Virus record (IMG/VR): IMGVR_UViG_3300029442_000002
Span: 1 to 64,000 of that record
Source: a virus
Direction: 5' to 3' (one strand)
DNA length: 64,000 bases
Shown here: positions 1 to 64,000 of the stretch, piece after piece
Layout: every line of letters starts with the position of its first letter
How positions within the stretch are numbered: position 1 is the first letter of the stretch
The notes under the pieces: generated by a model
What the model was told of the DNA's origin: nothing
The model's database searches: none
The model's input: the letters and a program-made list of their open reading frames with translations, nothing else
Made by a program: the position numbers and the translations under genes

Positions 1-77
1 TTTAACAACAAAAGGCGTGGCGTATTGCATTGGTGTATCTGGTATTTGGTCACAAGAAATTATATTATCTCTTGCTG
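1..77 (+). repeat. Left arm of a perfect 77-bp inverted repeat
   Basis: These bases equal the reverse complement of 4214-4290 without mismatch, and the match runs off the window edge, so the true repeat may be longer. The repeat is coding in both places and lies inside two related open frames that diverge right after it. Confidence 0.95.
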
Positions 78-331
78 CTACAGCTATAACTACTCTACCT
101 GATGCTACAGGAATAACTAATAGCATTCGTAGGGTTATTTGTTTAAGTACTGCTGCGGGTACTTGTACGGTAAATACAACCGGTAGCCAAACTATTATTT
201 CTGCTACTGGTAGTGCTACTACTTTTAATTTAGCTGCTGGTACCACTGCGGTTCTTATGGCTGATTATGGTAGTTTGACACATCCTGTAAATTCTGCTGC
301 GGGATGGTTAAGATTGGCAGATAATCAATAG
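2..331 (+). CDS. Secreted-type hypothetical protein, 5' end outside window
   Basis: The frame is open from base 2, so the start lies upstream of the window. The first 25 or so codons are identical to part of the signal-peptide protein at 4140-4466. After CTTGCTG the sequence changes to a Thr/Ala/Gly-rich stretch that ends in WLRLADNQ. Low complexity and many small residues suggest a beta-rich surface or fibre-like segment. I do not recognise the family. It is either a paralog of the downstream gene or an alternative C-terminal cassette for it. Confidence 0.7.
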   Translation, partial: LTTKGVAYCIGVSGIWSQEIILSLAATAITTLPDATGITNSIRRVICLSTAAGTCTVNTTGSQTIISATGSATTFNLAAGTTAVLMADYGSLTHPVNSAAGWLRLADNQ

Positions 332-416
332 ATAGACGATATGAATGGGTTATATACTAGTACTAAAAATGTATGAAGATAAGTAAAATCGCAAATTGTG
401 TTAAAATATTTACTAA

Positions 417-1805
417 TTAGATTACAAGTCTCCAGTTTAAATTTGTATATTCTCCATCAACAGCTTTAACCCATTCATTTTCAACAAACTTATATTGTTT
501 TCCACTTATTAAATTAGTTACAACTTGTATAGATGAAATATTATTACTATCAAATACAACTATAAATTTAGTACCATCATATTCAATAATATCATTTCTA
601 TTAGCAATAGTTTCGTGTCCATTTATATTCCATCCAACAGACGATTCACTATCTGATATATTACCTAAACTGTTAAGTAATAAATATCTCTGCCCAAGTA
701 TTACATTAGGTAGGCCATTTATACCTGGTGCTACTCTAGTTGGATCTATTACAGCCGTTATTGCTGTCAAAGTATTAGCTGGCAAAGTATGGGTGTCAAC
801 ATTGAATAATAGAACAGTATCATCAGTTGGACTAATAGCAACAGTTCCAACTATTTCACTAGTTGGGTCAGTTTGATCAATCATTCTAAGTTGTGTGATT
901 CCATTTCGTATAGCACCATACTTATCAATACATGCACTCCATGAAGATAGATCTCCGGTAATAATTTGTGTTTGAATATCAGTAGGATCAGGAACAACAT
1001 TCACTGAATTATTTTTAACTAATTTAACTTCACTATTATTTAAAAATATTCCATAATTTTGAAATGTAATACATGGCCTAGTTCCAAGTAATAGATCATC
1101 TGATGAAACAAAGTCTGATAAATTTCCACGTGGATCAAAAATTCCTGCAATAATTTTTAATATAACACCCATCTTAGTTACTTTAGCTGGCATACTTAAC
1201 CAAACTGGTAATTCAAATTCAAGTGTAGAAATATCAATTTGATCTTCTGTACCTGCTGGAATAGATTTACTTGACCAAGTAGTACCAGTTAATCTCAATG
1301 TAGTTAAACTTGACCAATCCCAATAATTATCAGTACTTTGAATTTCAATACTTGGATTGAATAACACTAATACTTGTTCTAATATTTGAAATTTTTGATC
1401 TGTATTACTAGTCCAAATATCTGCTTTAACTGTTAAGGTATAAGGAGCAGGCATAATTCTTTCAACAGTATAAGCATTTCCTTGTTCGGGTAGATAACTA
1501 TCAGTTTCGGAATTATATTTTTTGGTACGTACAGACAGTCTTTCTGTAAAAGTAGGACTTTGTAGTCGATCTTGATCATATCTTATATTAGTAATATAAA
1601 TGCTTATTAATGGAGTACTTGAAATACTATTTTCACTATTTCGCTTGATGATAGTTGCAGCTTGTCTAGATGAATCTCCATAAGTAACTGGAATTTGTAG
1701 TAATGTTCCATCAGAATATTTCACTTGAAAGTTACTAAGTATTCTAATTATCTGTGTTAAAAAGCGGCGCAATTGTGCGTCATAAAAATAAGTTTCTAGG
1801 GCCAT
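417..1805 (-). CDS. 15: Tail sheath stabilizer / tail completion protein, T4 gp15-like
   Basis: The N-terminal 200 residues follow T4 gp15: an aromatic start (YFYDAQLRRF), then SNFQVKY, the IPVTYG segment, the NIRYD segment, and a helix with QKFQILEQVLVLFNPS. gp15 caps the contractile tail and joins it to the neck. At 462 aa it is much longer than T4 gp15 (272 aa). The extra C-terminal half ends in a small domain with NDIIEYDG and NWRLVI. It lies in one minus-strand block with the gp14-like gene, and a late promoter is just upstream. The role is inferred from motif order and neighbours. Confidence 0.8.
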   Translation of the reverse strand: MALETYFYDAQLRRFLTQIIRILSNFQVKYSDGTLLQIPVTYGDSSRQAATIIKRNSENSISSTPLISIYITNIRYDQDRLQSPTFTERLSVRTKKYNSETDSYLPEQGNAYTVERIMPAPYTLTVKADIWTSNTDQKFQILEQVLVLFNPSIEIQSTDNYWDWSSLTTLRLTGTTWSSKSIPAGTEDQIDISTLEFELPVWLSMPAKVTKMGVILKIIAGIFDPRGNLSDFVSSDDLLLGTRPCITFQNYGIFLNNSEVKLVKNNSVNVVPDPTDIQTQIITGDLSSWSACIDKYGAIRNGITQLRMIDQTDPTSEIVGTVAISPTDDTVLLFNVDTHTLPANTLTAITAVIDPTRVAPGINGLPNVILGQRYLLLNSLGNISDSESSVGWNINGHETIANRNDIIEYDGTKFIVVFDSNNISSIQVVTNLISGKQYKFVENEWVKAVDGEYTNLNWRLVI

Positions 1806-1810
1806 GCTTA

Positions 1811-1819
1811 TATTTATCA
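1811..1819 (-). promoter_or_regulatory. Late promoter element
   Basis: On the minus strand this reads TGATAAATA, 5 nt before the ATG of the gp15-like gene. It matches the motif seen ahead of other structural genes here and resembles the T4 late promoter TATAAATA. Confidence 0.6.
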
Positions 1820-1845
1820 GAAATTAAATACAAGGATTAGATGAT

Positions 1846-2481
1846 TTATATTGTTGCTGCTACAGTAAAGTAACTCAATTCTCCATCTGATGCTAGCGAA
1901 CCAAATGGTGTCATAATCTTTCCCATATAATCATACGGACCAACGAAAAAAGATCCCCAGAAAGCCGGAAGCGTGAAATTGCTGACAAACATACCATTAA
2001 TAGAGTACATATGTTTCTGCACAGCATCACAAATCTCTAGACGATAGACTCTAATTAATCCAGTATCTGAACGAAGTACTTGGTAAGTGCCCTTAGGGTT
2101 AACTAAATATTCCATGATTTCGTGTCCAAGTACATAAGCCGGCGGGATGTTCGATACTTTTATTTTGTCCATAAAGATCAATATAATCGGCTTGCCATAT
2201 GCATCCACAAGTCGTATAGCCACGTATCCTGTGTAATTCCACGATACATATTCAGTATCCATAATGCGAACTACTATCTCTCCAAAGCGCATGTCATTTT
2301 CGATTATAGTATAGCGAAGACTGGCTGTTATTCCCCATGCTGGGTAGAAATCTTGTGTGAGTTGTTTTTGTACTACATTTACAGCATCTGACCCGAGTTT
2401 AACAGTTCCAATATCCTGAACGACAATTGTATGTTGTGCAAATGCACTTAATACCAATAACATTAGCAAGGCTAGTTTCAT
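1846..2481 (-). CDS. Secreted protein with HExxE metallopeptidase-like motif
   Basis: Residues 1-15 form a signal peptide (KLALLMLLVLSAFAQ). Near residue 120 is GHEIMEYL followed by a NP turn, then LEICDAVQ, a YSINGMFVSNF segment and LPAFW. I recall this order (HExxE, E-x-CD, Y-x-I-x-G-x-x-VSxF, PA) from phage and bacterial proteins of unknown function that look like zinc peptidases. No activity is proven. It sits between the gp15-like and gp14-like genes, so it may be a virion-associated or exported protein. Confidence 0.6.
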   Translation of the reverse strand: MKLALLMLLVLSAFAQHTIVVQDIGTVKLGSDAVNVVQKQLTQDFYPAWGITASLRYTIIENDMRFGEIVVRIMDTEYVSWNYTGYVAIRLVDAYGKPIILIFMDKIKVSNIPPAYVLGHEIMEYLVNPKGTYQVLRSDTGLIRVYRLEICDAVQKHMYSINGMFVSNFTLPAFWGSFFVGPYDYMGKIMTPFGSLASDGELSYFTVAATI

Positions 2482-2546
2482 TTCTATACCGCTCCTAATT
2501 TAGATTTGTGATAATTATCACAAATAGTAGATTACACTAATATTTA

Positions 2547-3857
2547 TTAGAAATCTGCATCGGGTCGTAATAGTTTACTAAGAGATTGTTTGCTTGCTTC
2601 GATTTGCCCTGAATCATTTGTAAATGTATTATTATTGTTAATAAAAGTATCGCGTTGGGTCTGTCCTTCTCCATTTGTTAATGAAGTTCTAACAGAATCA
2701 GCACACTTAATCCAATGTGTGCCATTGAATTTAAATAGTCTATTTGGTAAAAAATCTAAGCGCAAGAAAAAATCTCCAGTAGTTGGACTAGAAGGAAAAC
2801 TAGTCCCACTCGTAGTATAATAATCATTTGGAGATTTACCATCTCCAACTAAGTATCCAGCTACAATTTCATCAGGACTGTCAGTTGGTTTAAGTGGTAA
2901 TGAATTTTTGTCTCCATCTAACATTGGAGGAATCCATAAACTTGAAGTATCATATCCACTTAGTGGGACAGCTTTTTCAGCTTCATCAATTACCGCATTA
3001 TTAATATTTAATTGTGTATTACCAATTCCTAATAAATCAGATAATGTTGAATTTGTTCCTGGTTGAATTTGTTGTAATATTTGTTTATATTCTTGACTAT
3101 CAACTAATGGAATAGCTTTAACTCTCCACAAATGAGGCCACCAAGTTGGACTATAGCCATTTGCACTTTTCATAGCATCTTGTATTACATAAAATCGTTT
3201 AAGTGCAACTGGTACAGTTTCATCTAATGAGTAAAAATCTTTCAAGTGAGGTAATTCTAATACATCTCCTGACATTAATTTTCGTCCAAGTTGTTGGACC
3301 ATAGTATTTAAATGAAATGTTATAAAAATTGTATCATTGGTTAAAAATAATCCAAATTGACTTAAATTAAAATCTAAATCTTGAACTTGATAAGAACCAC
3401 GCAATGTATATATTGAACTATCGTATTTTCTATCTCTATTTTCTAGTAACAGTAAATCTTGTATATTTTGTGCAGATTGATTTAAATAATTAGGTAATGT
3501 GGAATCATTAATATCACTAAACCATATTATAGTTCCAGAAGTTACTATTGATGTAGTTGATTGAGTAAGTGTAACAGTTGTTGGAGTTTTAACGCCAACT
3601 TTAGTAGTAGGTGGAATACCAATGCCAAAAACAAATTGCCCAATATTTATTGTAGATGTATCTGTAAAAGTTAATGTGGTACCAATTGTAGATTGATTAA
3701 CTGTAACTGTTAGAGATGTATTATTATTTTGAGGTCCAAGATACATATGAACATTCATATCGGTTGCGCCCATTGTGAATTGTTCATTGATTGATCTATC
3801 AAAAAATTTAAAATCGTCAGTCCGTTTTCCACCCTGCCAAAGCGAGATACGTGGCAT
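2547..3857 (-). CDS. 14: Neck protein, T4 gp14-like
   Basis: It sits between gp15-like and gp13-like genes, as gp14 does in T4. Residues 140-210 hold a segment with LRGSYQVQDLDFNLSQFGLF, then GDVLELPHLKD, which parallels the gp14 core (FGL, then GDLIYFP). An inserted Ser/Thr-rich beta segment lies near residues 45-115. C-terminal parts (GDFFLRLDFLPNRLFKFNG) resemble a domain common in related marine phages. At 436 aa it is longer than T4 gp14 (256 aa). An AGAGGAG ribosome site precedes the ATG. Confidence 0.65.
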   Translation of the reverse strand: MPRISLWQGGKRTDDFKFFDRSINEQFTMGATDMNVHMYLGPQNNNTSLTVTVNQSTIGTTLTFTDTSTINIGQFVFGIGIPPTTKVGVKTPTTVTLTQSTTSIVTSGTIIWFSDINDSTLPNYLNQSAQNIQDLLLLENRDRKYDSSIYTLRGSYQVQDLDFNLSQFGLFLTNDTIFITFHLNTMVQQLGRKLMSGDVLELPHLKDFYSLDETVPVALKRFYVIQDAMKSANGYSPTWWPHLWRVKAIPLVDSQEYKQILQQIQPGTNSTLSDLLGIGNTQLNINNAVIDEAEKAVPLSGYDTSSLWIPPMLDGDKNSLPLKPTDSPDEIVAGYLVGDGKSPNDYYTTSGTSFPSSPTTGDFFLRLDFLPNRLFKFNGTHWIKCADSVRTSLTNGEGQTQRDTFINNNNTFTNDSGQIEASKQSLSKLLRPDADF

Positions 3858-3884
3858 ATTATAAATTACTCCTCTATTACTATA

Positions 3885-3893
3885 TATTTATCA
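3885..3893 (-). promoter_or_regulatory. Late promoter element
   Basis: It reads TGATAAATA on the minus strand, about 28 nt ahead of the gp14-like start, and would drive the block of gp14-like, secreted protein and gp15-like genes. Confidence 0.6.
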
Positions 3894-3903
3894 TATAAAT
3901 GTT

Positions 3904-4008
3904 TTAAATGAAACAGATAATTGTAAGAGGTAAGAACATCCCTAACGGGAGTTTGGTCTGGGCCGGCGCGGTTACGGCCGTGACAAAAAGAATGAGGAAA
4001 AGTTTCAC
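3904..4008 (-). pseudogene. Short signal-peptide ORF fragment in a GC-richer patch
   Basis: A GTG start with a strong AAAGGAG site opens a 34-codon frame. Its first 17 residues form a good signal peptide (KLFLILFVTAVTAPAQT), then it ends in AT-rich sequence. The surrounding 3904-4213 is visibly richer in G+C than the phage. It looks like the 5' end of a foreign secreted-protein gene cut short. It may not be expressed. Confidence 0.3.
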
Positions 4009-4139
4009 GATTACTCCTTTGGTGAACGTTTTTCTATATTTCATCTCGCGAAATAACACAAAAAAGATGGCCTGGCGGCAGATGCTCAGGTACCGTACTC
4101 CGTATTTACGGTGGCTATGGAACGATCACCTTGCGTAAT

Positions 4140-4466
4140 TCAATTCGCCCAAACGTAGCCGTACCGTTTGCGTGCAATTGATGTTCCATCAGATAGCTCA
4201 GTACTTGCATGACCAGCAAGAGATAATATAATTTCTTGTGACCAAATACCAGATACACCAATGCAATACGCCACGCCTTTTGTTGTTAAATTGGTATGCC
4301 AATCCATATATGGAGTGCATGGACCACTTGCAGATCCAATGATTTTTGTCATTGAAATTTTTGAATTGACAATTTTTGATTGCTCAAATGAACCAGATGT
4401 TATTGCTTCATATTTTTCTTGTGAATATAATGTCGATATAGCCAGTAATAAAATTATAAATCTCAT
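4140..4466 (-). CDS. Secreted hypothetical protein with replaced C terminus
   Basis: The ATG at 4466 follows AAAAAGGAAAAT and starts a signal peptide (RFIILLLAISTLYSQ). The middle holds PCTPYMDWHTNLTTKG and then a stretch identical to the gene at the window start. After LSLAG the frame continues for about 23 residues in GC-richer sequence and stops. The ending looks unlike the partner copy (TAITTLPDATG), so the gene is either truncated by foreign DNA or carries one of two exchangeable ends. Function unknown. Confidence 0.6.
   Translation of the reverse strand: MRFIILLLAISTLYSQEKYEAITSGSFEQSKIVNSKISMTKIIGSASGPCTPYMDWHTNLTTKGVAYCIGVSGIWSQEIILSLAGHASTELSDGTSIARKRYGYVWAN
4214..4290 (-). repeat. 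Right arm of the 77-bp perfect inverted repeat
   Basis: It is the exact reverse complement of 1-77. The two arms enclose 4.1 kb holding the gp15-like, secreted protein and gp14-like genes. Confidence 0.95.
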
Positions 4467-4495
4467 ATTTTCCTTTTTAGTAATCAAGTACTATA

Positions 4496-4519
4496 TATTT
4501 ATCATAGTTATGATAAATA
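4496..4519. promoter_or_regulatory. Back-to-back late promoters in a perfect palindrome
   Basis: TATTTATCATA and TATGATAAATA are 11-bp arms separated by GT. Each strand therefore carries a TGATAAATA element, one facing the secreted protein at 4466 and one facing gp13 at 4525. Confidence 0.65.
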
Positions 4520-4524
4520 ATTAT

Positions 4525-5286
4525 ATGGCTACTCTCGACAGCAAAAAACAAGAAATCTTTGAATATGTATTAGATAAACTGGGACGAGGAATGGTAGACG
4601 TAGAACTCGATCCATCCCATTTAGAGATGGCATATAAAAAAGCGATACGTACTTACAGAGGCCGTGCTTCAAATGCAGAAGAAGAATCGTATGTATTCTT
4701 AGATGTTGTAAAAGATGTACAAGATTATATATTACCTGAAGAAGTATCCACAGTTAGACAAATTTTTAGACGTACAATAGGTGCAACTGGAGAAAATGCA
4801 GGTGATAGCTTTGAACCATTCCAAGCTAGTTTCGTTTCATCTTATTTACTTACTGCGGCAAATGGCATGTCTGGGTCATTACTAACTTTTGATTTATATA
4901 AACAGTTTCAAACGTTGACAGCAATGATGTTTGGAGCACATGTTTTATTCACATTTAATCCAGTAACTAAAAAATTATCTTTGGTAAGAAGACCAACTGG
5001 TGATTTAGAAAGAATGATGTTATGGGTATATAATATGAAGCCAGAAATTTACTTAGTATCTGATCCTAAAATAGTAAATTGGATAATGGATTATACTTAC
5101 TCAACATCTAAATTTACATTAGGCGAAGCAAGAAGTAAGTTTAATCAAATCAATGGACCACAAGGTGGAACATCTTTAAATGGTAATGACTTAAAAGCCG
5201 AAGCCAAAGAAGAAATTGCATTGTTAATGGAAGATTTGAGAAACTTAGTTGATAATTCTGCCCCACTATCTTTTATTATTGGATAA
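4525..5286 (+). CDS. 13: Neck protein, T4 gp13-like
   Basis: The start MATLDSKKQ is 5 nt after the late promoter; an in-frame ATG at 4510 lies inside it. The 253-aa protein has an N-terminal helical part with LEMAYKKAIRTYR and ends with the gp13 signature GEARSKF, then GPQGGTSLNG and a helical tail. gp13 and gp14 form the neck complex that closes the filled head. Divergent pairing with the gp14/gp15 block supports the call. Confidence 0.8.
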   Translation: MATLDSKKQEIFEYVLDKLGRGMVDVELDPSHLEMAYKKAIRTYRGRASNAEEESYVFLDVVKDVQDYILPEEVSTVRQIFRRTIGATGENAGDSFEPFQASFVSSYLLTAANGMSGSLLTFDLYKQFQTLTAMMFGAHVLFTFNPVTKKLSLVRRPTGDLERMMLWVYNMKPEIYLVSDPKIVNWIMDYTYSTSKFTLGEARSKFNQINGPQGGTSLNGNDLKAEAKEEIALLMEDLRNLVDNSAPLSFIIG

Positions 5287-5287
5287 G

Positions 5288-5316
5288 TTGAGTATTATCA
5301 CAAAATATGTTATACT
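5288..5316 (+). promoter_or_regulatory. Sigma70-type early promoter, leaderless
   Basis: TTGAGT and TATACT are separated by 17 nt. The -10 box ends 6 nt before the ATG of the kinase gene, so transcription should begin at or next to the start codon. Confidence 0.65.
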
Positions 5317-5322
5317 AAATTA

Positions 5323-6006
5323 ATGAACTTATATGGAATAGTTGGATTTGCTGGCTCTGGTAAAGATACTGTTGCAAATTACCTATGTGAAAAATACAGA
5401 CACAAAAAAGTAACATTTGCTGGACCAATCAAAGACATGTTAAGTGTATTATTTGGGTGGGATCGTGCGTTAATTGAAGGCGATACCACCAAGAGTAGAC
5501 TTTGGCGCGAAGAAGTAGATGAATGGTGGTCAAAAAAACTAAATATACCAAATTTTACACCAAGATGGGCTATGCAGCACCTTGGGACAGAAATAATTCG
5601 TAAAAATTTTAATGATGATTTATGGGTATCATTGGCCGAGCGTACTTTTTTAAAATTTGATATAGATGATAACATAATTATAAGCGATTGTAGACACCCA
5701 AAAGAGTTTGAATTAATTTCTAAATATAATGGTAAACTTATAAAAGTTATTAGGAACTCGGCAGCTAACGCATGGGATAAGTTAGCTGAATATCAAAATT
5801 TAGCTGACGAAGTTACATTAAAGAAAATGAATGATGAGAAACGCACTATGCAGCATTTATTTCCATATGTTCATAATTCTGAGTGGGCATGGGTTGGTAG
5901 GAAAACTGATTACATAATTACAAATTTTGGAACAGTAGATCAACTACACAACGAAATAGATAAGTTTATTTTTTCTGAATTTGCAGTATCTAAAAATCAG
6001 CACTAA
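5323..6006 (+). CDS. 1: Deoxynucleoside monophosphate kinase, T4 gene 1-like
   Basis: Residues 8-16 form the Walker A loop GFAGSGKDT. It is followed by a segment with FAGPIKD, as in T4 gp1, then a lid-like region, MQHLGTEIIRKNF and IISDCRHPKEFE. The 227-aa length matches the family. The enzyme phosphorylates dNMPs in the cytoplasm for phage DNA synthesis. Its last 17 bases overlap the minus-strand gene at 5990. Confidence 0.85.
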   Translation: MNLYGIVGFAGSGKDTVANYLCEKYRHKKVTFAGPIKDMLSVLFGWDRALIEGDTTKSRLWREEVDEWWSKKLNIPNFTPRWAMQHLGTEIIRKNFNDDLWVSLAERTFLKFDIDDNIIISDCRHPKEFELISKYNGKLIKVIRNSAANAWDKLAEYQNLADEVTLKKMNDEKRTMQHLFPYVHNSEWAWVGRKTDYIITNFGTVDQLHNEIDKFIFSEFAVSKNQH

Positions 6007-6331
6007 TTCTATTATCAATCCACGGTAATCCTAGACTAAGTTCTATATTACAATTTGAACATACTGTTTGTAAATTATTACGTTGAACGTTTGACATTTT
6101 GTTGTCTTTATAATATACAGTAAATACTTGAGCGTATCTACTTGTGTGTCCACATCTATCACATTTTAATTTTTTCTTATAACCTGATTGTTGCCATTTT
6201 GTAATAGAAGGTTTTATTTTCGAGTCTTTCATACATTGCAAACATTTACTTCTATAATATATTTTTCCATCTCGTAAATAATTAATTGCTTGTGGACGGA
6301 TATTACATATTTTACAAATTGGTCTGTTCAT
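5990..6331 (-). CDS. Small HNH-like zinc protein
   Basis: The ATG at 6331 lies just after a late promoter; a TTG 15 bases upstream lies inside that promoter. The 113 aa carry CKIC and CLQC, then CDRCGH and a late CSNC pair around a QVFTVYYKDNKMSNVQRNN stretch. I recall similar small proteins in marine T4-like phages, where they look like HNH nucleases (H replaced by Y here). Cleavage activity is uncertain. It overlaps the kinase gene tail to tail. Confidence 0.6.
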   Translation of the reverse strand: MNRPICKICNIRPQAINYLRDGKIYYRSKCLQCMKDSKIKPSITKWQQSGYKKKLKCDRCGHTSRYAQVFTVYYKDNKMSNVQRNNLQTVCSNCNIELSLGLPWIDNRISADF

Positions 6332-6336
6332 AAAAA

Positions 6337-6345
6337 TATTTATCA
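6337..6345 (-). promoter_or_regulatory. Late promoter element
   Basis: It reads TGATAAATA on the minus strand, 5 nt before the ATG of the HNH-like gene. Confidence 0.55.
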
Positions 6346-6429
6346 AAAACCTTTAAAGGTCAACCTATCTTCGTTAAGACGCTACTTTTTGGACATTTGC
6401 GCTAAATAATACGTAAGGAGATATATTAT

Positions 6430-9400
6430 ATGGCACTTGTTTCAGCAGGCGTTCAAGTATCTATTGTAGATGAAAGTACTTATTCGATTTCTACACTTGG
6501 TACAACACCTCTGGTTGTAGTTGCAACTTCCGAAAATAAATCTAATCCATCAGGTAATTTAGCCGCATATACAACAGCAGCTAATGCTGGAGAAGTATTT
6601 TTGGTTACTTCACAGAGAGAATTAGTAACAAATTACGGACAACCAGAATTTTTAGTTAGCAATGGTACTCCAGTACATGGATATGAATTAAATGAATATG
6701 GTTTATATGCAGCTTATAGCGCACTAGGTGTTAGTAATGCAGCCTATGTATTAAGAGCTGATTTAGATTTAAACCAACTTTCAAGCAGCTTGGTTCAACC
6801 ATCAGGACCCCCAGCTAATGCTACTTTATGGCTAGACACTGTTAATTCTAAATTTGGTATGTTAGAATGGAATAGTTCAACTGGTTTTAGAGAGATTAAC
6901 ACTTCTAGAATTAGTGGTGATGGAAAATTATTCGTAATTACATCAACAAATCAGATTAGTGGTAATGAACCTGTTACAAATATTGGTAAACAAGGTGACT
7001 ACGCTATTGATGCAACAAATATTGATAACCCTGCATTTTATAAAAATGCTAGTGGATGGGTAGAAGTTGGATCTGCAGATTGGGAAATGAGTTGGCCAAC
7101 AGTATCAGGTACTTCAACATATACACATTCTTCAACTAACGTAACTTTTACAATTACAGGAGCTTCATCTGGTTCTCACGTAATTACTGTTCGAAACGGT
7201 AATACAGTATCAAATATTGCGGCTACTATTAACACAGCGGCTATTACAGGTATTACAGCTAGTGTAACTACAGCTGGTTACTTACAAATATTTTCAAATA
7301 GCGTTGCTTCTCCAATTACTTTATCAAGTTCTTCATCTATTTTAACAAGTCTTGGTATTCCAAATGGTGGTGGATCTTTCAGCTGTCCAAAATACATAGC
7401 AAGCAAGCATACACAAGTTCCGGCTGGTGGTGCATGGTCAGCTAATGGTTCAGATCCTAGACCAACAGGTAGTATTTGGTTCAAAACTACTAGCCCAAAC
7501 AACGGAGCTAGTATTAAAGTAAATAGATATTCATCTGCTACACAAACTTGGACTAGTTTGACAACTCCAATTTTCCCTAGCGATGTAGCTATTATTAATG
7601 ATCCAGTATATGGAGATCCAAGTGGCGGTGGATTAGGTATTCCTGCATCTTCAACATATATTCAATCATCTATTACAACAGATGTAACAACTTCTCAACC
7701 ATTATATACTTTTAAGTTATTTGATCGTGTTGCTGGAGTATCAAGCGTTACTGGTTCAACAGTAAGTCCTACTTTCGTTAACGCAAGTAACGTTATACCT
7801 AAGACTTATACATTTACATTAAGTGCAAGTACATTACAATCTGGATCATGGGCAATGAGTTCACCTACAACAGTTAGTTTTACTGTTGGAAATAGTGCAA
7901 CTGCTAATGCAGGCGTAATTATTACTGCTATTAATAATGCTGGACTTGTAAACGTCAACGCAGAATTAACACCAGCCAACAAAGTTAAAATTACACATGC
8001 TGCTGGTGGCGTTATGGAACTACATGATGGTGCTAATACTCCATTAACAGTGTCTGGTATTACTATTTCAAGTACAGGTGCTCGTGAGAGTGATGTTAAT
8101 GCTGGTAATATTTGGATAAGCAACTGGAGACCAGCACTTTATACTGTTGGTAGTTCTCAACCAACAGCTGATCCGCTAAATGGTACTTATTGGTACTATA
8201 ATAACACTGTAGAATATGATATTCTTATTAACAATGGTGCTGCATGGAAAGGATATTTACTTGGTGGAACAGATGCCAGGGGATATACACTTTCTTTAAC
8301 AGATCCAGCAGGTCCAATTGTTAGTGCTAGTATGCCTACTTCAAATAGTGCTGGAGATCCTTTAGTTGGTGGCGATCTTTGGGTTAATACAAGTGATTTT
8401 GAAAATTTCCCAAGAATTTATCGCTACAATGATATTTCAACAACATGGATTTTAATTGATAACACAGACCATACTTCAGAAAATGGTATTATATTTGCTG
8501 ATGCTAGATGGGATGGATCAGGAACAGTAGATCCAATCACTGATCCTCTACCAACAATTGCAAGCTTACTAAACAGTAACTATGTAGATAGTGATTGTCC
8601 AAGTTATGCTTTATATCCAAAAGGAACATTACTTTTCAACACTCGCAGATCAGGAATGAACGTAAAGCAATTCGCAGTTAATTATTTTCCAGCAGGCGGA
8701 CCAGCAGTAACAAGTACTTGGGTTTCCGCTAGTGGTAATGATTCAAACGGTGTTGCATATCTTGGACGTAGAGCCCAACGTGCTATTGTTGTATCCAAAA
8801 TGGCTTCAGCAGTTCTTGCTAATACACAACTATTAGAAGAAACACGCGACTTCAACATTATTTGCGCTCCTGGATATCCAGAGTTAGGTAATGTATTAAC
8901 TCAATTAAATGTTAATAGAAAAGAAACAGCTTTTGTCTTACTTGATACACCAATGAGATTAGCTGCTACTAGCAATAATTTATTAGCATATGGTAGTAAT
9001 TTAGGTGTAGCTGATGGAACAGATGCTGCGGCCGGTGATGCTCTAATTAATTACGAGTATTCAGCAGCTTATTATCCAAGTGGTTATACACAGAGTTTGG
9101 CAGGTGACTTCGTAGTTGTTCCTCCAACACACATGGCTTTACGTACAATAATTAGAAGTGATCAAAAGAGTTATCCGTGGTTTGCACCAGCTGGAACACG
9201 TCGTGGTACAGTTGATAATGTAAGTGCAATTGGTTATATTGACGGACAAACTGGATCATTTAAGAGTATTGGTGTAAATAACGGATTACGCGATGCATTG
9301 TATCAAGGTAAAGTTAATCCAATTACATTCTTAACTAATTCAGGTATTACAATTTACGGCCAAAAGACAAGATCAGCAAATACTAGTGCATTAGACAGAG

Positions 9401-9714
9401 TTAATGTTGCTAGATTGATCGTATACTTGAGACGTAAGGTTGATTTGATTGCTAGAGATTTCTTGTTTGAACAAAACGATACAGTAACAAGAAAAGAAAT
9501 CAAAAATGCAATTGAAAAAGAACTTATCAGCATTAAATCACAACGTGGAATTTATGACTACAGCGTAATTTGTGACCTCTCAAATAATTCTACAAATACT
9601 ATAGACAGAAATGAACTATATGTAGACGTAGCAATTGAACCAGAAAAATCTGTAGAATTCATTTATATTCCTGTGCGTATTAAGAACACAGGTGATATTC
9701 AAGCTGGCTTATAA
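6430..9714 (+). CDS. 18: Tail sheath protein, T4 gp18-like, enlarged
   Basis: The N terminus (MALVSAGVQVSIVDES) and the last 200 residues are typical of gp18. The C-terminal part includes DRVNVARLIVYLRRKVD, FLFEQNDTVTRKEI and a VAIEPEKSVEFIYIPVRI strand. The sheath contracts to drive the tube through the envelope. At 1094 aa it is much longer than T4 gp18 (659 aa). The extra length is a central run of repeated beta-rich pieces (residues about 110-700) with recurring WYYNN/WLDT-type strands, probably surface domains. A GGAGAT site and CTAAATA element precede it, and a hairpin terminator follows. Confidence 0.9.
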   Translation: MALVSAGVQVSIVDESTYSISTLGTTPLVVVATSENKSNPSGNLAAYTTAANAGEVFLVTSQRELVTNYGQPEFLVSNGTPVHGYELNEYGLYAAYSALGVSNAAYVLRADLDLNQLSSSLVQPSGPPANATLWLDTVNSKFGMLEWNSSTGFREINTSRISGDGKLFVITSTNQISGNEPVTNIGKQGDYAIDATNIDNPAFYKNASGWVEVGSADWEMSWPTVSGTSTYTHSSTNVTFTITGASSGSHVITVRNGNTVSNIAATINTAAITGITASVTTAGYLQIFSNSVASPITLSSSSSILTSLGIPNGGGSFSCPKYIASKHTQVPAGGAWSANGSDPRPTGSIWFKTTSPNNGASIKVNRYSSATQTWTSLTTPIFPSDVAIINDPVYGDPSGGGLGIPASSTYIQSSITTDVTTSQPLYTFKLFDRVAGVSSVTGSTVSPTFVNASNVIPKTYTFTLSASTLQSGSWAMSSPTTVSFTVGNSATANAGVIITAINNAGLVNVNAELTPANKVKITHAAGGVMELHDGANTPLTVSGITISSTGARESDVNAGNIWISNWRPALYTVGSSQPTADPLNGTYWYYNNTVEYDILINNGAAWKGYLLGGTDARGYTLSLTDPAGPIVSASMPTSNSAGDPLVGGDLWVNTSDFENFPRIYRYNDISTTWILIDNTDHTSENGIIFADARWDGSGTVDPITDPLPTIASLLNSNYVDSDCPSYALYPKGTLLFNTRRSGMNVKQFAVNYFPAGGPAVTSTWVSASGNDSNGVAYLGRRAQRAIVVSKMASAVLANTQLLEETRDFNIICAPGYPELGNVLTQLNVNRKETAFVLLDTPMRLAATSNNLLAYGSNLGVADGTDAAAGDALINYEYSAAYYPSGYTQSLAGDFVVVPPTHMALRTIIRSDQKSYPWFAPAGTRRGTVDNVSAIGYIDGQTGSFKSIGVNNGLRDALYQGKVNPITFLTNSGITIYGQKTRSANTSALDRVNVARLIVYLRRKVDLIARDFLFEQNDTVTRKEIKNAIEKELISIKSQRGIYDYSVICDLSNNSTNTIDRNELYVDVAIEPEKSVEFIYIPVRIKNTGDIQAGL

Positions 9715-9736
9715 TTAGACCTAAGTAGTAGAACAC

Positions 9737-9764
9737 AATGGCGCATATTAAGTTATGCGCCATT
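9737..9764 (+). terminator. Hairpin terminator after the sheath gene
   Basis: AATGGCGCAT and ATGCGCCATT form a stem around a short loop and are followed by a T-rich run. The inverted copy of the same 28 bases lies at 11355-11382, so the two copies bracket the endonuclease gene. The endonuclease stop codon lies inside this hairpin. Confidence 0.85.
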
Positions 9765-11291
9765 TTTATTTTCATTGGTCCACAACCATTTAGCATGACC
9801 ACAATCCCAAATTCGATCATATCCTTGTAATTGTCTATTTTCCCATTCAGTTAAAGATTGGTCATCATCTTTGTTTTTACGTAATGAATACCGATGAATC
9901 CTGGTCATGTCTGGCAATTGAAAATACCAATAACCAGGTACAGTATTTTCTACAAATGTAAAGCCAAGATGTTTATATGAATTACCAGTAAACCATCTAA
10001 GATCTGCATAACTTATTACTTTTATTGGATTAATATTTTTAATAAAATGAGCAAATAACCTACTTGCACCACCTATTACTTTGATATCTAGAACACCAGC
10101 CATCCGTTGTATTTCCCAAGTATCTTTATTACCACGGCTTATATTTGAATTTGAAAAAGTCATTACATATACTAATTTGTTCTGACAAAATAAGCCATAT
10201 TTGATATTAGATTTTGCATAACCGTGTATATGATTTTCTTCTAGAAATAATCTTGCATCTACAGTAGAAATTTCTTTTATAATACATTTTCTAGCAAATA
10301 TCTTATCTGTTATTAGTCCAAGCTTATTTTTAAGCATTGCTTTAACTAATTCTTGTTTATTAGACCATTCGTCTTCAAAAATAGTAATTAGGTCAATACC
10401 TTTTTTATTACATTGATCACATTTATATCGGTGATATTCTTGGCCCTTACCCATAGTATCACTATGCCAATATAACCCACAATATTCAATAGCTATTTTC
10501 TTATTTGGTAAAAACACATCTAATTCAAGTGGCGAAATTTGCATTCTGTCACCAGAAACAGTTACTGGTTCTAAATTTAATATAAATTTAAATACTTCTA
10601 ATTCGGCTTTACTTTTATAAATATTATCTATTGGTCTACATATTGGACAAAAATCTATTCTAAACTTATCTGGTTTTGTTGCTTGGGCTGTTCTGGAAAA
10701 ACTAGTATTACAAATTAAGCAATTACAAAAATAAACTTTAAAATTATCATGACCATATAAATTGATATTATGCAATAATAGAAATGCTTTGTATTTTTCA
10801 AATGTATTTAATTTTCTTTCTTCCCATTTTTCTTTTGATGACGAAACTATTTTATTCTTAGATTCTTGAGAATGATGTTTTCCTTTCATGCTACTAACAA
10901 TTGGACCTTTTGCTCGTTTTGTAGCATATGCTTTTTTAGATCGTTCTTTTAGCTCATCTTGATTATTAATAGCATATTCGTGATTTTTTTGACTTAGAAC
11001 TTTCTTCTTTTCATCAGAACATATTGATCCTCGTTTAATTTCACCACGTTGAAATCGCTCTTCTCGTAGCGTAATAGCAATTCTCATATTTTCTAATGCT
11101 ACTGGATCAGTAAGTTTTTTTCCTTTATTATGAGCTGTTTTTCCAAGTTTTAATGCTATTGATTCCTCGCTCCACAATGAACCATATAATGCCGAATATT
11201 CTTTTCCAGACATATTATGTTCGGAATTTAAATGTTGGTACGGAATAATCTTCGGGAATTTTTTATTACATAATTTACATATAATGGACAT
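9753..11291 (-). CDS. EDxHD (Vsr-like) homing endonuclease
   Basis: The N terminus has a zinc-finger-like CKLCNKKF...HLNSEH pattern. Residues 95-160 are basic with a NUMOD3-like GKHHSQESKNKI motif. The nuclease core holds SKAELEVFKF, LELDVFLP, IEYCGLYWHSD and LITIFEDEW, which fits the EDxHD family related to Vsr and I-Bth0305I. A C-terminal domain (about residues 330-512) with FLEENHIHGY and VISYADLRWFTG may bind DNA. It is inserted on the opposite strand between sheath and tube genes, as free-standing phage homing endonucleases often are. Confidence 0.8.
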   Translation of the reverse strand: MSIICKLCNKKFPKIIPYQHLNSEHNMSGKEYSALYGSLWSEESIALKLGKTAHNKGKKLTDPVALENMRIAITLREERFQRGEIKRGSICSDEKKKVLSQKNHEYAINNQDELKERSKKAYATKRAKGPIVSSMKGKHHSQESKNKIVSSSKEKWEERKLNTFEKYKAFLLLHNINLYGHDNFKVYFCNCLICNTSFSRTAQATKPDKFRIDFCPICRPIDNIYKSKAELEVFKFILNLEPVTVSGDRMQISPLELDVFLPNKKIAIEYCGLYWHSDTMGKGQEYHRYKCDQCNKKGIDLITIFEDEWSNKQELVKAMLKNKLGLITDKIFARKCIIKEISTVDARLFLEENHIHGYAKSNIKYGLFCQNKLVYVMTFSNSNISRGNKDTWEIQRMAGVLDIKVIGGASRLFAHFIKNINPIKVISYADLRWFTGNSYKHLGFTFVENTVPGYWYFQLPDMTRIHRYSLRKNKDDDQSLTEWENRQLQGYDRIWDCGHAKWLWTNENKNGA

Positions 11292-11354
11292 AGCAGTTAA
11301 ACCTCATAATACTATTTATGCCTGTATCATTACTATTATAACATAAATCATGGC

Positions 11355-11382
11355 AATGGCGCATAACTTAATATGCGCCATT
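11355..11382 (-). repeat. Inverted copy of the sheath-gene hairpin
   Basis: It is exactly the reverse complement of 9737-9764, loop included. It lacks a T run on the plus strand. It lies upstream of the endonuclease and downstream of the minus-strand gene at 11392, for which it could act as terminator. Confidence 0.8.
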
Positions 11383-11391
11383 CGCTGTATC

Positions 11392-11634
11392 TTAACCTAA
11401 ACTTACAAATTTATTCAATTTGTCTGCTTCTGCAATTATTTCTGTTGTTGTTGGTAGATCTGGGAAAGTTGGGAAATCCATAGGGTTTTCTGGTTCATTT
11501 TGTCCTGGATAAACTTCTCTTCTAGATTTATACTCAGCTAATAAAGATTCTCTTTTTAATATAACTGGAGTATGCAGGATTGTTACTGATAATTTGAGTA
11601 ACTCAAGTCTAATTTCATAAGGCGTTTTTGCCAT
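11392..11634 (-). CDS. Small conserved phage protein
   Basis: The start MAKTPYEIRLELLKL is preceded by AAAGGAAAA; the longer upstream frame lacks a site. The protein has 80 aa: an amphipathic helix, a short linker with YKSRREVYPGQ, and an acidic end with TTTEIIAEADKLNKFV. I recall similar small proteins near tail genes of marine T4-like phages but know no function. Confidence 0.65.
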   Translation of the reverse strand: MAKTPYEIRLELLKLSVTILHTPVILKRESLLAEYKSRREVYPGQNEPENPMDFPTFPDLPTTTEIIAEADKLNKFVSLG

Positions 11635-11644
11635 GTGTGTTTTC

Positions 11645-11665
11645 CTTTGTGACATTGTCACAAAG
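11645..11665 (-). promoter_or_regulatory. 9-bp inverted repeat over a ribosome binding site
   Basis: CTTTGTGAC and GTCACAAAG flank ATT. In the minus-strand transcript the second arm ends in the AAAG of the AAAGGA ribosome site of the gene at 11634. It could be a translational hairpin or an operator. Confidence 0.45.
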
Positions 11666-11666
11666 A

Positions 11667-11674
11667 TATTTATA
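11667..11674 (-). promoter_or_regulatory. Late promoter element
   Basis: It reads TATAAATA on the minus strand, the exact T4 late consensus, upstream of the gene at 11634. Confidence 0.55.
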
Positions 11675-11731
11675 TACATTTTTAAACCCAGGGCAAAAAT
11701 TAGCTTTTCACTCAAAGATTTTACCAAATAC

Positions 11732-11740
11732 TGATAAATA
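11732..11740 (+). promoter_or_regulatory. Late promoter element
   Basis: TGATAAATA lies 21 nt upstream of the tail tube start, followed by GTAGGAGAT as ribosome site. Confidence 0.65.
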
Positions 11741-11761
11741 TTACTGTAGGAGATTACAATT

Positions 11762-12403
11762 ATGGCAATCGCAAGTTTGACAAAATTTACAGTTCCGCTG
11801 GGTGGGGGTCAGACTTCTGCCAGCCAAGGTCTGTTAATGCCAAAGTTAAAATATAGATTTAGAATCACGTTTTTAAATTTTGGTGTAAGTGGAAGTTCAA
11901 CAGAACTTTCAAAGCAAGTTATGACATTCAAAAGACCAACAGTTACTTTTGAACAAGGTGTAATTGATATTTACAACAGCAAACTAAAGTATGCTGGTAA
12001 GTATAATTGGGAAGATACTTCTGTTCAACTACGTGACGATGCAAGCGGGCAAGTTAGCCGATTAGTTGGTGAACAAGTTCAGAAGCAATTTGATTTTATG
12101 GAACAAGCTAGTGCAAGATCAGCAGCTGATTATAAGTTCCAAATGAATTGCGAAATTTTAGATGGTGGCAATGGCGCATTTGATCCAAATACATTGGAAC
12201 AATGGGAAATTTACGGATGCTATCTTAAGTCAGTTGACTATGGTGATTTGAGTTACGCTGAAGCAACAGCTCCAGTAACAATCAATCTTGCTATAGCATT
12301 TGATAATGCTGTTCAAACAGACACAAGTACAGGCGTTGGAACAAACCAATTAGGTATCGGTGCAAATGTTGGACGTACATTAGGTGCAGTTCTTATAGGT
12401 TAA
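11762..12403 (+). CDS. 19: Tail tube protein, T4 gp19-like
   Basis: The protein has 213 aa, as expected near 163-200 aa. It has the tube pattern: KYRFRITFLNFG, QVMTFKRPTVTFEQ, DIYNSKLKYAGKYNWEDTSV, a FQMNCEILDGG strand and a YGCYLKSVDYGDLSY segment with INLAIAFDNA. Tube rings stack inside the sheath and pass the DNA. It follows a late promoter and is followed at 3 nt by a second tube-fold gene. Confidence 0.9.
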   Translation: MAIASLTKFTVPLGGGQTSASQGLLMPKLKYRFRITFLNFGVSGSSTELSKQVMTFKRPTVTFEQGVIDIYNSKLKYAGKYNWEDTSVQLRDDASGQVSRLVGEQVQKQFDFMEQASARSAADYKFQMNCEILDGGNGAFDPNTLEQWEIYGCYLKSVDYGDLSYAEATAPVTINLAIAFDNAVQTDTSTGVGTNQLGIGANVGRTLGAVLIG

Positions 12404-12406
12404 TTA

Positions 12407-13639
12407 ATGGCATTTTTGAACGATTTATTGGGTGGTTTACTTAATACCCAGAATGTGCGGGATGCAGCTCATGCCGACCGCACATTCCATTCTAATAACT
12501 ACTATTTGTTTCCAAAAACAAAGAGGTGGTTCCATGTCTGCTTCGATATGACACCAGAGGCTGTATCAAAAGTTAAAACAGTTATGGATTCGTTAGGATA
12601 TGAGTTTCAATCTAAAATAATTTCAAATATGTCTGCTACTAGTACTTTAAGCGTATTAGTTAAAAATTCAACTTTACCTGGTTATAAGTTTGAAACAAAA
12701 AAATATAATCAATACAACAAACAAACCATTGGAATTCATAAAGTTCTGTATGATCCAATTTCAATAGAATTTCACGATGACTCTGCTAATTTTATTAGAA
12801 GCTTTTGGTTTGCTTATTATCAGTATATGGTTCAAGATACCAGATATACAACATATAATAAACAACCTCCGTCTATTCCTTCACAATGGCACAGAAATGA
12901 TGATAGAGAATTGAGTAACTTATATAATGTAAGTGATGAAATAAAGAAATCATCATATGGTTTAGATACTGTAGATAATAAGTCAAATTTAAATGGGTTT
13001 AATAAGTCATCCACATTTTTTAATGCAATTAGAATCTATCAATTTTCTAGACCAACTTCTTCTTCTAAACAAGCTAATTTCATTGAGTACATATTAGTAA
13101 ATCCTGTTATAACTAATTTTAAACATGATCAATTTGATTATGCATCAAATGATATGTCAACACATAAGATGGACATAGATTATGAAACAGTATTATATAA
13201 TGGTGGATCATTCAATGACAACGAATCAAATATTCCAACATGGGACGAAATACAAAAAACATATTACGATAACAGAAGTAGCCCACTAAAAACGAACCCA
13301 TCAACAAGCATACTTGGAAGCAATGGAATACTTGGAATACTTGGAACAATTGGAACTGTTGGATCAGCATTTACTGGCGGAAATGTTTCAGCAGTTGGTA
13401 TTTTAGCAGCTGGATTACAAGTAGGTAGAACAGTTAATACTTGGAATTCAGCTGGAGGCACTAATGCACTATTAAATAGTGTTAATAGCGAAGGCAGGAC
13501 ATTATCTAATCAGATTATAAGTAAAACAATTACTGATTCAGTAAACAGTGGGTTAAAAACAGTAGTAGTTCCTAATGTAAAAGGAATAATTAATAATAAC
13601 AATGGAATAAGTACATTGAAACCCCTGTCCACTAATTAA
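12407..13639 (+). CDS. Tube-fold tail protein, possibly gp54-like tube initiator
   Basis: Residues 80-150 hold STLSVLVKNSTLPGYKFETK, a YNKQ turn, YDPISIEFHDDS and FWFAYYQYMVQD. This is the pattern of tail-tube-fold proteins that start or line the tube, such as T4 gp54. The C-terminal 120 residues are Gly/Ser/Asn-rich and flexible. The position directly after gp19 supports a tail role. Which baseplate or tube protein it corresponds to is not settled. Confidence 0.55.
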   Translation: MAFLNDLLGGLLNTQNVRDAAHADRTFHSNNYYLFPKTKRWFHVCFDMTPEAVSKVKTVMDSLGYEFQSKIISNMSATSTLSVLVKNSTLPGYKFETKKYNQYNKQTIGIHKVLYDPISIEFHDDSANFIRSFWFAYYQYMVQDTRYTTYNKQPPSIPSQWHRNDDRELSNLYNVSDEIKKSSYGLDTVDNKSNLNGFNKSSTFFNAIRIYQFSRPTSSSKQANFIEYILVNPVITNFKHDQFDYASNDMSTHKMDIDYETVLYNGGSFNDNESNIPTWDEIQKTYYDNRSSPLKTNPSTSILGSNGILGILGTIGTVGSAFTGGNVSAVGILAAGLQVGRTVNTWNSAGGTNALLNSVNSEGRTLSNQIISKTITDSVNSGLKTVVVPNVKGIINNNNGISTLKPLSTN

Positions 13640-13644
13640 ATACA

Positions 13645-13652
13645 GATAAATA
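13645..13652 (+). promoter_or_regulatory. Late promoter element
   Basis: GATAAATA lies 5 nt before the ATG of the gene at 13658. Confidence 0.6.
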
Positions 13653-13657
13653 TTTGC

Positions 13658-13978
13658 ATGAGTGATATTTTAAATAATCAGGTTACAGATAACGGTATCG
13701 ACCCACTTGCATACGAAGAACTTAAATTTATTGTTTCTTCACGAGTAGAAGATCCTATATTACTAAATGAATATATTGGTGCTTATGCTATGGTAGCTCA
13801 AAGTTTAAATTTAACTATACCGCAATTCGTTGACTTACTACGAAATTTAGGTGGAGAATTCGAACAAGATGCTTTCTTGGCTGGATATTTAAATCAGAAT
13901 AGAGTAGCTAATGCTAAAATTGGTGTTTTATTAGAGCTTAACACTCCATTTTATGTTAGACGGGAGATTAAAGCTTAA
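13658..13978 (+). CDS. Hypothetical head/packaging-region protein
   Basis: The protein has 106 aa, mainly helical, with LLNEYIGAYAMVAQSLNLTI and a NRVANAKIGVLLEL segment. Its stop overlaps the ATG of the gp4-like gene, so the two are translationally coupled. Tail-region helper or chaperone is possible, but I do not recognise the family. Confidence 0.65.
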   Translation: MSDILNNQVTDNGIDPLAYEELKFIVSSRVEDPILLNEYIGAYAMVAQSLNLTIPQFVDLLRNLGGEFEQDAFLAGYLNQNRVANAKIGVLLELNTPFYVRREIKA

Positions 13979-14412
13979 TGGCAAATAGATATCATCAAGG
14001 AATTTATATTCCAAAAAATCCTAACAAATGTCTAAATAAAAATCGTATAATTTATAGGTCGTCATGGGAAAATACTTTTTGTCAGTATTGTGATAATAAT
14101 AAAAGTATATTACAATGGGCAAGTGAATCTATTGCGATACCATATATGTGCCCTTTCAAAAAGAAAATAGCTAGATATATTCCAGATTTTTTCATAATCT
14201 ATCTAGATAGAGATGGAGTCAAACATGCAGAGATTATTGAGATTAAGCCTAACAATCAAACAGGAAAAATAAAAACGAAAAGTCGTAATAATGCTTATGC
14301 CGCGGTTAAGAATACTGCAAAGTTTCAAGCAGCAGAAGCCTATTGTGCAAAACAAGGAATTTCATTCCGAGTATTAACTGAAAATGAAATCTTCCATCAA
14401 GGTAAAGTATGA
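13978..14412 (+). CDS. 4: Head completion nuclease, T4 gp4-like
   Basis: The protein has 144 aa and the full gp4 pattern: YHQGIYIPKNPNKCLNKN, IIYRSSWENTF, LQWASESIAIPY, ARYIPDFFI and AEIIEIKPNNQ. The D and E-x-K residues form a PD-(D/E)xK-type site. gp4 trims DNA ends and lets heads join tails. It overlaps both neighbours by a few bases. Confidence 0.9.
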   Translation: MANRYHQGIYIPKNPNKCLNKNRIIYRSSWENTFCQYCDNNKSILQWASESIAIPYMCPFKKKIARYIPDFFIIYLDRDGVKHAEIIEIKPNNQTGKIKTKSRNNAYAAVKNTAKFQAAEAYCAKQGISFRVLTENEIFHQGKV

Positions 14413-14885
14413 ACATTAAGTTGAACGAAGTATTTAATATAGCTCCTGAAGTTAAAGAAGTAGAGTTTACAGAAAAACCAATGGTAGAAATTGTTAAACA
14501 AGTTGAATGTTTAGATAAAATAGACTCAGCATTACCACATGTTGAAGGTATGGTTGATGATGCTGAAATGGATGAGTTAGCTAAAACAGCATTAGATGGT
14601 TATACAGCATTATTTGAACTAGGTATGAATGTAGATCCAAAGCAAGCTGGTGAAATTTTTAGTGTTGCTGGAAATTTGTTAGGTCATTCAATTACAGCAA
14701 GACAAAATAAAATACTTAAAAAATTAAAAATGGTGGAATTGCAGATTAAAAAACATAGGATTGATACAGCTAAGGAACTTGCAAAGAAATCTTTAGGCGA
14801 TGATGAACAAGTTATTACAGGAACAGCAACAGTGATTGATCGCAACTCATTGATTGCTCAACTTAGTGCTAAGAAATCAGTATGA
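14409..14885 (+). CDS. 16: Probable small terminase subunit, gp16-like
   Basis: The protein has 158 aa, close to T4 gp16 (164). The layout fits gp16: an acidic N terminus with LNEVFNIAPEV, a central helical pair (KTALDGYTALFELGMNVDP, then EIFSVAGNLLG) and NKILKKLKMVELQIKK, with an Ile/Thr-rich tail holding VIDRNSLIAQL. Sequence identity is low, so this is from length, pattern and position between gp4 and TerL. It would recognise DNA and regulate the terminase motor. Confidence 0.5.
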   Translation: MNIKLNEVFNIAPEVKEVEFTEKPMVEIVKQVECLDKIDSALPHVEGMVDDAEMDELAKTALDGYTALFELGMNVDPKQAGEIFSVAGNLLGHSITARQNKILKKLKMVELQIKKHRIDTAKELAKKSLGDDEQVITGTATVIDRNSLIAQLSAKKSV

Positions 14886-15898
14886 AAATAGACGAATTAG
14901 CAAAATTTACAAAGCCAATGGAACATATACCATGGGCTAAAAGTATTAATGATCAATATTTAATATTGTCTAACAATACAGGTAGAGTTAGCTTAATATC
15001 AGAAAATAATATTTTATGTTTGCACAAAGAAAAGCCAAAAAAATACATTAAAGAGATCAGATTAATAAAATCAGTCTGGTTGATAGTTATTGAAAATGAA
15101 AATATAGCAAATTGGTATACATTAACTGATGTTATCAATGAGGGACAAAATGAATGGATGAATAACAGATTTCCTAAAGTTACTATTTTAGAAAATATTA
15201 ATTTAGATGAGAAAGTAAACGAATTATTTGATGATTGGCAATCTGTTAATTTATTAAAATTTTGGGCAACAAAAATAAATGAAATCAAATTAGTAGATGA
15301 CATTAAAATTTCTTGGGAAAAATATGAATCATATTTTAACAAAAGCATAAAAATTGATACTATAGATAATATTTGGGATTTATCTGAGATTGCCATTGGT
15401 AATTATATTATTATTTTTGCATCTAAATTAGATAATATTTGTGCAATGACTATTTTTGAAAAATCAAACGAACCAAATGGATTAATTGCTAGAAATGCAG
15501 TTACTAAACAAGAAAGTATTGGAAATAACCTAATTGCTAAAATATACAAACGGATAATTGACGATGGAAAAACTGTTATAGTAAGTGATACTATACAAAC
15601 ACCTGGCGGGCGGGCAGTTTGGACAAAAGGATTGCAAAAACTTGGTATTAATCCAATAGTAGTTAACACAGAAGATGGTTCATCTTTTTCACTTAAACAA
15701 TGTGATCCATATATTAAAAAAAATGTTGATACTCATTTAATGTTGATCGGAAAATTTTTACCATTAGCTGAAAGTAATATGTGCAGGCCAGGTATTGGAT
15801 TTTATATGCCTTATACAAATAAAGTCAATAAATTATATGAAAGATCAACTATTTCATCAAAACAACTTTTTGAAAAAATTGATAAATACTTACAATAG
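14882..15898 (+). CDS. Hypothetical protein with GNAT-like C-terminal region
   Basis: The protein has 338 aa and starts with MKIDELAKF. Its C-terminal third holds IGNNLIAKIYKRIIDDGKTV, SDTIQTPGGRAVW and KGLQKLGI, a pattern I recall from phage proteins with an acetyltransferase-like fold and no known activity. The start overlaps the gp16-like stop. It begins the run of head-region genes with short capsid-targeting-like N termini. Confidence 0.6.
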   Translation: MKIDELAKFTKPMEHIPWAKSINDQYLILSNNTGRVSLISENNILCLHKEKPKKYIKEIRLIKSVWLIVIENENIANWYTLTDVINEGQNEWMNNRFPKVTILENINLDEKVNELFDDWQSVNLLKFWATKINEIKLVDDIKISWEKYESYFNKSIKIDTIDNIWDLSEIAIGNYIIIFASKLDNICAMTIFEKSNEPNGLIARNAVTKQESIGNNLIAKIYKRIIDDGKTVIVSDTIQTPGGRAVWTKGLQKLGINPIVVNTEDGSSFSLKQCDPYIKKNVDTHLMLIGKFLPLAESNMCRPGIGFYMPYTNKVNKLYERSTISSKQLFEKIDKYLQ

Positions 15899-15907
15899 GA
15901 TATCATA

Positions 15908-16507
15908 ATGAAAACTTTTACACAATATTTGTCAGAAAGTAAGAAAGAATACGCATTTAGGATTTTATTTTCAGCAAAACCAGCTGCTGATATTAAAGAC
16001 CACATCAAAAAGACATTGGCTGGATATAGTGTTAAGCGAGTTGGTGAGATAAAAACAAAGTTACCTGCACGTGAACACCCATTATTTACTGGTATTGAAA
16101 ACCCAGAAATTTTTACTTGTGACGTAGTTTGTGATTATCCAGCTACAGCAGATATGATCAGAAAGTCAATTACAGATTTTGCTATTGATAAAGCAAATGT
16201 CGCAGTTGAAACACTCGAACATGCTGAAAGTGTTGCTGCTGAAGATAAAGCAATTGCTGAAAATACAAGCGACACAGCGTTACTAATGAAAGAATATAAA
16301 GCAGACAAACATAAATCGAGTGATTTTTATGGATCAGCTTACAATGACAAGTTAGTTAAAAATAGTGTTACTAATACTGGTAAAGTAACTATTTCAGGTG
16401 GAAATACACCTCCAGCTAAAACAACAAACGATATTGAAGGAAATCAAAAGTCGGCTATGGGATCTGTTAAACCAAACTTGCCTAAGGTGAAAAGTTTTTT
16501 TAAGTAG
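15908..16507 (+). CDS. Putative internal head protein with capsid-targeting-like N terminus
   Basis: The N terminus MKTFTQYLSE closely matches the T4 internal-protein signal (MKTYQEFIAE), which the prohead protease cuts after x-x-E. The rest is a 190-residue polar protein with a mixed alpha/beta front part and a flexible, Thr/Asn/Gly-rich tail. If cleaved, the mature protein would be packaged with DNA and injected. Function after injection is unknown. Confidence 0.6.
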   Translation: MKTFTQYLSESKKEYAFRILFSAKPAADIKDHIKKTLAGYSVKRVGEIKTKLPAREHPLFTGIENPEIFTCDVVCDYPATADMIRKSITDFAIDKANVAVETLEHAESVAAEDKAIAENTSDTALLMKEYKADKHKSSDFYGSAYNDKLVKNSVTNTGKVTISGGNTPPAKTTNDIEGNQKSAMGSVKPNLPKVKSFFK

Positions 16508-16513
16508 AATATT

Positions 16514-16858
16514 ATGAACACATTTAACGATTTACTCAAAAAGTTCGACACATTAGAAGAAGGATATGCAGACCTTACTCCTTCTGAAAGAACAGCTTTA
16601 CGTATCAAACAAAATCGTGAAATTGATGCAAAAGCTGATGTTGTAAATGGCCAACGTAAACAAGAAGAATTAGATAAAATGCAAAAACAGCATTCAAAAA
16701 TTGCCAAAAAATATACGAAATCAATTGAGTCTAAGCCAAAAAAATCTTGTTGGGGTTGTGGGTCAGAATGGAAAGATAGATGGTCTCAGAAGATGTTGCA
16801 ACAGTTAGTTATGAAAAACAAAAAACAAACCTTTGCCCAGATTGTCAAGAAGAAGTAA
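16514..16858 (+). CDS. Small basic head-region protein
   Basis: The protein has 114 aa, starts MNTFNDLLKKFDTLEEGY and is followed by charged helices. A CWGCGSEW motif near residue 78 could bind metal. Very basic C terminus (KKQTFAQIVKKK). The start resembles that of the gene at 18662 (MTFNDILSKFTKLEE), suggesting a shared targeting signal. Confidence 0.55.
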   Translation: MNTFNDLLKKFDTLEEGYADLTPSERTALRIKQNREIDAKADVVNGQRKQEELDKMQKQHSKIAKKYTKSIESKPKKSCWGCGSEWKDRWSQKMLQQLVMKNKKQTFAQIVKKK

Positions 16859-16910
16859 CAAAAAATGGCGAAATTAAAAAGTTTAAGTTTTTGAAATCTT
16901 TGACAAAATA

Positions 16911-16940
16911 GATAAATATTCAAAATGACTTAGATAAATA
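16911..16940 (+). promoter_or_regulatory. Two tandem late promoter elements
   Basis: GATAAATA occurs at 16911-16918 and again at 16933-16940, upstream of the HNH gene at 17004. A ribosome site AAAAGGAGTAA lies near 16986-16996. Confidence 0.55.
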
Positions 16941-17003
16941 CTTTTGTGATTCGCGGTACTGATATACCCAATCACTCTATTACTGAAAAGGAGTAACAGC
17001 TCA

Positions 17004-17717
17004 ATGATATTTAGCGAGTTTCTAGATAATCCACAAACAAAAAGATATTATGAAATAATTGAAAATGCCAGATTATTTCCACTTCCAACAGACACTTATA
17101 CCGAAAAACATCATATCTTGCCAAATAGTTTTTATAAAGCAGGTTTGGTTACTGGCAATCCATATGATCCAATTAATATAGTTATATTAACAGGACGTGA
17201 ACATTTTATATGCCACCAATTATTAACCGAAATGTTACCTATTGGCCCTGGTTATTATAAAATGTCACATGCATTTTTTGGCATGTGTCGTACTGGATCA
17301 AAAAATATTGGTCGATATATTCCAACTCCTGAAGAATACGAATTAGCTAAAATTTTAAGTGCTATTGCTATGTCAAAATTACATAAAAATAAACTAAAAT
17401 CTGCGGAAGCAAAAGCTAATATGTCAAAAGCACTTAAAGGCAAACTAAAATCTGCAGAAACAAAAGCTAATATGTCAAAAGCATCTAAAGGAAAATCAAA
17501 ATCTGCTGAACATTGTGCTAATATGTCAAAACCAAGATCTGCTGAAGCAAAAGCTAATATGTCAAAAGCACATTTAGGTCATAAACATTCAGATGAAACT
17601 AAAGCCAAAATGTCAAAACCAAAATCTTCTAAGTCTATATCAAAGGGAATTGCAACCCGAAAAGCAAACAGAGAAGCAAAATTAAAATCTGATGATTTCA
17701 AAAATAATTTGTTCTAG
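17004..17717 (+). CDS. HNH homing endonuclease with NUMOD3-type repeats
   Basis: The catalytic part holds EKHHILPNSF, DPINIVILTGREHFICHQLL, a typical HNH core. Residues 125-210 carry at least five copies of a SAEAKANMSKA-type unit, the NUMOD3 DNA-binding module. The protein has 237 aa. It lies among head genes and has its own late promoters, as phage homing endonucleases often do. It begins MIFSEFLDN, like its neighbours, perhaps a fused N-terminal tag. Confidence 0.85.
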   Translation: MIFSEFLDNPQTKRYYEIIENARLFPLPTDTYTEKHHILPNSFYKAGLVTGNPYDPINIVILTGREHFICHQLLTEMLPIGPGYYKMSHAFFGMCRTGSKNIGRYIPTPEEYELAKILSAIAMSKLHKNKLKSAEAKANMSKALKGKLKSAETKANMSKASKGKSKSAEHCANMSKPRSAEAKANMSKAHLGHKHSDETKAKMSKPKSSKSISKGIATRKANREAKLKSDDFKNNLF

Positions 17718-17725
17718 ATAAATAT
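17718..17725 (+). promoter_or_regulatory. Late promoter element
   Basis: GATAAATA starts within the stop codon of the HNH gene and lies 6 nt before the next ATG. Confidence 0.55.
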
Positions 17726-17731
17726 TAATAG

Positions 17732-18634
17732 ATGAAAATAACAGAACTTACAAAAAATACTATAAGTAAAAATAAACATACATTGCTAAATGATCCAGTA
17801 TCAATGTATAGCGATGCTATGATAAGTAAGTTCAAGCCAGTTGAAGGATTCCCATATATTGCAGTAGGTAAGTATAAATTTCCAGTTAAAAATGATTTGA
17901 ACTCACAAAATTTTTGGGTAGTTAGACCCTTTAAATTAAGTAACGAACAAATAGAATTAATTGCATTATATCTAGGTTTAGGCACACCAAAAAGTGTAAT
18001 TGCAAATAATATTGATGAGCTTTCAACTATTTTAGAAAAGATGAAAGTTGAAGAACAACAGAAATATGCAGAAGAATTAAAAGACGCCATTAACGACTTT
18101 AAATATTGTATCAAAACTGATTCACTTGATTCATGGGAGTATCGTTTGATCAATGAGAAATTTCCATGGATGTTTGAAAATACTAACTATTTAGATTCCC
18201 CATGGCCAAAACATTATCTACCAGTTGCGTTTATGTCTTACGAAAATACAAAGATATATAACTTGCCATTTAAGTGTGTTGAGATAAATCAATCTAGTGT
18301 AGACAAAGATTTTCAAGGAATGGGTATTGGTTATGCTTTATATAAAGGTTTGATAAAATACGCCAATTTAAATTTAGTTGCAATCGGAAGTCATAGTAAA
18401 GGTGCTCAAAAACTTTGGTCTAGACTGAATTTAGACAAAGATATAAAAATTTGGGCTGTTTCAGAAGAAAAAGATGGCATCCACTTTTATCCAATTGATA
18501 GTACCAATGACGCATTAACTATTAATAATAAGTCAGTATATTCTACTGCTAAAACAAAAGTTGATTATTCATTGCTTGCTATTGCGAAGAGCAGCAAACT
18601 TAATAAGGACATTACCAAATCTAAGATGGTTTGA
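17732..18634 (+). CDS. GNAT-type N-acetyltransferase-like protein
   Basis: The protein has 300 aa. Residues 185-235 hold the acetyl-CoA binding motif A: VDKDFQGMGIGYALYKGLI, followed by GSHSKGAQKLWSRL. The N-terminal part is helical with an EEQQKYAEELKDAINDF stretch. The substrate is unknown. It begins MKITELTKN and lies in the head-gene run, so it could act in the virion or after injection. Confidence 0.7.
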   Translation: MKITELTKNTISKNKHTLLNDPVSMYSDAMISKFKPVEGFPYIAVGKYKFPVKNDLNSQNFWVVRPFKLSNEQIELIALYLGLGTPKSVIANNIDELSTILEKMKVEEQQKYAEELKDAINDFKYCIKTDSLDSWEYRLINEKFPWMFENTNYLDSPWPKHYLPVAFMSYENTKIYNLPFKCVEINQSSVDKDFQGMGIGYALYKGLIKYANLNLVAIGSHSKGAQKLWSRLNLDKDIKIWAVSEEKDGIHFYPIDSTNDALTINNKSVYSTAKTKVDYSLLAIAKSSKLNKDITKSKMV

Positions 18635-18642
18635 GATAAATA
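18635..18642 (+). promoter_or_regulatory. Late promoter element
   Basis: GATAAATA overlaps the preceding stop and lies 19 nt ahead of the ATG at 18662. Confidence 0.55.
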
Positions 18643-18661
18643 ATAGTAAAGGATATTCAAA

Positions 18662-19654
18662 ATGACGTTTAATGATATATTATCAAAATTCACTAAGCTA
18701 GAAGAAACATCGCAACAAACTTGTAAAAATTGTGGAGTATATCAAAAAACTCTCGAAGAAGGCTTGTGCGAAAAGTGTATGCCTGAAGAATCTAAAGAAG
18801 TAAAGGAAGTTGCACCTCCAGGTTTTGATCCAAAGTTAGAAAAGAAGTTACTAACACAATATGCTGATCAACCAGCTAAAGCTTATGCCACAATGTGGTC
18901 AATACATAATAAAAATTTGAAAGAATCTTATGATGTTTGTGAACACGATGACTATGATGAAGGTGTAAATGAATCTTCCACAAAGAAATGTATGAGTTGT
19001 GGTGAACAAATTCTAGGCCAAGGCAAAACAACTACAAAAGGCGACACAATTTGTAATAGCTGCGATAGATATTATGCATTTGGTGGACCTGGTGAACACG
19101 AATTAGATGAATCTGATTTTGAACCAACAGAAGAATGTGTAAGTGATTGCTATAAAAATATGAAGCACTCTACACTTTGTCCTCATGCTATCGAAGTCAA
19201 TGAATCAGAAATGTGTGAAATGTGTAACGAAGATCCATGCACTTGTGATTATACTGATAATATTGAACCACAAATGAAGTTACTTCCTGAACCAGCAAAG
19301 CAACCAATTAATGCTGCAATAACAGCAACAATGGATACAGCAACTGGCAAAAAGCAAGTAACTGTAACTGCTGATGGCGAAGGAGCAGATGAGTTACTAA
19401 AGATGCTTACTATGGCTGGTTTAAATCCACAAATGGTTCAACCAGTAGCTCCAGTAGAAGAAGATCTTGCTAATTCACCTAATGCGAAATATACTAGTTC
19501 AGATGTTCAGTTGAATAAAATGTCAGATGGGCCAAATGCACCACATGGCCAATATAATAAAGATCGCGCACGTGATAATTCTATGTCAATTGATGAGTTA
19601 GCTGAATCTTTCCGTAAACAGTTTGTTAAAGAATCTAAGAAAAGGAGTAAGTGA
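18662..19654 (+). CDS. Cys-rich acidic head-region protein
   Basis: The protein has 330 aa, starting MTFNDILSKFTKLEE. Several zinc-ribbon-like pairs follow: CKNCGVY with CEKC near residues 20-40, CMSCGEQ with CNSC near 115-145, and CEMCNEDPCTC near 180. The last 120 residues are flexible with a TGKKQVTVTADGEGADELL strand. Acidic composition and position suggest a prohead core or internal protein. No enzyme motif is seen. Confidence 0.6.
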   Translation: MTFNDILSKFTKLEETSQQTCKNCGVYQKTLEEGLCEKCMPEESKEVKEVAPPGFDPKLEKKLLTQYADQPAKAYATMWSIHNKNLKESYDVCEHDDYDEGVNESSTKKCMSCGEQILGQGKTTTKGDTICNSCDRYYAFGGPGEHELDESDFEPTEECVSDCYKNMKHSTLCPHAIEVNESEMCEMCNEDPCTCDYTDNIEPQMKLLPEPAKQPINAAITATMDTATGKKQVTVTADGEGADELLKMLTMAGLNPQMVQPVAPVEEDLANSPNAKYTSSDVQLNKMSDGPNAPHGQYNKDRARDNSMSIDELAESFRKQFVKESKKRSK

Positions 19655-19655
19655 C

Positions 19656-20255
19656 ATGACAACAAAAGATATATTCTTAGATACTATAAACAAGTTTAAT
19701 GATATATTACAAAAGCCTGTACCTCAAATACTTAATGAAACCATTGTTAAGAGAGGTAGTAAGTGGTGTGTAATAAGCAAGAAGAAAAATAAAGAAGGCA
19801 AGCATAAAAATCTTGGTAAGTATGACACCAAAGAAGAAGCTGAAAAACGTCTTAAGCAAGTAGAATATTTTAAGCATGTAAAAGAAGGTGTAGAACAACC
19901 TGCGCCCAATAGAAACACAGTTATAAAGTTACTACAAAAATTACCACAGCCAATAATGTTAAATGGTGGTGGATATGGATATACTTGCAACGTAAAAAAA
20001 GATCCGATGATGTGGGAAACAAGTGATGGTGATACTATTGATTTAAAGAAGTATGGTAGCGACATTAAAGAGATTGGTCAATGGCTATCAACTTATCAAC
20101 GTCAAGATTGGGAAAATTTATTCGACGATCGAGCTGCTGACTGGGAAATAGAAGATTATATTAATCAACTTATCGAAGAAAGAGTATTAGTCCCAGGTAA
20201 GTCGATGAAAAGTCAAGAAGAATTTGAACAAGGTGGATTGCGCGGAGACTATTAA
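19656..20255 (+). CDS. Head-region protein with LGxYDTKEEAEKRLKQVEYF module
   Basis: The start at 19656 follows AAAAGGAG; the upstream extension has none. The 199 aa begin MTTKDIFLDTINKF. Residues 40-85 form a small basic module (WCVISKKK, LGKYDTKEEAEKRL, QVEYFKH) seen in many phage proteins of unknown role. The C-terminal 90 residues are paralogous to the gene at 20690 (KLPQPI, YTCN, DPMMWE, WENLFDD). Confidence 0.6.
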   Translation: MTTKDIFLDTINKFNDILQKPVPQILNETIVKRGSKWCVISKKKNKEGKHKNLGKYDTKEEAEKRLKQVEYFKHVKEGVEQPAPNRNTVIKLLQKLPQPIMLNGGGYGYTCNVKKDPMMWETSDGDTIDLKKYGSDIKEIGQWLSTYQRQDWENLFDDRAADWEIEDYINQLIEERVLVPGKSMKSQEEFEQGGLRGDY

Positions 20256-20256
20256 G

Positions 20257-20685
20257 TTGTTAATTAGTGAAGTAGTATCGCAAGAAGGATTAACTGCAAT
20301 GCGTCGAATGGGTATGCAACAAGACCACGAAGGCGCATTAGCACGATCCAGATATGAAAAACTAACTGGAAAAGAGTGGACATCACCAAATAATATATCT
20401 CAACCTGAAGTAAAGAAAATTGATCCTACGTATGCAGGTAGAATGCAGGCTAAAAAATGCGTTGATATATTACAATCGTATGATTTTGTATTTGAAAGGC
20501 AAGAAATTTTTAAAAGCATAAGAACAAATATATATAGATATGCTGGAAAAAATTCATTATTTAAAGGACTTACTATCAGTGTTGATAGTACAAGTACCTG
20601 GAGAGTGTATCAAAATAAATTTTTCGAAGCAGTTGGACATACTCCCAACGAACTAAAAAAATTCCTAGAGTTATGTAGAGGATAA
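20257..20685 (+). CDS. Hypothetical protein, TTG start likely
   Basis: The first good start is TTG at 20257, 8 nt after GCGGAG; the frame is open upstream to 20224 and a GTG there is possible. The protein has about 142 aa with MRRMGMQQDHEGALARSRYE, a KLTGKEW turn and a late helical part. It follows the preceding gene directly. The family is not recognised. Confidence 0.5.
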   Translation: MLISEVVSQEGLTAMRRMGMQQDHEGALARSRYEKLTGKEWTSPNNISQPEVKKIDPTYAGRMQAKKCVDILQSYDFVFERQEIFKSIRTNIYRYAGKNSLFKGLTISVDSTSTWRVYQNKFFEAVGHTPNELKKFLELCRG

Positions 20686-20689
20686 AAAG

Positions 20690-21013
20690 ATGACAACATT
20701 GAACGATTATTTACGCGAAGCTAATTTCAAGAAATGGCCAAAAGAAACTAACAGAGCTTTTGTTACTTTAATGTTATCACACTTGCCGCAGCCTATAACA
20801 GTAGGAGAATATACTTGTAATTTTTCTAGAGATCCACTTGTTTGGAAAAGTAAAGAAGGCAATATAATTAAGTTGTACGATTTGTCAGAGTTAGAAGAGT
20901 ATCTAGATTTTCATATTGCTCAAGAATGGCGAGAGCTATTTGACGAATACATTTCTAATGAACATGAATTACAGGCGGTAATAGAACATTTAGTTGATAT
21001 TGGAGTAATATGA
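20690..21013 (+). CDS. Small paralog of the gene at 19656
   Basis: The protein has 107 aa, beginning MTTLNDYLREANF, again a capsid-targeting-like start. Residues 30-100 match the C-terminal part of the 19656 protein (LPQPIT, YTCNFSRDPLVWKSKEGN, ELFDEYI). Duplication of one domain within the head-gene run is clear. Function unknown. Confidence 0.6.
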   Translation: MTTLNDYLREANFKKWPKETNRAFVTLMLSHLPQPITVGEYTCNFSRDPLVWKSKEGNIIKLYDLSELEEYLDFHIAQEWRELFDEYISNEHELQAVIEHLVDIGVI

Positions 21014-21366
21014 GATTATATGAGATAGCAGGTAAGAAAGAAAAAATTCACCCAGATCATAATAATGCAATTCCTAATGCAACTATGTTTCCTAAGATGG
21101 ATCAATATTATGAGCTATACAGAGCTGGCGTAGAAATTGCTGGATTACCTGGCGAACCTATGCCGTCTTCGGGACCGAGCGGAGATGCACCATTTTTTGT
21201 TCCGTATTCACAATGTGATCATGACATGATTAAGAAACTCACTAATTATGGTCCAAGAAAACAACTTACACATGGTAAGTCGAAAGAAGCAGATTCAACT
21301 CACAAAGTATCTCCATTTAATACTAATGCTAACAAGCCAAAGAAACCCAAAGTAGATGTATTCTAA
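21010..21366 (+). CDS. Small conserved head-region protein
   Basis: The protein has 118 aa: MRLYEIAG start, then IPNATMFPKMDQYYELYRAGVE, a GEPMPSSGP segment and a PFFVPYSQCDHDMIKK helix, with a basic flexible tail. I recall the D-x-YYELYRAGV pattern from related phages without a function. It overlaps both neighbours by 4 nt or less. Confidence 0.55.
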   Translation: MRLYEIAGKKEKIHPDHNNAIPNATMFPKMDQYYELYRAGVEIAGLPGEPMPSSGPSGDAPFFVPYSQCDHDMIKKLTNYGPRKQLTHGKSKEADSTHKVSPFNTNANKPKKPKVDVF

Positions 21367-21863
21367 TGCAGATTAATGAACTATTGGGTAAGAATATATC
21401 TGATGAATCATATGACTTCAAAGAAATAAATGATGATACCTATAGATTTGAAACTGATTCCAATAGAATATACGATGTTATATTTTCTTTTTTCGAAGGA
21501 CCACATATAGTTGAAGTTACATTTGGTCTTAAAGTTAAAGATGCGTCATATTATAATTATGGTGTTGCATCATTAAATGATATGAAAGAAACTATTAAAG
21601 TATTTACAACAGTGATTAATATCTGTAAATTATACTGTGAACAAAAACATCCATTGGTTTGGGTATTTGCTGCCAAAGAACAATCTAGAATAAAGTTATA
21701 TCAAAGACTTTCTTTGACTTTAGCAAAAACATTTAATTTAAAATATAAAATTGAAACTATGTATGGTGAAAAGATGTTTATATTGTGGGATAAAACGCCT
21801 GATGCGCAGAGATTAGCCCAAGGATATATCAATCGAAATCTTGGTTGGGAACCTGATGTTTGA
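21366..21863 (+). CDS. Hypothetical protein, GNAT-fold-like phage family
   Basis: The protein has 165 aa. Pattern VEVTFGLKV, IKVFTTVINI, VWVFAAKEQSRIKLYQRL occurs in a phage family I remember with a degenerate acetyltransferase-like fold. The MQINELLG start again resembles the head-region N termini. Its last 51 bases overlap the minus-strand HNH gene. Confidence 0.55.
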   Translation: MQINELLGKNISDESYDFKEINDDTYRFETDSNRIYDVIFSFFEGPHIVEVTFGLKVKDASYYNYGVASLNDMKETIKVFTTVINICKLYCEQKHPLVWVFAAKEQSRIKLYQRLSLTLAKTFNLKYKIETMYGEKMFILWDKTPDAQRLAQGYINRNLGWEPDV

Positions 21864-22391
21864 AGCAGTCTTTCCACCAACCCGTAAGTAAGGTATCCAC
21901 GATGCATGAGATACTATAATTGGCAACTCGAGACGTTTTGCTGAGAGTGAGTAGTAGTCTGGGACCCAAGGTTTAAATAACGGAGTCCAATGTTGATGTC
22001 CTTTACGTAAATTACAAGTTTTACAAGCTGAAATACAATTACTCCAGGTGCTTCGCCCGCCTTCACATTTTGGGATAACATGATCCACACTTAAATCTTT
22101 ATGTGAGAATACTTCACCACAGTATCCACACTTATATCCATCTCTAATATATAGAAGTTGTCTGCTAAATCTAACCTTACCTTTTCTAAAATTAAACTTT
22201 TCTTTTGTTATAGCAACTGAAGGTAATTGTATAGATAACTTTGGAGATCTAATCCATCTATCTTCATACAAGTGTATAGGAGTAATTTTTTCAAGGCAAT
22301 ACAATCTCATGCAATCTTGCCATGAAATAACACTCAAAGGCAAGAAATCTGTTGGCTCTCCTGAATTAGTTAACAACAAGGTGTCTGACAT
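21813..22391 (-). CDS. HNH endonuclease
   Basis: Start MSDTLLLTNSGEP at 22391. The N-terminal half has the FLPLSVISWQDCMRLYCLEK pattern common to one HNH family. The HNH core follows: CGYCGEVF, DLSVDHVIPKCEGGRSTWSN, and CISACKTCNLRKG with two zinc CxxC pairs. The protein has 192 aa. It lies divergently to the terminase gene, overlaps its neighbour, and is likely a free-standing homing or packaging-associated nuclease. Confidence 0.85.
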   Translation of the reverse strand: MSDTLLLTNSGEPTDFLPLSVISWQDCMRLYCLEKITPIHLYEDRWIRSPKLSIQLPSVAITKEKFNFRKGKVRFSRQLLYIRDGYKCGYCGEVFSHKDLSVDHVIPKCEGGRSTWSNCISACKTCNLRKGHQHWTPLFKPWVPDYYSLSAKRLELPIIVSHASWIPYLRVGGKTASNIRFPTKISIDISLG

Positions 22392-22432
22392 ATTAATACT
22401 TATCCTACAAATAATCAGGTAAATATTATTAC

Positions 22433-22822
22433 ATGTCTCGCCCATTAGATACCGTATTAATTAAAAAACCAAATAGAGTACAGAGTTATACTGAAGATCA
22501 AATTGAAGAATTGAATAAATGTCTTGATCCAGTTACTGGCCCATTATATTTTTTAAGTAATTTTTTTTACATACAGCATCCTACTCGTGGCAAGTTACTT
22601 TATGATCCATATATTTTTCAAGAACGATTAGTTGATACTATCCATAATAATATATTTTCAATTGCGCTCTGCCCGAGACAAGTGGGCAAGTGTTTAGAGA
22701 AAAGTATAAATATAACTATAAGGAATAAAAAAACAGGAAAAATTTATGAAATTCCTATAGGAAAATATTATGAATGGAACAAAGATAAAAGAATTGATAT
22801 TAGCAACTACGAACGAAAATAA
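22433..22822 (+). CDS. 17: Large terminase part 1: extein 1 fused to N-intein 1
   Basis: Residues 1-86 are the TerL N terminus and end in CPRQVGK, the front of the Walker A motif. From C87 (22691) a 43-residue N-intein begins (CLEKSINITIRN, then TGKIYEIPIGKYYEW) and the frame stops at TAA. Block-A-like Cys1 and the exact break inside the P-loop identify a split intein. The partner half starts at 23744 in another polypeptide. Alone this piece cannot bind ATP. Confidence 0.85.
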   Translation: MSRPLDTVLIKKPNRVQSYTEDQIEELNKCLDPVTGPLYFLSNFFYIQHPTRGKLLYDPYIFQERLVDTIHNNIFSIALCPRQVGKCLEKSINITIRNKKTGKIYEIPIGKYYEWNKDKRIDISNYERK

Positions 22823-23768
22823 AACATATTATAATTGGTGTAAAAAGCATGAATGTGAAAAAAGAGGTAAAGGAACAAATACTAGATGTGAAACTTGCTT
22901 AATAGAAAAGTCACATTTGAAATTTACTAATGTAAACATAGATGAATGGGTTGAATGTAAAGTATGTGGAATGAGACTAAAAGAACTTGGAGTTCACTTG
23001 ATTAATGTTCATAATATTAATACCAAAGAATATAGAAAAGAGGGCAATTATACAAAATGTAAAATAGCAAGAGAACGGATCAAAGGCGAAAAAAATCCTG
23101 GATTTAATCATAATGGCCGAATGTCAGCATGGAGTAAAAACTTTAAAAATGGGTACGATGAAGGTAAACATATTCAGGCCAAAGAAAATCATAAAAAGTA
23201 TATGTCTGAGAATAAAGATAAATCGATGTTTAGAATCGATTATTGGATTAAACAAGCAGAAGGAGACACAGAAGAAGCACAAAAATTATATAAGAAATCA
23301 CAAACAAGAAGTTTAGAATGGTTTATAAATAAATTTGGTCTAATCGAAGGACCAATTCGACACCAATCCAAAACTGAAAAGTGGATGAAAAGTTTTAAAA
23401 AATGTAATTTTTCTAAAATATCACAAATATTATTTGATGAAATATACAATAATTTAAACGATAAAGATGAAATTTATTATGCAACTTTAGACAGAGAAGA
23501 TATGAAGAAATATTTTAATAAAGAATATATTTTTAAAACGAATAGCTCATATATACGGCCTGATTTTATTTGTTTATCTAGAAAGAAGATTATAGAATTT
23601 GATGGAACATACTGGCATTCTCCACGTAAAGCTAATATTCTAAGAGACCAATTCAGAGACGATAAAATTTTAGAAAAAGGATTTCAAGTATTACATATTT
23701 TAGAATACGATTTTGAAAAAGACAAAGAAGGAATCATACAAAAATGCCTGAATTTTCTGAACAAGTAG
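22770..23768 (+). CDS. Free-standing EDxHD-type homing endonuclease inside split intein 1
   Basis: ATG at 22770 follows ATAGGA and overlaps N-intein 1 by 53 nt in another frame. The 332 aa hold two Cys pairs near the N terminus (CKKHEC, CETC), a CKVCGMRLKELGVHLINVH finger, and NUMOD-like basic helices. The nuclease core has IRPDFICLSRKKIIEFDGTY, a WHS turn and RDDKILEKGFQVLHI, matching EDxHD/Vsr-like enzymes. Its end overlaps the C-intein start by 25 nt. This is the fractured-gene layout known from marine metagenomes. Confidence 0.85.
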   Translation: MNGTKIKELILATTNENKTYYNWCKKHECEKRGKGTNTRCETCLIEKSHLKFTNVNIDEWVECKVCGMRLKELGVHLINVHNINTKEYRKEGNYTKCKIARERIKGEKNPGFNHNGRMSAWSKNFKNGYDEGKHIQAKENHKKYMSENKDKSMFRIDYWIKQAEGDTEEAQKLYKKSQTRSLEWFINKFGLIEGPIRHQSKTEKWMKSFKKCNFSKISQILFDEIYNNLNDKDEIYYATLDREDMKKYFNKEYIFKTNSSYIRPDFICLSRKKIIEFDGTYWHSPRKANILRDQFRDDKILEKGFQVLHILEYDFEKDKEGIIQKCLNFLNK

Positions 23769-24814
23769 AACGAAAATTTATAGATCAAATACAAATCGAT
23801 AATGAATGGGAAATTGAAACCGATACTGGGTGGGAACCCATTACTTCAATTAATAAAACAGTCAAGTATCAAATATATGAACTGTATCTTGAAAATGGAA
23901 TGTTTCTAAAATGTGCAGATACACATATTGTATTTGATGAAAATTTTAATGAAGTATATGTAAAAGATCTTAAAATTACTAATACAGTTATAACTAAAGA
24001 TGGACCAGTAAATGTTAAACAACTTATAAAAACAGATAATTTTGATAATATGTTTGATTTGACTGTCAATAGTAATAATCATAGATTTTATACAAATGAT
24101 ATATTAAGTCATAATACAATTACAGTCAGTGGATATTTACTTTGGTATGCTATGTTTGTTCCTGATTCAACTATTTTAATAGCTGCTCATAAGTATATTG
24201 GAGCTCAGGAAATTATGCAACGTATTAGATATGCATATGAAAGCGTCCCGGATCATATACGTGCTGGTTCAACTAGTTATAATAAAGGTAGTTTAGAATT
24301 TGATAATGGGTCAAGAATTATGGCTCAAACAACTACGCCAACAACAGGTCGTGGAACTTCAATTTCAATATTATACTGCGATGAAATGGCATTCGTACCT
24401 GGAACTATAGCAAAAGAATTTTGGACAAGTATCAGTCCTGCACTCAGCACAGGTGGTAAAGCAATTATTACTAGCACTCCAAATAGTGATGAAGATCAAT
24501 TTGCTATGATTTGGAAGCAAGCTAATAAATGCATAGATTCATTTGGAAATAAGACTGAATTGGGTATAAATGGATTCAAAGCATTTAGATCATATTGGGA
24601 AGAGCACCCAGATAGAGACGAAAAGTGGAAACAAACTGAAATTGGCAGAATAGGAATTGATCGTTTTGAACGAGAACACAATTGCTGCAACGGTAATACA
24701 AAAATTGAGCTGATAGATAATATAGGCAAAGAATTAGTTATTTCAATGGAAGAGTTTTTTAATATTATAGATAAAAATAAATCTATCGAAGAAAAAAATC
24801 ATATGAGGTACTAA
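23744..24814 (+). CDS. 17: Large terminase part 2: C-intein 1, extein 2, N-intein 2
   Basis: Residues 1-124 are C-intein 1: EIETDTGWEPITSI, CADTHIVF (block B His), FDLTV and HRFYTNDILSHN. T125 (24116) starts extein 2, completing Walker A as GK-T. The 189-aa extein holds ILIAAHK, the SILYCDEMAF Walker B with E, and TSTPNS. After FEREHN, C314 (24683) begins a 43-residue N-intein 2 (CCNGNTKIELIDNIG) ending at TAA. ATG 23744 follows AAGAAGGA. It should splice at both ends. Confidence 0.85.
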   Translation: MPEFSEQVERKFIDQIQIDNEWEIETDTGWEPITSINKTVKYQIYELYLENGMFLKCADTHIVFDENFNEVYVKDLKITNTVITKDGPVNVKQLIKTDNFDNMFDLTVNSNNHRFYTNDILSHNTITVSGYLLWYAMFVPDSTILIAAHKYIGAQEIMQRIRYAYESVPDHIRAGSTSYNKGSLEFDNGSRIMAQTTTPTTGRGTSISILYCDEMAFVPGTIAKEFWTSISPALSTGGKAIITSTPNSDEDQFAMIWKQANKCIDSFGNKTELGINGFKAFRSYWEEHPDRDEKWKQTEIGRIGIDRFEREHNCCNGNTKIELIDNIGKELVISMEEFFNIIDKNKSIEEKNHMRY

Positions 24815-24815
24815 C

Positions 24816-25898
24816 ATGGGAGTAATATTCAAAAAAAATGTAAATCAGTACAAAGTATCGACACCAAATGGATATAAAATGTTCTCAGGAATTAGTTATA
24901 TGGGAGATAAAGAAATATATCATTGTAAATTTGAAGATAACATTTGGCTTGAAAGTACTATCGATCATAAAATTTATATTTCTAATACAGAATATAAAAC
25001 AATCAATGAATTGGAAATTGGTGATTGTATATTAACTTCTGTTGGTAAAAAGAAATTATTAGAAAAAATTGATACAAACACAATTCAAAAAGTATATGAT
25101 CTAATAGACGTTGAAGATGGTCATAGATATTATACCAATGGAGTTCTATCATCAAATTGCTCTTTTATTACAGCAGATGAGACTTTAATTAGTAATATGA
25201 AAATTCCTGAACTTAAAAGTTCAGAGCCAATATTCATGCAAGGCCAAGTTCGATGGTATTTGACTCCAACTAAAGGTAATACTTACATTCTAGGGCTTGA
25301 TCCAAGTTTAGGTACTGGTGGAGATATGGCGGCTATTCAAGTATTTGAAAGCCCAAGTATGAAACAAGCTGCTGAATGGCAACACAATAAAACACCAATA
25401 CAAAAACAAATACAAGTTTTAAAAGAAATGACAAAGTATCTAAGTGATATAGTTGGGAATAACAATATTTATTATAGCGTTGAAAATAATACATTAGGTG
25501 AAGCTGCATTAGTTAGCATAGCTGATATTGGTGAAGAAAATATTCCAGGTATATTTCTAAGTGAGCCATCAAAGTTAGGAACATCTAGGGCATACAGAAA
25601 AGGTTTTACAACCACTAATAAATCTAAATTGGCAGCTTGTGCTAAATTAAAAAGTTTGATTGAAAACGACAAGATAACTATTAATAGTAAAAATTTAATT
25701 TCTGAACTCAAAACTTTCGTAAGTTCTGGAGCTAGCTTTTCAGCTAAATCTGGTGAAACTGATGACTTAATAATGGCTACTATTTTAGTTGTGAGAATGG
25801 CAACAGTTTTGAAACAATATGATCCAGCATTAGATAATCAATTTAGTGAGAAGAATGAAGAAGCACAACCAATGCCTTTCATAATGGTATTTAGATAA
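24816..25898 (+). CDS. 17: Large terminase part 3: C-intein 2 fused to nuclease extein
   Basis: Starts 1 nt after the preceding stop; a GAGG site lies in the end of part 2. Residues 1-114 are a C-intein of the AceL-TerL type: VSTPNGYKMFSGI, LESTIDHKIYI, NELEIGDCIL and HRYYTNGVLSSN, with Ser in place of the usual penultimate His. C115 (25158) begins the 246-aa nuclease domain: ILGLDPSLGTGGDMAAI (catalytic D), SVENNTLGEAAL and GETDDLIMA. Joined exteins total 521 aa, a normal gp17 length. Confidence 0.87.
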   Translation: MGVIFKKNVNQYKVSTPNGYKMFSGISYMGDKEIYHCKFEDNIWLESTIDHKIYISNTEYKTINELEIGDCILTSVGKKKLLEKIDTNTIQKVYDLIDVEDGHRYYTNGVLSSNCSFITADETLISNMKIPELKSSEPIFMQGQVRWYLTPTKGNTYILGLDPSLGTGGDMAAIQVFESPSMKQAAEWQHNKTPIQKQIQVLKEMTKYLSDIVGNNNIYYSVENNTLGEAALVSIADIGEENIPGIFLSEPSKLGTSRAYRKGFTTTNKSKLAACAKLKSLIENDKITINSKNLISELKTFVSSGASFSAKSGETDDLIMATILVVRMATVLKQYDPALDNQFSEKNEEAQPMPFIMVFR

Positions 25899-25901
25899 AT
25901 A
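25894..25901 (+). promoter_or_regulatory. Late promoter element
   Basis: GATAAATA overlaps the TerL stop and lies 5 nt before the ATG at 25907. Confidence 0.55.
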
Positions 25902-25906
25902 ATATT

Positions 25907-27772
25907 ATGCCAAATAAGTCAGAAAATTTACTATTGCACAATAAAAAAGAGCTATTCCAGTTCTTAAATTCACGGTTTGAAAAAAATGTAAAGATGTTTG
26001 ATGAAGGTGGGCAGCAAGTTACTGACTATAATAAAGTAGCTGATTTCATAGTTCCATTTTCAGATATGCATGGTCATAAAGTAGATGTTATTAATATTAC
26101 ACTTGAGCCAGATGTTGAAAATGACAATGAAGAAAAATATATTATCAAAATGATGTTTACTAAAGACATGTTAAATTCAGGCCATCTTGTTAACAATAAG
26201 TTTGATAAATTTGAAAAAGATCTAATTGCTTGGTCTAAGAGTAGAATGATAGATTTCAAACCAGTTCCAGTTGACGTAGTAGTAAAACGTCATAAAACAA
26301 TGTATGAAAGTAAGTTTGGGCCACTTAGTGGAACAGTTAAAACAAGTACTCAAACACTAGAAAATGCAAAATTAATTATCAAGCATACAGATACAATTGA
26401 TGAGAACATTAGAGGTTCACGTACTAGAAAAATTCACAAAATTTACGTTGAAAATAGTAATGGTGAAAAGTTTCTGTTACCTTACAAGAATATGAGAGGT
26501 GCCAGAGCAATGGCACGTCACGTGAATTTCGGTGGAAATCCATATGATAAAGCTGGACAATCAATAAGCAATTTTGTTTCTGAAGCAATCGCATTAAGTA
26601 AGTTTGTACGCAAAACAAGAAATAAAAACTTTGATCAGATGGCAACTGAAATGGTCGAAGCTGCTCAAATACGATTAACTGAAGTTAAAAAACAACTTAG
26701 TAGATTATGTTCTGAGCGTGGTTATACCAAGTATAAAGAAGAGTTAGTTGAACAACAAGAAATTGAATTTAATGAAGATATAAAAAGCCATTTTATTCAA
26801 AATAAGTATGATGAAGCATTAGATGAATGTTTACCATTTGTCTGGGGAGCCTACAAAAAAATGTCTGAGATGAAAGAAATAAAAGAATTTAAAAATTGGG
26901 TTGAAGAAGCTGTTGATCCCCGACTTGATCAAGCTGTTAAGCAAGCAACTAATTCAAAAACACCGCCAGTTTCAGTAGTAACTGATCCAGATGGCACTCA
27001 AGAATTACAAGCTAATCCAGCTGATCCAAAAACAAATGATGCTTTGAAACAAATTTCAAAAAATATGGGTGGCAAATTACCCCCAGTATCAATTAAAAAA
27101 GTTACTGAAGATGGTATGACTCAATTTACAGTTACATTTACTAAACCAGGTAAGAAGTTAGTTAAGACTATTAATGCTGCAAGTAAAGAATCTGCAGAAA
27201 TTGAAGCTTATAATATGGCTGATAAGAATGGTTGGGGAATCAGAGGTGAAGTTGTACCTGTTCAAGAAACACTTGGTGGTGATAAAGCAGACGATTTTGT
27301 TGATTCAGTACGAGACAAAGATCAACCAATTGTTGAAGACGATGAATTACATATTGACCAAGATGATCAAGAAGGTGAGATGTCATTAGGCGGAATGTGC
27401 AAAGAATGCGGAGTATATTTTGGACAAGATGACAGCTCAGAAAAATCAATGAGTGATCCAAGTAAGTGTAAAGATTGTGCTGGTGAATGTGAAGCTGAAA
27501 GAAACGCTGAACGTGAAGCAGGCGTAAAATATGAGTATACTGATAAAGTAGGTGGAGACAAATGTATTGAGTGTGGTGCTTTCTTTGACGCCGACCATGA
27601 TCCATCAGAATCATTTTATGCCAAGCGATCAGACGAAGATCCAGATAATAAGTGCAAAGATTGTGCTGGAGAAACTGAATATGGTGGTGAAGAATATCCA
27701 CATACAGAAGAAGACACAAACAACTTATTCAATGAAGAATTTAGTAGGATGAAATTTCTATTAAAATATTAG
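25907..27772 (+). CDS. Large conserved phage structural-type protein with zinc-ribbon repeats
   Basis: The protein has 621 aa. Residues 140-230 carry SKFGPLSGTVKTSTQTLENA, DENIRGSRTRKI and RGARAMARHVNFGGNPYD, a set I recall in related phages downstream of terminase. Later parts are acidic, with TQFTVTFTKPGKKLVKTI. The C-terminal 150 residues contain two Cys modules, CKECGVYF...CKDC and CIECGAFF...CKDC, like the gene at 18662. A head or prohead role is likely but unproven. Confidence 0.6.
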   Translation: MPNKSENLLLHNKKELFQFLNSRFEKNVKMFDEGGQQVTDYNKVADFIVPFSDMHGHKVDVINITLEPDVENDNEEKYIIKMMFTKDMLNSGHLVNNKFDKFEKDLIAWSKSRMIDFKPVPVDVVVKRHKTMYESKFGPLSGTVKTSTQTLENAKLIIKHTDTIDENIRGSRTRKIHKIYVENSNGEKFLLPYKNMRGARAMARHVNFGGNPYDKAGQSISNFVSEAIALSKFVRKTRNKNFDQMATEMVEAAQIRLTEVKKQLSRLCSERGYTKYKEELVEQQEIEFNEDIKSHFIQNKYDEALDECLPFVWGAYKKMSEMKEIKEFKNWVEEAVDPRLDQAVKQATNSKTPPVSVVTDPDGTQELQANPADPKTNDALKQISKNMGGKLPPVSIKKVTEDGMTQFTVTFTKPGKKLVKTINAASKESAEIEAYNMADKNGWGIRGEVVPVQETLGGDKADDFVDSVRDKDQPIVEDDELHIDQDDQEGEMSLGGMCKECGVYFGQDDSSEKSMSDPSKCKDCAGECEAERNAEREAGVKYEYTDKVGGDKCIECGAFFDADHDPSESFYAKRSDEDPDNKCKDCAGETEYGGEEYPHTEEDTNNLFNEEFSRMKFLLKY

Positions 27773-27798
27773 GTTTTTATCATTAAATCCGCTATAAT
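27773..27798 (+). promoter_or_regulatory. Promoter next to TnpB element 1
   Basis: TTAGGT and TATAAT (27793-27798) at 18-nt spacing. The same arrangement occurs upstream of gp32 beyond the element, so the element is flanked by two related promoters. Confidence 0.45.
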
Positions 27799-27814
27799 AA
27801 TTATATAGACTAAA

Positions 27815-29050
27815 TGAACTACTATGCCGATTGAGGCATAGATTCCTGCTTCATAGATGTCAACGGGACATCTCCACAGGCTTCGATTTCTGTAGTTCCT
27901 ACAGTATTTTTGAACAACGAATTGTCAATAATTAATGGACCCCAAAAGGCAATATTTTGTGCGGCATTTAGGTCTCGGTCAAGAGTTGCTTTGCAATTTG
28001 AACATATCCAAATTCTTATACCCAGACCAAATCCAGTATGTTTATGATTACATACATGACATGTTTTGGTAGATGCAGCCCATTGGCTAACTTGACTGAA
28101 ATGCTTGCCATATAATTGGCACTTGTATTTGAGCATATTTAGAAACATGCTCCATCCCTGATCACTTATTGCTCGGTTCATTGCTCTATTTTTCCTCTTC
28201 AACAGATCCTTGGTTTTCAGATCTTCACAACAAATCAAATCATATATATTAACTAATCTCCTACTTGTCTGATGCAAAAAATTCAATCTTTGATTACGAA
28301 TTTTGCGATGTAATTTTGCTACTTTGATACGTTCTTTGTTTCTGTTATTTGACCCAATTTTTCTATGTGATAATTTTCGTTGTTTCCACTTCAACTTATT
28401 GAGTGATTGCTTAAGAAATTTTGGACTTGGAATTATCTCTTGGTCACTTGTTACTGCAAATGCTTTGATTCCAAGATCTATACCAACGCAATTATCTCGA
28501 TCAATTAGAACTTGTTGTTGATCTTCAACTTCACACACAACTGATATGAACCATCTGTCTACATCACATGTAACTGTAACTGACGAATGATTAATTGGCA
28601 ATGATCTGTCAAATATTATATTAATCCACCCAATTTTTGGTAGATAAACTTTCTTATCTGTAAATTTGACATGTTGAACATATCTAATTCCTGATTCGCT
28701 GCCTTTCTTTTTGAATTTTGGATAAGCTCTTATCTTAACATGTTTCAATGCGCCATCTAGTTCCTTCAATGATTGTTGTAGAACTTGAGCAGTGGTTTCT
28801 TTTAACCATGGATAAGCAATTTTCAATTCTGGTAATTGCATAGCCATATCATAATACCAAATAAATTTCTTAGTTGATGCATACTCAATGTTATTTTGAT
28901 TAAGCATATAATTCCAAATCCATCTAGTTGAGCCCATCGATTTACGAAGTTGAGTTATTTGATTGTCATTTGGATATATTCGATATTTGTATCTTAGTTT
29001 CATATGTATAAATACTTCTGGGTGCATAAACTGTTTTCATATGCAGTTTT
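27815..29050 (-). mobile_element. TnpB-only IS200/IS605-type element 1
   Basis: The right end is set by comparison with element 2: both share a hairpin followed by TAGTTCA on the minus strand, after which they diverge (boundary 27815). The hairpin here is CTATGCC/GGCATAG and contains the tnpB stop. The left end is unclear; a candidate AAACTG/CAGTTT hairpin lies just past the start. No TnpA is present. Confidence 0.6.
27822..29003 (-). CDS. tnpB: TnpB, RNA-guided nuclease of IS605 family
   Basis: ATG at 29003 gives 393 aa. The RuvC triad is visible: D176 in GIDLGIKAF, E260 in CCEDLKTKD and D344 in DRDLNAAQN. Zinc Cys pairs are at 315/318 and 334/337. TnpB proteins cut DNA guided by an RNA from the element's right end. 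From about residue 160 to the end it is nearly identical to the copy at 32098, while the N-terminal part is only about 40% alike. All catalytic residues are intact. Confidence 0.9.
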   Translation of the reverse strand: MKLRYKYRIYPNDNQITQLRKSMGSTRWIWNYMLNQNNIEYASTKKFIWYYDMAMQLPELKIAYPWLKETTAQVLQQSLKELDGALKHVKIRAYPKFKKKGSESGIRYVQHVKFTDKKVYLPKIGWINIIFDRSLPINHSSVTVTCDVDRWFISVVCEVEDQQQVLIDRDNCVGIDLGIKAFAVTSDQEIIPSPKFLKQSLNKLKWKQRKLSHRKIGSNNRNKERIKVAKLHRKIRNQRLNFLHQTSRRLVNIYDLICCEDLKTKDLLKRKNRAMNRAISDQGWSMFLNMLKYKCQLYGKHFSQVSQWAASTKTCHVCNHKHTGFGLGIRIWICSNCKATLDRDLNAAQNIAFWGPLIIDNSLFKNTVGTTEIEACGDVPLTSMKQESMPQSA

Positions 29051-29110
29051 GAAGTAACATACGTCGAATATATTACTTCCACCCACCATACTTATTTATG
29101 CCAAATAGAT

Positions 29111-29156
29111 TAGGTTTTAAAGAAAATCCATGTTATAATTAATTAAATGATAAATA
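29111..29156 (+). promoter_or_regulatory. Early plus late promoter of gp32
   Basis: TTAGGT (29111 region) and TATAAT at 29134-29139 with 18-nt spacing are followed by TGATAAATA at 29148-29156. Dual early and late control fits the need for SSB through infection. The ribosome site AAAGGAATAT precedes the ATG. Confidence 0.5.
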
Positions 29157-29210
29157 CATTTGCTACAGAAATTATCTTTGTAGACAGTGAAATAAAGGAA
29201 TATAATTATT

Positions 29211-30179
29211 ATGGCGACACTCGCAGAAATCCGCGCTAAACTTCAAGCGCAAGACAATAAATCAGACAAAAAAGGTTTTGGAGATAAGCAACTTTATCCG
29301 CATTGGAATATCAATGAGAATGAATCGTGCTTACTAAGGTTTTTACCTGACAAGAATACAAAGAATTCATTCTTTTGGGTAGAACGTGCATTAATTAATC
29401 TTTCATTCCCATCAGTAAAAGGTGCTTCTGAAGCAAAGACAGCATATGTAAAAGTTCCATGTATGGAAATGTGGGGAGAAACTTGCCCTGTACTAACAGA
29501 AGTTCGTCCTTGGTACAAGGATGCTTCATTAAAGGAACAAGCTGGTAAGTATTGGAAGAAGCGTACTTATTTGATGCAAGGGTTTGTACGTGAGAATCCA
29601 ATTGAGGAAGAAACACCTGAGAATCTAGTTAGACGGTTTATCATCAGCCCGCAGCTTTTTTCACTTATTAAGGCGGCACTACTTGATCCTGAATTAGAAG
29701 AATTACCAACAGATTTTAATCACGGATTAGATTTCCGTATTAATAAGACAGCTGGTAAGGGTGGTTATTCTGATTACAATACAAGCAAATGGTCCAGAAA
29801 AGAATCAGCACTAACTGATAAAGAACGTGCAGCTATTGAACAATATGGATTATTTGATTTATCGGATGGTTTACCTAAGAAACCAAGTGACAAAGAAGTA
29901 AAGATCATTAAAGAAATGTTCGAAGCTTCTGTAAATGGCGATATGTATGATCCCGAAAAGTGGGGAGAGTATTTTAAGCCAGGTGGGTCATATGTTGCAG
30001 AAACAGTAGATACATCGTCTGCTAAGGCAACAACTCACACAACTCACACAACTCAAGCAGCACCTGTTCAAGAAGACAGTGTTGCACCTGTGGTAACTCC
30101 TACTACAGCACCTAAGTCAACTCAAGCAACTGATATTCTTAAGATGATTAAAGAACGTCAAGCAAACGCAAAGAAGTAA
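29211..30179 (+). CDS. 32: Single-stranded DNA-binding protein, gp32
   Basis: The protein has 322 aa (T4 gp32 has 301). A basic N terminus (LAEIRAKLQAQ) for cooperativity is followed by the core: LYPHWNINENESCLLRFLPD, FFWVERALINLSFPSV, the zinc region with VPCMEMWGETCPV and a YLMQGFVREN strand, then FDLSDGLPKKP. The C-terminal tail is flexible but rich in Thr rather than strongly acidic. gp32 coats ssDNA in replication and recombination and is followed by a terminator, then uvsX. Confidence 0.92.
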   Translation: MATLAEIRAKLQAQDNKSDKKGFGDKQLYPHWNINENESCLLRFLPDKNTKNSFFWVERALINLSFPSVKGASEAKTAYVKVPCMEMWGETCPVLTEVRPWYKDASLKEQAGKYWKKRTYLMQGFVRENPIEEETPENLVRRFIISPQLFSLIKAALLDPELEELPTDFNHGLDFRINKTAGKGGYSDYNTSKWSRKESALTDKERAAIEQYGLFDLSDGLPKKPSDKEVKIIKEMFEASVNGDMYDPEKWGEYFKPGGSYVAETVDTSSAKATTHTTHTTQAAPVQEDSVAPVVTPTTAPKSTQATDILKMIKERQANAKK

Positions 30180-30195
30180 TTAATAGCAAACATAG

Positions 30196-30224
30196 AATGG
30201 CGTATGAAACTTATACGCCATTTT
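30196..30224 (+). terminator. Hairpin terminator after gp32
   Basis: AATGGCGTAT and ATACGCCATT form a 10-bp stem followed by TTTT. It has the same design as the sheath-gene terminator (AATGGCGCAT). Confidence 0.85.
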
Positions 30225-30244
30225 CATATTAGGAGAATATAACT

Positions 30245-31351
30245 ATGGCTGGAAAGCCTTTTGGTGTAGATAGATTTAGACGTGAATTAACAAAAAGTAT
30301 TGAAGGCCTTGGTATTGGTTTTCATGATCCAACAGATTGGATTTCTACTGGTAGTTTTGTATTAAATGAATTAATTTCTGGACACTTTGATAAAGGTGTG
30401 CCACTTGGTAAAGTAACAATCTTTGCAGGAAGACCAGCATCAGGAAAAAGTCTAATTGTTTCAGGTAATATTATCAAAAATGCTCAAGCACAAAATATTT
30501 TTGTGATCATGATTGATACAGAAAATGCATTAGATGAAGATTGGCTTAAAAAGTTAGATGTAGATACAAGTGAAGGTAAATTACTTAAACTTAGTATGTC
30601 AATGATTGACGATGTTGCTAAAACTATCAGTACTTTTATGACAGACTATAAAGCAACTAGCGAAGAAGACAGACCAAAAATTTTATTTGTTGTTGATAGT
30701 TTAGGTATGTTAATGACGCCAACAGACGTTAAACAGTTTGAATCTGGCGACATGAAGGGCGATATGGGTAGAAAAGCCAAAGCATTAAAGGCACTAGTTA
30801 CTAACTGTGTTAATATGTTTGGTGCTTATAATGTAGGAATGGTATGTACAAATCATACTTATCCAAGCCAAGATCCATATAGTCCTGATGATATTGTATC
30901 AGGAGGAAATGGATTTTTATTTGCAAGTTCGATTGTAGTTGCTACAAAACCACTTAAATTAAAAGAAGATGCTGAAGGTAATAAAGTACCCGATGTACTT
31001 GGAATCAGAGTTGGTTGTAAGGTAATGAAGACACGTTATAATAAGCCATTTGAAACATGTGAAATTAAAATTCCATGGGTTGGTGGTCTTGATCCATATT
31101 CGGGATTATTCGAATTATTTGAAAAGAAGAACCTAATCGAGAAAGAAGGCAACAGATATAAATATATTGATTTACAAGGTGATGAACATAAATATTATCG
31201 AAAAGAGTACCTAGTAAATACAGATTCAATTTTAGATTTGATTATGGGTGAGTATGCTGAGAAGAAAAAGCTTCTATCACCTACACAAGAAGACATAGTT
31301 GGAATTGATGAGTCTGTAATTGAAGAAAGCGAACCAACTGACGATGAGTAG
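30245..31351 (+). CDS. uvsX: UvsX RecA-like recombinase
   Basis: The protein has 368 aa. Walker A is GRPASGKS at residues 62-69 and Walker B ILFVVDSLGML near 145. GGNGFLFASSIVVATKP and RVGCKVMKTRYNKPFE follow the UvsX pattern. The C terminus is acidic. UvsX forms filaments for strand exchange and replication start. A TAGGAGAATATAACT ribosome site precedes it. It is followed by two small genes and uvsY in one run. Confidence 0.93.
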   Translation: MAGKPFGVDRFRRELTKSIEGLGIGFHDPTDWISTGSFVLNELISGHFDKGVPLGKVTIFAGRPASGKSLIVSGNIIKNAQAQNIFVIMIDTENALDEDWLKKLDVDTSEGKLLKLSMSMIDDVAKTISTFMTDYKATSEEDRPKILFVVDSLGMLMTPTDVKQFESGDMKGDMGRKAKALKALVTNCVNMFGAYNVGMVCTNHTYPSQDPYSPDDIVSGGNGFLFASSIVVATKPLKLKEDAEGNKVPDVLGIRVGCKVMKTRYNKPFETCEIKIPWVGGLDPYSGLFELFEKKNLIEKEGNRYKYIDLQGDEHKYYRKEYLVNTDSILDLIMGEYAEKKKLLSPTQEDIVGIDESVIEESEPTDDE

Positions 31352-31364
31352 GAGATTAACTTAA

Positions 31365-31610
31365 ATGACGGTGGACCCAATTGAAATTGCAGCTGAGTTA
31401 TGGCGCAATGTTTTAGAATATGTTCCAATGCGAGACAGAGATGCCGCAGCTGAACAGTTTATAGTAGCATTGCGCGGCTTGAATTTTTCTGATGATGAAC
31501 TTGATTCTTTAGCAGAACATGACCGGTATATTAATACGGCATTGATTCAAGATAATGAAGAAAACGATTTTTCAAACGATGATTTTGACGATTTAAACGA
31601 CAACGAATAA
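31365..31610 (+). CDS. Small acidic protein between uvsX and uvsY
   Basis: The protein has 81 aa: helical front half (PIEIAAELWRNVLEYVPMRD, AAAEQFIVALRGL) and a strongly acidic Asp/Asn end. I recall a similar gene between uvsX and uvsY in other T4-like phages. A role in recombination is guessed from position. Confidence 0.6.
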   Translation: MTVDPIEIAAELWRNVLEYVPMRDRDAAAEQFIVALRGLNFSDDELDSLAEHDRYINTALIQDNEENDFSNDDFDDLNDNE

Positions 31611-31611
31611 A

Positions 31612-32064
31612 ATGTGGCTATCACGTATAACAAGTGATCTAGGAAATATACCAGACTTTTTAGATCACTTTAGGGTTGAGCTTGTTAACGCTCAAATTGA
31701 GGTTGCTATAAAAGGCAACCTTGAAAGAAATTTATCAACTTTGCCTGGTATAACAGAATATCGATTTGGACAGCTACAAACTGTTGAAAGTGTATTAAAT
31801 TATTTAAATATTAAACTCAAGAAACTTAAAAATAAACATTTTAGACTGTACCTTGAAAAGTATGCTAAGGCATTAACTAGTAGAGATGCTGAAAAATATT
31901 CAGATGGTGAAGACGATGTTTGCGACTTAGAAGAAGTTATTAATCAGGTTGCTTTACTACGTAACCAATATTTAGGAATTATCAAAGCATTAGAAACAAA
32001 AAATTGGATGCTTGGTCACATAACAAAACTTCGTTGTGTTGGTATTGAAGCAGTAGAATTATAG
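31612..32064 (+). CDS. uvsY: UvsY-like recombination mediator
   Basis: The protein has 150 aa (T4 UvsY has 137), mainly helical. KKLKNKHFRLYLEKYAKAL, SRDAEKYSDGEDDV, VALLRNQYLGIIKALETKNW and GHITKLRCVG match the UvsY pattern. UvsY helps load UvsX on gp32-coated DNA. It lies 1 nt after the small acidic gene. Confidence 0.8.
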   Translation: MWLSRITSDLGNIPDFLDHFRVELVNAQIEVAIKGNLERNLSTLPGITEYRFGQLQTVESVLNYLNIKLKKLKNKHFRLYLEKYAKALTSRDAEKYSDGEDDVCDLEEVINQVALLRNQYLGIIKALETKNWMLGHITKLRCVGIEAVEL

Positions 32065-32065
32065 G

Positions 32066-32094
32066 TTGATTCTTTTTTGAAACTCTTATATACT
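32066..32094 (+). promoter_or_regulatory. Early promoter abutting TnpB element 2
   Basis: TTGATT and TATACT with 17-nt spacing. Element 2 begins at the last base of the -10 box, so the promoter is now cut off from the small gene family it probably served. Confidence 0.55.
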
Positions 32095-33394
32095 GAACTA
32101 CCGCATCCCTGAAGGGAGTGCGGCTTCCTGCTTCATAGATATCAACGGGACATCTCCACAGGCTTCGATTTCTGTAGTTCCTACAGTATTTTTGAACAAT
32201 GATGAGTCAATTGTCAACTGACCCCAAAAAGCAATATTTTGTGCGGCATTTAGATCTCGGTCAAGAATTGCCTTGCAATTTGGACAAGTCCAAATTCTGA
32301 TGCCCAGACCAAATCCCTGATGTTTATGACCACAGGCATTGCAGGTCTTGGTAGATGCAGCCCACTTGTCAATTTGGTCAAAATGCTTGCCATATAATTG
32401 GCATTTGTATTTCAAAAAGCCCAAAAACATTGACCATCCCTGATCACTTATTGCTCGGTTCATTGCAGTATTTTTCTTCGACATAAGATCTTTGGTTTTC
32501 AGATCTTCGGTACAAATCAAATCATATGTATTAACTAATCTCCTACTTGTTTGGTGCAAAAAGTTCAATCTTTGATTGCGTATTTTGCGGTGTAATTTTG
32601 CTACTCGGATACGTTCTTTGTTTCTATTTTTAGATCCAATTTTTCTATGTGATAATTTTCTTTGTTTCCACTTTAATTTCGCCAGTGATCTCTTTAGAAA
32701 TTTTGGACTTGGAATTATCTCCTGATCACTTGTTACCACGAATGCTTTGATACCAAGATCAATTCCGATACAATTATCGCGGTCAATTAAAACTTGTTGC
32801 TGATCTTCAATCTCACACAAACAACTCACGTACCAGCAATCAACATCTTTTGTTATTGATACTGATCTCAAATCGCTTGGCAATGCTCGATGATATATCC
32901 ATTTGATATTGCCAATCTTTGGTATTTTGATATGTGATTCACTTGTTTTGATGTGATTATTCGTCTGATCAATTTTAATTTGGCCATTGCTTACGCCTTT
33001 TTTCTTAAATCGAGGAAATCCGATCTTGCTTTTCTTGATTGCATGTAATGCTGTGTCAATCGAAAATGCAATATTTTGTAATGCATGAGCGGGTACTTCA
33101 CCAAGCCAGTTATATTGTTTTTTAAGATCTGGTATTTGTTTTTTGAGATCATATCGCCAAATAAATTTCTTATCAATTTGGTATTGAGTTATATTTTGAT
33201 CAAGAAAATTATTCCAAAGCCATCTAGTTGAACCTTCCCATTGATTGAGAATTTCAATTTGTGCTTTGTTTGGTAATAATTTATATTTGTATCCCAGCAG
33301 CATATTAATATTTATGCTATAATAAATATATGAAGCAAATTGGTCTACACGGCAGTTCATCCGCACCCCTAAAGGGGCTGCGGGCTTGCTGCCG
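32094..33394 (-). mobile_element. TnpB-only IS200/IS605-type element 2
   Basis: Right end: a CCGCA/TGCGG hairpin that holds the tnpB stop, then TAGTTCA at 32094-32100. Left end: a two-level hairpin near 33351-33394, where CCGCA-CCCC pairs with GGGG-TGCGG inside GGCAG/CTGCC. The inner hairpin resembles the right-end one. TnpA is absent. Confidence 0.65.
32098..33303 (-). CDS. tnpB: TnpB, second copy
   Basis: ATG at 33303 gives 401 aa. RuvC motifs GIDLGIKAF, CTEDLKTKD and DRDLNAAQN and zinc pairs CNAC/CPNC are intact. Residues from about 165 on are close to 90% the same as the copy at 27822, while the first 160 residues differ strongly (KSKIGFPRFKKKG here). The mosaic suggests gene conversion or recombination between related elements. 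Confidence 0.9.
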   Translation of the reverse strand: MLLGYKYKLLPNKAQIEILNQWEGSTRWLWNNFLDQNITQYQIDKKFIWRYDLKKQIPDLKKQYNWLGEVPAHALQNIAFSIDTALHAIKKSKIGFPRFKKKGVSNGQIKIDQTNNHIKTSESHIKIPKIGNIKWIYHRALPSDLRSVSITKDVDCWYVSCLCEIEDQQQVLIDRDNCIGIDLGIKAFVVTSDQEIIPSPKFLKRSLAKLKWKQRKLSHRKIGSKNRNKERIRVAKLHRKIRNQRLNFLHQTSRRLVNTYDLICTEDLKTKDLMSKKNTAMNRAISDQGWSMFLGFLKYKCQLYGKHFDQIDKWAASTKTCNACGHKHQGFGLGIRIWTCPNCKAILDRDLNAAQNIAFWGQLTIDSSLFKNTVGTTEIEACGDVPLISMKQEAALPSGMR

Positions 33395-40839: not shown

Positions 40840-40989
40840 ATGAAACCAGTTATTACATTTACGATACCAGCAAGCGAATATCATCGTACTCGCAGCAAAG
40901 TTATTTATGAAAAAGTGATAACTGATAAGCGCACAAAAGAACGCCGTCGCCAACCCAAACATAGGAAGAAAATTAATGTTGACAATTAA
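40840..40989 (+). CDS. Very small basic protein
   Basis: The protein has 49 aa: VITFTIPASEYHRTRSK, then a strongly basic tail with KRTKERRRQPKHRKK. It follows the preceding stop by 1 nt and overlaps the next start. Its charge would suit binding of DNA or RNA. Confidence 0.55.
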   Translation: MKPVITFTIPASEYHRTRSKVIYEKVITDKRTKERRRQPKHRKKINVDN

Positions 40990-41224
40990 AGAAATTAACG
41001 AAATCGTCGAACAGACATCAAATGCCTACTCTGTAGATAGTTATACAAGTTGGCCAGAATGTGTTAGAATGCTTTCACGTAAGAATTTTAACAAATTTGA
41101 AATTTTATCTATTTTGAGATCCAAGTGGGCGCGGTGGGCTGCTGATTCGTCAGAAGGAAGTCACAGAGCTACTAGTGAGGATCTAGAAAAGTTTGTTAAT
41201 AAATTTTCAGCTAAAGATGTTTAA
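40976..41224 (+). CDS. Small hypothetical protein
   Basis: The protein has 82 aa: LTIKEINEIVEQTSN, WPECVRMLSRKNF, ILRSKWARWAADSS. Tryptophan-rich helices; no known motif. The start overlaps the preceding gene by 14 nt. Confidence 0.6.
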   Translation: MLTIKEINEIVEQTSNAYSVDSYTSWPECVRMLSRKNFNKFEILSILRSKWARWAADSSEGSHRATSEDLEKFVNKFSAKDV

Positions 41225-41302
41225 GATTTAACGAAAGAATCTTTCCCACAGTATAACCCAATTACCAAATGCATAGAAAAAGATGATGTTTTTGGAGATA
41301 CA

Positions 41303-41428
41303 ATGAAAGAGATTCGTGCAGAATATTTTCTTTTAAGTGATTCAGCCCTTAACAAGCTTAGTTTGCTGATTCAGCATGTTGCAAATGATGCATATGATCG
41401 CGGCAATATAGACGGACGAAGTAAGTAA
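41303..41428 (+). CDS. Very small hypothetical protein
   Basis: A 41-aa frame after GGAGATACA: KEIRAEYFLLSDSALNKLSL and a helical rest. Good ribosome site and tight spacing to the next gene support it; function unknown. Confidence 0.5.
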   Translation: MKEIRAEYFLLSDSALNKLSLLIQHVANDAYDRGNIDGRSK

Positions 41429-41434
41429 AATAAC

Positions 41435-41623
41435 ATGGAAGAAATTTCTGATTTAGAAGACAGAGCTAAAGCGGTATTATATGATATTAAAGAAACTGTT
41501 GAGCAATTAACTTGGAATTTAGATATTGATGGTGGTTCTTTGCTCAAAGCTCAAGCAGAAGATTTAATGTCAATACTACGTGATATTAGAAACTTACGAA
41601 AAAACAATAACAAAAAAGGATAA
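41435..41623 (+). CDS. Small helical protein
   Basis: The protein has 62 aa: ISDLEDRAKAVLYDIKETVE and MSILRDIRNLRKNN. Probably one long helix or coiled coil. It directly precedes pnk. Confidence 0.55.
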   Translation: MEEISDLEDRAKAVLYDIKETVEQLTWNLDIDGGSLLKAQAEDLMSILRDIRNLRKNNNKKG

Positions 41624-41627
41624 ATTA

Positions 41628-42524
41628 ATGATTGCATATATTCTAAAAGGTCTTCCAGCTTCTGGAAAATCAATGTGGGCAAAAGAACAGTCCAACAAAA
41701 CTGGTGCAGTTATTGTTAACAACGACACCATTCGCAAAGAGATTTATGAAGATCAAGGTAACGAAACTTGGTCAAGCAAAGTCGAAAAGCAAGTAAAGAT
41801 TTTGCGTGAAGATCAAATTGAAATGGCTGCTCGTGATGGCAAAGATGTAATTGTTGACAATACTCACTGCAACCCTAAGACTTATGATGCAATCAAGCAA
41901 TTCTGTTTTGATCTTGGTTATGATGTTGAAGTAATCGATTTCATGCATGTCTCATTAGCTGAATGTATACGTCGTGACTCACTTCGAACAGGATCGGCTC
42001 GCGTTGGTGAAGCTGTAATTCGACGCATGAATAAATTAGCGAATGTTGCAAAATTTTCTGATCCACTTCCTGGATGGATTCCAACTCTACAAAAGAATTT
42101 GATTATTGTAGACGTTGATGGTACATTGGCTGAAATTCAAAATCGTGGACCATACGATGAACACTTAGTTTATAATGATAAGCCACGAAATCACGTCGTG
42201 GTAGCTGTCAAAGCAATGTTGAGTTTTCCTCGAACCGAGTTGGTTGTAATGAGTGGACGAAGCGAAGCCTGCTATGATAAAACATATAGCTGGTTAATTG
42301 ATAAGTGTGGTTTCGCAGAAAATTCTTTTACTCTGCTTATGAGAGCGAAAGGTGATCGACGTCGCGATAGCGTTGTAAAACGCGAATTGTATGATGAATA
42401 CATTGCTGGAAAGTTTAATGTGATGGCAGTATTTGATGACCGCGCGAGCGTCATCAAAGAATGTTGGTCTGCGCTTAATCTTCCGGTTTTTCGTTGCGGT
42501 GTAATTGACAAGGACGATTTCTAA
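41628..42524 (+). CDS. pseT: Polynucleotide kinase/3'-phosphatase, T4 Pnk-like
   Basis: The protein has 298 aa, as T4 Pnk (301). Kinase Walker A GLPASGKS is at residues 8-15. Phosphatase motif VDVDGT has D162 and D164, and FDDR is near 278. The enzyme repairs RNA or DNA ends, in T4 to undo host tRNA cleavage; tRNA genes nearby fit such a defence role. No RNA ligase gene is visible in the window. Confidence 0.93.
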   Translation: MIAYILKGLPASGKSMWAKEQSNKTGAVIVNNDTIRKEIYEDQGNETWSSKVEKQVKILREDQIEMAARDGKDVIVDNTHCNPKTYDAIKQFCFDLGYDVEVIDFMHVSLAECIRRDSLRTGSARVGEAVIRRMNKLANVAKFSDPLPGWIPTLQKNLIIVDVDGTLAEIQNRGPYDEHLVYNDKPRNHVVVAVKAMLSFPRTELVVMSGRSEACYDKTYSWLIDKCGFAENSFTLLMRAKGDRRRDSVVKRELYDEYIAGKFNVMAVFDDRASVIKECWSALNLPVFRCGVIDKDDF

Positions 42525-42704
42525 ATGTTTGTAATTTTTCAAAATCAGACTGATGAATTTACTTTTTCATCTGACATATTGCTTGGTGCATTTGAGAAAT
42601 ATTCAGATGGCACTACAGCCTTATTAGATATTTCGACACAGTTTCCACAATGTGATTTTTGGATGACTGGAATGGAAATGGAGAAAATTTGTGCAAACAG
42701 TTAG
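42525..42704 (+). CDS. Small hypothetical protein
   Basis: A 59-aa frame directly after pnk (2-nt gap not needed: stop TAA then ATG): MFVIFQNQTDEFTF, GAFEKYSDGTTALL, CDFWMTGMEMEK. It overlaps the thyX start by 14 nt. Unknown family. Confidence 0.55.
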   Translation: MFVIFQNQTDEFTFSSDILLGAFEKYSDGTTALLDISTQFPQCDFWMTGMEMEKICANS

Positions 42705-43566
42705 TAGTTTACCAACAGCAAAAATTATTTGCGATTCAATTTCTCCATCTCCAGATCATATTCGTCTCACTACAATGGAGTTGAAGATTCATAGGTTTAT
42801 TTTAGCAGAATTGAATACGCACAGAGTTTTTTCTAGAAATTCAGCATCGTCTCGTGCAATTCCTATTTCTAAAATAATCGAAAAGATCCAGACTGATCCA
42901 GCTATGCCTGTATTCTGGGGAGCAAATCAGTCTGGGATGCAAGCTAAAGTTGAGTTAAGTGCAGATAAAAAAGAAGCTGCAATTTATGCTTGGTTGAAAC
43001 AAAGAGATGCTGCAATTAAAACTGCTAAAGAATTATCTGATATTGGTGTTCATAAGCAATTAGCAAATAGATTATTGGAACCCTGGTTATGGCATTACGT
43101 AATTGTGACATCTACAGAATGGACTAATTTCTTTTCACAACGATGCAATGCAGATTCTCAACCAGAAACGCAATCGGCGGCGATGGCAGCTCAGTTTGCA
43201 TATTACACTAGTAAACCTAAAGTGGTTAATTTTGAAGATTGGCATCTGCCATTTATTCAAGAAGATGAATTAACATTAGATATTGAAATGTTGAAAAAAG
43301 TATCTGCTGCTAGGTGTGCTAGGGTTTCATATTTGTCTCATGACGGTAAACGAGATATTGAAAAAGACTTGCAATTATATGAAAAATTGGCTTCTGCAAG
43401 TCCAATGCACGCAAGTCCATTTGAACATGTTGCTACACCACAAATATCATTTTTAGAAAATCCGAAGAATTTTAAAGGATGGATACAGATGAGGAATGAA
43501 TTCAAGAATGAGAATTCAACAAAGTTTATTCCAAATCATCCTAAATTGGTTAATAGAGAATGGTAG
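42691..43566 (+). CDS. thyX: FAD-dependent thymidylate synthase ThyX
   Basis: The protein has 291 aa from a GTG start. The ThyX motif RHRxxSxNxxSxR appears as THRVFSRNSASSR at residues 43-55. SMASPFEH-like SPMHASPFEH and QRCNADSQPETQ follow the family. It makes dTMP from dUMP with FAD and folate, working with the dCMP deaminase at 34322. The start lies inside the preceding small gene. Confidence 0.92.
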   Translation: MQTVSSLPTAKIICDSISPSPDHIRLTTMELKIHRFILAELNTHRVFSRNSASSRAIPISKIIEKIQTDPAMPVFWGANQSGMQAKVELSADKKEAAIYAWLKQRDAAIKTAKELSDIGVHKQLANRLLEPWLWHYVIVTSTEWTNFFSQRCNADSQPETQSAAMAAQFAYYTSKPKVVNFEDWHLPFIQEDELTLDIEMLKKVSAARCARVSYLSHDGKRDIEKDLQLYEKLASASPMHASPFEHVATPQISFLENPKNFKGWIQMRNEFKNENSTKFIPNHPKLVNREW

Positions 43567-43793
43567 TTTTTAAAATTAAGAATTTAGCAACAGGATTATT
43601 TTATAGACCATATCGAATAGTGAACACTAATCTTTCTACATACCAAACCAAAACAAATTTGAGCAAAAATGGAAAATTATATTCTAAACGTCCTTCACTC
43701 AAATTTATTGGAGAAGGATATTATTCACATTTTTTACCCCATACATTAATTCAATTTGTTGAATCTGAATGGGAAATACAAGAAATCAGTTGA
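43560..43793 (+). CDS. Small hypothetical protein
   Basis: The protein has 77 aa: FKIKNLATGLFYRPYR, TNLSKNGKLYSKRPSLKF. I recall similar small phage proteins with the KATGLFY/SKKGKVY pattern but no function. It overlaps the thyX stop. Confidence 0.6.
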   Translation: MVVFKIKNLATGLFYRPYRIVNTNLSTYQTKTNLSKNGKLYSKRPSLKFIGEGYYSHFLPHTLIQFVESEWEIQEIS

Positions 43794-43818
43794 CATGAGT
43801 TGGAAATTCTGTTATAAT
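43790..43818 (+). promoter_or_regulatory. Early promoter
   Basis: TTGACA and TATAAT with 17-nt spacing, 12 nt before the ATG at 43831 and upstream of the tRNA pair. Confidence 0.7.
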
Positions 43819-43830
43819 TAAATAGTAAAG

Positions 43831-44022
43831 ATGACAAAACAAAAATTGCAAGAACTAGCAACAGCATTAGATTATGCTGAATTTGTAAAAGATAAATTTG
43901 GTAAAGAGCAGGCTATCTTTCAAGATAAGATGCTTAGAGCAGGAATTGGATATCTTGATTTTGATCCAAAATATTTTTTAGCATCTGACATCACGTCGCT
44001 AGAAGGATGGGCGACTAAATAA
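43831..44022 (+). CDS. Small hypothetical protein
   Basis: The protein has 63 aa: KQKLQELATALDYAEFVKDK helix, then GIGYLDFDPKYFLASD and a short helix. It lies directly before tRNA-Ala under the same promoter. Confidence 0.6.
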   Translation: MTKQKLQELATALDYAEFVKDKFGKEQAIFQDKMLRAGIGYLDFDPKYFLASDITSLEGWATK

Positions 44023-44032
44023 GTAGTACAAT

Positions 44033-44105
44033 GGGGTTGTAGCTCAGTTGGGAGAGCGCCTGATTTGCACTCAGGAGGTCATCGGTTCGAACCCGTTCAG
44101 CTCCA
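44033..44105 (+). tRNA. tRNA-Ala (UGC)
   Basis: Acceptor GGGGTTG/CAGCTCC with two G-U pairs, D arm GCTC...GAGC, anticodon arm CCTGA-TTTGCAC-TCAGG with anticodon TGC, T loop TTCGAAC. One mismatch in the T stem. CCA not encoded. Confidence 0.9.
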
Positions 44106-44113
44106 CAAAATTT

Positions 44114-44185
44114 AGACCCGTAGCTTAATGGTGAAGCAAGAAGCTCATAATTTCTAGACTGAAAGTTCGATTCTTTCCGGGTCTA
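44114..44185 (+). tRNA. tRNA-Met or tRNA-Ile2 (CAU)
   Basis: Acceptor AGACCCG/CGGGTCT, D stem GCTT/AAGC, anticodon arm AGAAG-CTCATAA-TTTCT with anticodon CAT, T arm GAAAG-TTCGATT-CTTTC. No initiator features. An Ile2 tRNA modified with lysidine cannot be excluded. Confidence 0.88.
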
Positions 44186-44206
44186 CTAAATTTAGGCAAA
44201 AATATT

Positions 44207-44404
44207 ATGATTAAAGATTTATGTAATGTGTTTGGTCCAATATTTTTATTAGCATATAGTTATGCTTGGGAGCAAGCCAACAAAGAGTTGATGGTTTATT
44301 TAGCCAATCCATATACAGTAACTACATTGGCGGTAATTCAGACGATTGCAATTGTGTGGATTATATACGGAGTATATACATTTGGTACTAGATATTTTGA
44401 TTAA
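44207..44404 (+). CDS. Small membrane protein
   Basis: The protein has 65 aa with two hydrophobic stretches: near residues 8-20 (VFGPIFLLAYSYAW) and 38-58 (TTLAVIQTIAIVWIIYGVY). Inner-membrane location is likely. It is too short to assign; a lysis or superinfection role is only a guess. Confidence 0.6.
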   Translation: MIKDLCNVFGPIFLLAYSYAWEQANKELMVYLANPYTVTTLAVIQTIAIVWIIYGVYTFGTRYFD

Positions 44405-44585
44405 TAATATTATAACTAGAAATAATAAAGTGACACTTCGATATGAATATGAAGATAATATATTTACATATATTCCAGATTTTATAGATAATCAAGGAAA
44501 TTTTATGGAAGTTAAAGGTTATTTATTTTCAAAAAAAGATATAGCTAAATATAATCAGACTAAGAATCGGGTTAAGTATTTTTAA
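44397..44585 (+). pseudogene. Remnant of a PD-(D/E)xK-like endonuclease
   Basis: An open frame (TTG start possible) reads RYEYEDNIFTYIPDFIDNQG, then FMEVKGYLF, the D and E-x-K pattern of a nuclease core, and stops at 44585. A further in-family-looking piece (IKYCKEKYGIQFWKQLYEP) follows at 44602-44667 and runs into tRNA-Leu. It looks like a decayed homing endonuclease. Confidence 0.45.
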
Positions 44586-44657
44586 AAATGACATTAACAA
44601 AATGATAAAGTATTGTAAGGAAAAATATGGTATCCAATTTTGGAAACAATTATATGA

Positions 44658-44732
44658 GCCCCTGTAGCCCAATTGGCAGCAGGCAACAGACTCAAAATCT
44701 GTCAAGTGTTGGTTCGAATCCAATCAGGGGTA
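44658..44732 (+). tRNA. tRNA-Leu (CAA) with a short variable loop
   Basis: Acceptor GCCCCTG/CAGGGGT, D stem GCC/GGC, anticodon arm ACAGA-CTCAAAA-TCTGT with anticodon CAA, T arm GTTGG-TTCGAAT-CCAAT. The variable region is only CAAGT, whereas bacterial tRNA-Leu normally has a long arm. Confidence 0.82.
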
Positions 44733-44765
44733 CTAAATAAATGAAAATGTCTGGTACTAAATTTT

Positions 44766-45005
44766 ATGTCTAACGCAACATGTAATAACGGATGGGGTTT
44801 TGAGCAACCAAAGTGTTGGTGTGGTAATAATTTAAATGAACATTGGCGTGGTAAAGAATGTCTCAGAACAACTGAAAAAAATAAATATGGTATTCGAGTA
44901 GGGCAGGTGTGGAATCGTGCAGACGGTACTAACGATAGCGTTGTTATTGGTTTTTCTTATTTTGATAAAGATGATGTAATTATAAAACGTATATTATCTG
45001 ATTGA
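44766..45005 (+). CDS. Small Cys-containing protein
   Basis: The protein has 79 aa: TCNNGWGFEQPKCWCGNN, then a beta-rich part with GIRVGQVWNRADGTNDSVVI. The Cys group may bind zinc. Function unknown. Confidence 0.6.
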   Translation: MSNATCNNGWGFEQPKCWCGNNLNEHWRGKECLRTTEKNKYGIRVGQVWNRADGTNDSVVIGFSYFDKDDVIIKRILSD

Positions 45006-45044
45006 TATGTTCAAATTGACATATCGGTATTATCTTCAGACTGT

Positions 45045-45308
45045 ATGAAAAAATCAATTATTGAATTGACGGGAGGAGAAGCAACAGTCTTGTCATGTAT
45101 TGCAGCTTACGCCAATGAGAAAAACGCATCTAAAATTTTTGAAAAATTAATTAGTGAAACTACTCCGCGGGCTAGAAATATAGCTAAACAATTACTGACA
45201 GGAAAGTTTTCTGGAAAGTATTCTGAAGTAGCAAAAAGATTTTCAGATGCTGCAAAAAATAATTTAAAAAACGCATTGTTAATTGAAAAATTACGGAGAC
45301 TTAAATGA
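45045..45308 (+). CDS. Small helical protein
   Basis: The protein has 87 aa: IIELTGGEATVLSCIAAYAN, ARNIAKQLLTGKFSG, VAKRFSDAAKNNLKNA. Basic helices. A TTGACA at 45017 is present but no good -10 is placed, so its promoter is unclear. Confidence 0.6.
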   Translation: MKKSIIELTGGEATVLSCIAAYANEKNASKIFEKLISETTPRARNIAKQLLTGKFSGKYSEVAKRFSDAAKNNLKNALLIEKLRRLK

Positions 45309-45496
45309 AAGAAACGTGTGTCAGTAGAAAATTTCATCGGCTTATAGCTTTAACATGTAAAGATTGTGGTAAGAGTTTGACACCCGAGCAAGCAATACAC
45401 AATAATGTTGATGTTGATTTATTTGATCAGTATGGTGTATACCCAGATGAATGTTGGGAATGCGGAGGGAGACCTTGTAAGGGTTGTTGGGGTTAA
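45305..45496 (+). CDS. Small zinc-binding protein
   Basis: The protein has 63 aa with CKDCGKSLTPEQA, then CWECGGRPCKGCWG: two or three Cys pairs for zinc. ATGA overlap with the preceding gene. It stops 1-2 nt before tRNA-Ser. Confidence 0.6.
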   Translation: MKETCVSRKFHRLIALTCKDCGKSLTPEQAIHNNVDVDLFDQYGVYPDECWECGGRPCKGCWG

Positions 45497-45497
45497 T

Positions 45498-45589
45498 GGA
45501 AAGGTGGCTGAGCGGCTTAAAGCAGCAGGTTGCTAACCTGTCGTACTAAGTAATTGGTACCGGGAGTTCAAATCTCCCCCTTTCCGCCA
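45498..45589 (+). tRNA. tRNA-Ser (GCU), CCA encoded
   Basis: Acceptor GGAAAGG/CCTTTCC, anticodon arm GCAGG-TTGCTAA-CCTGT with anticodon GCT, a long variable arm (TACTAAGTAATTGGTA) and T arm GGGAG-TTCAAAT-CTCCC, ending in an encoded CCA. Confidence 0.93.
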
Positions 45590-45595
45590 AAGAAT

Positions 45596-45793
45596 ATGAC
45601 CGAGAAAGAGTTTCAAAAATTAACATGTGGTTGGGATCGATGCGAAGTGTGCAGTAAAACTAAACCATTGGTCTTAGCATACGATATGAATATTGGAAAA
45701 ACAATTGAGATTATGCCAGATGGTTGGCCAAAGTATGTTTGCATAGACTGTGTAAATGATCCAATAGCTGAATATAGATTTGAGGAAAAATGA
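45596..45793 (+). CDS. Small zinc-binding protein
   Basis: The protein has 65 aa: TCGWDRCEVCSKTKP and YVCIDCVND form two Cys pairs of a zinc ribbon; an acidic C terminus follows. ATG is 6 nt after the tRNA. Its stop overlaps the next start. Confidence 0.6.
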   Translation: MTEKEFQKLTCGWDRCEVCSKTKPLVLAYDMNIGKTIEIMPDGWPKYVCIDCVNDPIAEYRFEEK

Positions 45794-46356
45794 AAAATAA
45801 AAAAGTAATACTGTTTGCATTGATAATCACAGGAATTATTTCTGTATTATTTGTTGGATATAATATTTATGATAAGAATTATGTATCATCTGATTTTAAA
45901 CATACTCTTATTGCTGCGGTCACTCCAACTGCAACAGAGGACGAAGTTAAATTATATATTCGTGATGCAAGAGTACAAGTTCGAACAAAAAAAGATTCAG
46001 ATGTTTTAAACAAGTTAGAAACTAGTATAATTGATATCAAAGTAGCAAGAGATAAGAAAATGGAAATTATGAAAACAGCAGTTAAAGCTCTAGAGATAAG
46101 AAAGTTTTCATTAGATAGGTATTCCTCATTTCTTAATCTTTGTAATGAAAATAATTTATCATGTTCATTTGTTGAAGCTAAAAAAATGATAGCTGATAAT
46201 AAAAAACAATTTGATGAATTTAATCAGGCTGCTAATGAAGCTGATAAACATGCAGAAGAAAAGTTAGATATAGCAAAAAATTTGTATAATACAGTTCGAA
46301 TCGATCTTGGATTACCAATTATTGAAATTGTTCACGAATATAACTTTTATAAGTGA
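45790..46356 (+). CDS. Membrane-anchored coiled-coil protein
   Basis: The protein has 188 aa. Residues 5-27 form one membrane helix (VILFALIITGIISVLFVGYN); the rest is a long charged helical domain with KLETSIIDIKVARDKK and NQAANEADKHAEEKL. This is an N-in, C-out layout, so the helical part would face the periplasm. A spanin-like or envelope role is possible but nothing specific is seen. Confidence 0.6.
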   Translation: MKNKKVILFALIITGIISVLFVGYNIYDKNYVSSDFKHTLIAAVTPTATEDEVKLYIRDARVQVRTKKDSDVLNKLETSIIDIKVARDKKMEIMKTAVKALEIRKFSLDRYSSFLNLCNENNLSCSFVEAKKMIADNKKQFDEFNQAANEADKHAEEKLDIAKNLYNTVRIDLGLPIIEIVHEYNFYK

Positions 46357-46389
46357 AACTCAAAAATTTGATCTTGAACATTGAAATAC

Positions 46390-46479
46390 GGAAGCGCACA
46401 CCGATTGGCGACGGGGACTGCCTCGAAAGCAGTTGTACCTTAACCGGACTTGTGGGTTCAACTCCCTCCGCTTCCGCCA
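46390..46479 (+). tRNA. tRNA-Ser (CGA), CCA encoded
   Basis: Acceptor GGAAGCG/CGCTTCC, anticodon arm ACTGC-CTCGAAA-GCAGT with anticodon CGA, long variable arm, T loop TTCAACT with one stem mismatch, encoded CCA. Confidence 0.88.
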
Positions 46480-46515
46480 CGTAAAAGTCAAGATAAATAA
46501 AAATTTTATTTTGAG

Positions 46516-46545
46516 TTGACATTTCTTTAACCAAACTGCTATACT
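46516..46545 (+). promoter_or_regulatory. Early promoter, repeated type
   Basis: TTGACA, 18-nt spacer ending AACTGC, TATACT. The leader TTAAAGAGTAGCAAATAAAC plus AGGAG recurs at 48159. GATAAATA lies upstream at 46492. Confidence 0.8.
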
Positions 46546-46575
46546 TAAAGAGTAGCAAATAAACAGGAGATACAA

Positions 46576-46737
46576 ATGAAAAGTATTTACCACACTTGCA
46601 TTGTTAGATTCCACGGCGATTTTGTTGTTAGCGGTCCGCGGAAGAATTCAGAACGAAAAGCCGCCATCAAGCGGACTGCAAAACGGATTGCCCGTAAAAT
46701 GGACTGGAAAATCGCTTTAGAAGATGTTGACATTTAA
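46576..46737 (+). CDS. Very small basic protein
   Basis: The protein has 53 aa: MKSIYHTCIVRFHGDFVV strand pair, then a basic helix with ERKAAIKRTAKRIARK. The ACAGGAG site precedes it. Its last codons overlap the -35 box of the next promoter. Confidence 0.7.
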   Translation: MKSIYHTCIVRFHGDFVVSGPRKNSERKAAIKRTAKRIARKMDWKIALEDVDI

Positions 46738-46756
46738 TTGCTCAAACTGCTATACT
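46727..46756 (+). promoter_or_regulatory. Early promoter, leaderless
   Basis: TTGACA, 18-nt spacer ending AACTGC, TATACT; ATG at 46763 is 7 nt after the -10 box. Confidence 0.8.
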
Positions 46757-46762
46757 TATTAT

Positions 46763-46960
46763 ATGATAGAGATAGGCACGTACAAAACACGAAATGGTTT
46801 AACCGCAGTTGTTGAATCTGTTAGCTACGAAAGTTATGCAGATGGCTATATCATGTTGAAAACAAAGAACGTTTACCGGCATTGGAACATTGATACCGGT
46901 TTCAAAGTTTGTTTTTCAAAACACGGTAAAAATCCGCAAGATTTAGTTGAAAAAATATGA
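46763..46960 (+). CDS. Small beta-rich protein
   Basis: The protein has 65 aa: IEIGTYKTRNGLTAVVESVS, YADGYIMLKTKNVYRHW. A small beta barrel is likely. No ribosome site fits because the predicted transcript starts at the ATG. Its stop overlaps the next start. Confidence 0.65.
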   Translation: MIEIGTYKTRNGLTAVVESVSYESYADGYIMLKTKNVYRHWNIDTGFKVCFSKHGKNPQDLVEKI

Positions 46961-47187
46961 AAGATTTCTTAGGAATTGAGCTGCAAGTTGGTGATTATGT
47001 TGTGGTTATGCAGCAAGGGTACAGAGAATTTTCTGTATACAGAATCTTGCGATTTACTTCAAAATGTGTTCGTTTGAAAAGTTCCCATAGGGAACTATTG
47101 CAGTATTCTTCGCAAGTTATAAAAATTGACGAAATGCAAGCTGGCTACTTAATTTTAAGTGGTAAAATCAAGCCTATAACCATATGA
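46957..47187 (+). CDS. Small SH3-like protein
   Basis: The protein has 76 aa: KDFLGIELQVGDYVVVMQQG, YRILRFTSKCVRLKS and a final strand. The LQVGDYVVV start is typical of small beta-barrel phage proteins. Function unknown; coupled to the preceding gene. Confidence 0.65.
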   Translation: MKDFLGIELQVGDYVVVMQQGYREFSVYRILRFTSKCVRLKSSHRELLQYSSQVIKIDEMQAGYLILSGKIKPITI

Positions 47188-47209
47188 AAACAAAGGGATG
47201 AATTTTCGT

Positions 47210-47290
47210 AAAACGTCGTATAACGCATTATATGACTCAACCTGGGGTCACTATACAATACTTGTAACAAGACACCCTTAAACGGCGTTT
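47210..47290 (+). repeat. AAAACGTCG hairpin element B
   Basis: AAACGTCGT pairs with ACGGCGTTT (one G-U) around a 60-nt loop with ATAACGCATT and CCTGGGGTCACTATAC. It lies between the gene at 46957 and the promoter at 47299. Confidence 0.7.
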
Positions 47291-47298
47291 CATTTTGG

Positions 47299-47328
47299 TT
47301 GACATTTAATTGCTCAAACTGCTATACT
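47299..47328 (+). promoter_or_regulatory. Early promoter, repeated type
   Basis: TTGACA, 18-nt spacer ending AACTGC, TATACT, leader TTAAAGAGTAGCAGAAACAG with GGAG. Confidence 0.8.
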
Positions 47329-47359
47329 TAAAGAGTAGCAGAAACAGGAGATAACAAAA

Positions 47360-47626
47360 TTGGTAAAAACAAACGACTTTGAAACAGATGTACGCGCTGG
47401 ATATTACCGGAAAGAGCGGAACGAAGCTTATAATCCCAAGACTAATCGGTATGACAAGGGCGTAGGCTTGACATTTGATGCAGATTTTAAGGCTTTTTTA
47501 CTTGACAGCGGCGTTCCAGAGCAGTACGTTGTGAAGGTAGCTTCCTACGCATGGCAGCAAGGGCATGCCAGTGGCGAGGAAGAAGTACTAAATTCTGCCT
47601 ACGACTTGATTGAGATCTTCAACTAA
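47360..47626 (+). CDS. Small hypothetical protein, TTG start
   Basis: The protein has 88 aa from TTG, 9 nt after CAGGAG: VRAGYYRKERNEAYNPKTNR, FDADFKAFLLDSGVPEQYV, ASYAWQQGHASGEEEVL. Predicted alpha/beta; unknown. Codon use is richer in G+C than in the arrays. Confidence 0.65.
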   Translation: MVKTNDFETDVRAGYYRKERNEAYNPKTNRYDKGVGLTFDADFKAFLLDSGVPEQYVVKVASYAWQQGHASGEEEVLNSAYDLIEIFN

Positions 47627-47637
47627 ACAAAGGACTT

Positions 47638-47838
47638 ATGCCACGTATTATTACAGTTGATTTTTGTGTAAACTGCCCGTATTGCGAACCACAATGGGGA
47701 GGCAGTTTAGATATTGTAGACGAATATTGCACCAAGGAAAGGAGATATATCACACAAGCTGACAGATTTCTCCTCTTCCCACAGTGGTGCAAACTCGTTG
47801 AAAACAAAGAACCAAGCGTACCACAAAACGTCGCATAA
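47638..47838 (+). CDS. CTKERRYI zinc-binding small protein 1
   Basis: The protein has 66 aa: CVNCPYCEPQ, then CTKERRYITQ, FPQWCKL. It shares CxxCP, CTKERRYI and FPxWCxL with the gene at 47944. The conserved cysteines suggest zinc or disulfide. Confidence 0.65.
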   Translation: MPRIITVDFCVNCPYCEPQWGGSLDIVDEYCTKERRYITQADRFLLFPQWCKLVENKEPSVPQNVA

Positions 47839-47905
47839 CGTGTTCCTTGTCTTGAGTTGGGTCTAATGTACTCAACACACTCTTAAAATTGCTTAAACGA
47901 CGTTT
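47825..47905 (+). repeat. AAAACGTCG hairpin element C
   Basis: AAACGTCG pairs with CGACGTTT around TAACGTG, TTGGGTCTAATGTAC and GCTTAA. Its last bases overlap the -35 box at 47904. It starts inside the last codons of the preceding gene. Confidence 0.7.
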
Positions 47906-47933
47906 GACATTTAACCAATCAAACTGCTATACT
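47904..47933 (+). promoter_or_regulatory. Early promoter, repeated type
   Basis: TTGACA, 18-nt spacer ending AACTGC, TATACT; ATG at 47944 lies 11 nt after the -10 box. Confidence 0.8.
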
Positions 47934-47943
47934 TAAGGATAAA

Positions 47944-48132
47944 ATGAAAAATATCAATGATTGTACGGAGTGCCCGCATAATGTAGTTAATCAAGAGGTT
48001 AATTATTCTGAATCTTGTACAAAGGAAAGGAGATATATCACTCTAAATGATGTAATGTGTGGTCCTTTTCCATTGTGGTGTCCGCTTGAACGGGTTGAAA
48101 ATACCGATTTTATTCAATCCAGAATTGCTTGA
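47944..48132 (+). CDS. CTKERRYI zinc-binding small protein 2
   Basis: The protein has 62 aa: CTECPHNVV, CTKERRYITLND, FPLWCPLERV. Paralog of the gene at 47638, each with its own promoter. It overlaps the next -35 box. Confidence 0.65.
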   Translation: MKNINDCTECPHNVVNQEVNYSESCTKERRYITLNDVMCGPFPLWCPLERVENTDFIQSRIA

Positions 48133-48158
48133 CATTTCTTTAACCAAACTGCTATACT
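48129..48158 (+). promoter_or_regulatory. Early promoter of the AAA+ gene
   Basis: TTGACA, 18-nt spacer ending AACTGC, TATACT, then the same leader as at 46545 with AAACAGGAG. Confidence 0.8.
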
Positions 48159-48199
48159 TAAAGAGTAGCAAATAAACAGGAGATTAAAACACACACAAC

Positions 48200-49219
48200 A
48201 TGGCAATTGAAATTTTGATTAAAGATGGCAGTTACAGAAACGAACAGATCAAAAACGAAAAGTTCACGCTAGTGAAAGGTTTTAACCAGGGACTAAAGGG
48301 CGGCTACGTAACAGTTAAGAACGGCGAGAGATTTCCAGGCTTTCCAGAATACATCAAAATTAAAGTTGACAGTATTAAGAGCTATTCGTTGTGCAACCTA
48401 GCTGACGAAGACACTGTTGAAAACGACGAAATTGCAGAGCCTGAAGTTATTGAAACTGATGAGCAAGTGATGAGCAATATTGATGAGCGCTTTGACATGC
48501 TGAGCGAGCTTGCTGATGCGGCCTTCAACGGCGACATTACGGCGCTGATTGTGCAAGGACCTCCCGGCGTTGGCAAGAGCTACGGTGTTACCACCCAGCT
48601 TGAAAAGAATTCACTGTTTGATGAAATTGCAGGTCGCCCTGTTAAGTTTGAAATTGTTAAAGGCGCCGCCACTCCGCTTGGCTTGTATGCTAAACTTTAC
48701 AAACATTCAGACGTAGGTCACGTGATTGTATTTGACGATATTGATTGCTTGTTTTATGATGACCTGAGCTTGAACTTGTTGAAAGCGGCACTTGATTCTT
48801 CCAAGAAGCGGCGCATTTGCTGGAATTCCGATAGCTCCTTGCTGCGGCGGGAAGGCATTCCGGATAGCTTCGACTTCAAGGGAACGGTAATTTTCATCAC
48901 GAATTTGAACTTCAACAATATCAAAAGCAAGACACTGCAAGGACATTTGGCGGCACTGCAATCCCGCTGCCACTTTATCGACCTTGGTATTGAAGGTACG
49001 CGCGGCATGCTTCTGCGGATTCAGCAGATTGTGAACAAGGGTATGCTGGATAGCTACAATTTTACAGACGAAGGCAAGCAGGAAGTTGTTGAGTTCATCA
49101 AAGAAAAAGCCAACTGCATTCGCGAAATTAGTTTGCGCATGGTAATCAAAATTGCTGATTTGAAGAAATTAAATTCAGTTAGCTGGAAGCGTATGGCGCA
49201 GGTGACCTGCTGCAAATAG
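48200..49219 (+). CDS. AAA+ ATPase, MoxR/phage type
   Basis: The protein has 339 aa. Walker A GPPGVGKS is at residues 120-127, Walker B VIVFDDIDCLF near 175, and a sensor-1-like FITNLNF near 230. The N-terminal 100 residues are beta-rich and then acidic. Similar ATPases occur in cyanophage-like genomes; the target is unknown. Its G+C content and codon choice are well above those of its neighbours, suggesting recent transfer. Confidence 0.8.
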   Translation: MAIEILIKDGSYRNEQIKNEKFTLVKGFNQGLKGGYVTVKNGERFPGFPEYIKIKVDSIKSYSLCNLADEDTVENDEIAEPEVIETDEQVMSNIDERFDMLSELADAAFNGDITALIVQGPPGVGKSYGVTTQLEKNSLFDEIAGRPVKFEIVKGAATPLGLYAKLYKHSDVGHVIVFDDIDCLFYDDLSLNLLKAALDSSKKRRICWNSDSSLLRREGIPDSFDFKGTVIFITNLNFNNIKSKTLQGHLAALQSRCHFIDLGIEGTRGMLLRIQQIVNKGMLDSYNFTDEGKQEVVEFIKEKANCIREISLRMVIKIADLKKLNSVSWKRMAQVTCCK

Positions 49220-49244
49220 GCAGCAGGTTATACAGGTAAACTAT

Positions 49245-49504
49245 ATGACAAGAAAAGAAATTCAAAAAGTTATCATTGACAATCCAAGCAAGCAATTATA
49301 TATTCGACATAGTAGTGGAATAATTGATTTCCATGAAAGAGTTAGTAAGACCCGTGTGCTGGAGAATTCAAAATATATTTTTTTCGCGTTAGCACGTATG
49401 GAGAGGAACGACCAGATTTGGTTCGTTTTTCACATACACCTGACACAAGAGAATTAGTTGGTTGGGACAACGAGATCGTTACATTTTTTGCAGGAGATAA
49501 ATGA
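49245..49504 (+). CDS. Small protein, possible -1 frameshift at a T run
   Basis: The direct frame ends at 49457 (70 aa). At the T7 run (near 49377-49383), a -1 shift, or one extra T, joins MTRKEIQKVIIDNPSKQLYI and the following to STYGEERPDLVRF, then ELVGWDNEIVTFF, stopping at 49504. That stop overlaps the next ATG as ATGA, and the shifted tail reads like a folded protein. Either programmed frameshift, mutation or sequencing error. Confidence 0.5.
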
Positions 49505-49668
49505 ACAGAGTTACTATTTTCTTCTTTTTACTGAGCTTTGCTATACAAAATATATTTTTGATTTATTATGGCGTTAAGTACAATTTTGGAATAATGAAAG
49601 TTCTTTTTTATAGCAATGTATTTTTACTTGGCTCTTTAATTGGAACTATAATTTCATACAATGTATGA
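49501..49668 (+). CDS. Small two-helix membrane protein
   Basis: The protein has 55 aa with hydrophobic helices at 5-24 (TIFFFLLSFAIQNIFLIYYG) and 36-54 (FYSNVFLLGSLIGTIISYN). AGGAGATAA precedes the ATG. Overlaps at both ends show coupled translation. Confidence 0.65.
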   Translation: MNRVTIFFFLLSFAIQNIFLIYYGVKYNFGIMKVLFYSNVFLLGSLIGTIISYNV

Positions 49669-49865
49669 TACGAATTAAACTCAATTTTTTACCTCTTTTT
49701 GATGTCGACAGTGAATTTGTTTTTAATGATTTTTTAATCTGGATGAATGAAAATATTGGAATACGTGGCAAAGATTGGGAATGGTTATCAGCTGATGTGT
49801 GTGATATTTCGGTATGTGTAAAAGATCCTGAGTTTGCTACATTAATTGCATTGCGTTGGAAATAA
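49665..49865 (+). CDS. ALRW-family small protein B1
   Basis: The protein has 66 aa: FNDFLIWMNENIGIRG, DWEWLSADV, VKDPEFATLIALRWK. First of seven paralogs in the second array; ending shared with the 34776-36062 array. Confidence 0.7.
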   Translation: MIRIKLNFLPLFDVDSEFVFNDFLIWMNENIGIRGKDWEWLSADVCDISVCVKDPEFATLIALRWK

Positions 49866-49866
49866 A

Positions 49867-50037
49867 ATGATACAAGTTAAAATTAATAATGGCAATCTGC
49901 AATTCCCGCGTTGGTTGATAGAAAATATTGGTGAATTCGATATTGATTGGAAATGGTCAGATCCCTATTCAGGGTCTTATTCTGTTGATGTTAAAGATCC
50001 AGAAAAAGCTGTATTTGTTGCATTAAATTGGACTTAA
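49867..50037 (+). CDS. ALRW-family small protein B2
   Basis: The protein has 56 aa: IQVKINNGNL, FPRWLIENIGEFDIDWKW, VKDPEKAVFVALNWT. Start 1 nt after the B1 stop. Lacks the basic end. Confidence 0.7.
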   Translation: MIQVKINNGNLQFPRWLIENIGEFDIDWKWSDPYSGSYSVDVKDPEKAVFVALNWT

Positions 50038-50038
50038 A

Positions 50039-50233
50039 ATGACACCTGTTATGATTCCAGATAGTCCATCAATCTTTTACAGTTCTTCTAAAATGATTGA
50101 TTGGATGCATGATAATGTTGGAGCATTTAATGTAGATTGGAAATGGGTTTCAACTGAACAACTTAGTAGATCAGTTTTAGTAAAAGATCCACAAAAAGCT
50201 GTATTGGTTGCATTGCGTTGGGGTGCAAAATGA
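50039..50233 (+). CDS. ALRW-family small protein B3
   Basis: The protein has 64 aa: MTPVMIPDS, MIDWMHDNVGAFNVDWKWV, VKDPQKAVLVALRWGAK. Close to B4 at the DNA level (GGAGCATTTAATGTAGATTG shared), a recent duplicate. Confidence 0.7.
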   Translation: MTPVMIPDSPSIFYSSSKMIDWMHDNVGAFNVDWKWVSTEQLSRSVLVKDPQKAVLVALRWGAK

Positions 50234-50424
50234 CACCTATTAAAATTCCTAATCTATTAGAAAGATATCCTGACAATTCTAAATTTATTGCTTGGATGCA
50301 AGACAATGTTGGAGCATTTAATGTAGATTGGAAATGGCTAACAATGGAATCTTTTAGCATCTCAGTTAAAGTGAAAAATCCACAAAAAGCATTATTGGTT
50401 GCATTGCGTTGGGGTGCAAAATGA
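50230..50424 (+). CDS. ALRW-family small protein B4
   Basis: The protein has 64 aa: MTPIKIPNL, FIAWMQDNVGAFNVDWKWL, NPQKALLVALRWGAK. ATGA overlap with B3. Confidence 0.7.
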   Translation: MTPIKIPNLLERYPDNSKFIAWMQDNVGAFNVDWKWLTMESFSISVKVKNPQKALLVALRWGAK

Positions 50425-50750
50425 TAGATACAATCAGTCAAAATGGAATACTTGTTCCGAATGGTCCTATTGGGCCAAGTGGAGTGACAGATCCAAACTA
50501 TCAAAATGGAATACTTGTTCCGAATGGTCCAACTGGGCCCAATGGCGTAGTGTGTCCTTTTGCTGTAAATATTTCAGATCTACCAGAGTTTACTAGAAAT
50601 GAATTTTTTATTGAATGGATGAGGGAAAATATTGGAGAATACAAGAAAGAATGGGATTGGACAAATATAAATAATCCATACAGTATTTCAATTAGAGTAA
50701 AAGATCCACAAAAAGCAATATTAGCTGCATTACGATGGGGATCAAAATGA
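50421..50750 (+). CDS. ALRW-family protein B5 with duplicated NGILVPNG insert
   Basis: The protein has 109 aa. The N-terminal 40 residues hold a direct repeat, QNGILVPNGPIGPSG and QNGILVPNGPTGPNG, a short collagen-like motif. The rest is a normal family domain: FFIEWMRENIGEYKKEWDW, VKDPQKAILAALRWGSK. Confidence 0.7.
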   Translation: MIDTISQNGILVPNGPIGPSGVTDPNYQNGILVPNGPTGPNGVVCPFAVNISDLPEFTRNEFFIEWMRENIGEYKKEWDWTNINNPYSISIRVKDPQKAILAALRWGSK

Positions 50751-51016
50751 CAAAGATAAAAATTCCTAATGTATCTAATTCTGATAGTATAGATGTGATT
50801 ATTAAATGGATGAATGAAAATATTGGCATATGTAATTTAGATTGGTACTGGGCTAATATGAGATCATTTGATGCATCAGTTCTAATTAGGGATAAAAATA
50901 AAGCAGTGTTTGCGATGTTACGATGGGATCAAAATGATTGTATGTATTCAATTTTCAGAACAGTTCGAAGCAGATATTTTTTTACGGTGGATGGACGAGA
51001 ATGTTGGAAGATTTAA
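50747..51016 (+). CDS. ALRW-family protein B6 with frameshifted end
   Basis: Family domain MTKIKIPNV, IIKWMNENIGICNLDWYW, KNKAVFAMLRWD, then 26 unrelated residues read from the other frame of B7. At the end of B5 the DNA is CGATGGGGATCAAAATGA; here one G is missing, so the usual stop is lost. Indel or sequencing error. Confidence 0.6.
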   Translation: MTKIKIPNVSNSDSIDVIIKWMNENIGICNLDWYWANMRSFDASVLIRDKNKAVFAMLRWDQNDCMYSIFRTVRSRYFFTVDGRECWKI

Positions 51017-51119
51017 TGAAGACTGGTATTCAATGACTGTTATAGGTAGTAATATTTCAATCAAAGTAACAGACCCACAAAAAGCCACATTAGTTGCATT
51101 GCGTTGGGGTTTGAAGTGA
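50934..51119 (+). CDS. ALRW-family small protein B7
   Basis: The protein has 61 aa: IFLRWMDENVGRFNEDWY, VTDPQKATLVALRWGLK. It overlaps the extended end of B6 by 83 nt but lies exactly where the next gene of the array is expected. Confidence 0.7.
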   Translation: MIVCIQFSEQFEADIFLRWMDENVGRFNEDWYSMTVIGSNISIKVTDPQKATLVALRWGLK

Positions 51120-51229
51120 TTAAGAAAGATTCTGAATTAGACGAAGGTAATGATACTCTAAGTGATAAAGAGCTTGCTTTCTGGATCATAGTAAACTTAA
51201 TATTATTTCTTGTCATTAGGAATTTCTAG
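51116..51229 (+). CDS. Very small membrane protein
   Basis: The protein has 37 aa from GTG: an acidic N terminus (KKDSELDEGNDTLSDKE), then one membrane helix (LAFWIIVNLILFLVIRNF). It overlaps the B7 stop and ends 1 nt before the next ATG. Confidence 0.5.
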   Translation: MIKKDSELDEGNDTLSDKELAFWIIVNLILFLVIRNF

Positions 51230-52303
51230 ATGAATACAAGTATTGAAGATACGGTAAATTTTCTATTATCTATGCGAATCACCACAACGTGGCATTGTGG
51301 TGACCCGCCACGATTAAGTATTAAGGATAGAACAACATTAGAAAATATACGGTATAAAAGTGCTATTGGACTAACCACTAAACAACGAAATTATATATTG
51401 TTGATTATAAGTAAGTATTTACTACTTTTAAAAACTTTAGGATGGCCGGTTGATGATCTAATGGATCCAAATTGGACAACACCATTATTACCAGATATTG
51501 TAAGGACTAAATATCATATTGACTTTTCAAATGTCACCGATGAATTTATCATTTACATTCCGTATGATCAACAATTAGTGAAATATTTAAATTCGATTAC
51601 TAATAGTAAAAACTTTTTTGATTTGTTGATATTTGACAAACCTGCTAAAGTGTGGCGAGTGATGAATGGAGAGCAAGGCAAAAAGTTAATAAAATGGTTA
51701 TTAAGAAATTATAGAAGTTTTAGTTGTGACGAAGAAGTTACTGAGCAAATAAACAATATTGAAGTATTAACACCAACAGTTAAATTTTTAAATAATCAAT
51801 GGATTCTAGATAATGCAGCTCCATCATTACAAACAGTATTTGATGAAATTGTAACAAAAGAGTTAACGCCAGTTCAACAAGCATATGAAATAAGTTCGTG
51901 TTATGTTTCGTTTCATTTTTCTGCAAAGAACTATTTAAAAAATTGGCTAACCACGAATCAAGTTAACATATTATGTGAAGAAGATGTTATAATTAAATGT
52001 AGTGAAGTACAAGAACTCATTGACTTAACTCTCTTGATAAATAAGTGGCCTATATTGGTAATATATAATAAATTTGATAATGAATTAACGACAGCATTAG
52101 ACACTGTAAATTGGCCAAAATATGAACTTGGTACTGTTATGAAGAAAAAAGATTGTGAAGAACCTTGCTTATTATTAGATAAGTGTAATAAACCTATTAA
52201 AGGTTCTGTCAAAGTTCCTTGGGTAGTAAGATACAAATCATCTGTTATTTTACAAAGTATTTTCAGCCGATATAATAAATTAGTTGTAGTGGAGAAAGAT
52301 TAA
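51230..52303 (+). CDS. Conserved hypothetical protein upstream of uvsW
   Basis: The protein has 357 aa, alpha/beta: FLLSMRITTTWHCGDPPRLS, TKQRNYILLIISKYLLLLK, VWRVMNGEQGKKLIKWLL. I recall similar genes next to uvsW in other T4-like phages and would guess a replication helper. Start and stop overlap or abut both neighbours. Confidence 0.6.
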   Translation: MNTSIEDTVNFLLSMRITTTWHCGDPPRLSIKDRTTLENIRYKSAIGLTTKQRNYILLIISKYLLLLKTLGWPVDDLMDPNWTTPLLPDIVRTKYHIDFSNVTDEFIIYIPYDQQLVKYLNSITNSKNFFDLLIFDKPAKVWRVMNGEQGKKLIKWLLRNYRSFSCDEEVTEQINNIEVLTPTVKFLNNQWILDNAAPSLQTVFDEIVTKELTPVQQAYEISSCYVSFHFSAKNYLKNWLTTNQVNILCEEDVIIKCSEVQELIDLTLLINKWPILVIYNKFDNELTTALDTVNWPKYELGTVMKKKDCEEPCLLLDKCNKPIKGSVKVPWVVRYKSSVILQSIFSRYNKLVVVEKD

Positions 52304-53778
52304 TGCAAAAATGTACGCTAACAATTCATGATGAAGTCAACTGTACATTTAGTGGTCTAGACTTGAAGTTACGAAATCAATTGGTTAAAGATTTCAAGCG
52401 GATGATTCCTGGCATGCAATATATTCCGTCAGTTAGATTAGGTCGTTGGGATGGTAAGAAGTTATTTTTTTCACTTGCTGGAAGTACTTTTATAAATCTG
52501 TTGGATGAAATTTTACCAATACTTGATAGGTATGAATATACTGTTGATGTCATTGACAATAGAATTAACAAACAACAGTTTGAATTTGAACTAGTTGATG
52601 AAAACAAGTATGCTCATTTAAATTGGCCAGTTGGTCATGAGAATGCAGGCCAACCAATTAAATTGAGAGATTATCAAGTTGATATGGTTAATACTTTTCT
52701 AAATAATCCACAATCAATTTATTGTGCAGGAACTGGATCAGGTAAAACTTTGGCCACAGTGGCTATGTCACATAGTGTAGAAAAATATGGGCGAACAATT
52801 GTAATTGTTCCTAATAAAAGTTTGGTAACTCAAACTGAACGTGATTATAAATTATGCAAGCTTGATGTAGGGGTTTGGTTTGGAGATAGAAAAGAGTTTG
52901 GTCATACTCATACAATTTGTACTTGGCAATCTTTAAACGTATTATTGAAGAAGAAGAAAAATCGACCAGTAGAAGAAGAATTGTTAGAAGGTATTTCAAT
53001 TGATGACATGCTTAAAGATGTTGTTGCAGTAATTGGAGATGAGTGCCATTTATCGAAAGCTAATGTGCAAATTGAGTTATTTACTGGAGTTTTCGCTAAT
53101 GTACCTATTAGATGGGGATTAACTGGAACAATTCCAAAAGATGATCACGATTGGTGGTGTTTATTGTGTAGCATTGGTCCGTTGGTAGGAACTATTGCTG
53201 CATCAGAACTACAAGAACAAGGTGTATTAAGTAATTGTCATGTTCATATTAAGCAATTAGTTGACTATGGTGATTATCAAAATTATCAAAATGAATTAAA
53301 ATATCTAGTTGGAGATACTGATAGATTAACTTACATCTCGGGTTTAATTGAACAAATTTCAAAAACCGGAAATACATTAGTTTTAGTTGATCGAATTGAA
53401 ACTGGAGAATTATTAGAATCGCTAATTCCTAATTCTGTATTTTTAAGTGGGCGAGATAAAGTTTCAAAACGTAAAGTAGAATATGATTCAATTGAAGTAA
53501 TAGATAATAAAACATTGATAGCAACTTACCAAATAGCAGCAGTTGGTATTTCTATTGTTAGGCTTAATAACTTGGTTTTATTAGAAGCTGGAAAAAGTTT
53601 CACTAAAACTATTCAAAGTATTGGAAGAGGTTTGCGAAAAGGTTTCGATAAAGACTTTGTGAATATTTATGATGTATCATCAACTTGTAAGTATTCAAAA
53701 CGGCATTTAACTAAACGAAAAACATATTACAAGGAAGCAGAATATCCGTTCACTGTAGATAAAGTTACTTGGAAGTGA
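52303..53778 (+). CDS. uvsW: UvsW-type helicase
   Basis: The protein has 491 aa. The N-terminal domain holds FKRMIPGMQYIPSVRLGRWD. Superfamily 2 motifs: Q-like LRDYQVDMV, Walker A AGTGSGKTLA (142-149), DECH near 247, GLTGT, and motif VI QSIGRGLRKG near 445. T4 UvsW unwinds D-loops and R-loops and switches origins off. It completes the uvsX-uvsY-uvsW set of this phage. Confidence 0.92.
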   Translation: MQKCTLTIHDEVNCTFSGLDLKLRNQLVKDFKRMIPGMQYIPSVRLGRWDGKKLFFSLAGSTFINLLDEILPILDRYEYTVDVIDNRINKQQFEFELVDENKYAHLNWPVGHENAGQPIKLRDYQVDMVNTFLNNPQSIYCAGTGSGKTLATVAMSHSVEKYGRTIVIVPNKSLVTQTERDYKLCKLDVGVWFGDRKEFGHTHTICTWQSLNVLLKKKKNRPVEEELLEGISIDDMLKDVVAVIGDECHLSKANVQIELFTGVFANVPIRWGLTGTIPKDDHDWWCLLCSIGPLVGTIAASELQEQGVLSNCHVHIKQLVDYGDYQNYQNELKYLVGDTDRLTYISGLIEQISKTGNTLVLVDRIETGELLESLIPNSVFLSGRDKVSKRKVEYDSIEVIDNKTLIATYQIAAVGISIVRLNNLVLLEAGKSFTKTIQSIGRGLRKGFDKDFVNIYDVSSTCKYSKRHLTKRKTYYKEAEYPFTVDKVTWK

Positions 53779-53781
53779 AAT

Positions 53782-54009
53782 ATGAAATATAATACAAGAT
53801 CAGAAATAGGCGACAATAAGTATTATGAAAACTGGCACAAATATTTTGCATGGTATCCGTGTTACTGTGAATTAGACAACTACACTGGAAAAACAGTGTG
53901 GTTAGAATATGTGTACAGGAGAAAAGTGAGAGTCGCAAGATATAATGGATTCGCAGCCACATGGAAATATGAATGCGAATATAAAGAGTTTGATTTAACA
54001 AAGGAATAG
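53782..54009 (+). CDS. VYRR-family small protein 1
   Basis: The protein has 75 aa: NWHKYFAWYPCYCELDN, VWLEYVYRRKVRVAR, WKYECEYKEF. Shares the (F/L)xWxP, WLxxVYRR and Y(A/K)E pattern with the genes at 54512, 54821 and 55059. Confidence 0.6.
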   Translation: MKYNTRSEIGDNKYYENWHKYFAWYPCYCELDNYTGKTVWLEYVYRRKVRVARYNGFAATWKYECEYKEFDLTKE

Positions 54010-54018
54010 TGTTATACT
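53990..54018 (+). promoter_or_regulatory. Early promoter
   Basis: TTGATT and TATACT with 17-nt spacing; ATG at 54028 is 10 nt after the -10 box. Confidence 0.6.
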
Positions 54019-54027
54019 TAATTATAC

Positions 54028-54528
54028 ATGAGAATTCTTACTAACGAAAATAAATCAATTAACATAGATGCCTTACCAGAAGATGTAGATGATTTACGCT
54101 TCTGCGTACTTGACAATAGTGACCCAAATGAATGTGATTATTTTTTTGTCCCACTAATCTTTTTAGAGAGTTTTATGACACCTGCTTTGGTTCTTAAACT
54201 CGGAAAATATACAGTGGTAGCTCCACTAGATTGGCAAATTTTGATTGGTGAACCTGATCATGGTGAATTAGAAGTTGTGCCTTTGACTAGCATTAATGAT
54301 AGGGGTTTCAAAGCGTTTGCTATAAATCCACTTAGCAGCTACAGGCCAGAATTTTTACCTATTGAGATTGTTGATGTCTTTACTGATTCGAGATGGTTTT
54401 TTCCAAAGTTAAGGAATGGTCAAATTTTGTGTGTGCCGTTAACTGATAAAGATAAATCACAATGTGTTTATTTTGTGAAAGATATTTCAAGAAATAACGA
54501 GATTGTTAAGTATGCCAAAGCCTGGTAG
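54028..54528 (+). CDS. Conserved phage protein of unknown function
   Basis: The protein has 166 aa. Strongly patterned: MTPALVLKLGKYTVVAPLDW, EVVPLTSINDRGFKAFAINP, RPEFLPIEIVDVFTDSRWFF, PKLRNGQILCVPL. I remember this family from many marine T4-like phages, where it is conserved but unassigned. Conservation implies a core role, perhaps in transcription or assembly. Confidence 0.7.
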   Translation: MRILTNENKSINIDALPEDVDDLRFCVLDNSDPNECDYFFVPLIFLESFMTPALVLKLGKYTVVAPLDWQILIGEPDHGELEVVPLTSINDRGFKAFAINPLSSYRPEFLPIEIVDVFTDSRWFFPKLRNGQILCVPLTDKDKSQCVYFVKDISRNNEIVKYAKAW

Positions 54529-54820
54529 TATAAATATTATCAAAAGATTAGAACAGATGGAAACCAGACCACTTCAAATTAAATATAATAATTATCAAAA
54601 AAAGTTCTTATGGTTTCCAACAGATATACAATGGCACAATATTCCTGTAATTTCTGGACAAATATTAAACATAGTTTCAAAGCATGTTCCCAAATATAAA
54701 TGGCTCACAACAGTTTATAGGAGAGAAATTATATTAATCTACGAAGATGGCAATGTAGCTAAATTTTGGGAATATACAGACAATATTCTTGATATTATAA
54801 AGAGAGATTCTATAAATTAA
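54512..54820 (+). CDS. VYRR-family small protein 2
   Basis: The protein has 102 aa from ATG inside the previous gene: YQKKFLWFPTDIQWHN, YKWLTTVYRREIILIY, EYTDNILDIIKRD. Part of the third paralog array. Confidence 0.6.
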   Translation: MPKPGSINIIKRLEQMETRPLQIKYNNYQKKFLWFPTDIQWHNIPVISGQILNIVSKHVPKYKWLTTVYRREIILIYEDGNVAKFWEYTDNILDIIKRDSIN

Positions 54821-55069
54821 ATGAGTTCATGTGAATTTAGTCCTCTTCATGGTAAAGTATGTGGAAAGTGGGAAGAAGTATTTTTGTGGTTCCCAACTTG
54901 TTTTCCAAATCACAAGCAAAGAAAAATAAACATATTCAATCTAAGATTTATATGGCTTAGAAAAGTATTTAGGAGATGGGTTAGATCAGAACATATTGAT
55001 GGGTTGGCTTTCTTTAGGTATGAATATGCTGAATCTATATTAGATATCATTGAAAGAGATGCCAACTAA
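54821..55069 (+). CDS. VYRR-family small protein 3
   Basis: The protein has 82 aa: KWEEVFLWFPTCFPN, FIWLRKVFRRWVRSE, EYAESILDIIERD. Abuts the previous stop. Confidence 0.6.
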   Translation: MSSCEFSPLHGKVCGKWEEVFLWFPTCFPNHKQRKINIFNLRFIWLRKVFRRWVRSEHIDGLAFFRYEYAESILDIIERDAN

Positions 55070-55337
55070 TAGAAAATATTTTTGTGGATTTAAAGGTATT
55101 GTGACAGAAAGTAAAGTATTATATGGAAGATGGGAAAATAAATTTTTGTGGATTCCCACTGATATCAACTGGTATGGATTAAACCACAATGCAAAAAGTA
55201 AATTTAGATGGCTTATAACAGTTTATAGAAGATCAATAGAACTTGAATATCCAGAAAGTGGTATCAATTATAAAACTAATGAATACGCAGAAAGCTTATT
55301 AGAAATTATTAAAAGAGATTATGAAAAAACAAGTTAA
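55059..55337 (+). CDS. VYRR-family small protein 4
   Basis: The protein has 92 aa: RWENKFLWIPTDINWYG, FRWLITVYRRSIELEY, EYAESLLEIIKRD. Overlaps the previous gene by 11 nt and the next by 17. Confidence 0.6.
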   Translation: MPTNRKYFCGFKGIVTESKVLYGRWENKFLWIPTDINWYGLNHNAKSKFRWLITVYRRSIELEYPESGINYKTNEYAESLLEIIKRDYEKTS

Positions 55338-55791
55338 AAAAGTTGAGAATGAAATATCTCTTTCATCACAATTACGTGCCTTAGACGTTAAAGATAGATC
55401 ATTCAGACTGAACTTAACTGATGATCAAAAGAAGAAATTTTCTCCTTATCTAATGATGAGATATTCAGCTTCGTGTGAAGGTCCAGTTGATCTACAAACA
55501 TATTACTTACTTGCAACAAATGAAAATGTCAATAAGAATTTCTTCGCTCCAGGAATCAATAAACATGCAGAATTACAATGGTTAATGTGTACAACAGTGA
55601 GTCCAGGTATGGGTGTTAAAAGACATTATTGGTTTAATAGTGGAAAGAAAATTGTCAAAAGTAAGTATGTAAAATTGGTAGCTGAAAAATTACCATCTTG
55701 GAAAATGGCCGATATAGAACACTTTGTAGCTATTAACACTGAAAAAGATATTGACGAATGGTTACTTGACTTTGGTGATGAAAATGAATAA
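55321..55791 (+). CDS. Hypothetical protein, possibly small clamp-loader subunit
   Basis: The protein has 156 aa: AFFAPGINKHAELQWLM-like segment (NFFAPGINKHAELQWLMCTT), VSPGMGVKRHYWF, KLPSWKMADIEHFVAINTEK. Length and position near replication genes remind me of gp62-type clamp-loader subunits in distant T4-like phages, but the match is weak and no gp44 is in the window. Confidence 0.4.
   Translation: MKKQVKKVENEISLSSQLRALDVKDRSFRLNLTDDQKKKFSPYLMMRYSASCEGPVDLQTYYLLATNENVNKNFFAPGINKHAELQWLMCTTVSPGMGVKRHYWFNSGKKIVKSKYVKLVAEKLPSWKMADIEHFVAINTEKDIDEWLLDFGDENE

Positions 55792-64000: not shown

What the first reader, a model, noticed from the sequence alone, without database searches (positions are those of the whole stretch)
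22433..25898. Large terminase built from three polypeptides through two split inteins
Exteins of 86, 189 and 246 residues join as ...PRQVGK-TITVSGY... and ...FEREHN-CSFITADETL..., giving a 521-aa gp17 with all motifs. The P-loop is broken between K and T, and the nuclease domain is on the third chain, so no single product can work. Starts with ribosome sites and different frames argue against one frameshift. Single split inteins in TerL (AceL-TerL type) are known; I know of no described TerL needing two orthogonal trans-splicing events.
Basis: partly seen in the sequence, partly recalled or inferred. Interest (0 to 1): 0.97.

Follow-up and report, generated by a model that had tools for sequence, protein, structure and literature searches.

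The report
Phage packaging motor spliced from three pieces
A large uncultured phage encodes its essential DNA-packaging motor protein as three separate chains, each carrying half-inteins that should join them in two protein-splicing steps, and database relatives show that this double (and once triple) breakage recurs in nature.

Summary
At 22433-25898 a T4-gp17-type large terminase (TerL) is encoded as three extein-bearing chains whose exteins (86 + 189 + 246 aa) align end to end with intact TerLs. The breaks are at the P-loop (GK|T) and just before the nuclease domain (N|C). Each break is flanked by intein halves with terminal nucleophiles and Asn.

The arrangement is evolutionary, not an error. 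A relative (L083) has the second split intein, 80% identical, with a homing endonuclease inside; the window keeps that gene's last 10 codons as a scar. Both halves of that intein evolve under purifying selection. Phages about 99% identical differ only by presence or absence of the second element. No other terL was found in the 242-kb contig containing this locus.

It is not unique. I found 20 distinct TerLs of three or more chains, using three sites (P-loop, Walker B, Cys276), including one of four chains needing three trans-splices. Each piece is a known kind ('fractured genes', Dassa 2009; AceL/Cat-TerL atypical split inteins). Multiple fracture of one essential gene is the new variant. Splicing itself is inferred, not shown.

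The parts
22433..22690 (+). E1: N-extein of TerL (86 aa), ending ...PRQVGK, first part of the P-loop
   Evidence: phrog_5989 and phrog_36964 TerL; aligns to residues 1-86 of intact TerLs
22691..22822 (+). N1: N-half of split intein 1 (43 aa, Cys1 ... stop TAA 22820-22822)
   Evidence: Homologous N-halves in L003, L010, L120 and others
22770..23768 (+). Free-standing Vsr/DUF559-like homing endonuclease ORF (332 aa) inside intein 1
   Evidence: PF04480 E=2.2e-6; profile hits 3r3p mobile intron protein E=4e-4; 41-48% identical ORFs at the same place in other TerLs
23744..24115 (+). C1: C-half of split intein 1 (124 aa, ends SHN|T)
   Evidence: Sequence hit to gp41-1 intein; model matches VidaL 6vgv at 1.0 A rmsd, and gp41-1; 46 of 46 P-loop C-halves form one clade
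24116..24682 (+). E2: middle extein (189 aa), Walker B and rest of the ATPase
   Evidence: PF03237 E=4.6e-11 for the chain; T4 gp17 ATPase structures E=3.6e-24
24683..24814 (+). N2: N-half of split intein 2 (CCNGNT..., 43 aa, stop TAA 24812-24814)
   Evidence: 81% identical N-half in L083; N-halves at the same codon in 41 other cluster representatives
24796..24825 (+). Remnant of a lost homing endonuclease: its last 10 codons (KSYEVLTWE*), now carrying the ribosome site of chain 3
   Evidence: Matches the C-terminus KSYEILSWK* of the intact L083 endonuclease
24816..25157 (+). C2: C-half of split intein 2 (114 aa, ends SSN|C)
   Evidence: PDB 6dsl CatC intein E=7.6e-10; fold match; dN/dS 0.24 against L083
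25158..25898 (+). E3: C-extein (246 aa), RNase H-like nuclease domain of TerL
   Evidence: PF17289 E=2.5e-7; RB49 and T4 gp17 nuclease; dN/dS 0.045

Best explanation
This is a twice-fractured terL of a T4-type large phage. The locus makes three chains: E1-N1, C1-E2-N2 and C2-E3. N1 docks in C1 and N2 in C2, each completing a Hint fold of the atypical kind with a short N-fragment (AceL/Cat-TerL, VidaL). Each pair excises itself and ligates its exteins (K|T and N|C), giving one 521-aa gp17 with an intact P-loop and both domains. The elements arrived separately as homing units. The first still carries a Vsr-like endonuclease predicted to cut intein-free terL at the P-loop. The second carried a different endonuclease, since deleted, leaving an immobile split intein that the phage must keep. 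Shown here: anatomy, homology, relatives with each state, selection, scar, near-identical empty and filled alleles. Inferred: the splicing chemistry, the orthogonal pairing, and the endonuclease activity.
For: Exteins match intact TerLs end to end. C1 and C2 match solved inteins by sequence and fold. Splice residues are conserved: Cys1, TxxH in C2, and C-terminal Asn followed by Cys/Thr at each site. L083 has the same second split intein with an endonuclease inside and an empty P-loop, and the window keeps that endonuclease's end. Purifying selection on N2, C2 and E3 (dN/dS 0.26, 0.24, 0.045). L208 versus L210/L211 and L302 versus L303 are 96-99.9% identical in flanks but differ by exact 1.03- and 0.99-kb second-site insertions. 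Twenty TerLs of three or more chains. Inteins at different sites in one genome share a median 24% identity, and all 46 P-loop C-halves form a single clade. Only one TerL in the 242-kb contig.
Against: No expression, proteomic or splicing data. N1 and N2 are short, and N2 at the end of chain 2 is disordered in the model, as expected of a split N-fragment but not proof of docking. In C1 the block-B threonine is replaced (ADTH), although this is invariant in the four family members aligned. I could not fold the reconstituted intein. The window and the 242-kb contig may come from the same sample. The 242-kb contig is not known to be a complete genome.
Confidence: 0.88

Rival explanations
1. The break at 24812-24815 (TAAC ATG) is a sequencing or assembly indel, or is bypassed by programmed +1 frameshifting, so intein 2 is really contiguous and only the P-loop intein is split.
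For: Stop and start lie 1 nt apart, and chain 3's frame overlaps by three codons. Contiguous Cys276 inteins do occur in some relatives: six representatives.
Against: The same ATG with its upstream sequence exists in L083, where a 1-kb endonuclease separates the halves. There is a well-placed GAGG site. An identical sequence is in a second record. 41 other representatives are split at this intein. No slippery codon is seen.
Confidence: 0.05
2. terL is a decaying pseudogene and another terminase packages the DNA.
For: Several breaks in the ORF string; the P-loop is disrupted at gene level.
Against: E2 and E3 dN/dS 0.10 and 0.045 against L083. The exteins align over their full length with intact TerLs. 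No other TerL in 242 kb. The same architecture recurs in many phages.
Confidence: 0.02
3. The three chains do not splice but assemble non-covalently into a working motor, as nrdA does when broken by a homing endonuclease gene.
For: Genes-in-pieces function without splicing is known for nrdA (Friedrich 2007, cited in PMC10448857).
Against: The P-loop is cut between Lys and Thr, and intein halves with intact splice residues are conserved at both cuts. The halves of intein 2 themselves evolve under constraint.
Confidence: 0.04

Closest known systems
'Fractured genes' with split inteins and free-standing Vsr-like homing endonucleases (Dassa et al. 2009, NAR, 10.1093/nar/gkp095; known here from citations and memory, full text not held)
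   Same: Phage gene broken by a split intein with an endonuclease ORF between the halves; the same Vsr-like endonuclease type at site 1
   Different: As I recall its abstract, that work describes enzymes broken in two; here one gene is broken in three (in L120/L124 in four), with different inteins and endonucleases per site, one site having lost its endonuclease
AceL-TerL / GOS-TerL / Cat split inteins (PMC11766414; PDB 6dsl)
   Same: Short N-fragment (25-37 aa there, 43 here) and long C-fragment, in TerL; C2 matches CatC by sequence and fold, with Cys as +1 residue
   Different: Only intein 2 is closest to this group; intein 1 sits in the P-loop and is closest to gp41-1 and VidaL
Delftia phage PhiW-14 and Campylobacter phage F379 TerL (L341, L344)
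   Same: Split intein at or near the P-loop; two chains; F379 has an endonuclease between
   Different: Only one split
Providencia phage PSTRCR_127 and E. coli phage phiS TerL (L337, L338)
   Same: TerL in two chains through a split intein near the nuclease boundary (PSTRCR_127) or at Walker B (phiS)
   Different: Only one split
Campylobacter phages CP21 (L339) and IBB_35 (PMC3322345)
   Same: CP21 has several inteins in one TerL; IBB_35 TerL is doubly interrupted
   Different: CP21: contiguous, split, contiguous, so two chains and one trans-splice; IBB_35 is described as one intein plus an intron with an endonuclease
Engineered three-segment tandem trans-splicing (PMC12707363)
   Same: Two orthogonal split inteins join three segments
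   Different: Artificial; the window is a natural instance

Membership tests
T4-type large terminase (gp17) | ATPase domain with P-loop and Walker B, plus RNase H-like nuclease domain | tested here: met
   P-loop complete only after joining
Split intein | N-half starting with a nucleophile, separate C-half ending in Asn followed by Cys/Ser/Thr, Hint fold | tested here: met
   Both inteins:
Split intein | Trans-splicing activity | not testable with these tools
   Needs expression
Fractured gene (Dassa 2009) | Split intein with free-standing endonuclease gene between the halves, site 1 | tested here: met
   Endonuclease 22770-23768
Fractured gene (Dassa 2009) | Endonuclease between the halves at site 2 | tested here: not met
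   Only a 10-codon remnant in the window; present in relative L083
AceL/Cat-type atypical split TerL intein | Short N-fragment, block B in the C-fragment, site before the conserved Cys of CxF | tested here: met
   Intein 2:
Vsr-like homing endonuclease | PDF...IEFDG.YWH catalytic core | tested here: met
   Residues invariant or nearly so in three homologues; 3r3p
Vsr-like homing endonuclease | Cleavage of the intein-free allele | not testable with these tools
   Biochemical

The most novel reading that the evidence does not exclude
Repeated fracture of terL is not only parasitism: needing two or three bimolecular trans-splicing reactions delays motor activity until the chains accumulate, so splicing acts as a natural timer that holds back packaging and genome cutting until heads are ready. 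The four-chain form (L120/L124) would be an extreme of this.
Probability: 0.1. Interest if true: 0.88.

Novelty: new variant of a known kind. Interest (0 to 1): 0.74.

Why it matters
It would be natural tandem protein trans-splicing of an essential enzyme, so far mainly an engineering trick. It suggests that homing elements can invade the same essential gene two or three times without killing it. Empty and filled alleles in near-identical phages, plus a visible endonuclease-loss scar, make steps of split-intein evolution directly readable. The co-resident inteins are candidate orthogonal pairs selected by nature to work in one cell, with short N-fragments that are convenient for labelling.

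Tried and rejected
Intact terL elsewhere: not found in the 66-kb or 242-kb records. Uniqueness of the three-chain TerL: rejected by the census. Alignments A4 and A6 with very short N-halves misaligned and were dropped. A first DNA reference for a protein search was out of frame. Some census break positions (about residues 130 and 221) are noisy for distant TerLs; printed chains show that a 221 case (L200) lies just before Walker B. Literature searches for a natural gene with two split inteins returned none, but most subscription papers and Dassa 2009 were not available.

Full report
What is there. The window belongs to an IMG/VR record of 66,167 bp. The stretches tested match a 242,080-bp contig, IMGVR_UViG_3300022555_000003, at 100% identity: 1-12000, 19816-30895 and 55000-64000. 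Neighbouring genes are T4-like, with a gp32-like SSB and a UvsX-like recombinase. At 22433-25898 there are three terL chains and one further ORF. Chain 1 is E1 (86 aa) plus N1 (43 aa). An ORF of 332 aa overlaps the end of chain 1 and the start of chain 2. Chain 2 is C1 (124 aa), E2 (189 aa) and N2 (43 aa). Chain 3 is C2 (114 aa) plus E3 (246 aa). Joined exteins give 521 aa.

Identity of the parts. Chain 2 carries Terminase_6N and chain 3 Terminase_6C. PHROG TerL profiles match all three chains in order. By sequence, chain 2 matches the T4 gp17 ATPase structures and gp41-1 intein structures; chain 3 matches the RB49/T4 gp17 nuclease and the CatC intein. AlphaFold models of chains 2 and 3 (mean pLDDT 77.6 and 85.2) match the same proteins by fold: C1 against VidaL 6vgv with rmsd 1.0 over 101 columns, C2 against 6dsl, and E3 against RB49 gp17 nuclease. 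The N2 tail is disordered in the model, as expected of an unpaired split N-fragment. The 332-aa ORF scores to DUF559, and a profile of three homologues matches 3r3p, a mobile intron protein, with a conserved PDF...IEFDG.YWH core. From memory, 3r3p is the Vsr-like endonuclease I-Bth0305I.

Both breaks are at known allelic positions. tblastn of the exteins against fetched relatives shows that most of the TerLs in the first scan are uninterrupted, while others are interrupted at exactly the same codons. At the P-loop, other phages carry the same intein with a 41-48% identical endonuclease (L010 and others) or a shrunken one (L003). At the second site, L083, L021, L028 and L080 carry the same intein with an unrelated endonuclease family, DUF7487 where tested (L083 and L106); L025 and L208 have GIY-YIG-like and L043 HNH-like ORFs, and L004 has none.

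History of the second break. In L083 the P-loop is empty, and N2 and C2 (81% and 80% identical) are separated by a 337-aa endonuclease. The window lacks it, but 24796-24825 still reads KSYEVLTWE* in the endonuclease frame against KSYEILSWK* in L083, and this stretch holds the GAGG that now serves chain 3. So the endonuclease was most likely deleted and the split stayed. The frame of chain 3 is open only three codons before its ATG, which leaves almost no room for frameshifting or a single sequencing slip. dN/dS against L083 is 0.28, 0.10, 0.26, 0.24 and 0.045 for E1, E2, N2, C2 and E3, so the halves of intein 2 and the exteins are under purifying selection. The synonymous distance is lower in N2 and C2 (0.38, 0.48) than in E2 and E3 (1.67, 1.05), which fits a more recent transfer of the intein.

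How common. From 282 loci (191 clusters at 95% nucleotide identity) I scored insertions and open frames. The scans were aimed at inteins, so these are not frequencies. I then printed the chains of 20 distinct TerLs with two or more splits, the window included (the automatic listing missed a chain in L208 and L270, which searches show). In those, upstream chains end in an N-half after the extein and downstream chains start with a C-half. Splits fall at the P-loop, at Walker B (LLY|CDEF, or a few residues earlier in distant phages) and at Cys276. L120/L124, from two differently numbered metagenomes, has all three: chains of 122, 249, 246 and 365 aa with two endonuclease-like ORFs between them.

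Mobility. L208 (P-loop and Cys276 both split) matches L210 and L211 at 98.6-99.9% on both sides of an exact 1,031-nt second-site insertion that they lack. L302 and L303 (99.8% and 96%) differ in the same way by about 985 nt. These are filled and empty alleles in nearly the same phage, showing recent gain or precise loss of the second split intein in a TerL that was already fractured.

Why the inteins should not cross-react. Inteins of different sites in one genome share a median 24% identity (23% in the window), while P-loop inteins of different phages share a median 48%. All 46 P-loop C-halves form one clade with support 0.98. The two inteins therefore came independently. Orthogonality in splicing is inferred.

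Cultured relatives. tblastn of the C-halves against INPHARED finds intein-bearing TerLs. I read several: Delftia PhiW-14 (P-loop split, no endonuclease), Campylobacter F379 (split near the P-loop with an ORF annotated as intron-associated endonuclease), Providencia PSTRCR_127 (Cys276 split), E. coli phiS (Walker-B split, with endonuclease-like sequence fused to the N-half), and Campylobacter CP21 (contiguous, split, contiguous). None that I read needs two trans-splices; this list is not exhaustive.

Literature. AceL-TerL and GOS-TerL are natural split TerL inteins with short N-fragments (PMC11766414). Phage MIJ3 has a split PolB intein with an HNH gene (PMC6892783). IBB_35 TerL is reported with an intein and an intron (PMC3322345). 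Three-segment trans-splicing is known as engineering (PMC12707363). I found no report of one natural gene with two split inteins, but Dassa 2009 was not held, so priority remains to be checked.

Verdict. The kind is known; multiple fracture of one essential gene is a new variant. Splicing itself remains to be shown.

Noticed in passing
L120 / L124, about 1107-6098 (contigs IMGVR_UViG_3300020198_000018 and 3300020197_000396): TerL in four chains through three split inteins (P-loop, Walker B, Cys276) with two endonuclease-like ORFs; two more intein C-half hits lie elsewhere in the L120 contig.
   Followed up: partly
L002 3783-6656 with 4180-5019 (similar gap size in L214, L215): P-loop intein whose Vsr-like endonuclease lies out of frame inside an uninterrupted 957-aa TerL-intein frame, i.e. 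overprinted rather than breaking the gene.
   Followed up: no
window 21813-22445 (-): HNH endonuclease ORF (PF01844) antisense to terL, overlapping the start of chain 1 by 13 nt; a homologue sits at the same place in L083 (2437-3012).
   Followed up: no
window 27822-29027 (-): IS605 OrfB/TnpB-like ORF (PF01385, Cas12f1-like_TNB) between the terL cluster and the gp32-like SSB gene.
   Followed up: no
L338 1757-3508: E. coli phage phiS: N-extein, N-intein and an endonuclease-like domain fused in one 583-aa ORF, annotated as DNA packaging enzyme; a possible intermediate between contiguous and fractured.
   Followed up: no
L339 1963-6249: Campylobacter phage CP21 TerL holds three inteins (contiguous, split, contiguous); part of the second chain is not annotated in the record.
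   Followed up: no
L341 3509-3976: Delftia phage PhiW-14: the first TerL chain with the N-intein is not annotated, so the record's gp17 lacks its N-terminus.
   Followed up: no
L083 versus window, E1/E2/E3: Identity rises along terL (E1 62%, E2 79%, E3 92%), suggesting a recombination or co-conversion tract around the second intein.
   Followed up: partly

What the first reader, a model, noticed from the sequence alone, without database searches (positions are those of the whole stretch)
27822..33303. Two TnpB elements with identical back halves and divergent front halves
From about residue 160 the proteins are near 90% alike; before it about 40%. The shared part holds RuvC, zinc finger and the RNA-coding 3' end; the divergent part is the wedge/REC side that reads the target motif. 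Gene conversion of the 3' half, or swapping of target specificity, would explain this.
Basis: seen in the sequence. Interest (0 to 1): 0.7.

Follow-up and report, generated by a model that had tools for sequence, protein, structure and literature searches.

The report
Phage TnpB with swapped targeting half
Two RNA-guided DNA-cutting genes (TnpB) in a large phage share nearly the same cutting half but have very different target-reading halves, joined at the border between protein domains; recombination best explains this, and it may let such selfish genes change which DNA sites they can cut.

Summary
Elements A (27822-29003) and B (32098-33303), both minus strand, are intact IS200/IS605-type TnpB genes in a large T4-like phage. 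Protein identity is about 44% up to A residue ~155, then 87%, with one breakpoint at the WED/RuvC domain border. A third copy, C, from a related phage makes this interpretable: B and C are evenly similar along the gene (nt 0.87, 0.84), while A matches both only in the back (0.83-0.86). In the front, A-C synonymous sites are saturated, so the cause is recombination, not uneven selection. Among 9,430 TnpB pairs, A-C and A-B are the most discordant. The shared block ends just before the terminal right-end hairpin, where A differs again, suggesting an internal tract. Recent conversion between the two neighbours is not supported: A's back is no closer to B than to C. The divergent half holds the TAM-contacting residues, and A lacks the T-N-N loop that B, C and ISDra2 keep, so a changed target motif is likely but untested. 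No parent of A's front was found. Recombination between tnpB genes was suggested before; this is a new variant of a known kind.

The parts
27822..29003 (-). Element A tnpB (393 aa); RuvC D176/E260/D344 and zinc cysteines C315 C318 C334 C337 present
   Evidence: ORF; Pfam OrfB_IS605, Cas12f1-like_TNB, HTH_OrfB_IS605; invariant residues; predicted fold best match TnpB 8h1j
28539..29003 (-). Divergent front of A: REC + WED, short TAM loop GIRYVQHVKF
27843..28538 (-). Shared back block of A: RuvC, TNB zinc finger, C-terminal tail and most of the guide-RNA scaffold
   Evidence: 85% nt to B over 27843-28542, 87.6% to C; breakpoint
27822..27841 (-). Terminal right-end hairpin of A (CTATGCC..GGCATAG), unlike that of B/C; presumed equivalent of ISDra2 omega-RNA stem 4
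   Evidence: stem 4 is bound by WED per PMC10097598
27814..27821 (-). TAGTTCAT: inferred end of A's RNA scaffold, just before the guide
   Evidence: TAGTTCA conserved in A, B, C; boundary inferred
27794..27813 (-). Inferred guide of A (TTAGTCTATATAATTATTAT)
   Evidence: position after TAGTTCAT; inference
29019..29085 (-). Left-end folded structure of A (TGGGTG..CACCCA outer stem around two hairpins)
   Evidence: DNA fold z = -2.9
29088..29095 (-). Two candidate TAM positions of A (ATAAG or GTAT); unresolved
   Evidence: spacing to the outer stem only; inference
32098..33303 (-). Element B tnpB (401 aa); RuvC D182/E266/D350 present
32821..33303 (-). Divergent front of B: REC + WED, with T-N-N TAM loop DQTNNHIK
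32125..32820 (-). Shared back block of B
32101..32123 (-). Terminal right-end hairpin of B (CCGCACTCCC..GGGATGCGG)
32073..32092 (-). Inferred guide of B (TATATAAGAGTTTCAAAAAA)
   Evidence: position after TAGTTCAG; inference
33350..33394 (-). Left-end folded structure of B (CGGCAG..CTGCCG around an inner hairpin)
   Evidence: DNA fold z = -4.6
33400..33404 (-). Candidate TAM of B, TTTAG (element C has TTTAT at the same spacing)
   Evidence: inference

Best explanation
A and B are solitary IS200/IS605-type TnpB elements of a large T4-like phage, and A is a natural chimera. Shown by sequence: an internal tract of about 0.7 kb in A, from the WED/RuvC border to just before the terminal right-end hairpin, belongs to the B/C lineage, while A's REC-WED half, left end and terminal hairpin do not. 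Inferred: homologous recombination or gene conversion in an infected cell between an A-like element and some B/C-like copy (not the B now next to it, and not recently) placed this tract in A. RuvC then stayed with the RNA stems it binds, and WED/REC with the RNA stem and the target-adjacent motif (TAM) they read. Likely consequence, inferred: A and B use nearly the same nuclease and RNA core but read different TAMs, each cutting the empty version of its own insertion site so that repair copies the element in (RNA-guided homing).
For: Single breakpoint at codon column 161, chi2 125/180, 0/300 permutations; none for B-C. Informative sites: front B=C 167 vs A=C 15 and A=B 29; back 48/60/40. Same-residue codons of A-C are identical at 0.48 in the front, the random expectation, and 0.83 in the back. 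Most discordant of 9,430 pairs. Tree path A-C 1.61 front vs 0.13 back; B-C 0.21 and 0.13. Break at the WED/RuvC border. Terminal hairpin of A differs while the adjoining sequence is nearly identical. TAM loops: A IRYV-Q like enteric insQ and Nostoc, B/C T-N-N like ISDra2. Catalytic residues intact. No TnpA or serine recombinase in the phage records.
Against: No element with A's front and another back was found, so one parent is hypothetical. In the front tree A is still nearest to B/C (path 1.6; next 2.0), so the front may come from a distant relative in the same family rather than a separate subtype. A-B front synonymous identity is a little above random (0.61 vs 0.48). A's TAM and empty site are not determined, homing is untested, and only three members of the lineage are known.
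Confidence: 0.65

Rival explanations
1. Front swap in the opposite sense: A was a whole B/C-type element whose left end, REC and WED were replaced from a distant phage TnpB by one crossover at the WED/RuvC border.
For: Same breakpoint; A's left end also differs from B/C.
Against: A's terminal right-end hairpin differs from B/C although the adjoining sequence is nearly identical, which needs a second event or many compensatory changes.
Confidence: 0.22
2. Recent or ongoing gene conversion between the two co-resident copies in this phage keeps their 3' halves alike.
For: The genes lie 4 kb apart in one genome; internal tract with A-specific ends.
Against: A's back is 0.83 identical to B but 0.86 to C in another phage, with star-like sites; recent conversion would give near identity.
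Confidence: 0.07
3. No recombination: the fronts evolved fast under diversifying selection while the back is held by catalysis and RNA coding.
For: WED/REC is in general somewhat less conserved than RuvC between TnpBs.
Against: A-C front synonymous sites are saturated while the back is not; B-C is even; the RNA-coding part covers only the last ~115 nt of the ~0.7 kb tract; no other pair of 9,430 is as discordant.
Confidence: 0.04
4. Assembly chimera.
For: Metagenomic sequence.
Against: Identical in three IMG/VR records, one of 242 kb, with 6-11 kb compared at 100%.
Confidence: 0.01

Closest known systems
ISDra2 TnpB (PDB 8h1j, 8bf8, 8exa)
   Same: Same fold and domain order (Foldseek E 2e-28, TM 0.71-0.76), D/E/D and CCCC residues, RNA at the 3' end
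   Different: About 30% identical; TAM contacts Y52, S56, K76, F77 and the T123-N124 loop are changed in A and partly in B/C
Enteric insQ-type IS605 TnpB (phage RCS47, Salmonella plasmids)
   Same: Short RYPQ TAM loop and contact set Y,A,S,Q,Q resemble A's Y,A,A,Q,Q; left end laid out as motif, a few nt, outer stem
   Different: 35% identical in the front; inserts after TTAT (P1 empty site), which is not seen at A
Recombining IS200/IS605 tnpB of Halanaerobium hydrogeniformans (PMC7290912)
   Same: Recombination between tnpB copies inferred
   Different: There it concerns shared inserts within tnpB in one bacterium; here a domain-border exchange separates the TAM-reading half from the nuclease half, in a phage

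Membership tests
TnpB (IS200/IS605 RNA-guided endonuclease) | OrfB_IS605 and TNB profiles, TnpB fold | tested here: met
   Pfam; NCBIfam NF040570 308/302 bits vs cut-off 100; Foldseek
TnpB (IS200/IS605 RNA-guided endonuclease) | RuvC D-E-D and CCCC zinc finger | tested here: met
   Invariant in alignments
TnpB (IS200/IS605 RNA-guided endonuclease) | Folded right-end RNA overlapping the 3' end of tnpB | tested here: met
   RNA folds z = -3.7, -3.0, -5.1 for A, B, C; transcription not tested
TnpB (IS200/IS605 RNA-guided endonuclease) | RNA-guided cleavage next to a TAM | not testable with these tools
   Needs a TAM depletion assay
Complete (autonomous) IS200/IS605 element | TnpA (Y1) transposase in the element | tested here: not met
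   No PF01797 match in G000-G003; the phage records may be incomplete
TldR (nuclease-dead phage TnpB regulator) | Disrupted RuvC active site | tested here: not met
   D176/E260/D344 and D182/E266/D350 present
Phage homing element | Empty-site cleavage and copying-in | not testable with these tools
   No empty site of A or B with alignable flanks was found

The most novel reading that the evidence does not exclude
TnpB is naturally modular at the WED/RuvC border: REC-WED together with the terminal RNA stem forms an exchangeable TAM-reading cassette, so phage elements can change target motif in one recombination event while keeping nuclease and RNA core.
Probability: 0.35. Interest if true: 0.65.

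Novelty: new variant of a known kind. Interest (0 to 1): 0.45.

Why it matters
It is a natural experiment on TnpB modularity: two enzymes with nearly the same nuclease and RNA core but different target-reading halves. If A and B are both active with different TAMs, exchange at this border is a route tested by evolution for retargeting compact RNA-guided nucleases, and it shows how such selfish genes could reach new insertion sites.

Tried and rejected
Searches for an A-front parent in viral contigs, phages, plasmids and bacterial genomes: nothing above ~40%. A right-end RNA pattern found only the same phage. Empty sites for A and B through the UvsX neighbourhood of 80 relatives: none carries a TnpB, and at ~65% UvsX identity the flanks were not usable. 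Empty site of C through the neighbouring ATP-grasp gene: the homologue ends near the insertion, no exact boundary. Second breakpoint inside the front (codons 1-60 less diverged): not significant (59/500). Patches between B and C: one run of 28 identical codons in the front, p 0.002, not pursued. No solo ends elsewhere in the 242-kb record by a 19-nt right-end pattern.

Full report
What is there. The window lies in a virus record (G000, 66 kb). The same stretch recurs at 100% in two other IMG/VR records, one of 242 kb. The phage is a large T4-like one; its UvsX recombinase is most like those of jumbo phages such as Atu_ph07, CBB and GAP32. Element A (27822-29003) and element B (32098-33303) are both on the minus strand and flank an SSB-like gene and the UvsX gene. 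Each codes an intact TnpB with Pfam OrfB_IS605, TNB and HTH_OrfB profiles, the D/E/D triad and four zinc cysteines. A predicted model of A (mean pLDDT 80) matches ISDra2 TnpB best. No TnpA or serine recombinase was found in the phage records, so these look like solitary TnpB elements.

The mosaic. A and B are 43-45% identical up to A residue ~155 and 87% after it. A third copy, C, sits at a different site in a related phage contig (L003). B and C are evenly similar along the gene (nt 0.87 and 0.84). A agrees with them only in the back (0.83 to B, 0.86 to C), not in the front (0.56, 0.53). In the front 167 sites unite B and C against A, versus 15 and 29 for the other pairings; in the back the numbers are 48, 60 and 40, a star. 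A maximum chi-square scan puts one breakpoint at codon column 161 for A-B and A-C (0 of 300 permutations) and none for B-C. Synonymous codons are random between A and C in the front (0.48 observed, 0.48 expected) and far from random in the back (0.83). Slow versus fast protein evolution therefore cannot be the cause.

How unusual. In 144 TnpBs, mostly cyanobacterial paralogues, giving 9,430 pairs, front and back identities track each other. Among 148 other pairs with back identity 0.80-0.97 no front is below 0.61. A-C (0.42/0.89) and A-B (0.45/0.87) are the two most discordant pairs of all. The sample is not a random draw of TnpBs, so rarity in general is not established.

Where the border lies. 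ISDra2 TnpB has WED at 1-12 and 117-176, REC at 13-116 and RuvC from 185 (PMC10097598). The A/B switch aligns to about ISDra2 residue 176; in the model of A it falls at the last WED strand, 150-158, before RuvC begins at 172. The other end of the shared tract is also sharp. A, B and C are nearly identical through GAYATCTATGAAGCAGGAA, then A's terminal hairpin (CTATGCC/GGCATAG) departs from the B/C type (CCGCA../..TGCGG), and all end in TAGTTCA. In ISDra2, stem 4 is bound by WED, stems 1-3 mainly by RuvC, and the pseudoknot by both. So the exchanged block appears to be RuvC plus the RNA stems RuvC holds, and what stayed with A is REC-WED plus the stem WED holds. Equating the terminal hairpin with stem 4 is an inference by homology.

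Which direction. Because the left and right ends of A are both A-specific, an internal tract placed into A is the simplest reading; a front swap with later change of the hairpin remains possible. The donor was not today's B: A's back is no closer to B than to C.

Target motif. ISDra2 reads TTGAT with Y52, S56, K76, F77, Q80 and the T123-N124 loop. B and C keep the T-N-N loop (DQTNNHIK). A has a four-residue-shorter loop (GIRYVQHVKF), like enteric insQ (AFRYPQ) and Nostoc (SIQYPQ) proteins. For the insQ type the motif could be read from empty sites: phage RCS47 against P1, and a Salmonella plasmid against its element-free relative, both give insertion after TTAT. By its layout (motif, a few bases, outer stem) B and C would have TTTAG and TTTAT, which suits a T-N-N loop. 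For A two positions (ATAAG, GTAT) are possible and I cannot choose. A changed TAM is therefore likely but not shown.

How it probably works. By the established scheme for TnpB, each element's RNA should carry the 3' flank as guide, and the protein should cut the element-free allele next to its TAM, with recombination copying the element in. The phage carries other homing-type genes as well (seen by eye). This step is inferred; no usable empty site for A or B was found.

What is new. Recombination between tnpB copies has been proposed in Halanaerobium (PMC7290912). In the held library I found no report of a natural TnpB whose TAM-reading half and nuclease half have separate histories joined at the domain border; that library lacks most subscription journals. 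I rate it a new variant of a known kind.

Noticed in passing
22433-25898: The large terminase gene is broken into pieces by what look like two split inteins; an endonuclease-like ORF (22770-23768) sits between the halves of the first.
   Followed up: no
L003:8264-10367 (minus strand): In the related phage the UvsX recombinase gene is likewise broken by what looks like a split intein, with an endonuclease-like ORF (8793-9971) between the halves.
   Followed up: no
33424-36100; also L003:6397-7550: An array of small paralogous ORFs (MIKIH...FFxLKFGDVS) lies next to a conserved 150-aa ORF in both phages; element B appears to sit inside a degenerate member.
   Followed up: partly
9753-11291, 17004-17717, 21813-22445: Several further homing-endonuclease-like ORFs, judged by eye.
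   Followed up: no
about 32900-33120 (B front, compared with C): B and C share a run of 28 identical codons in the front half (permutation p 0.002), hinting at further patchwise exchange.
   Followed up: partly
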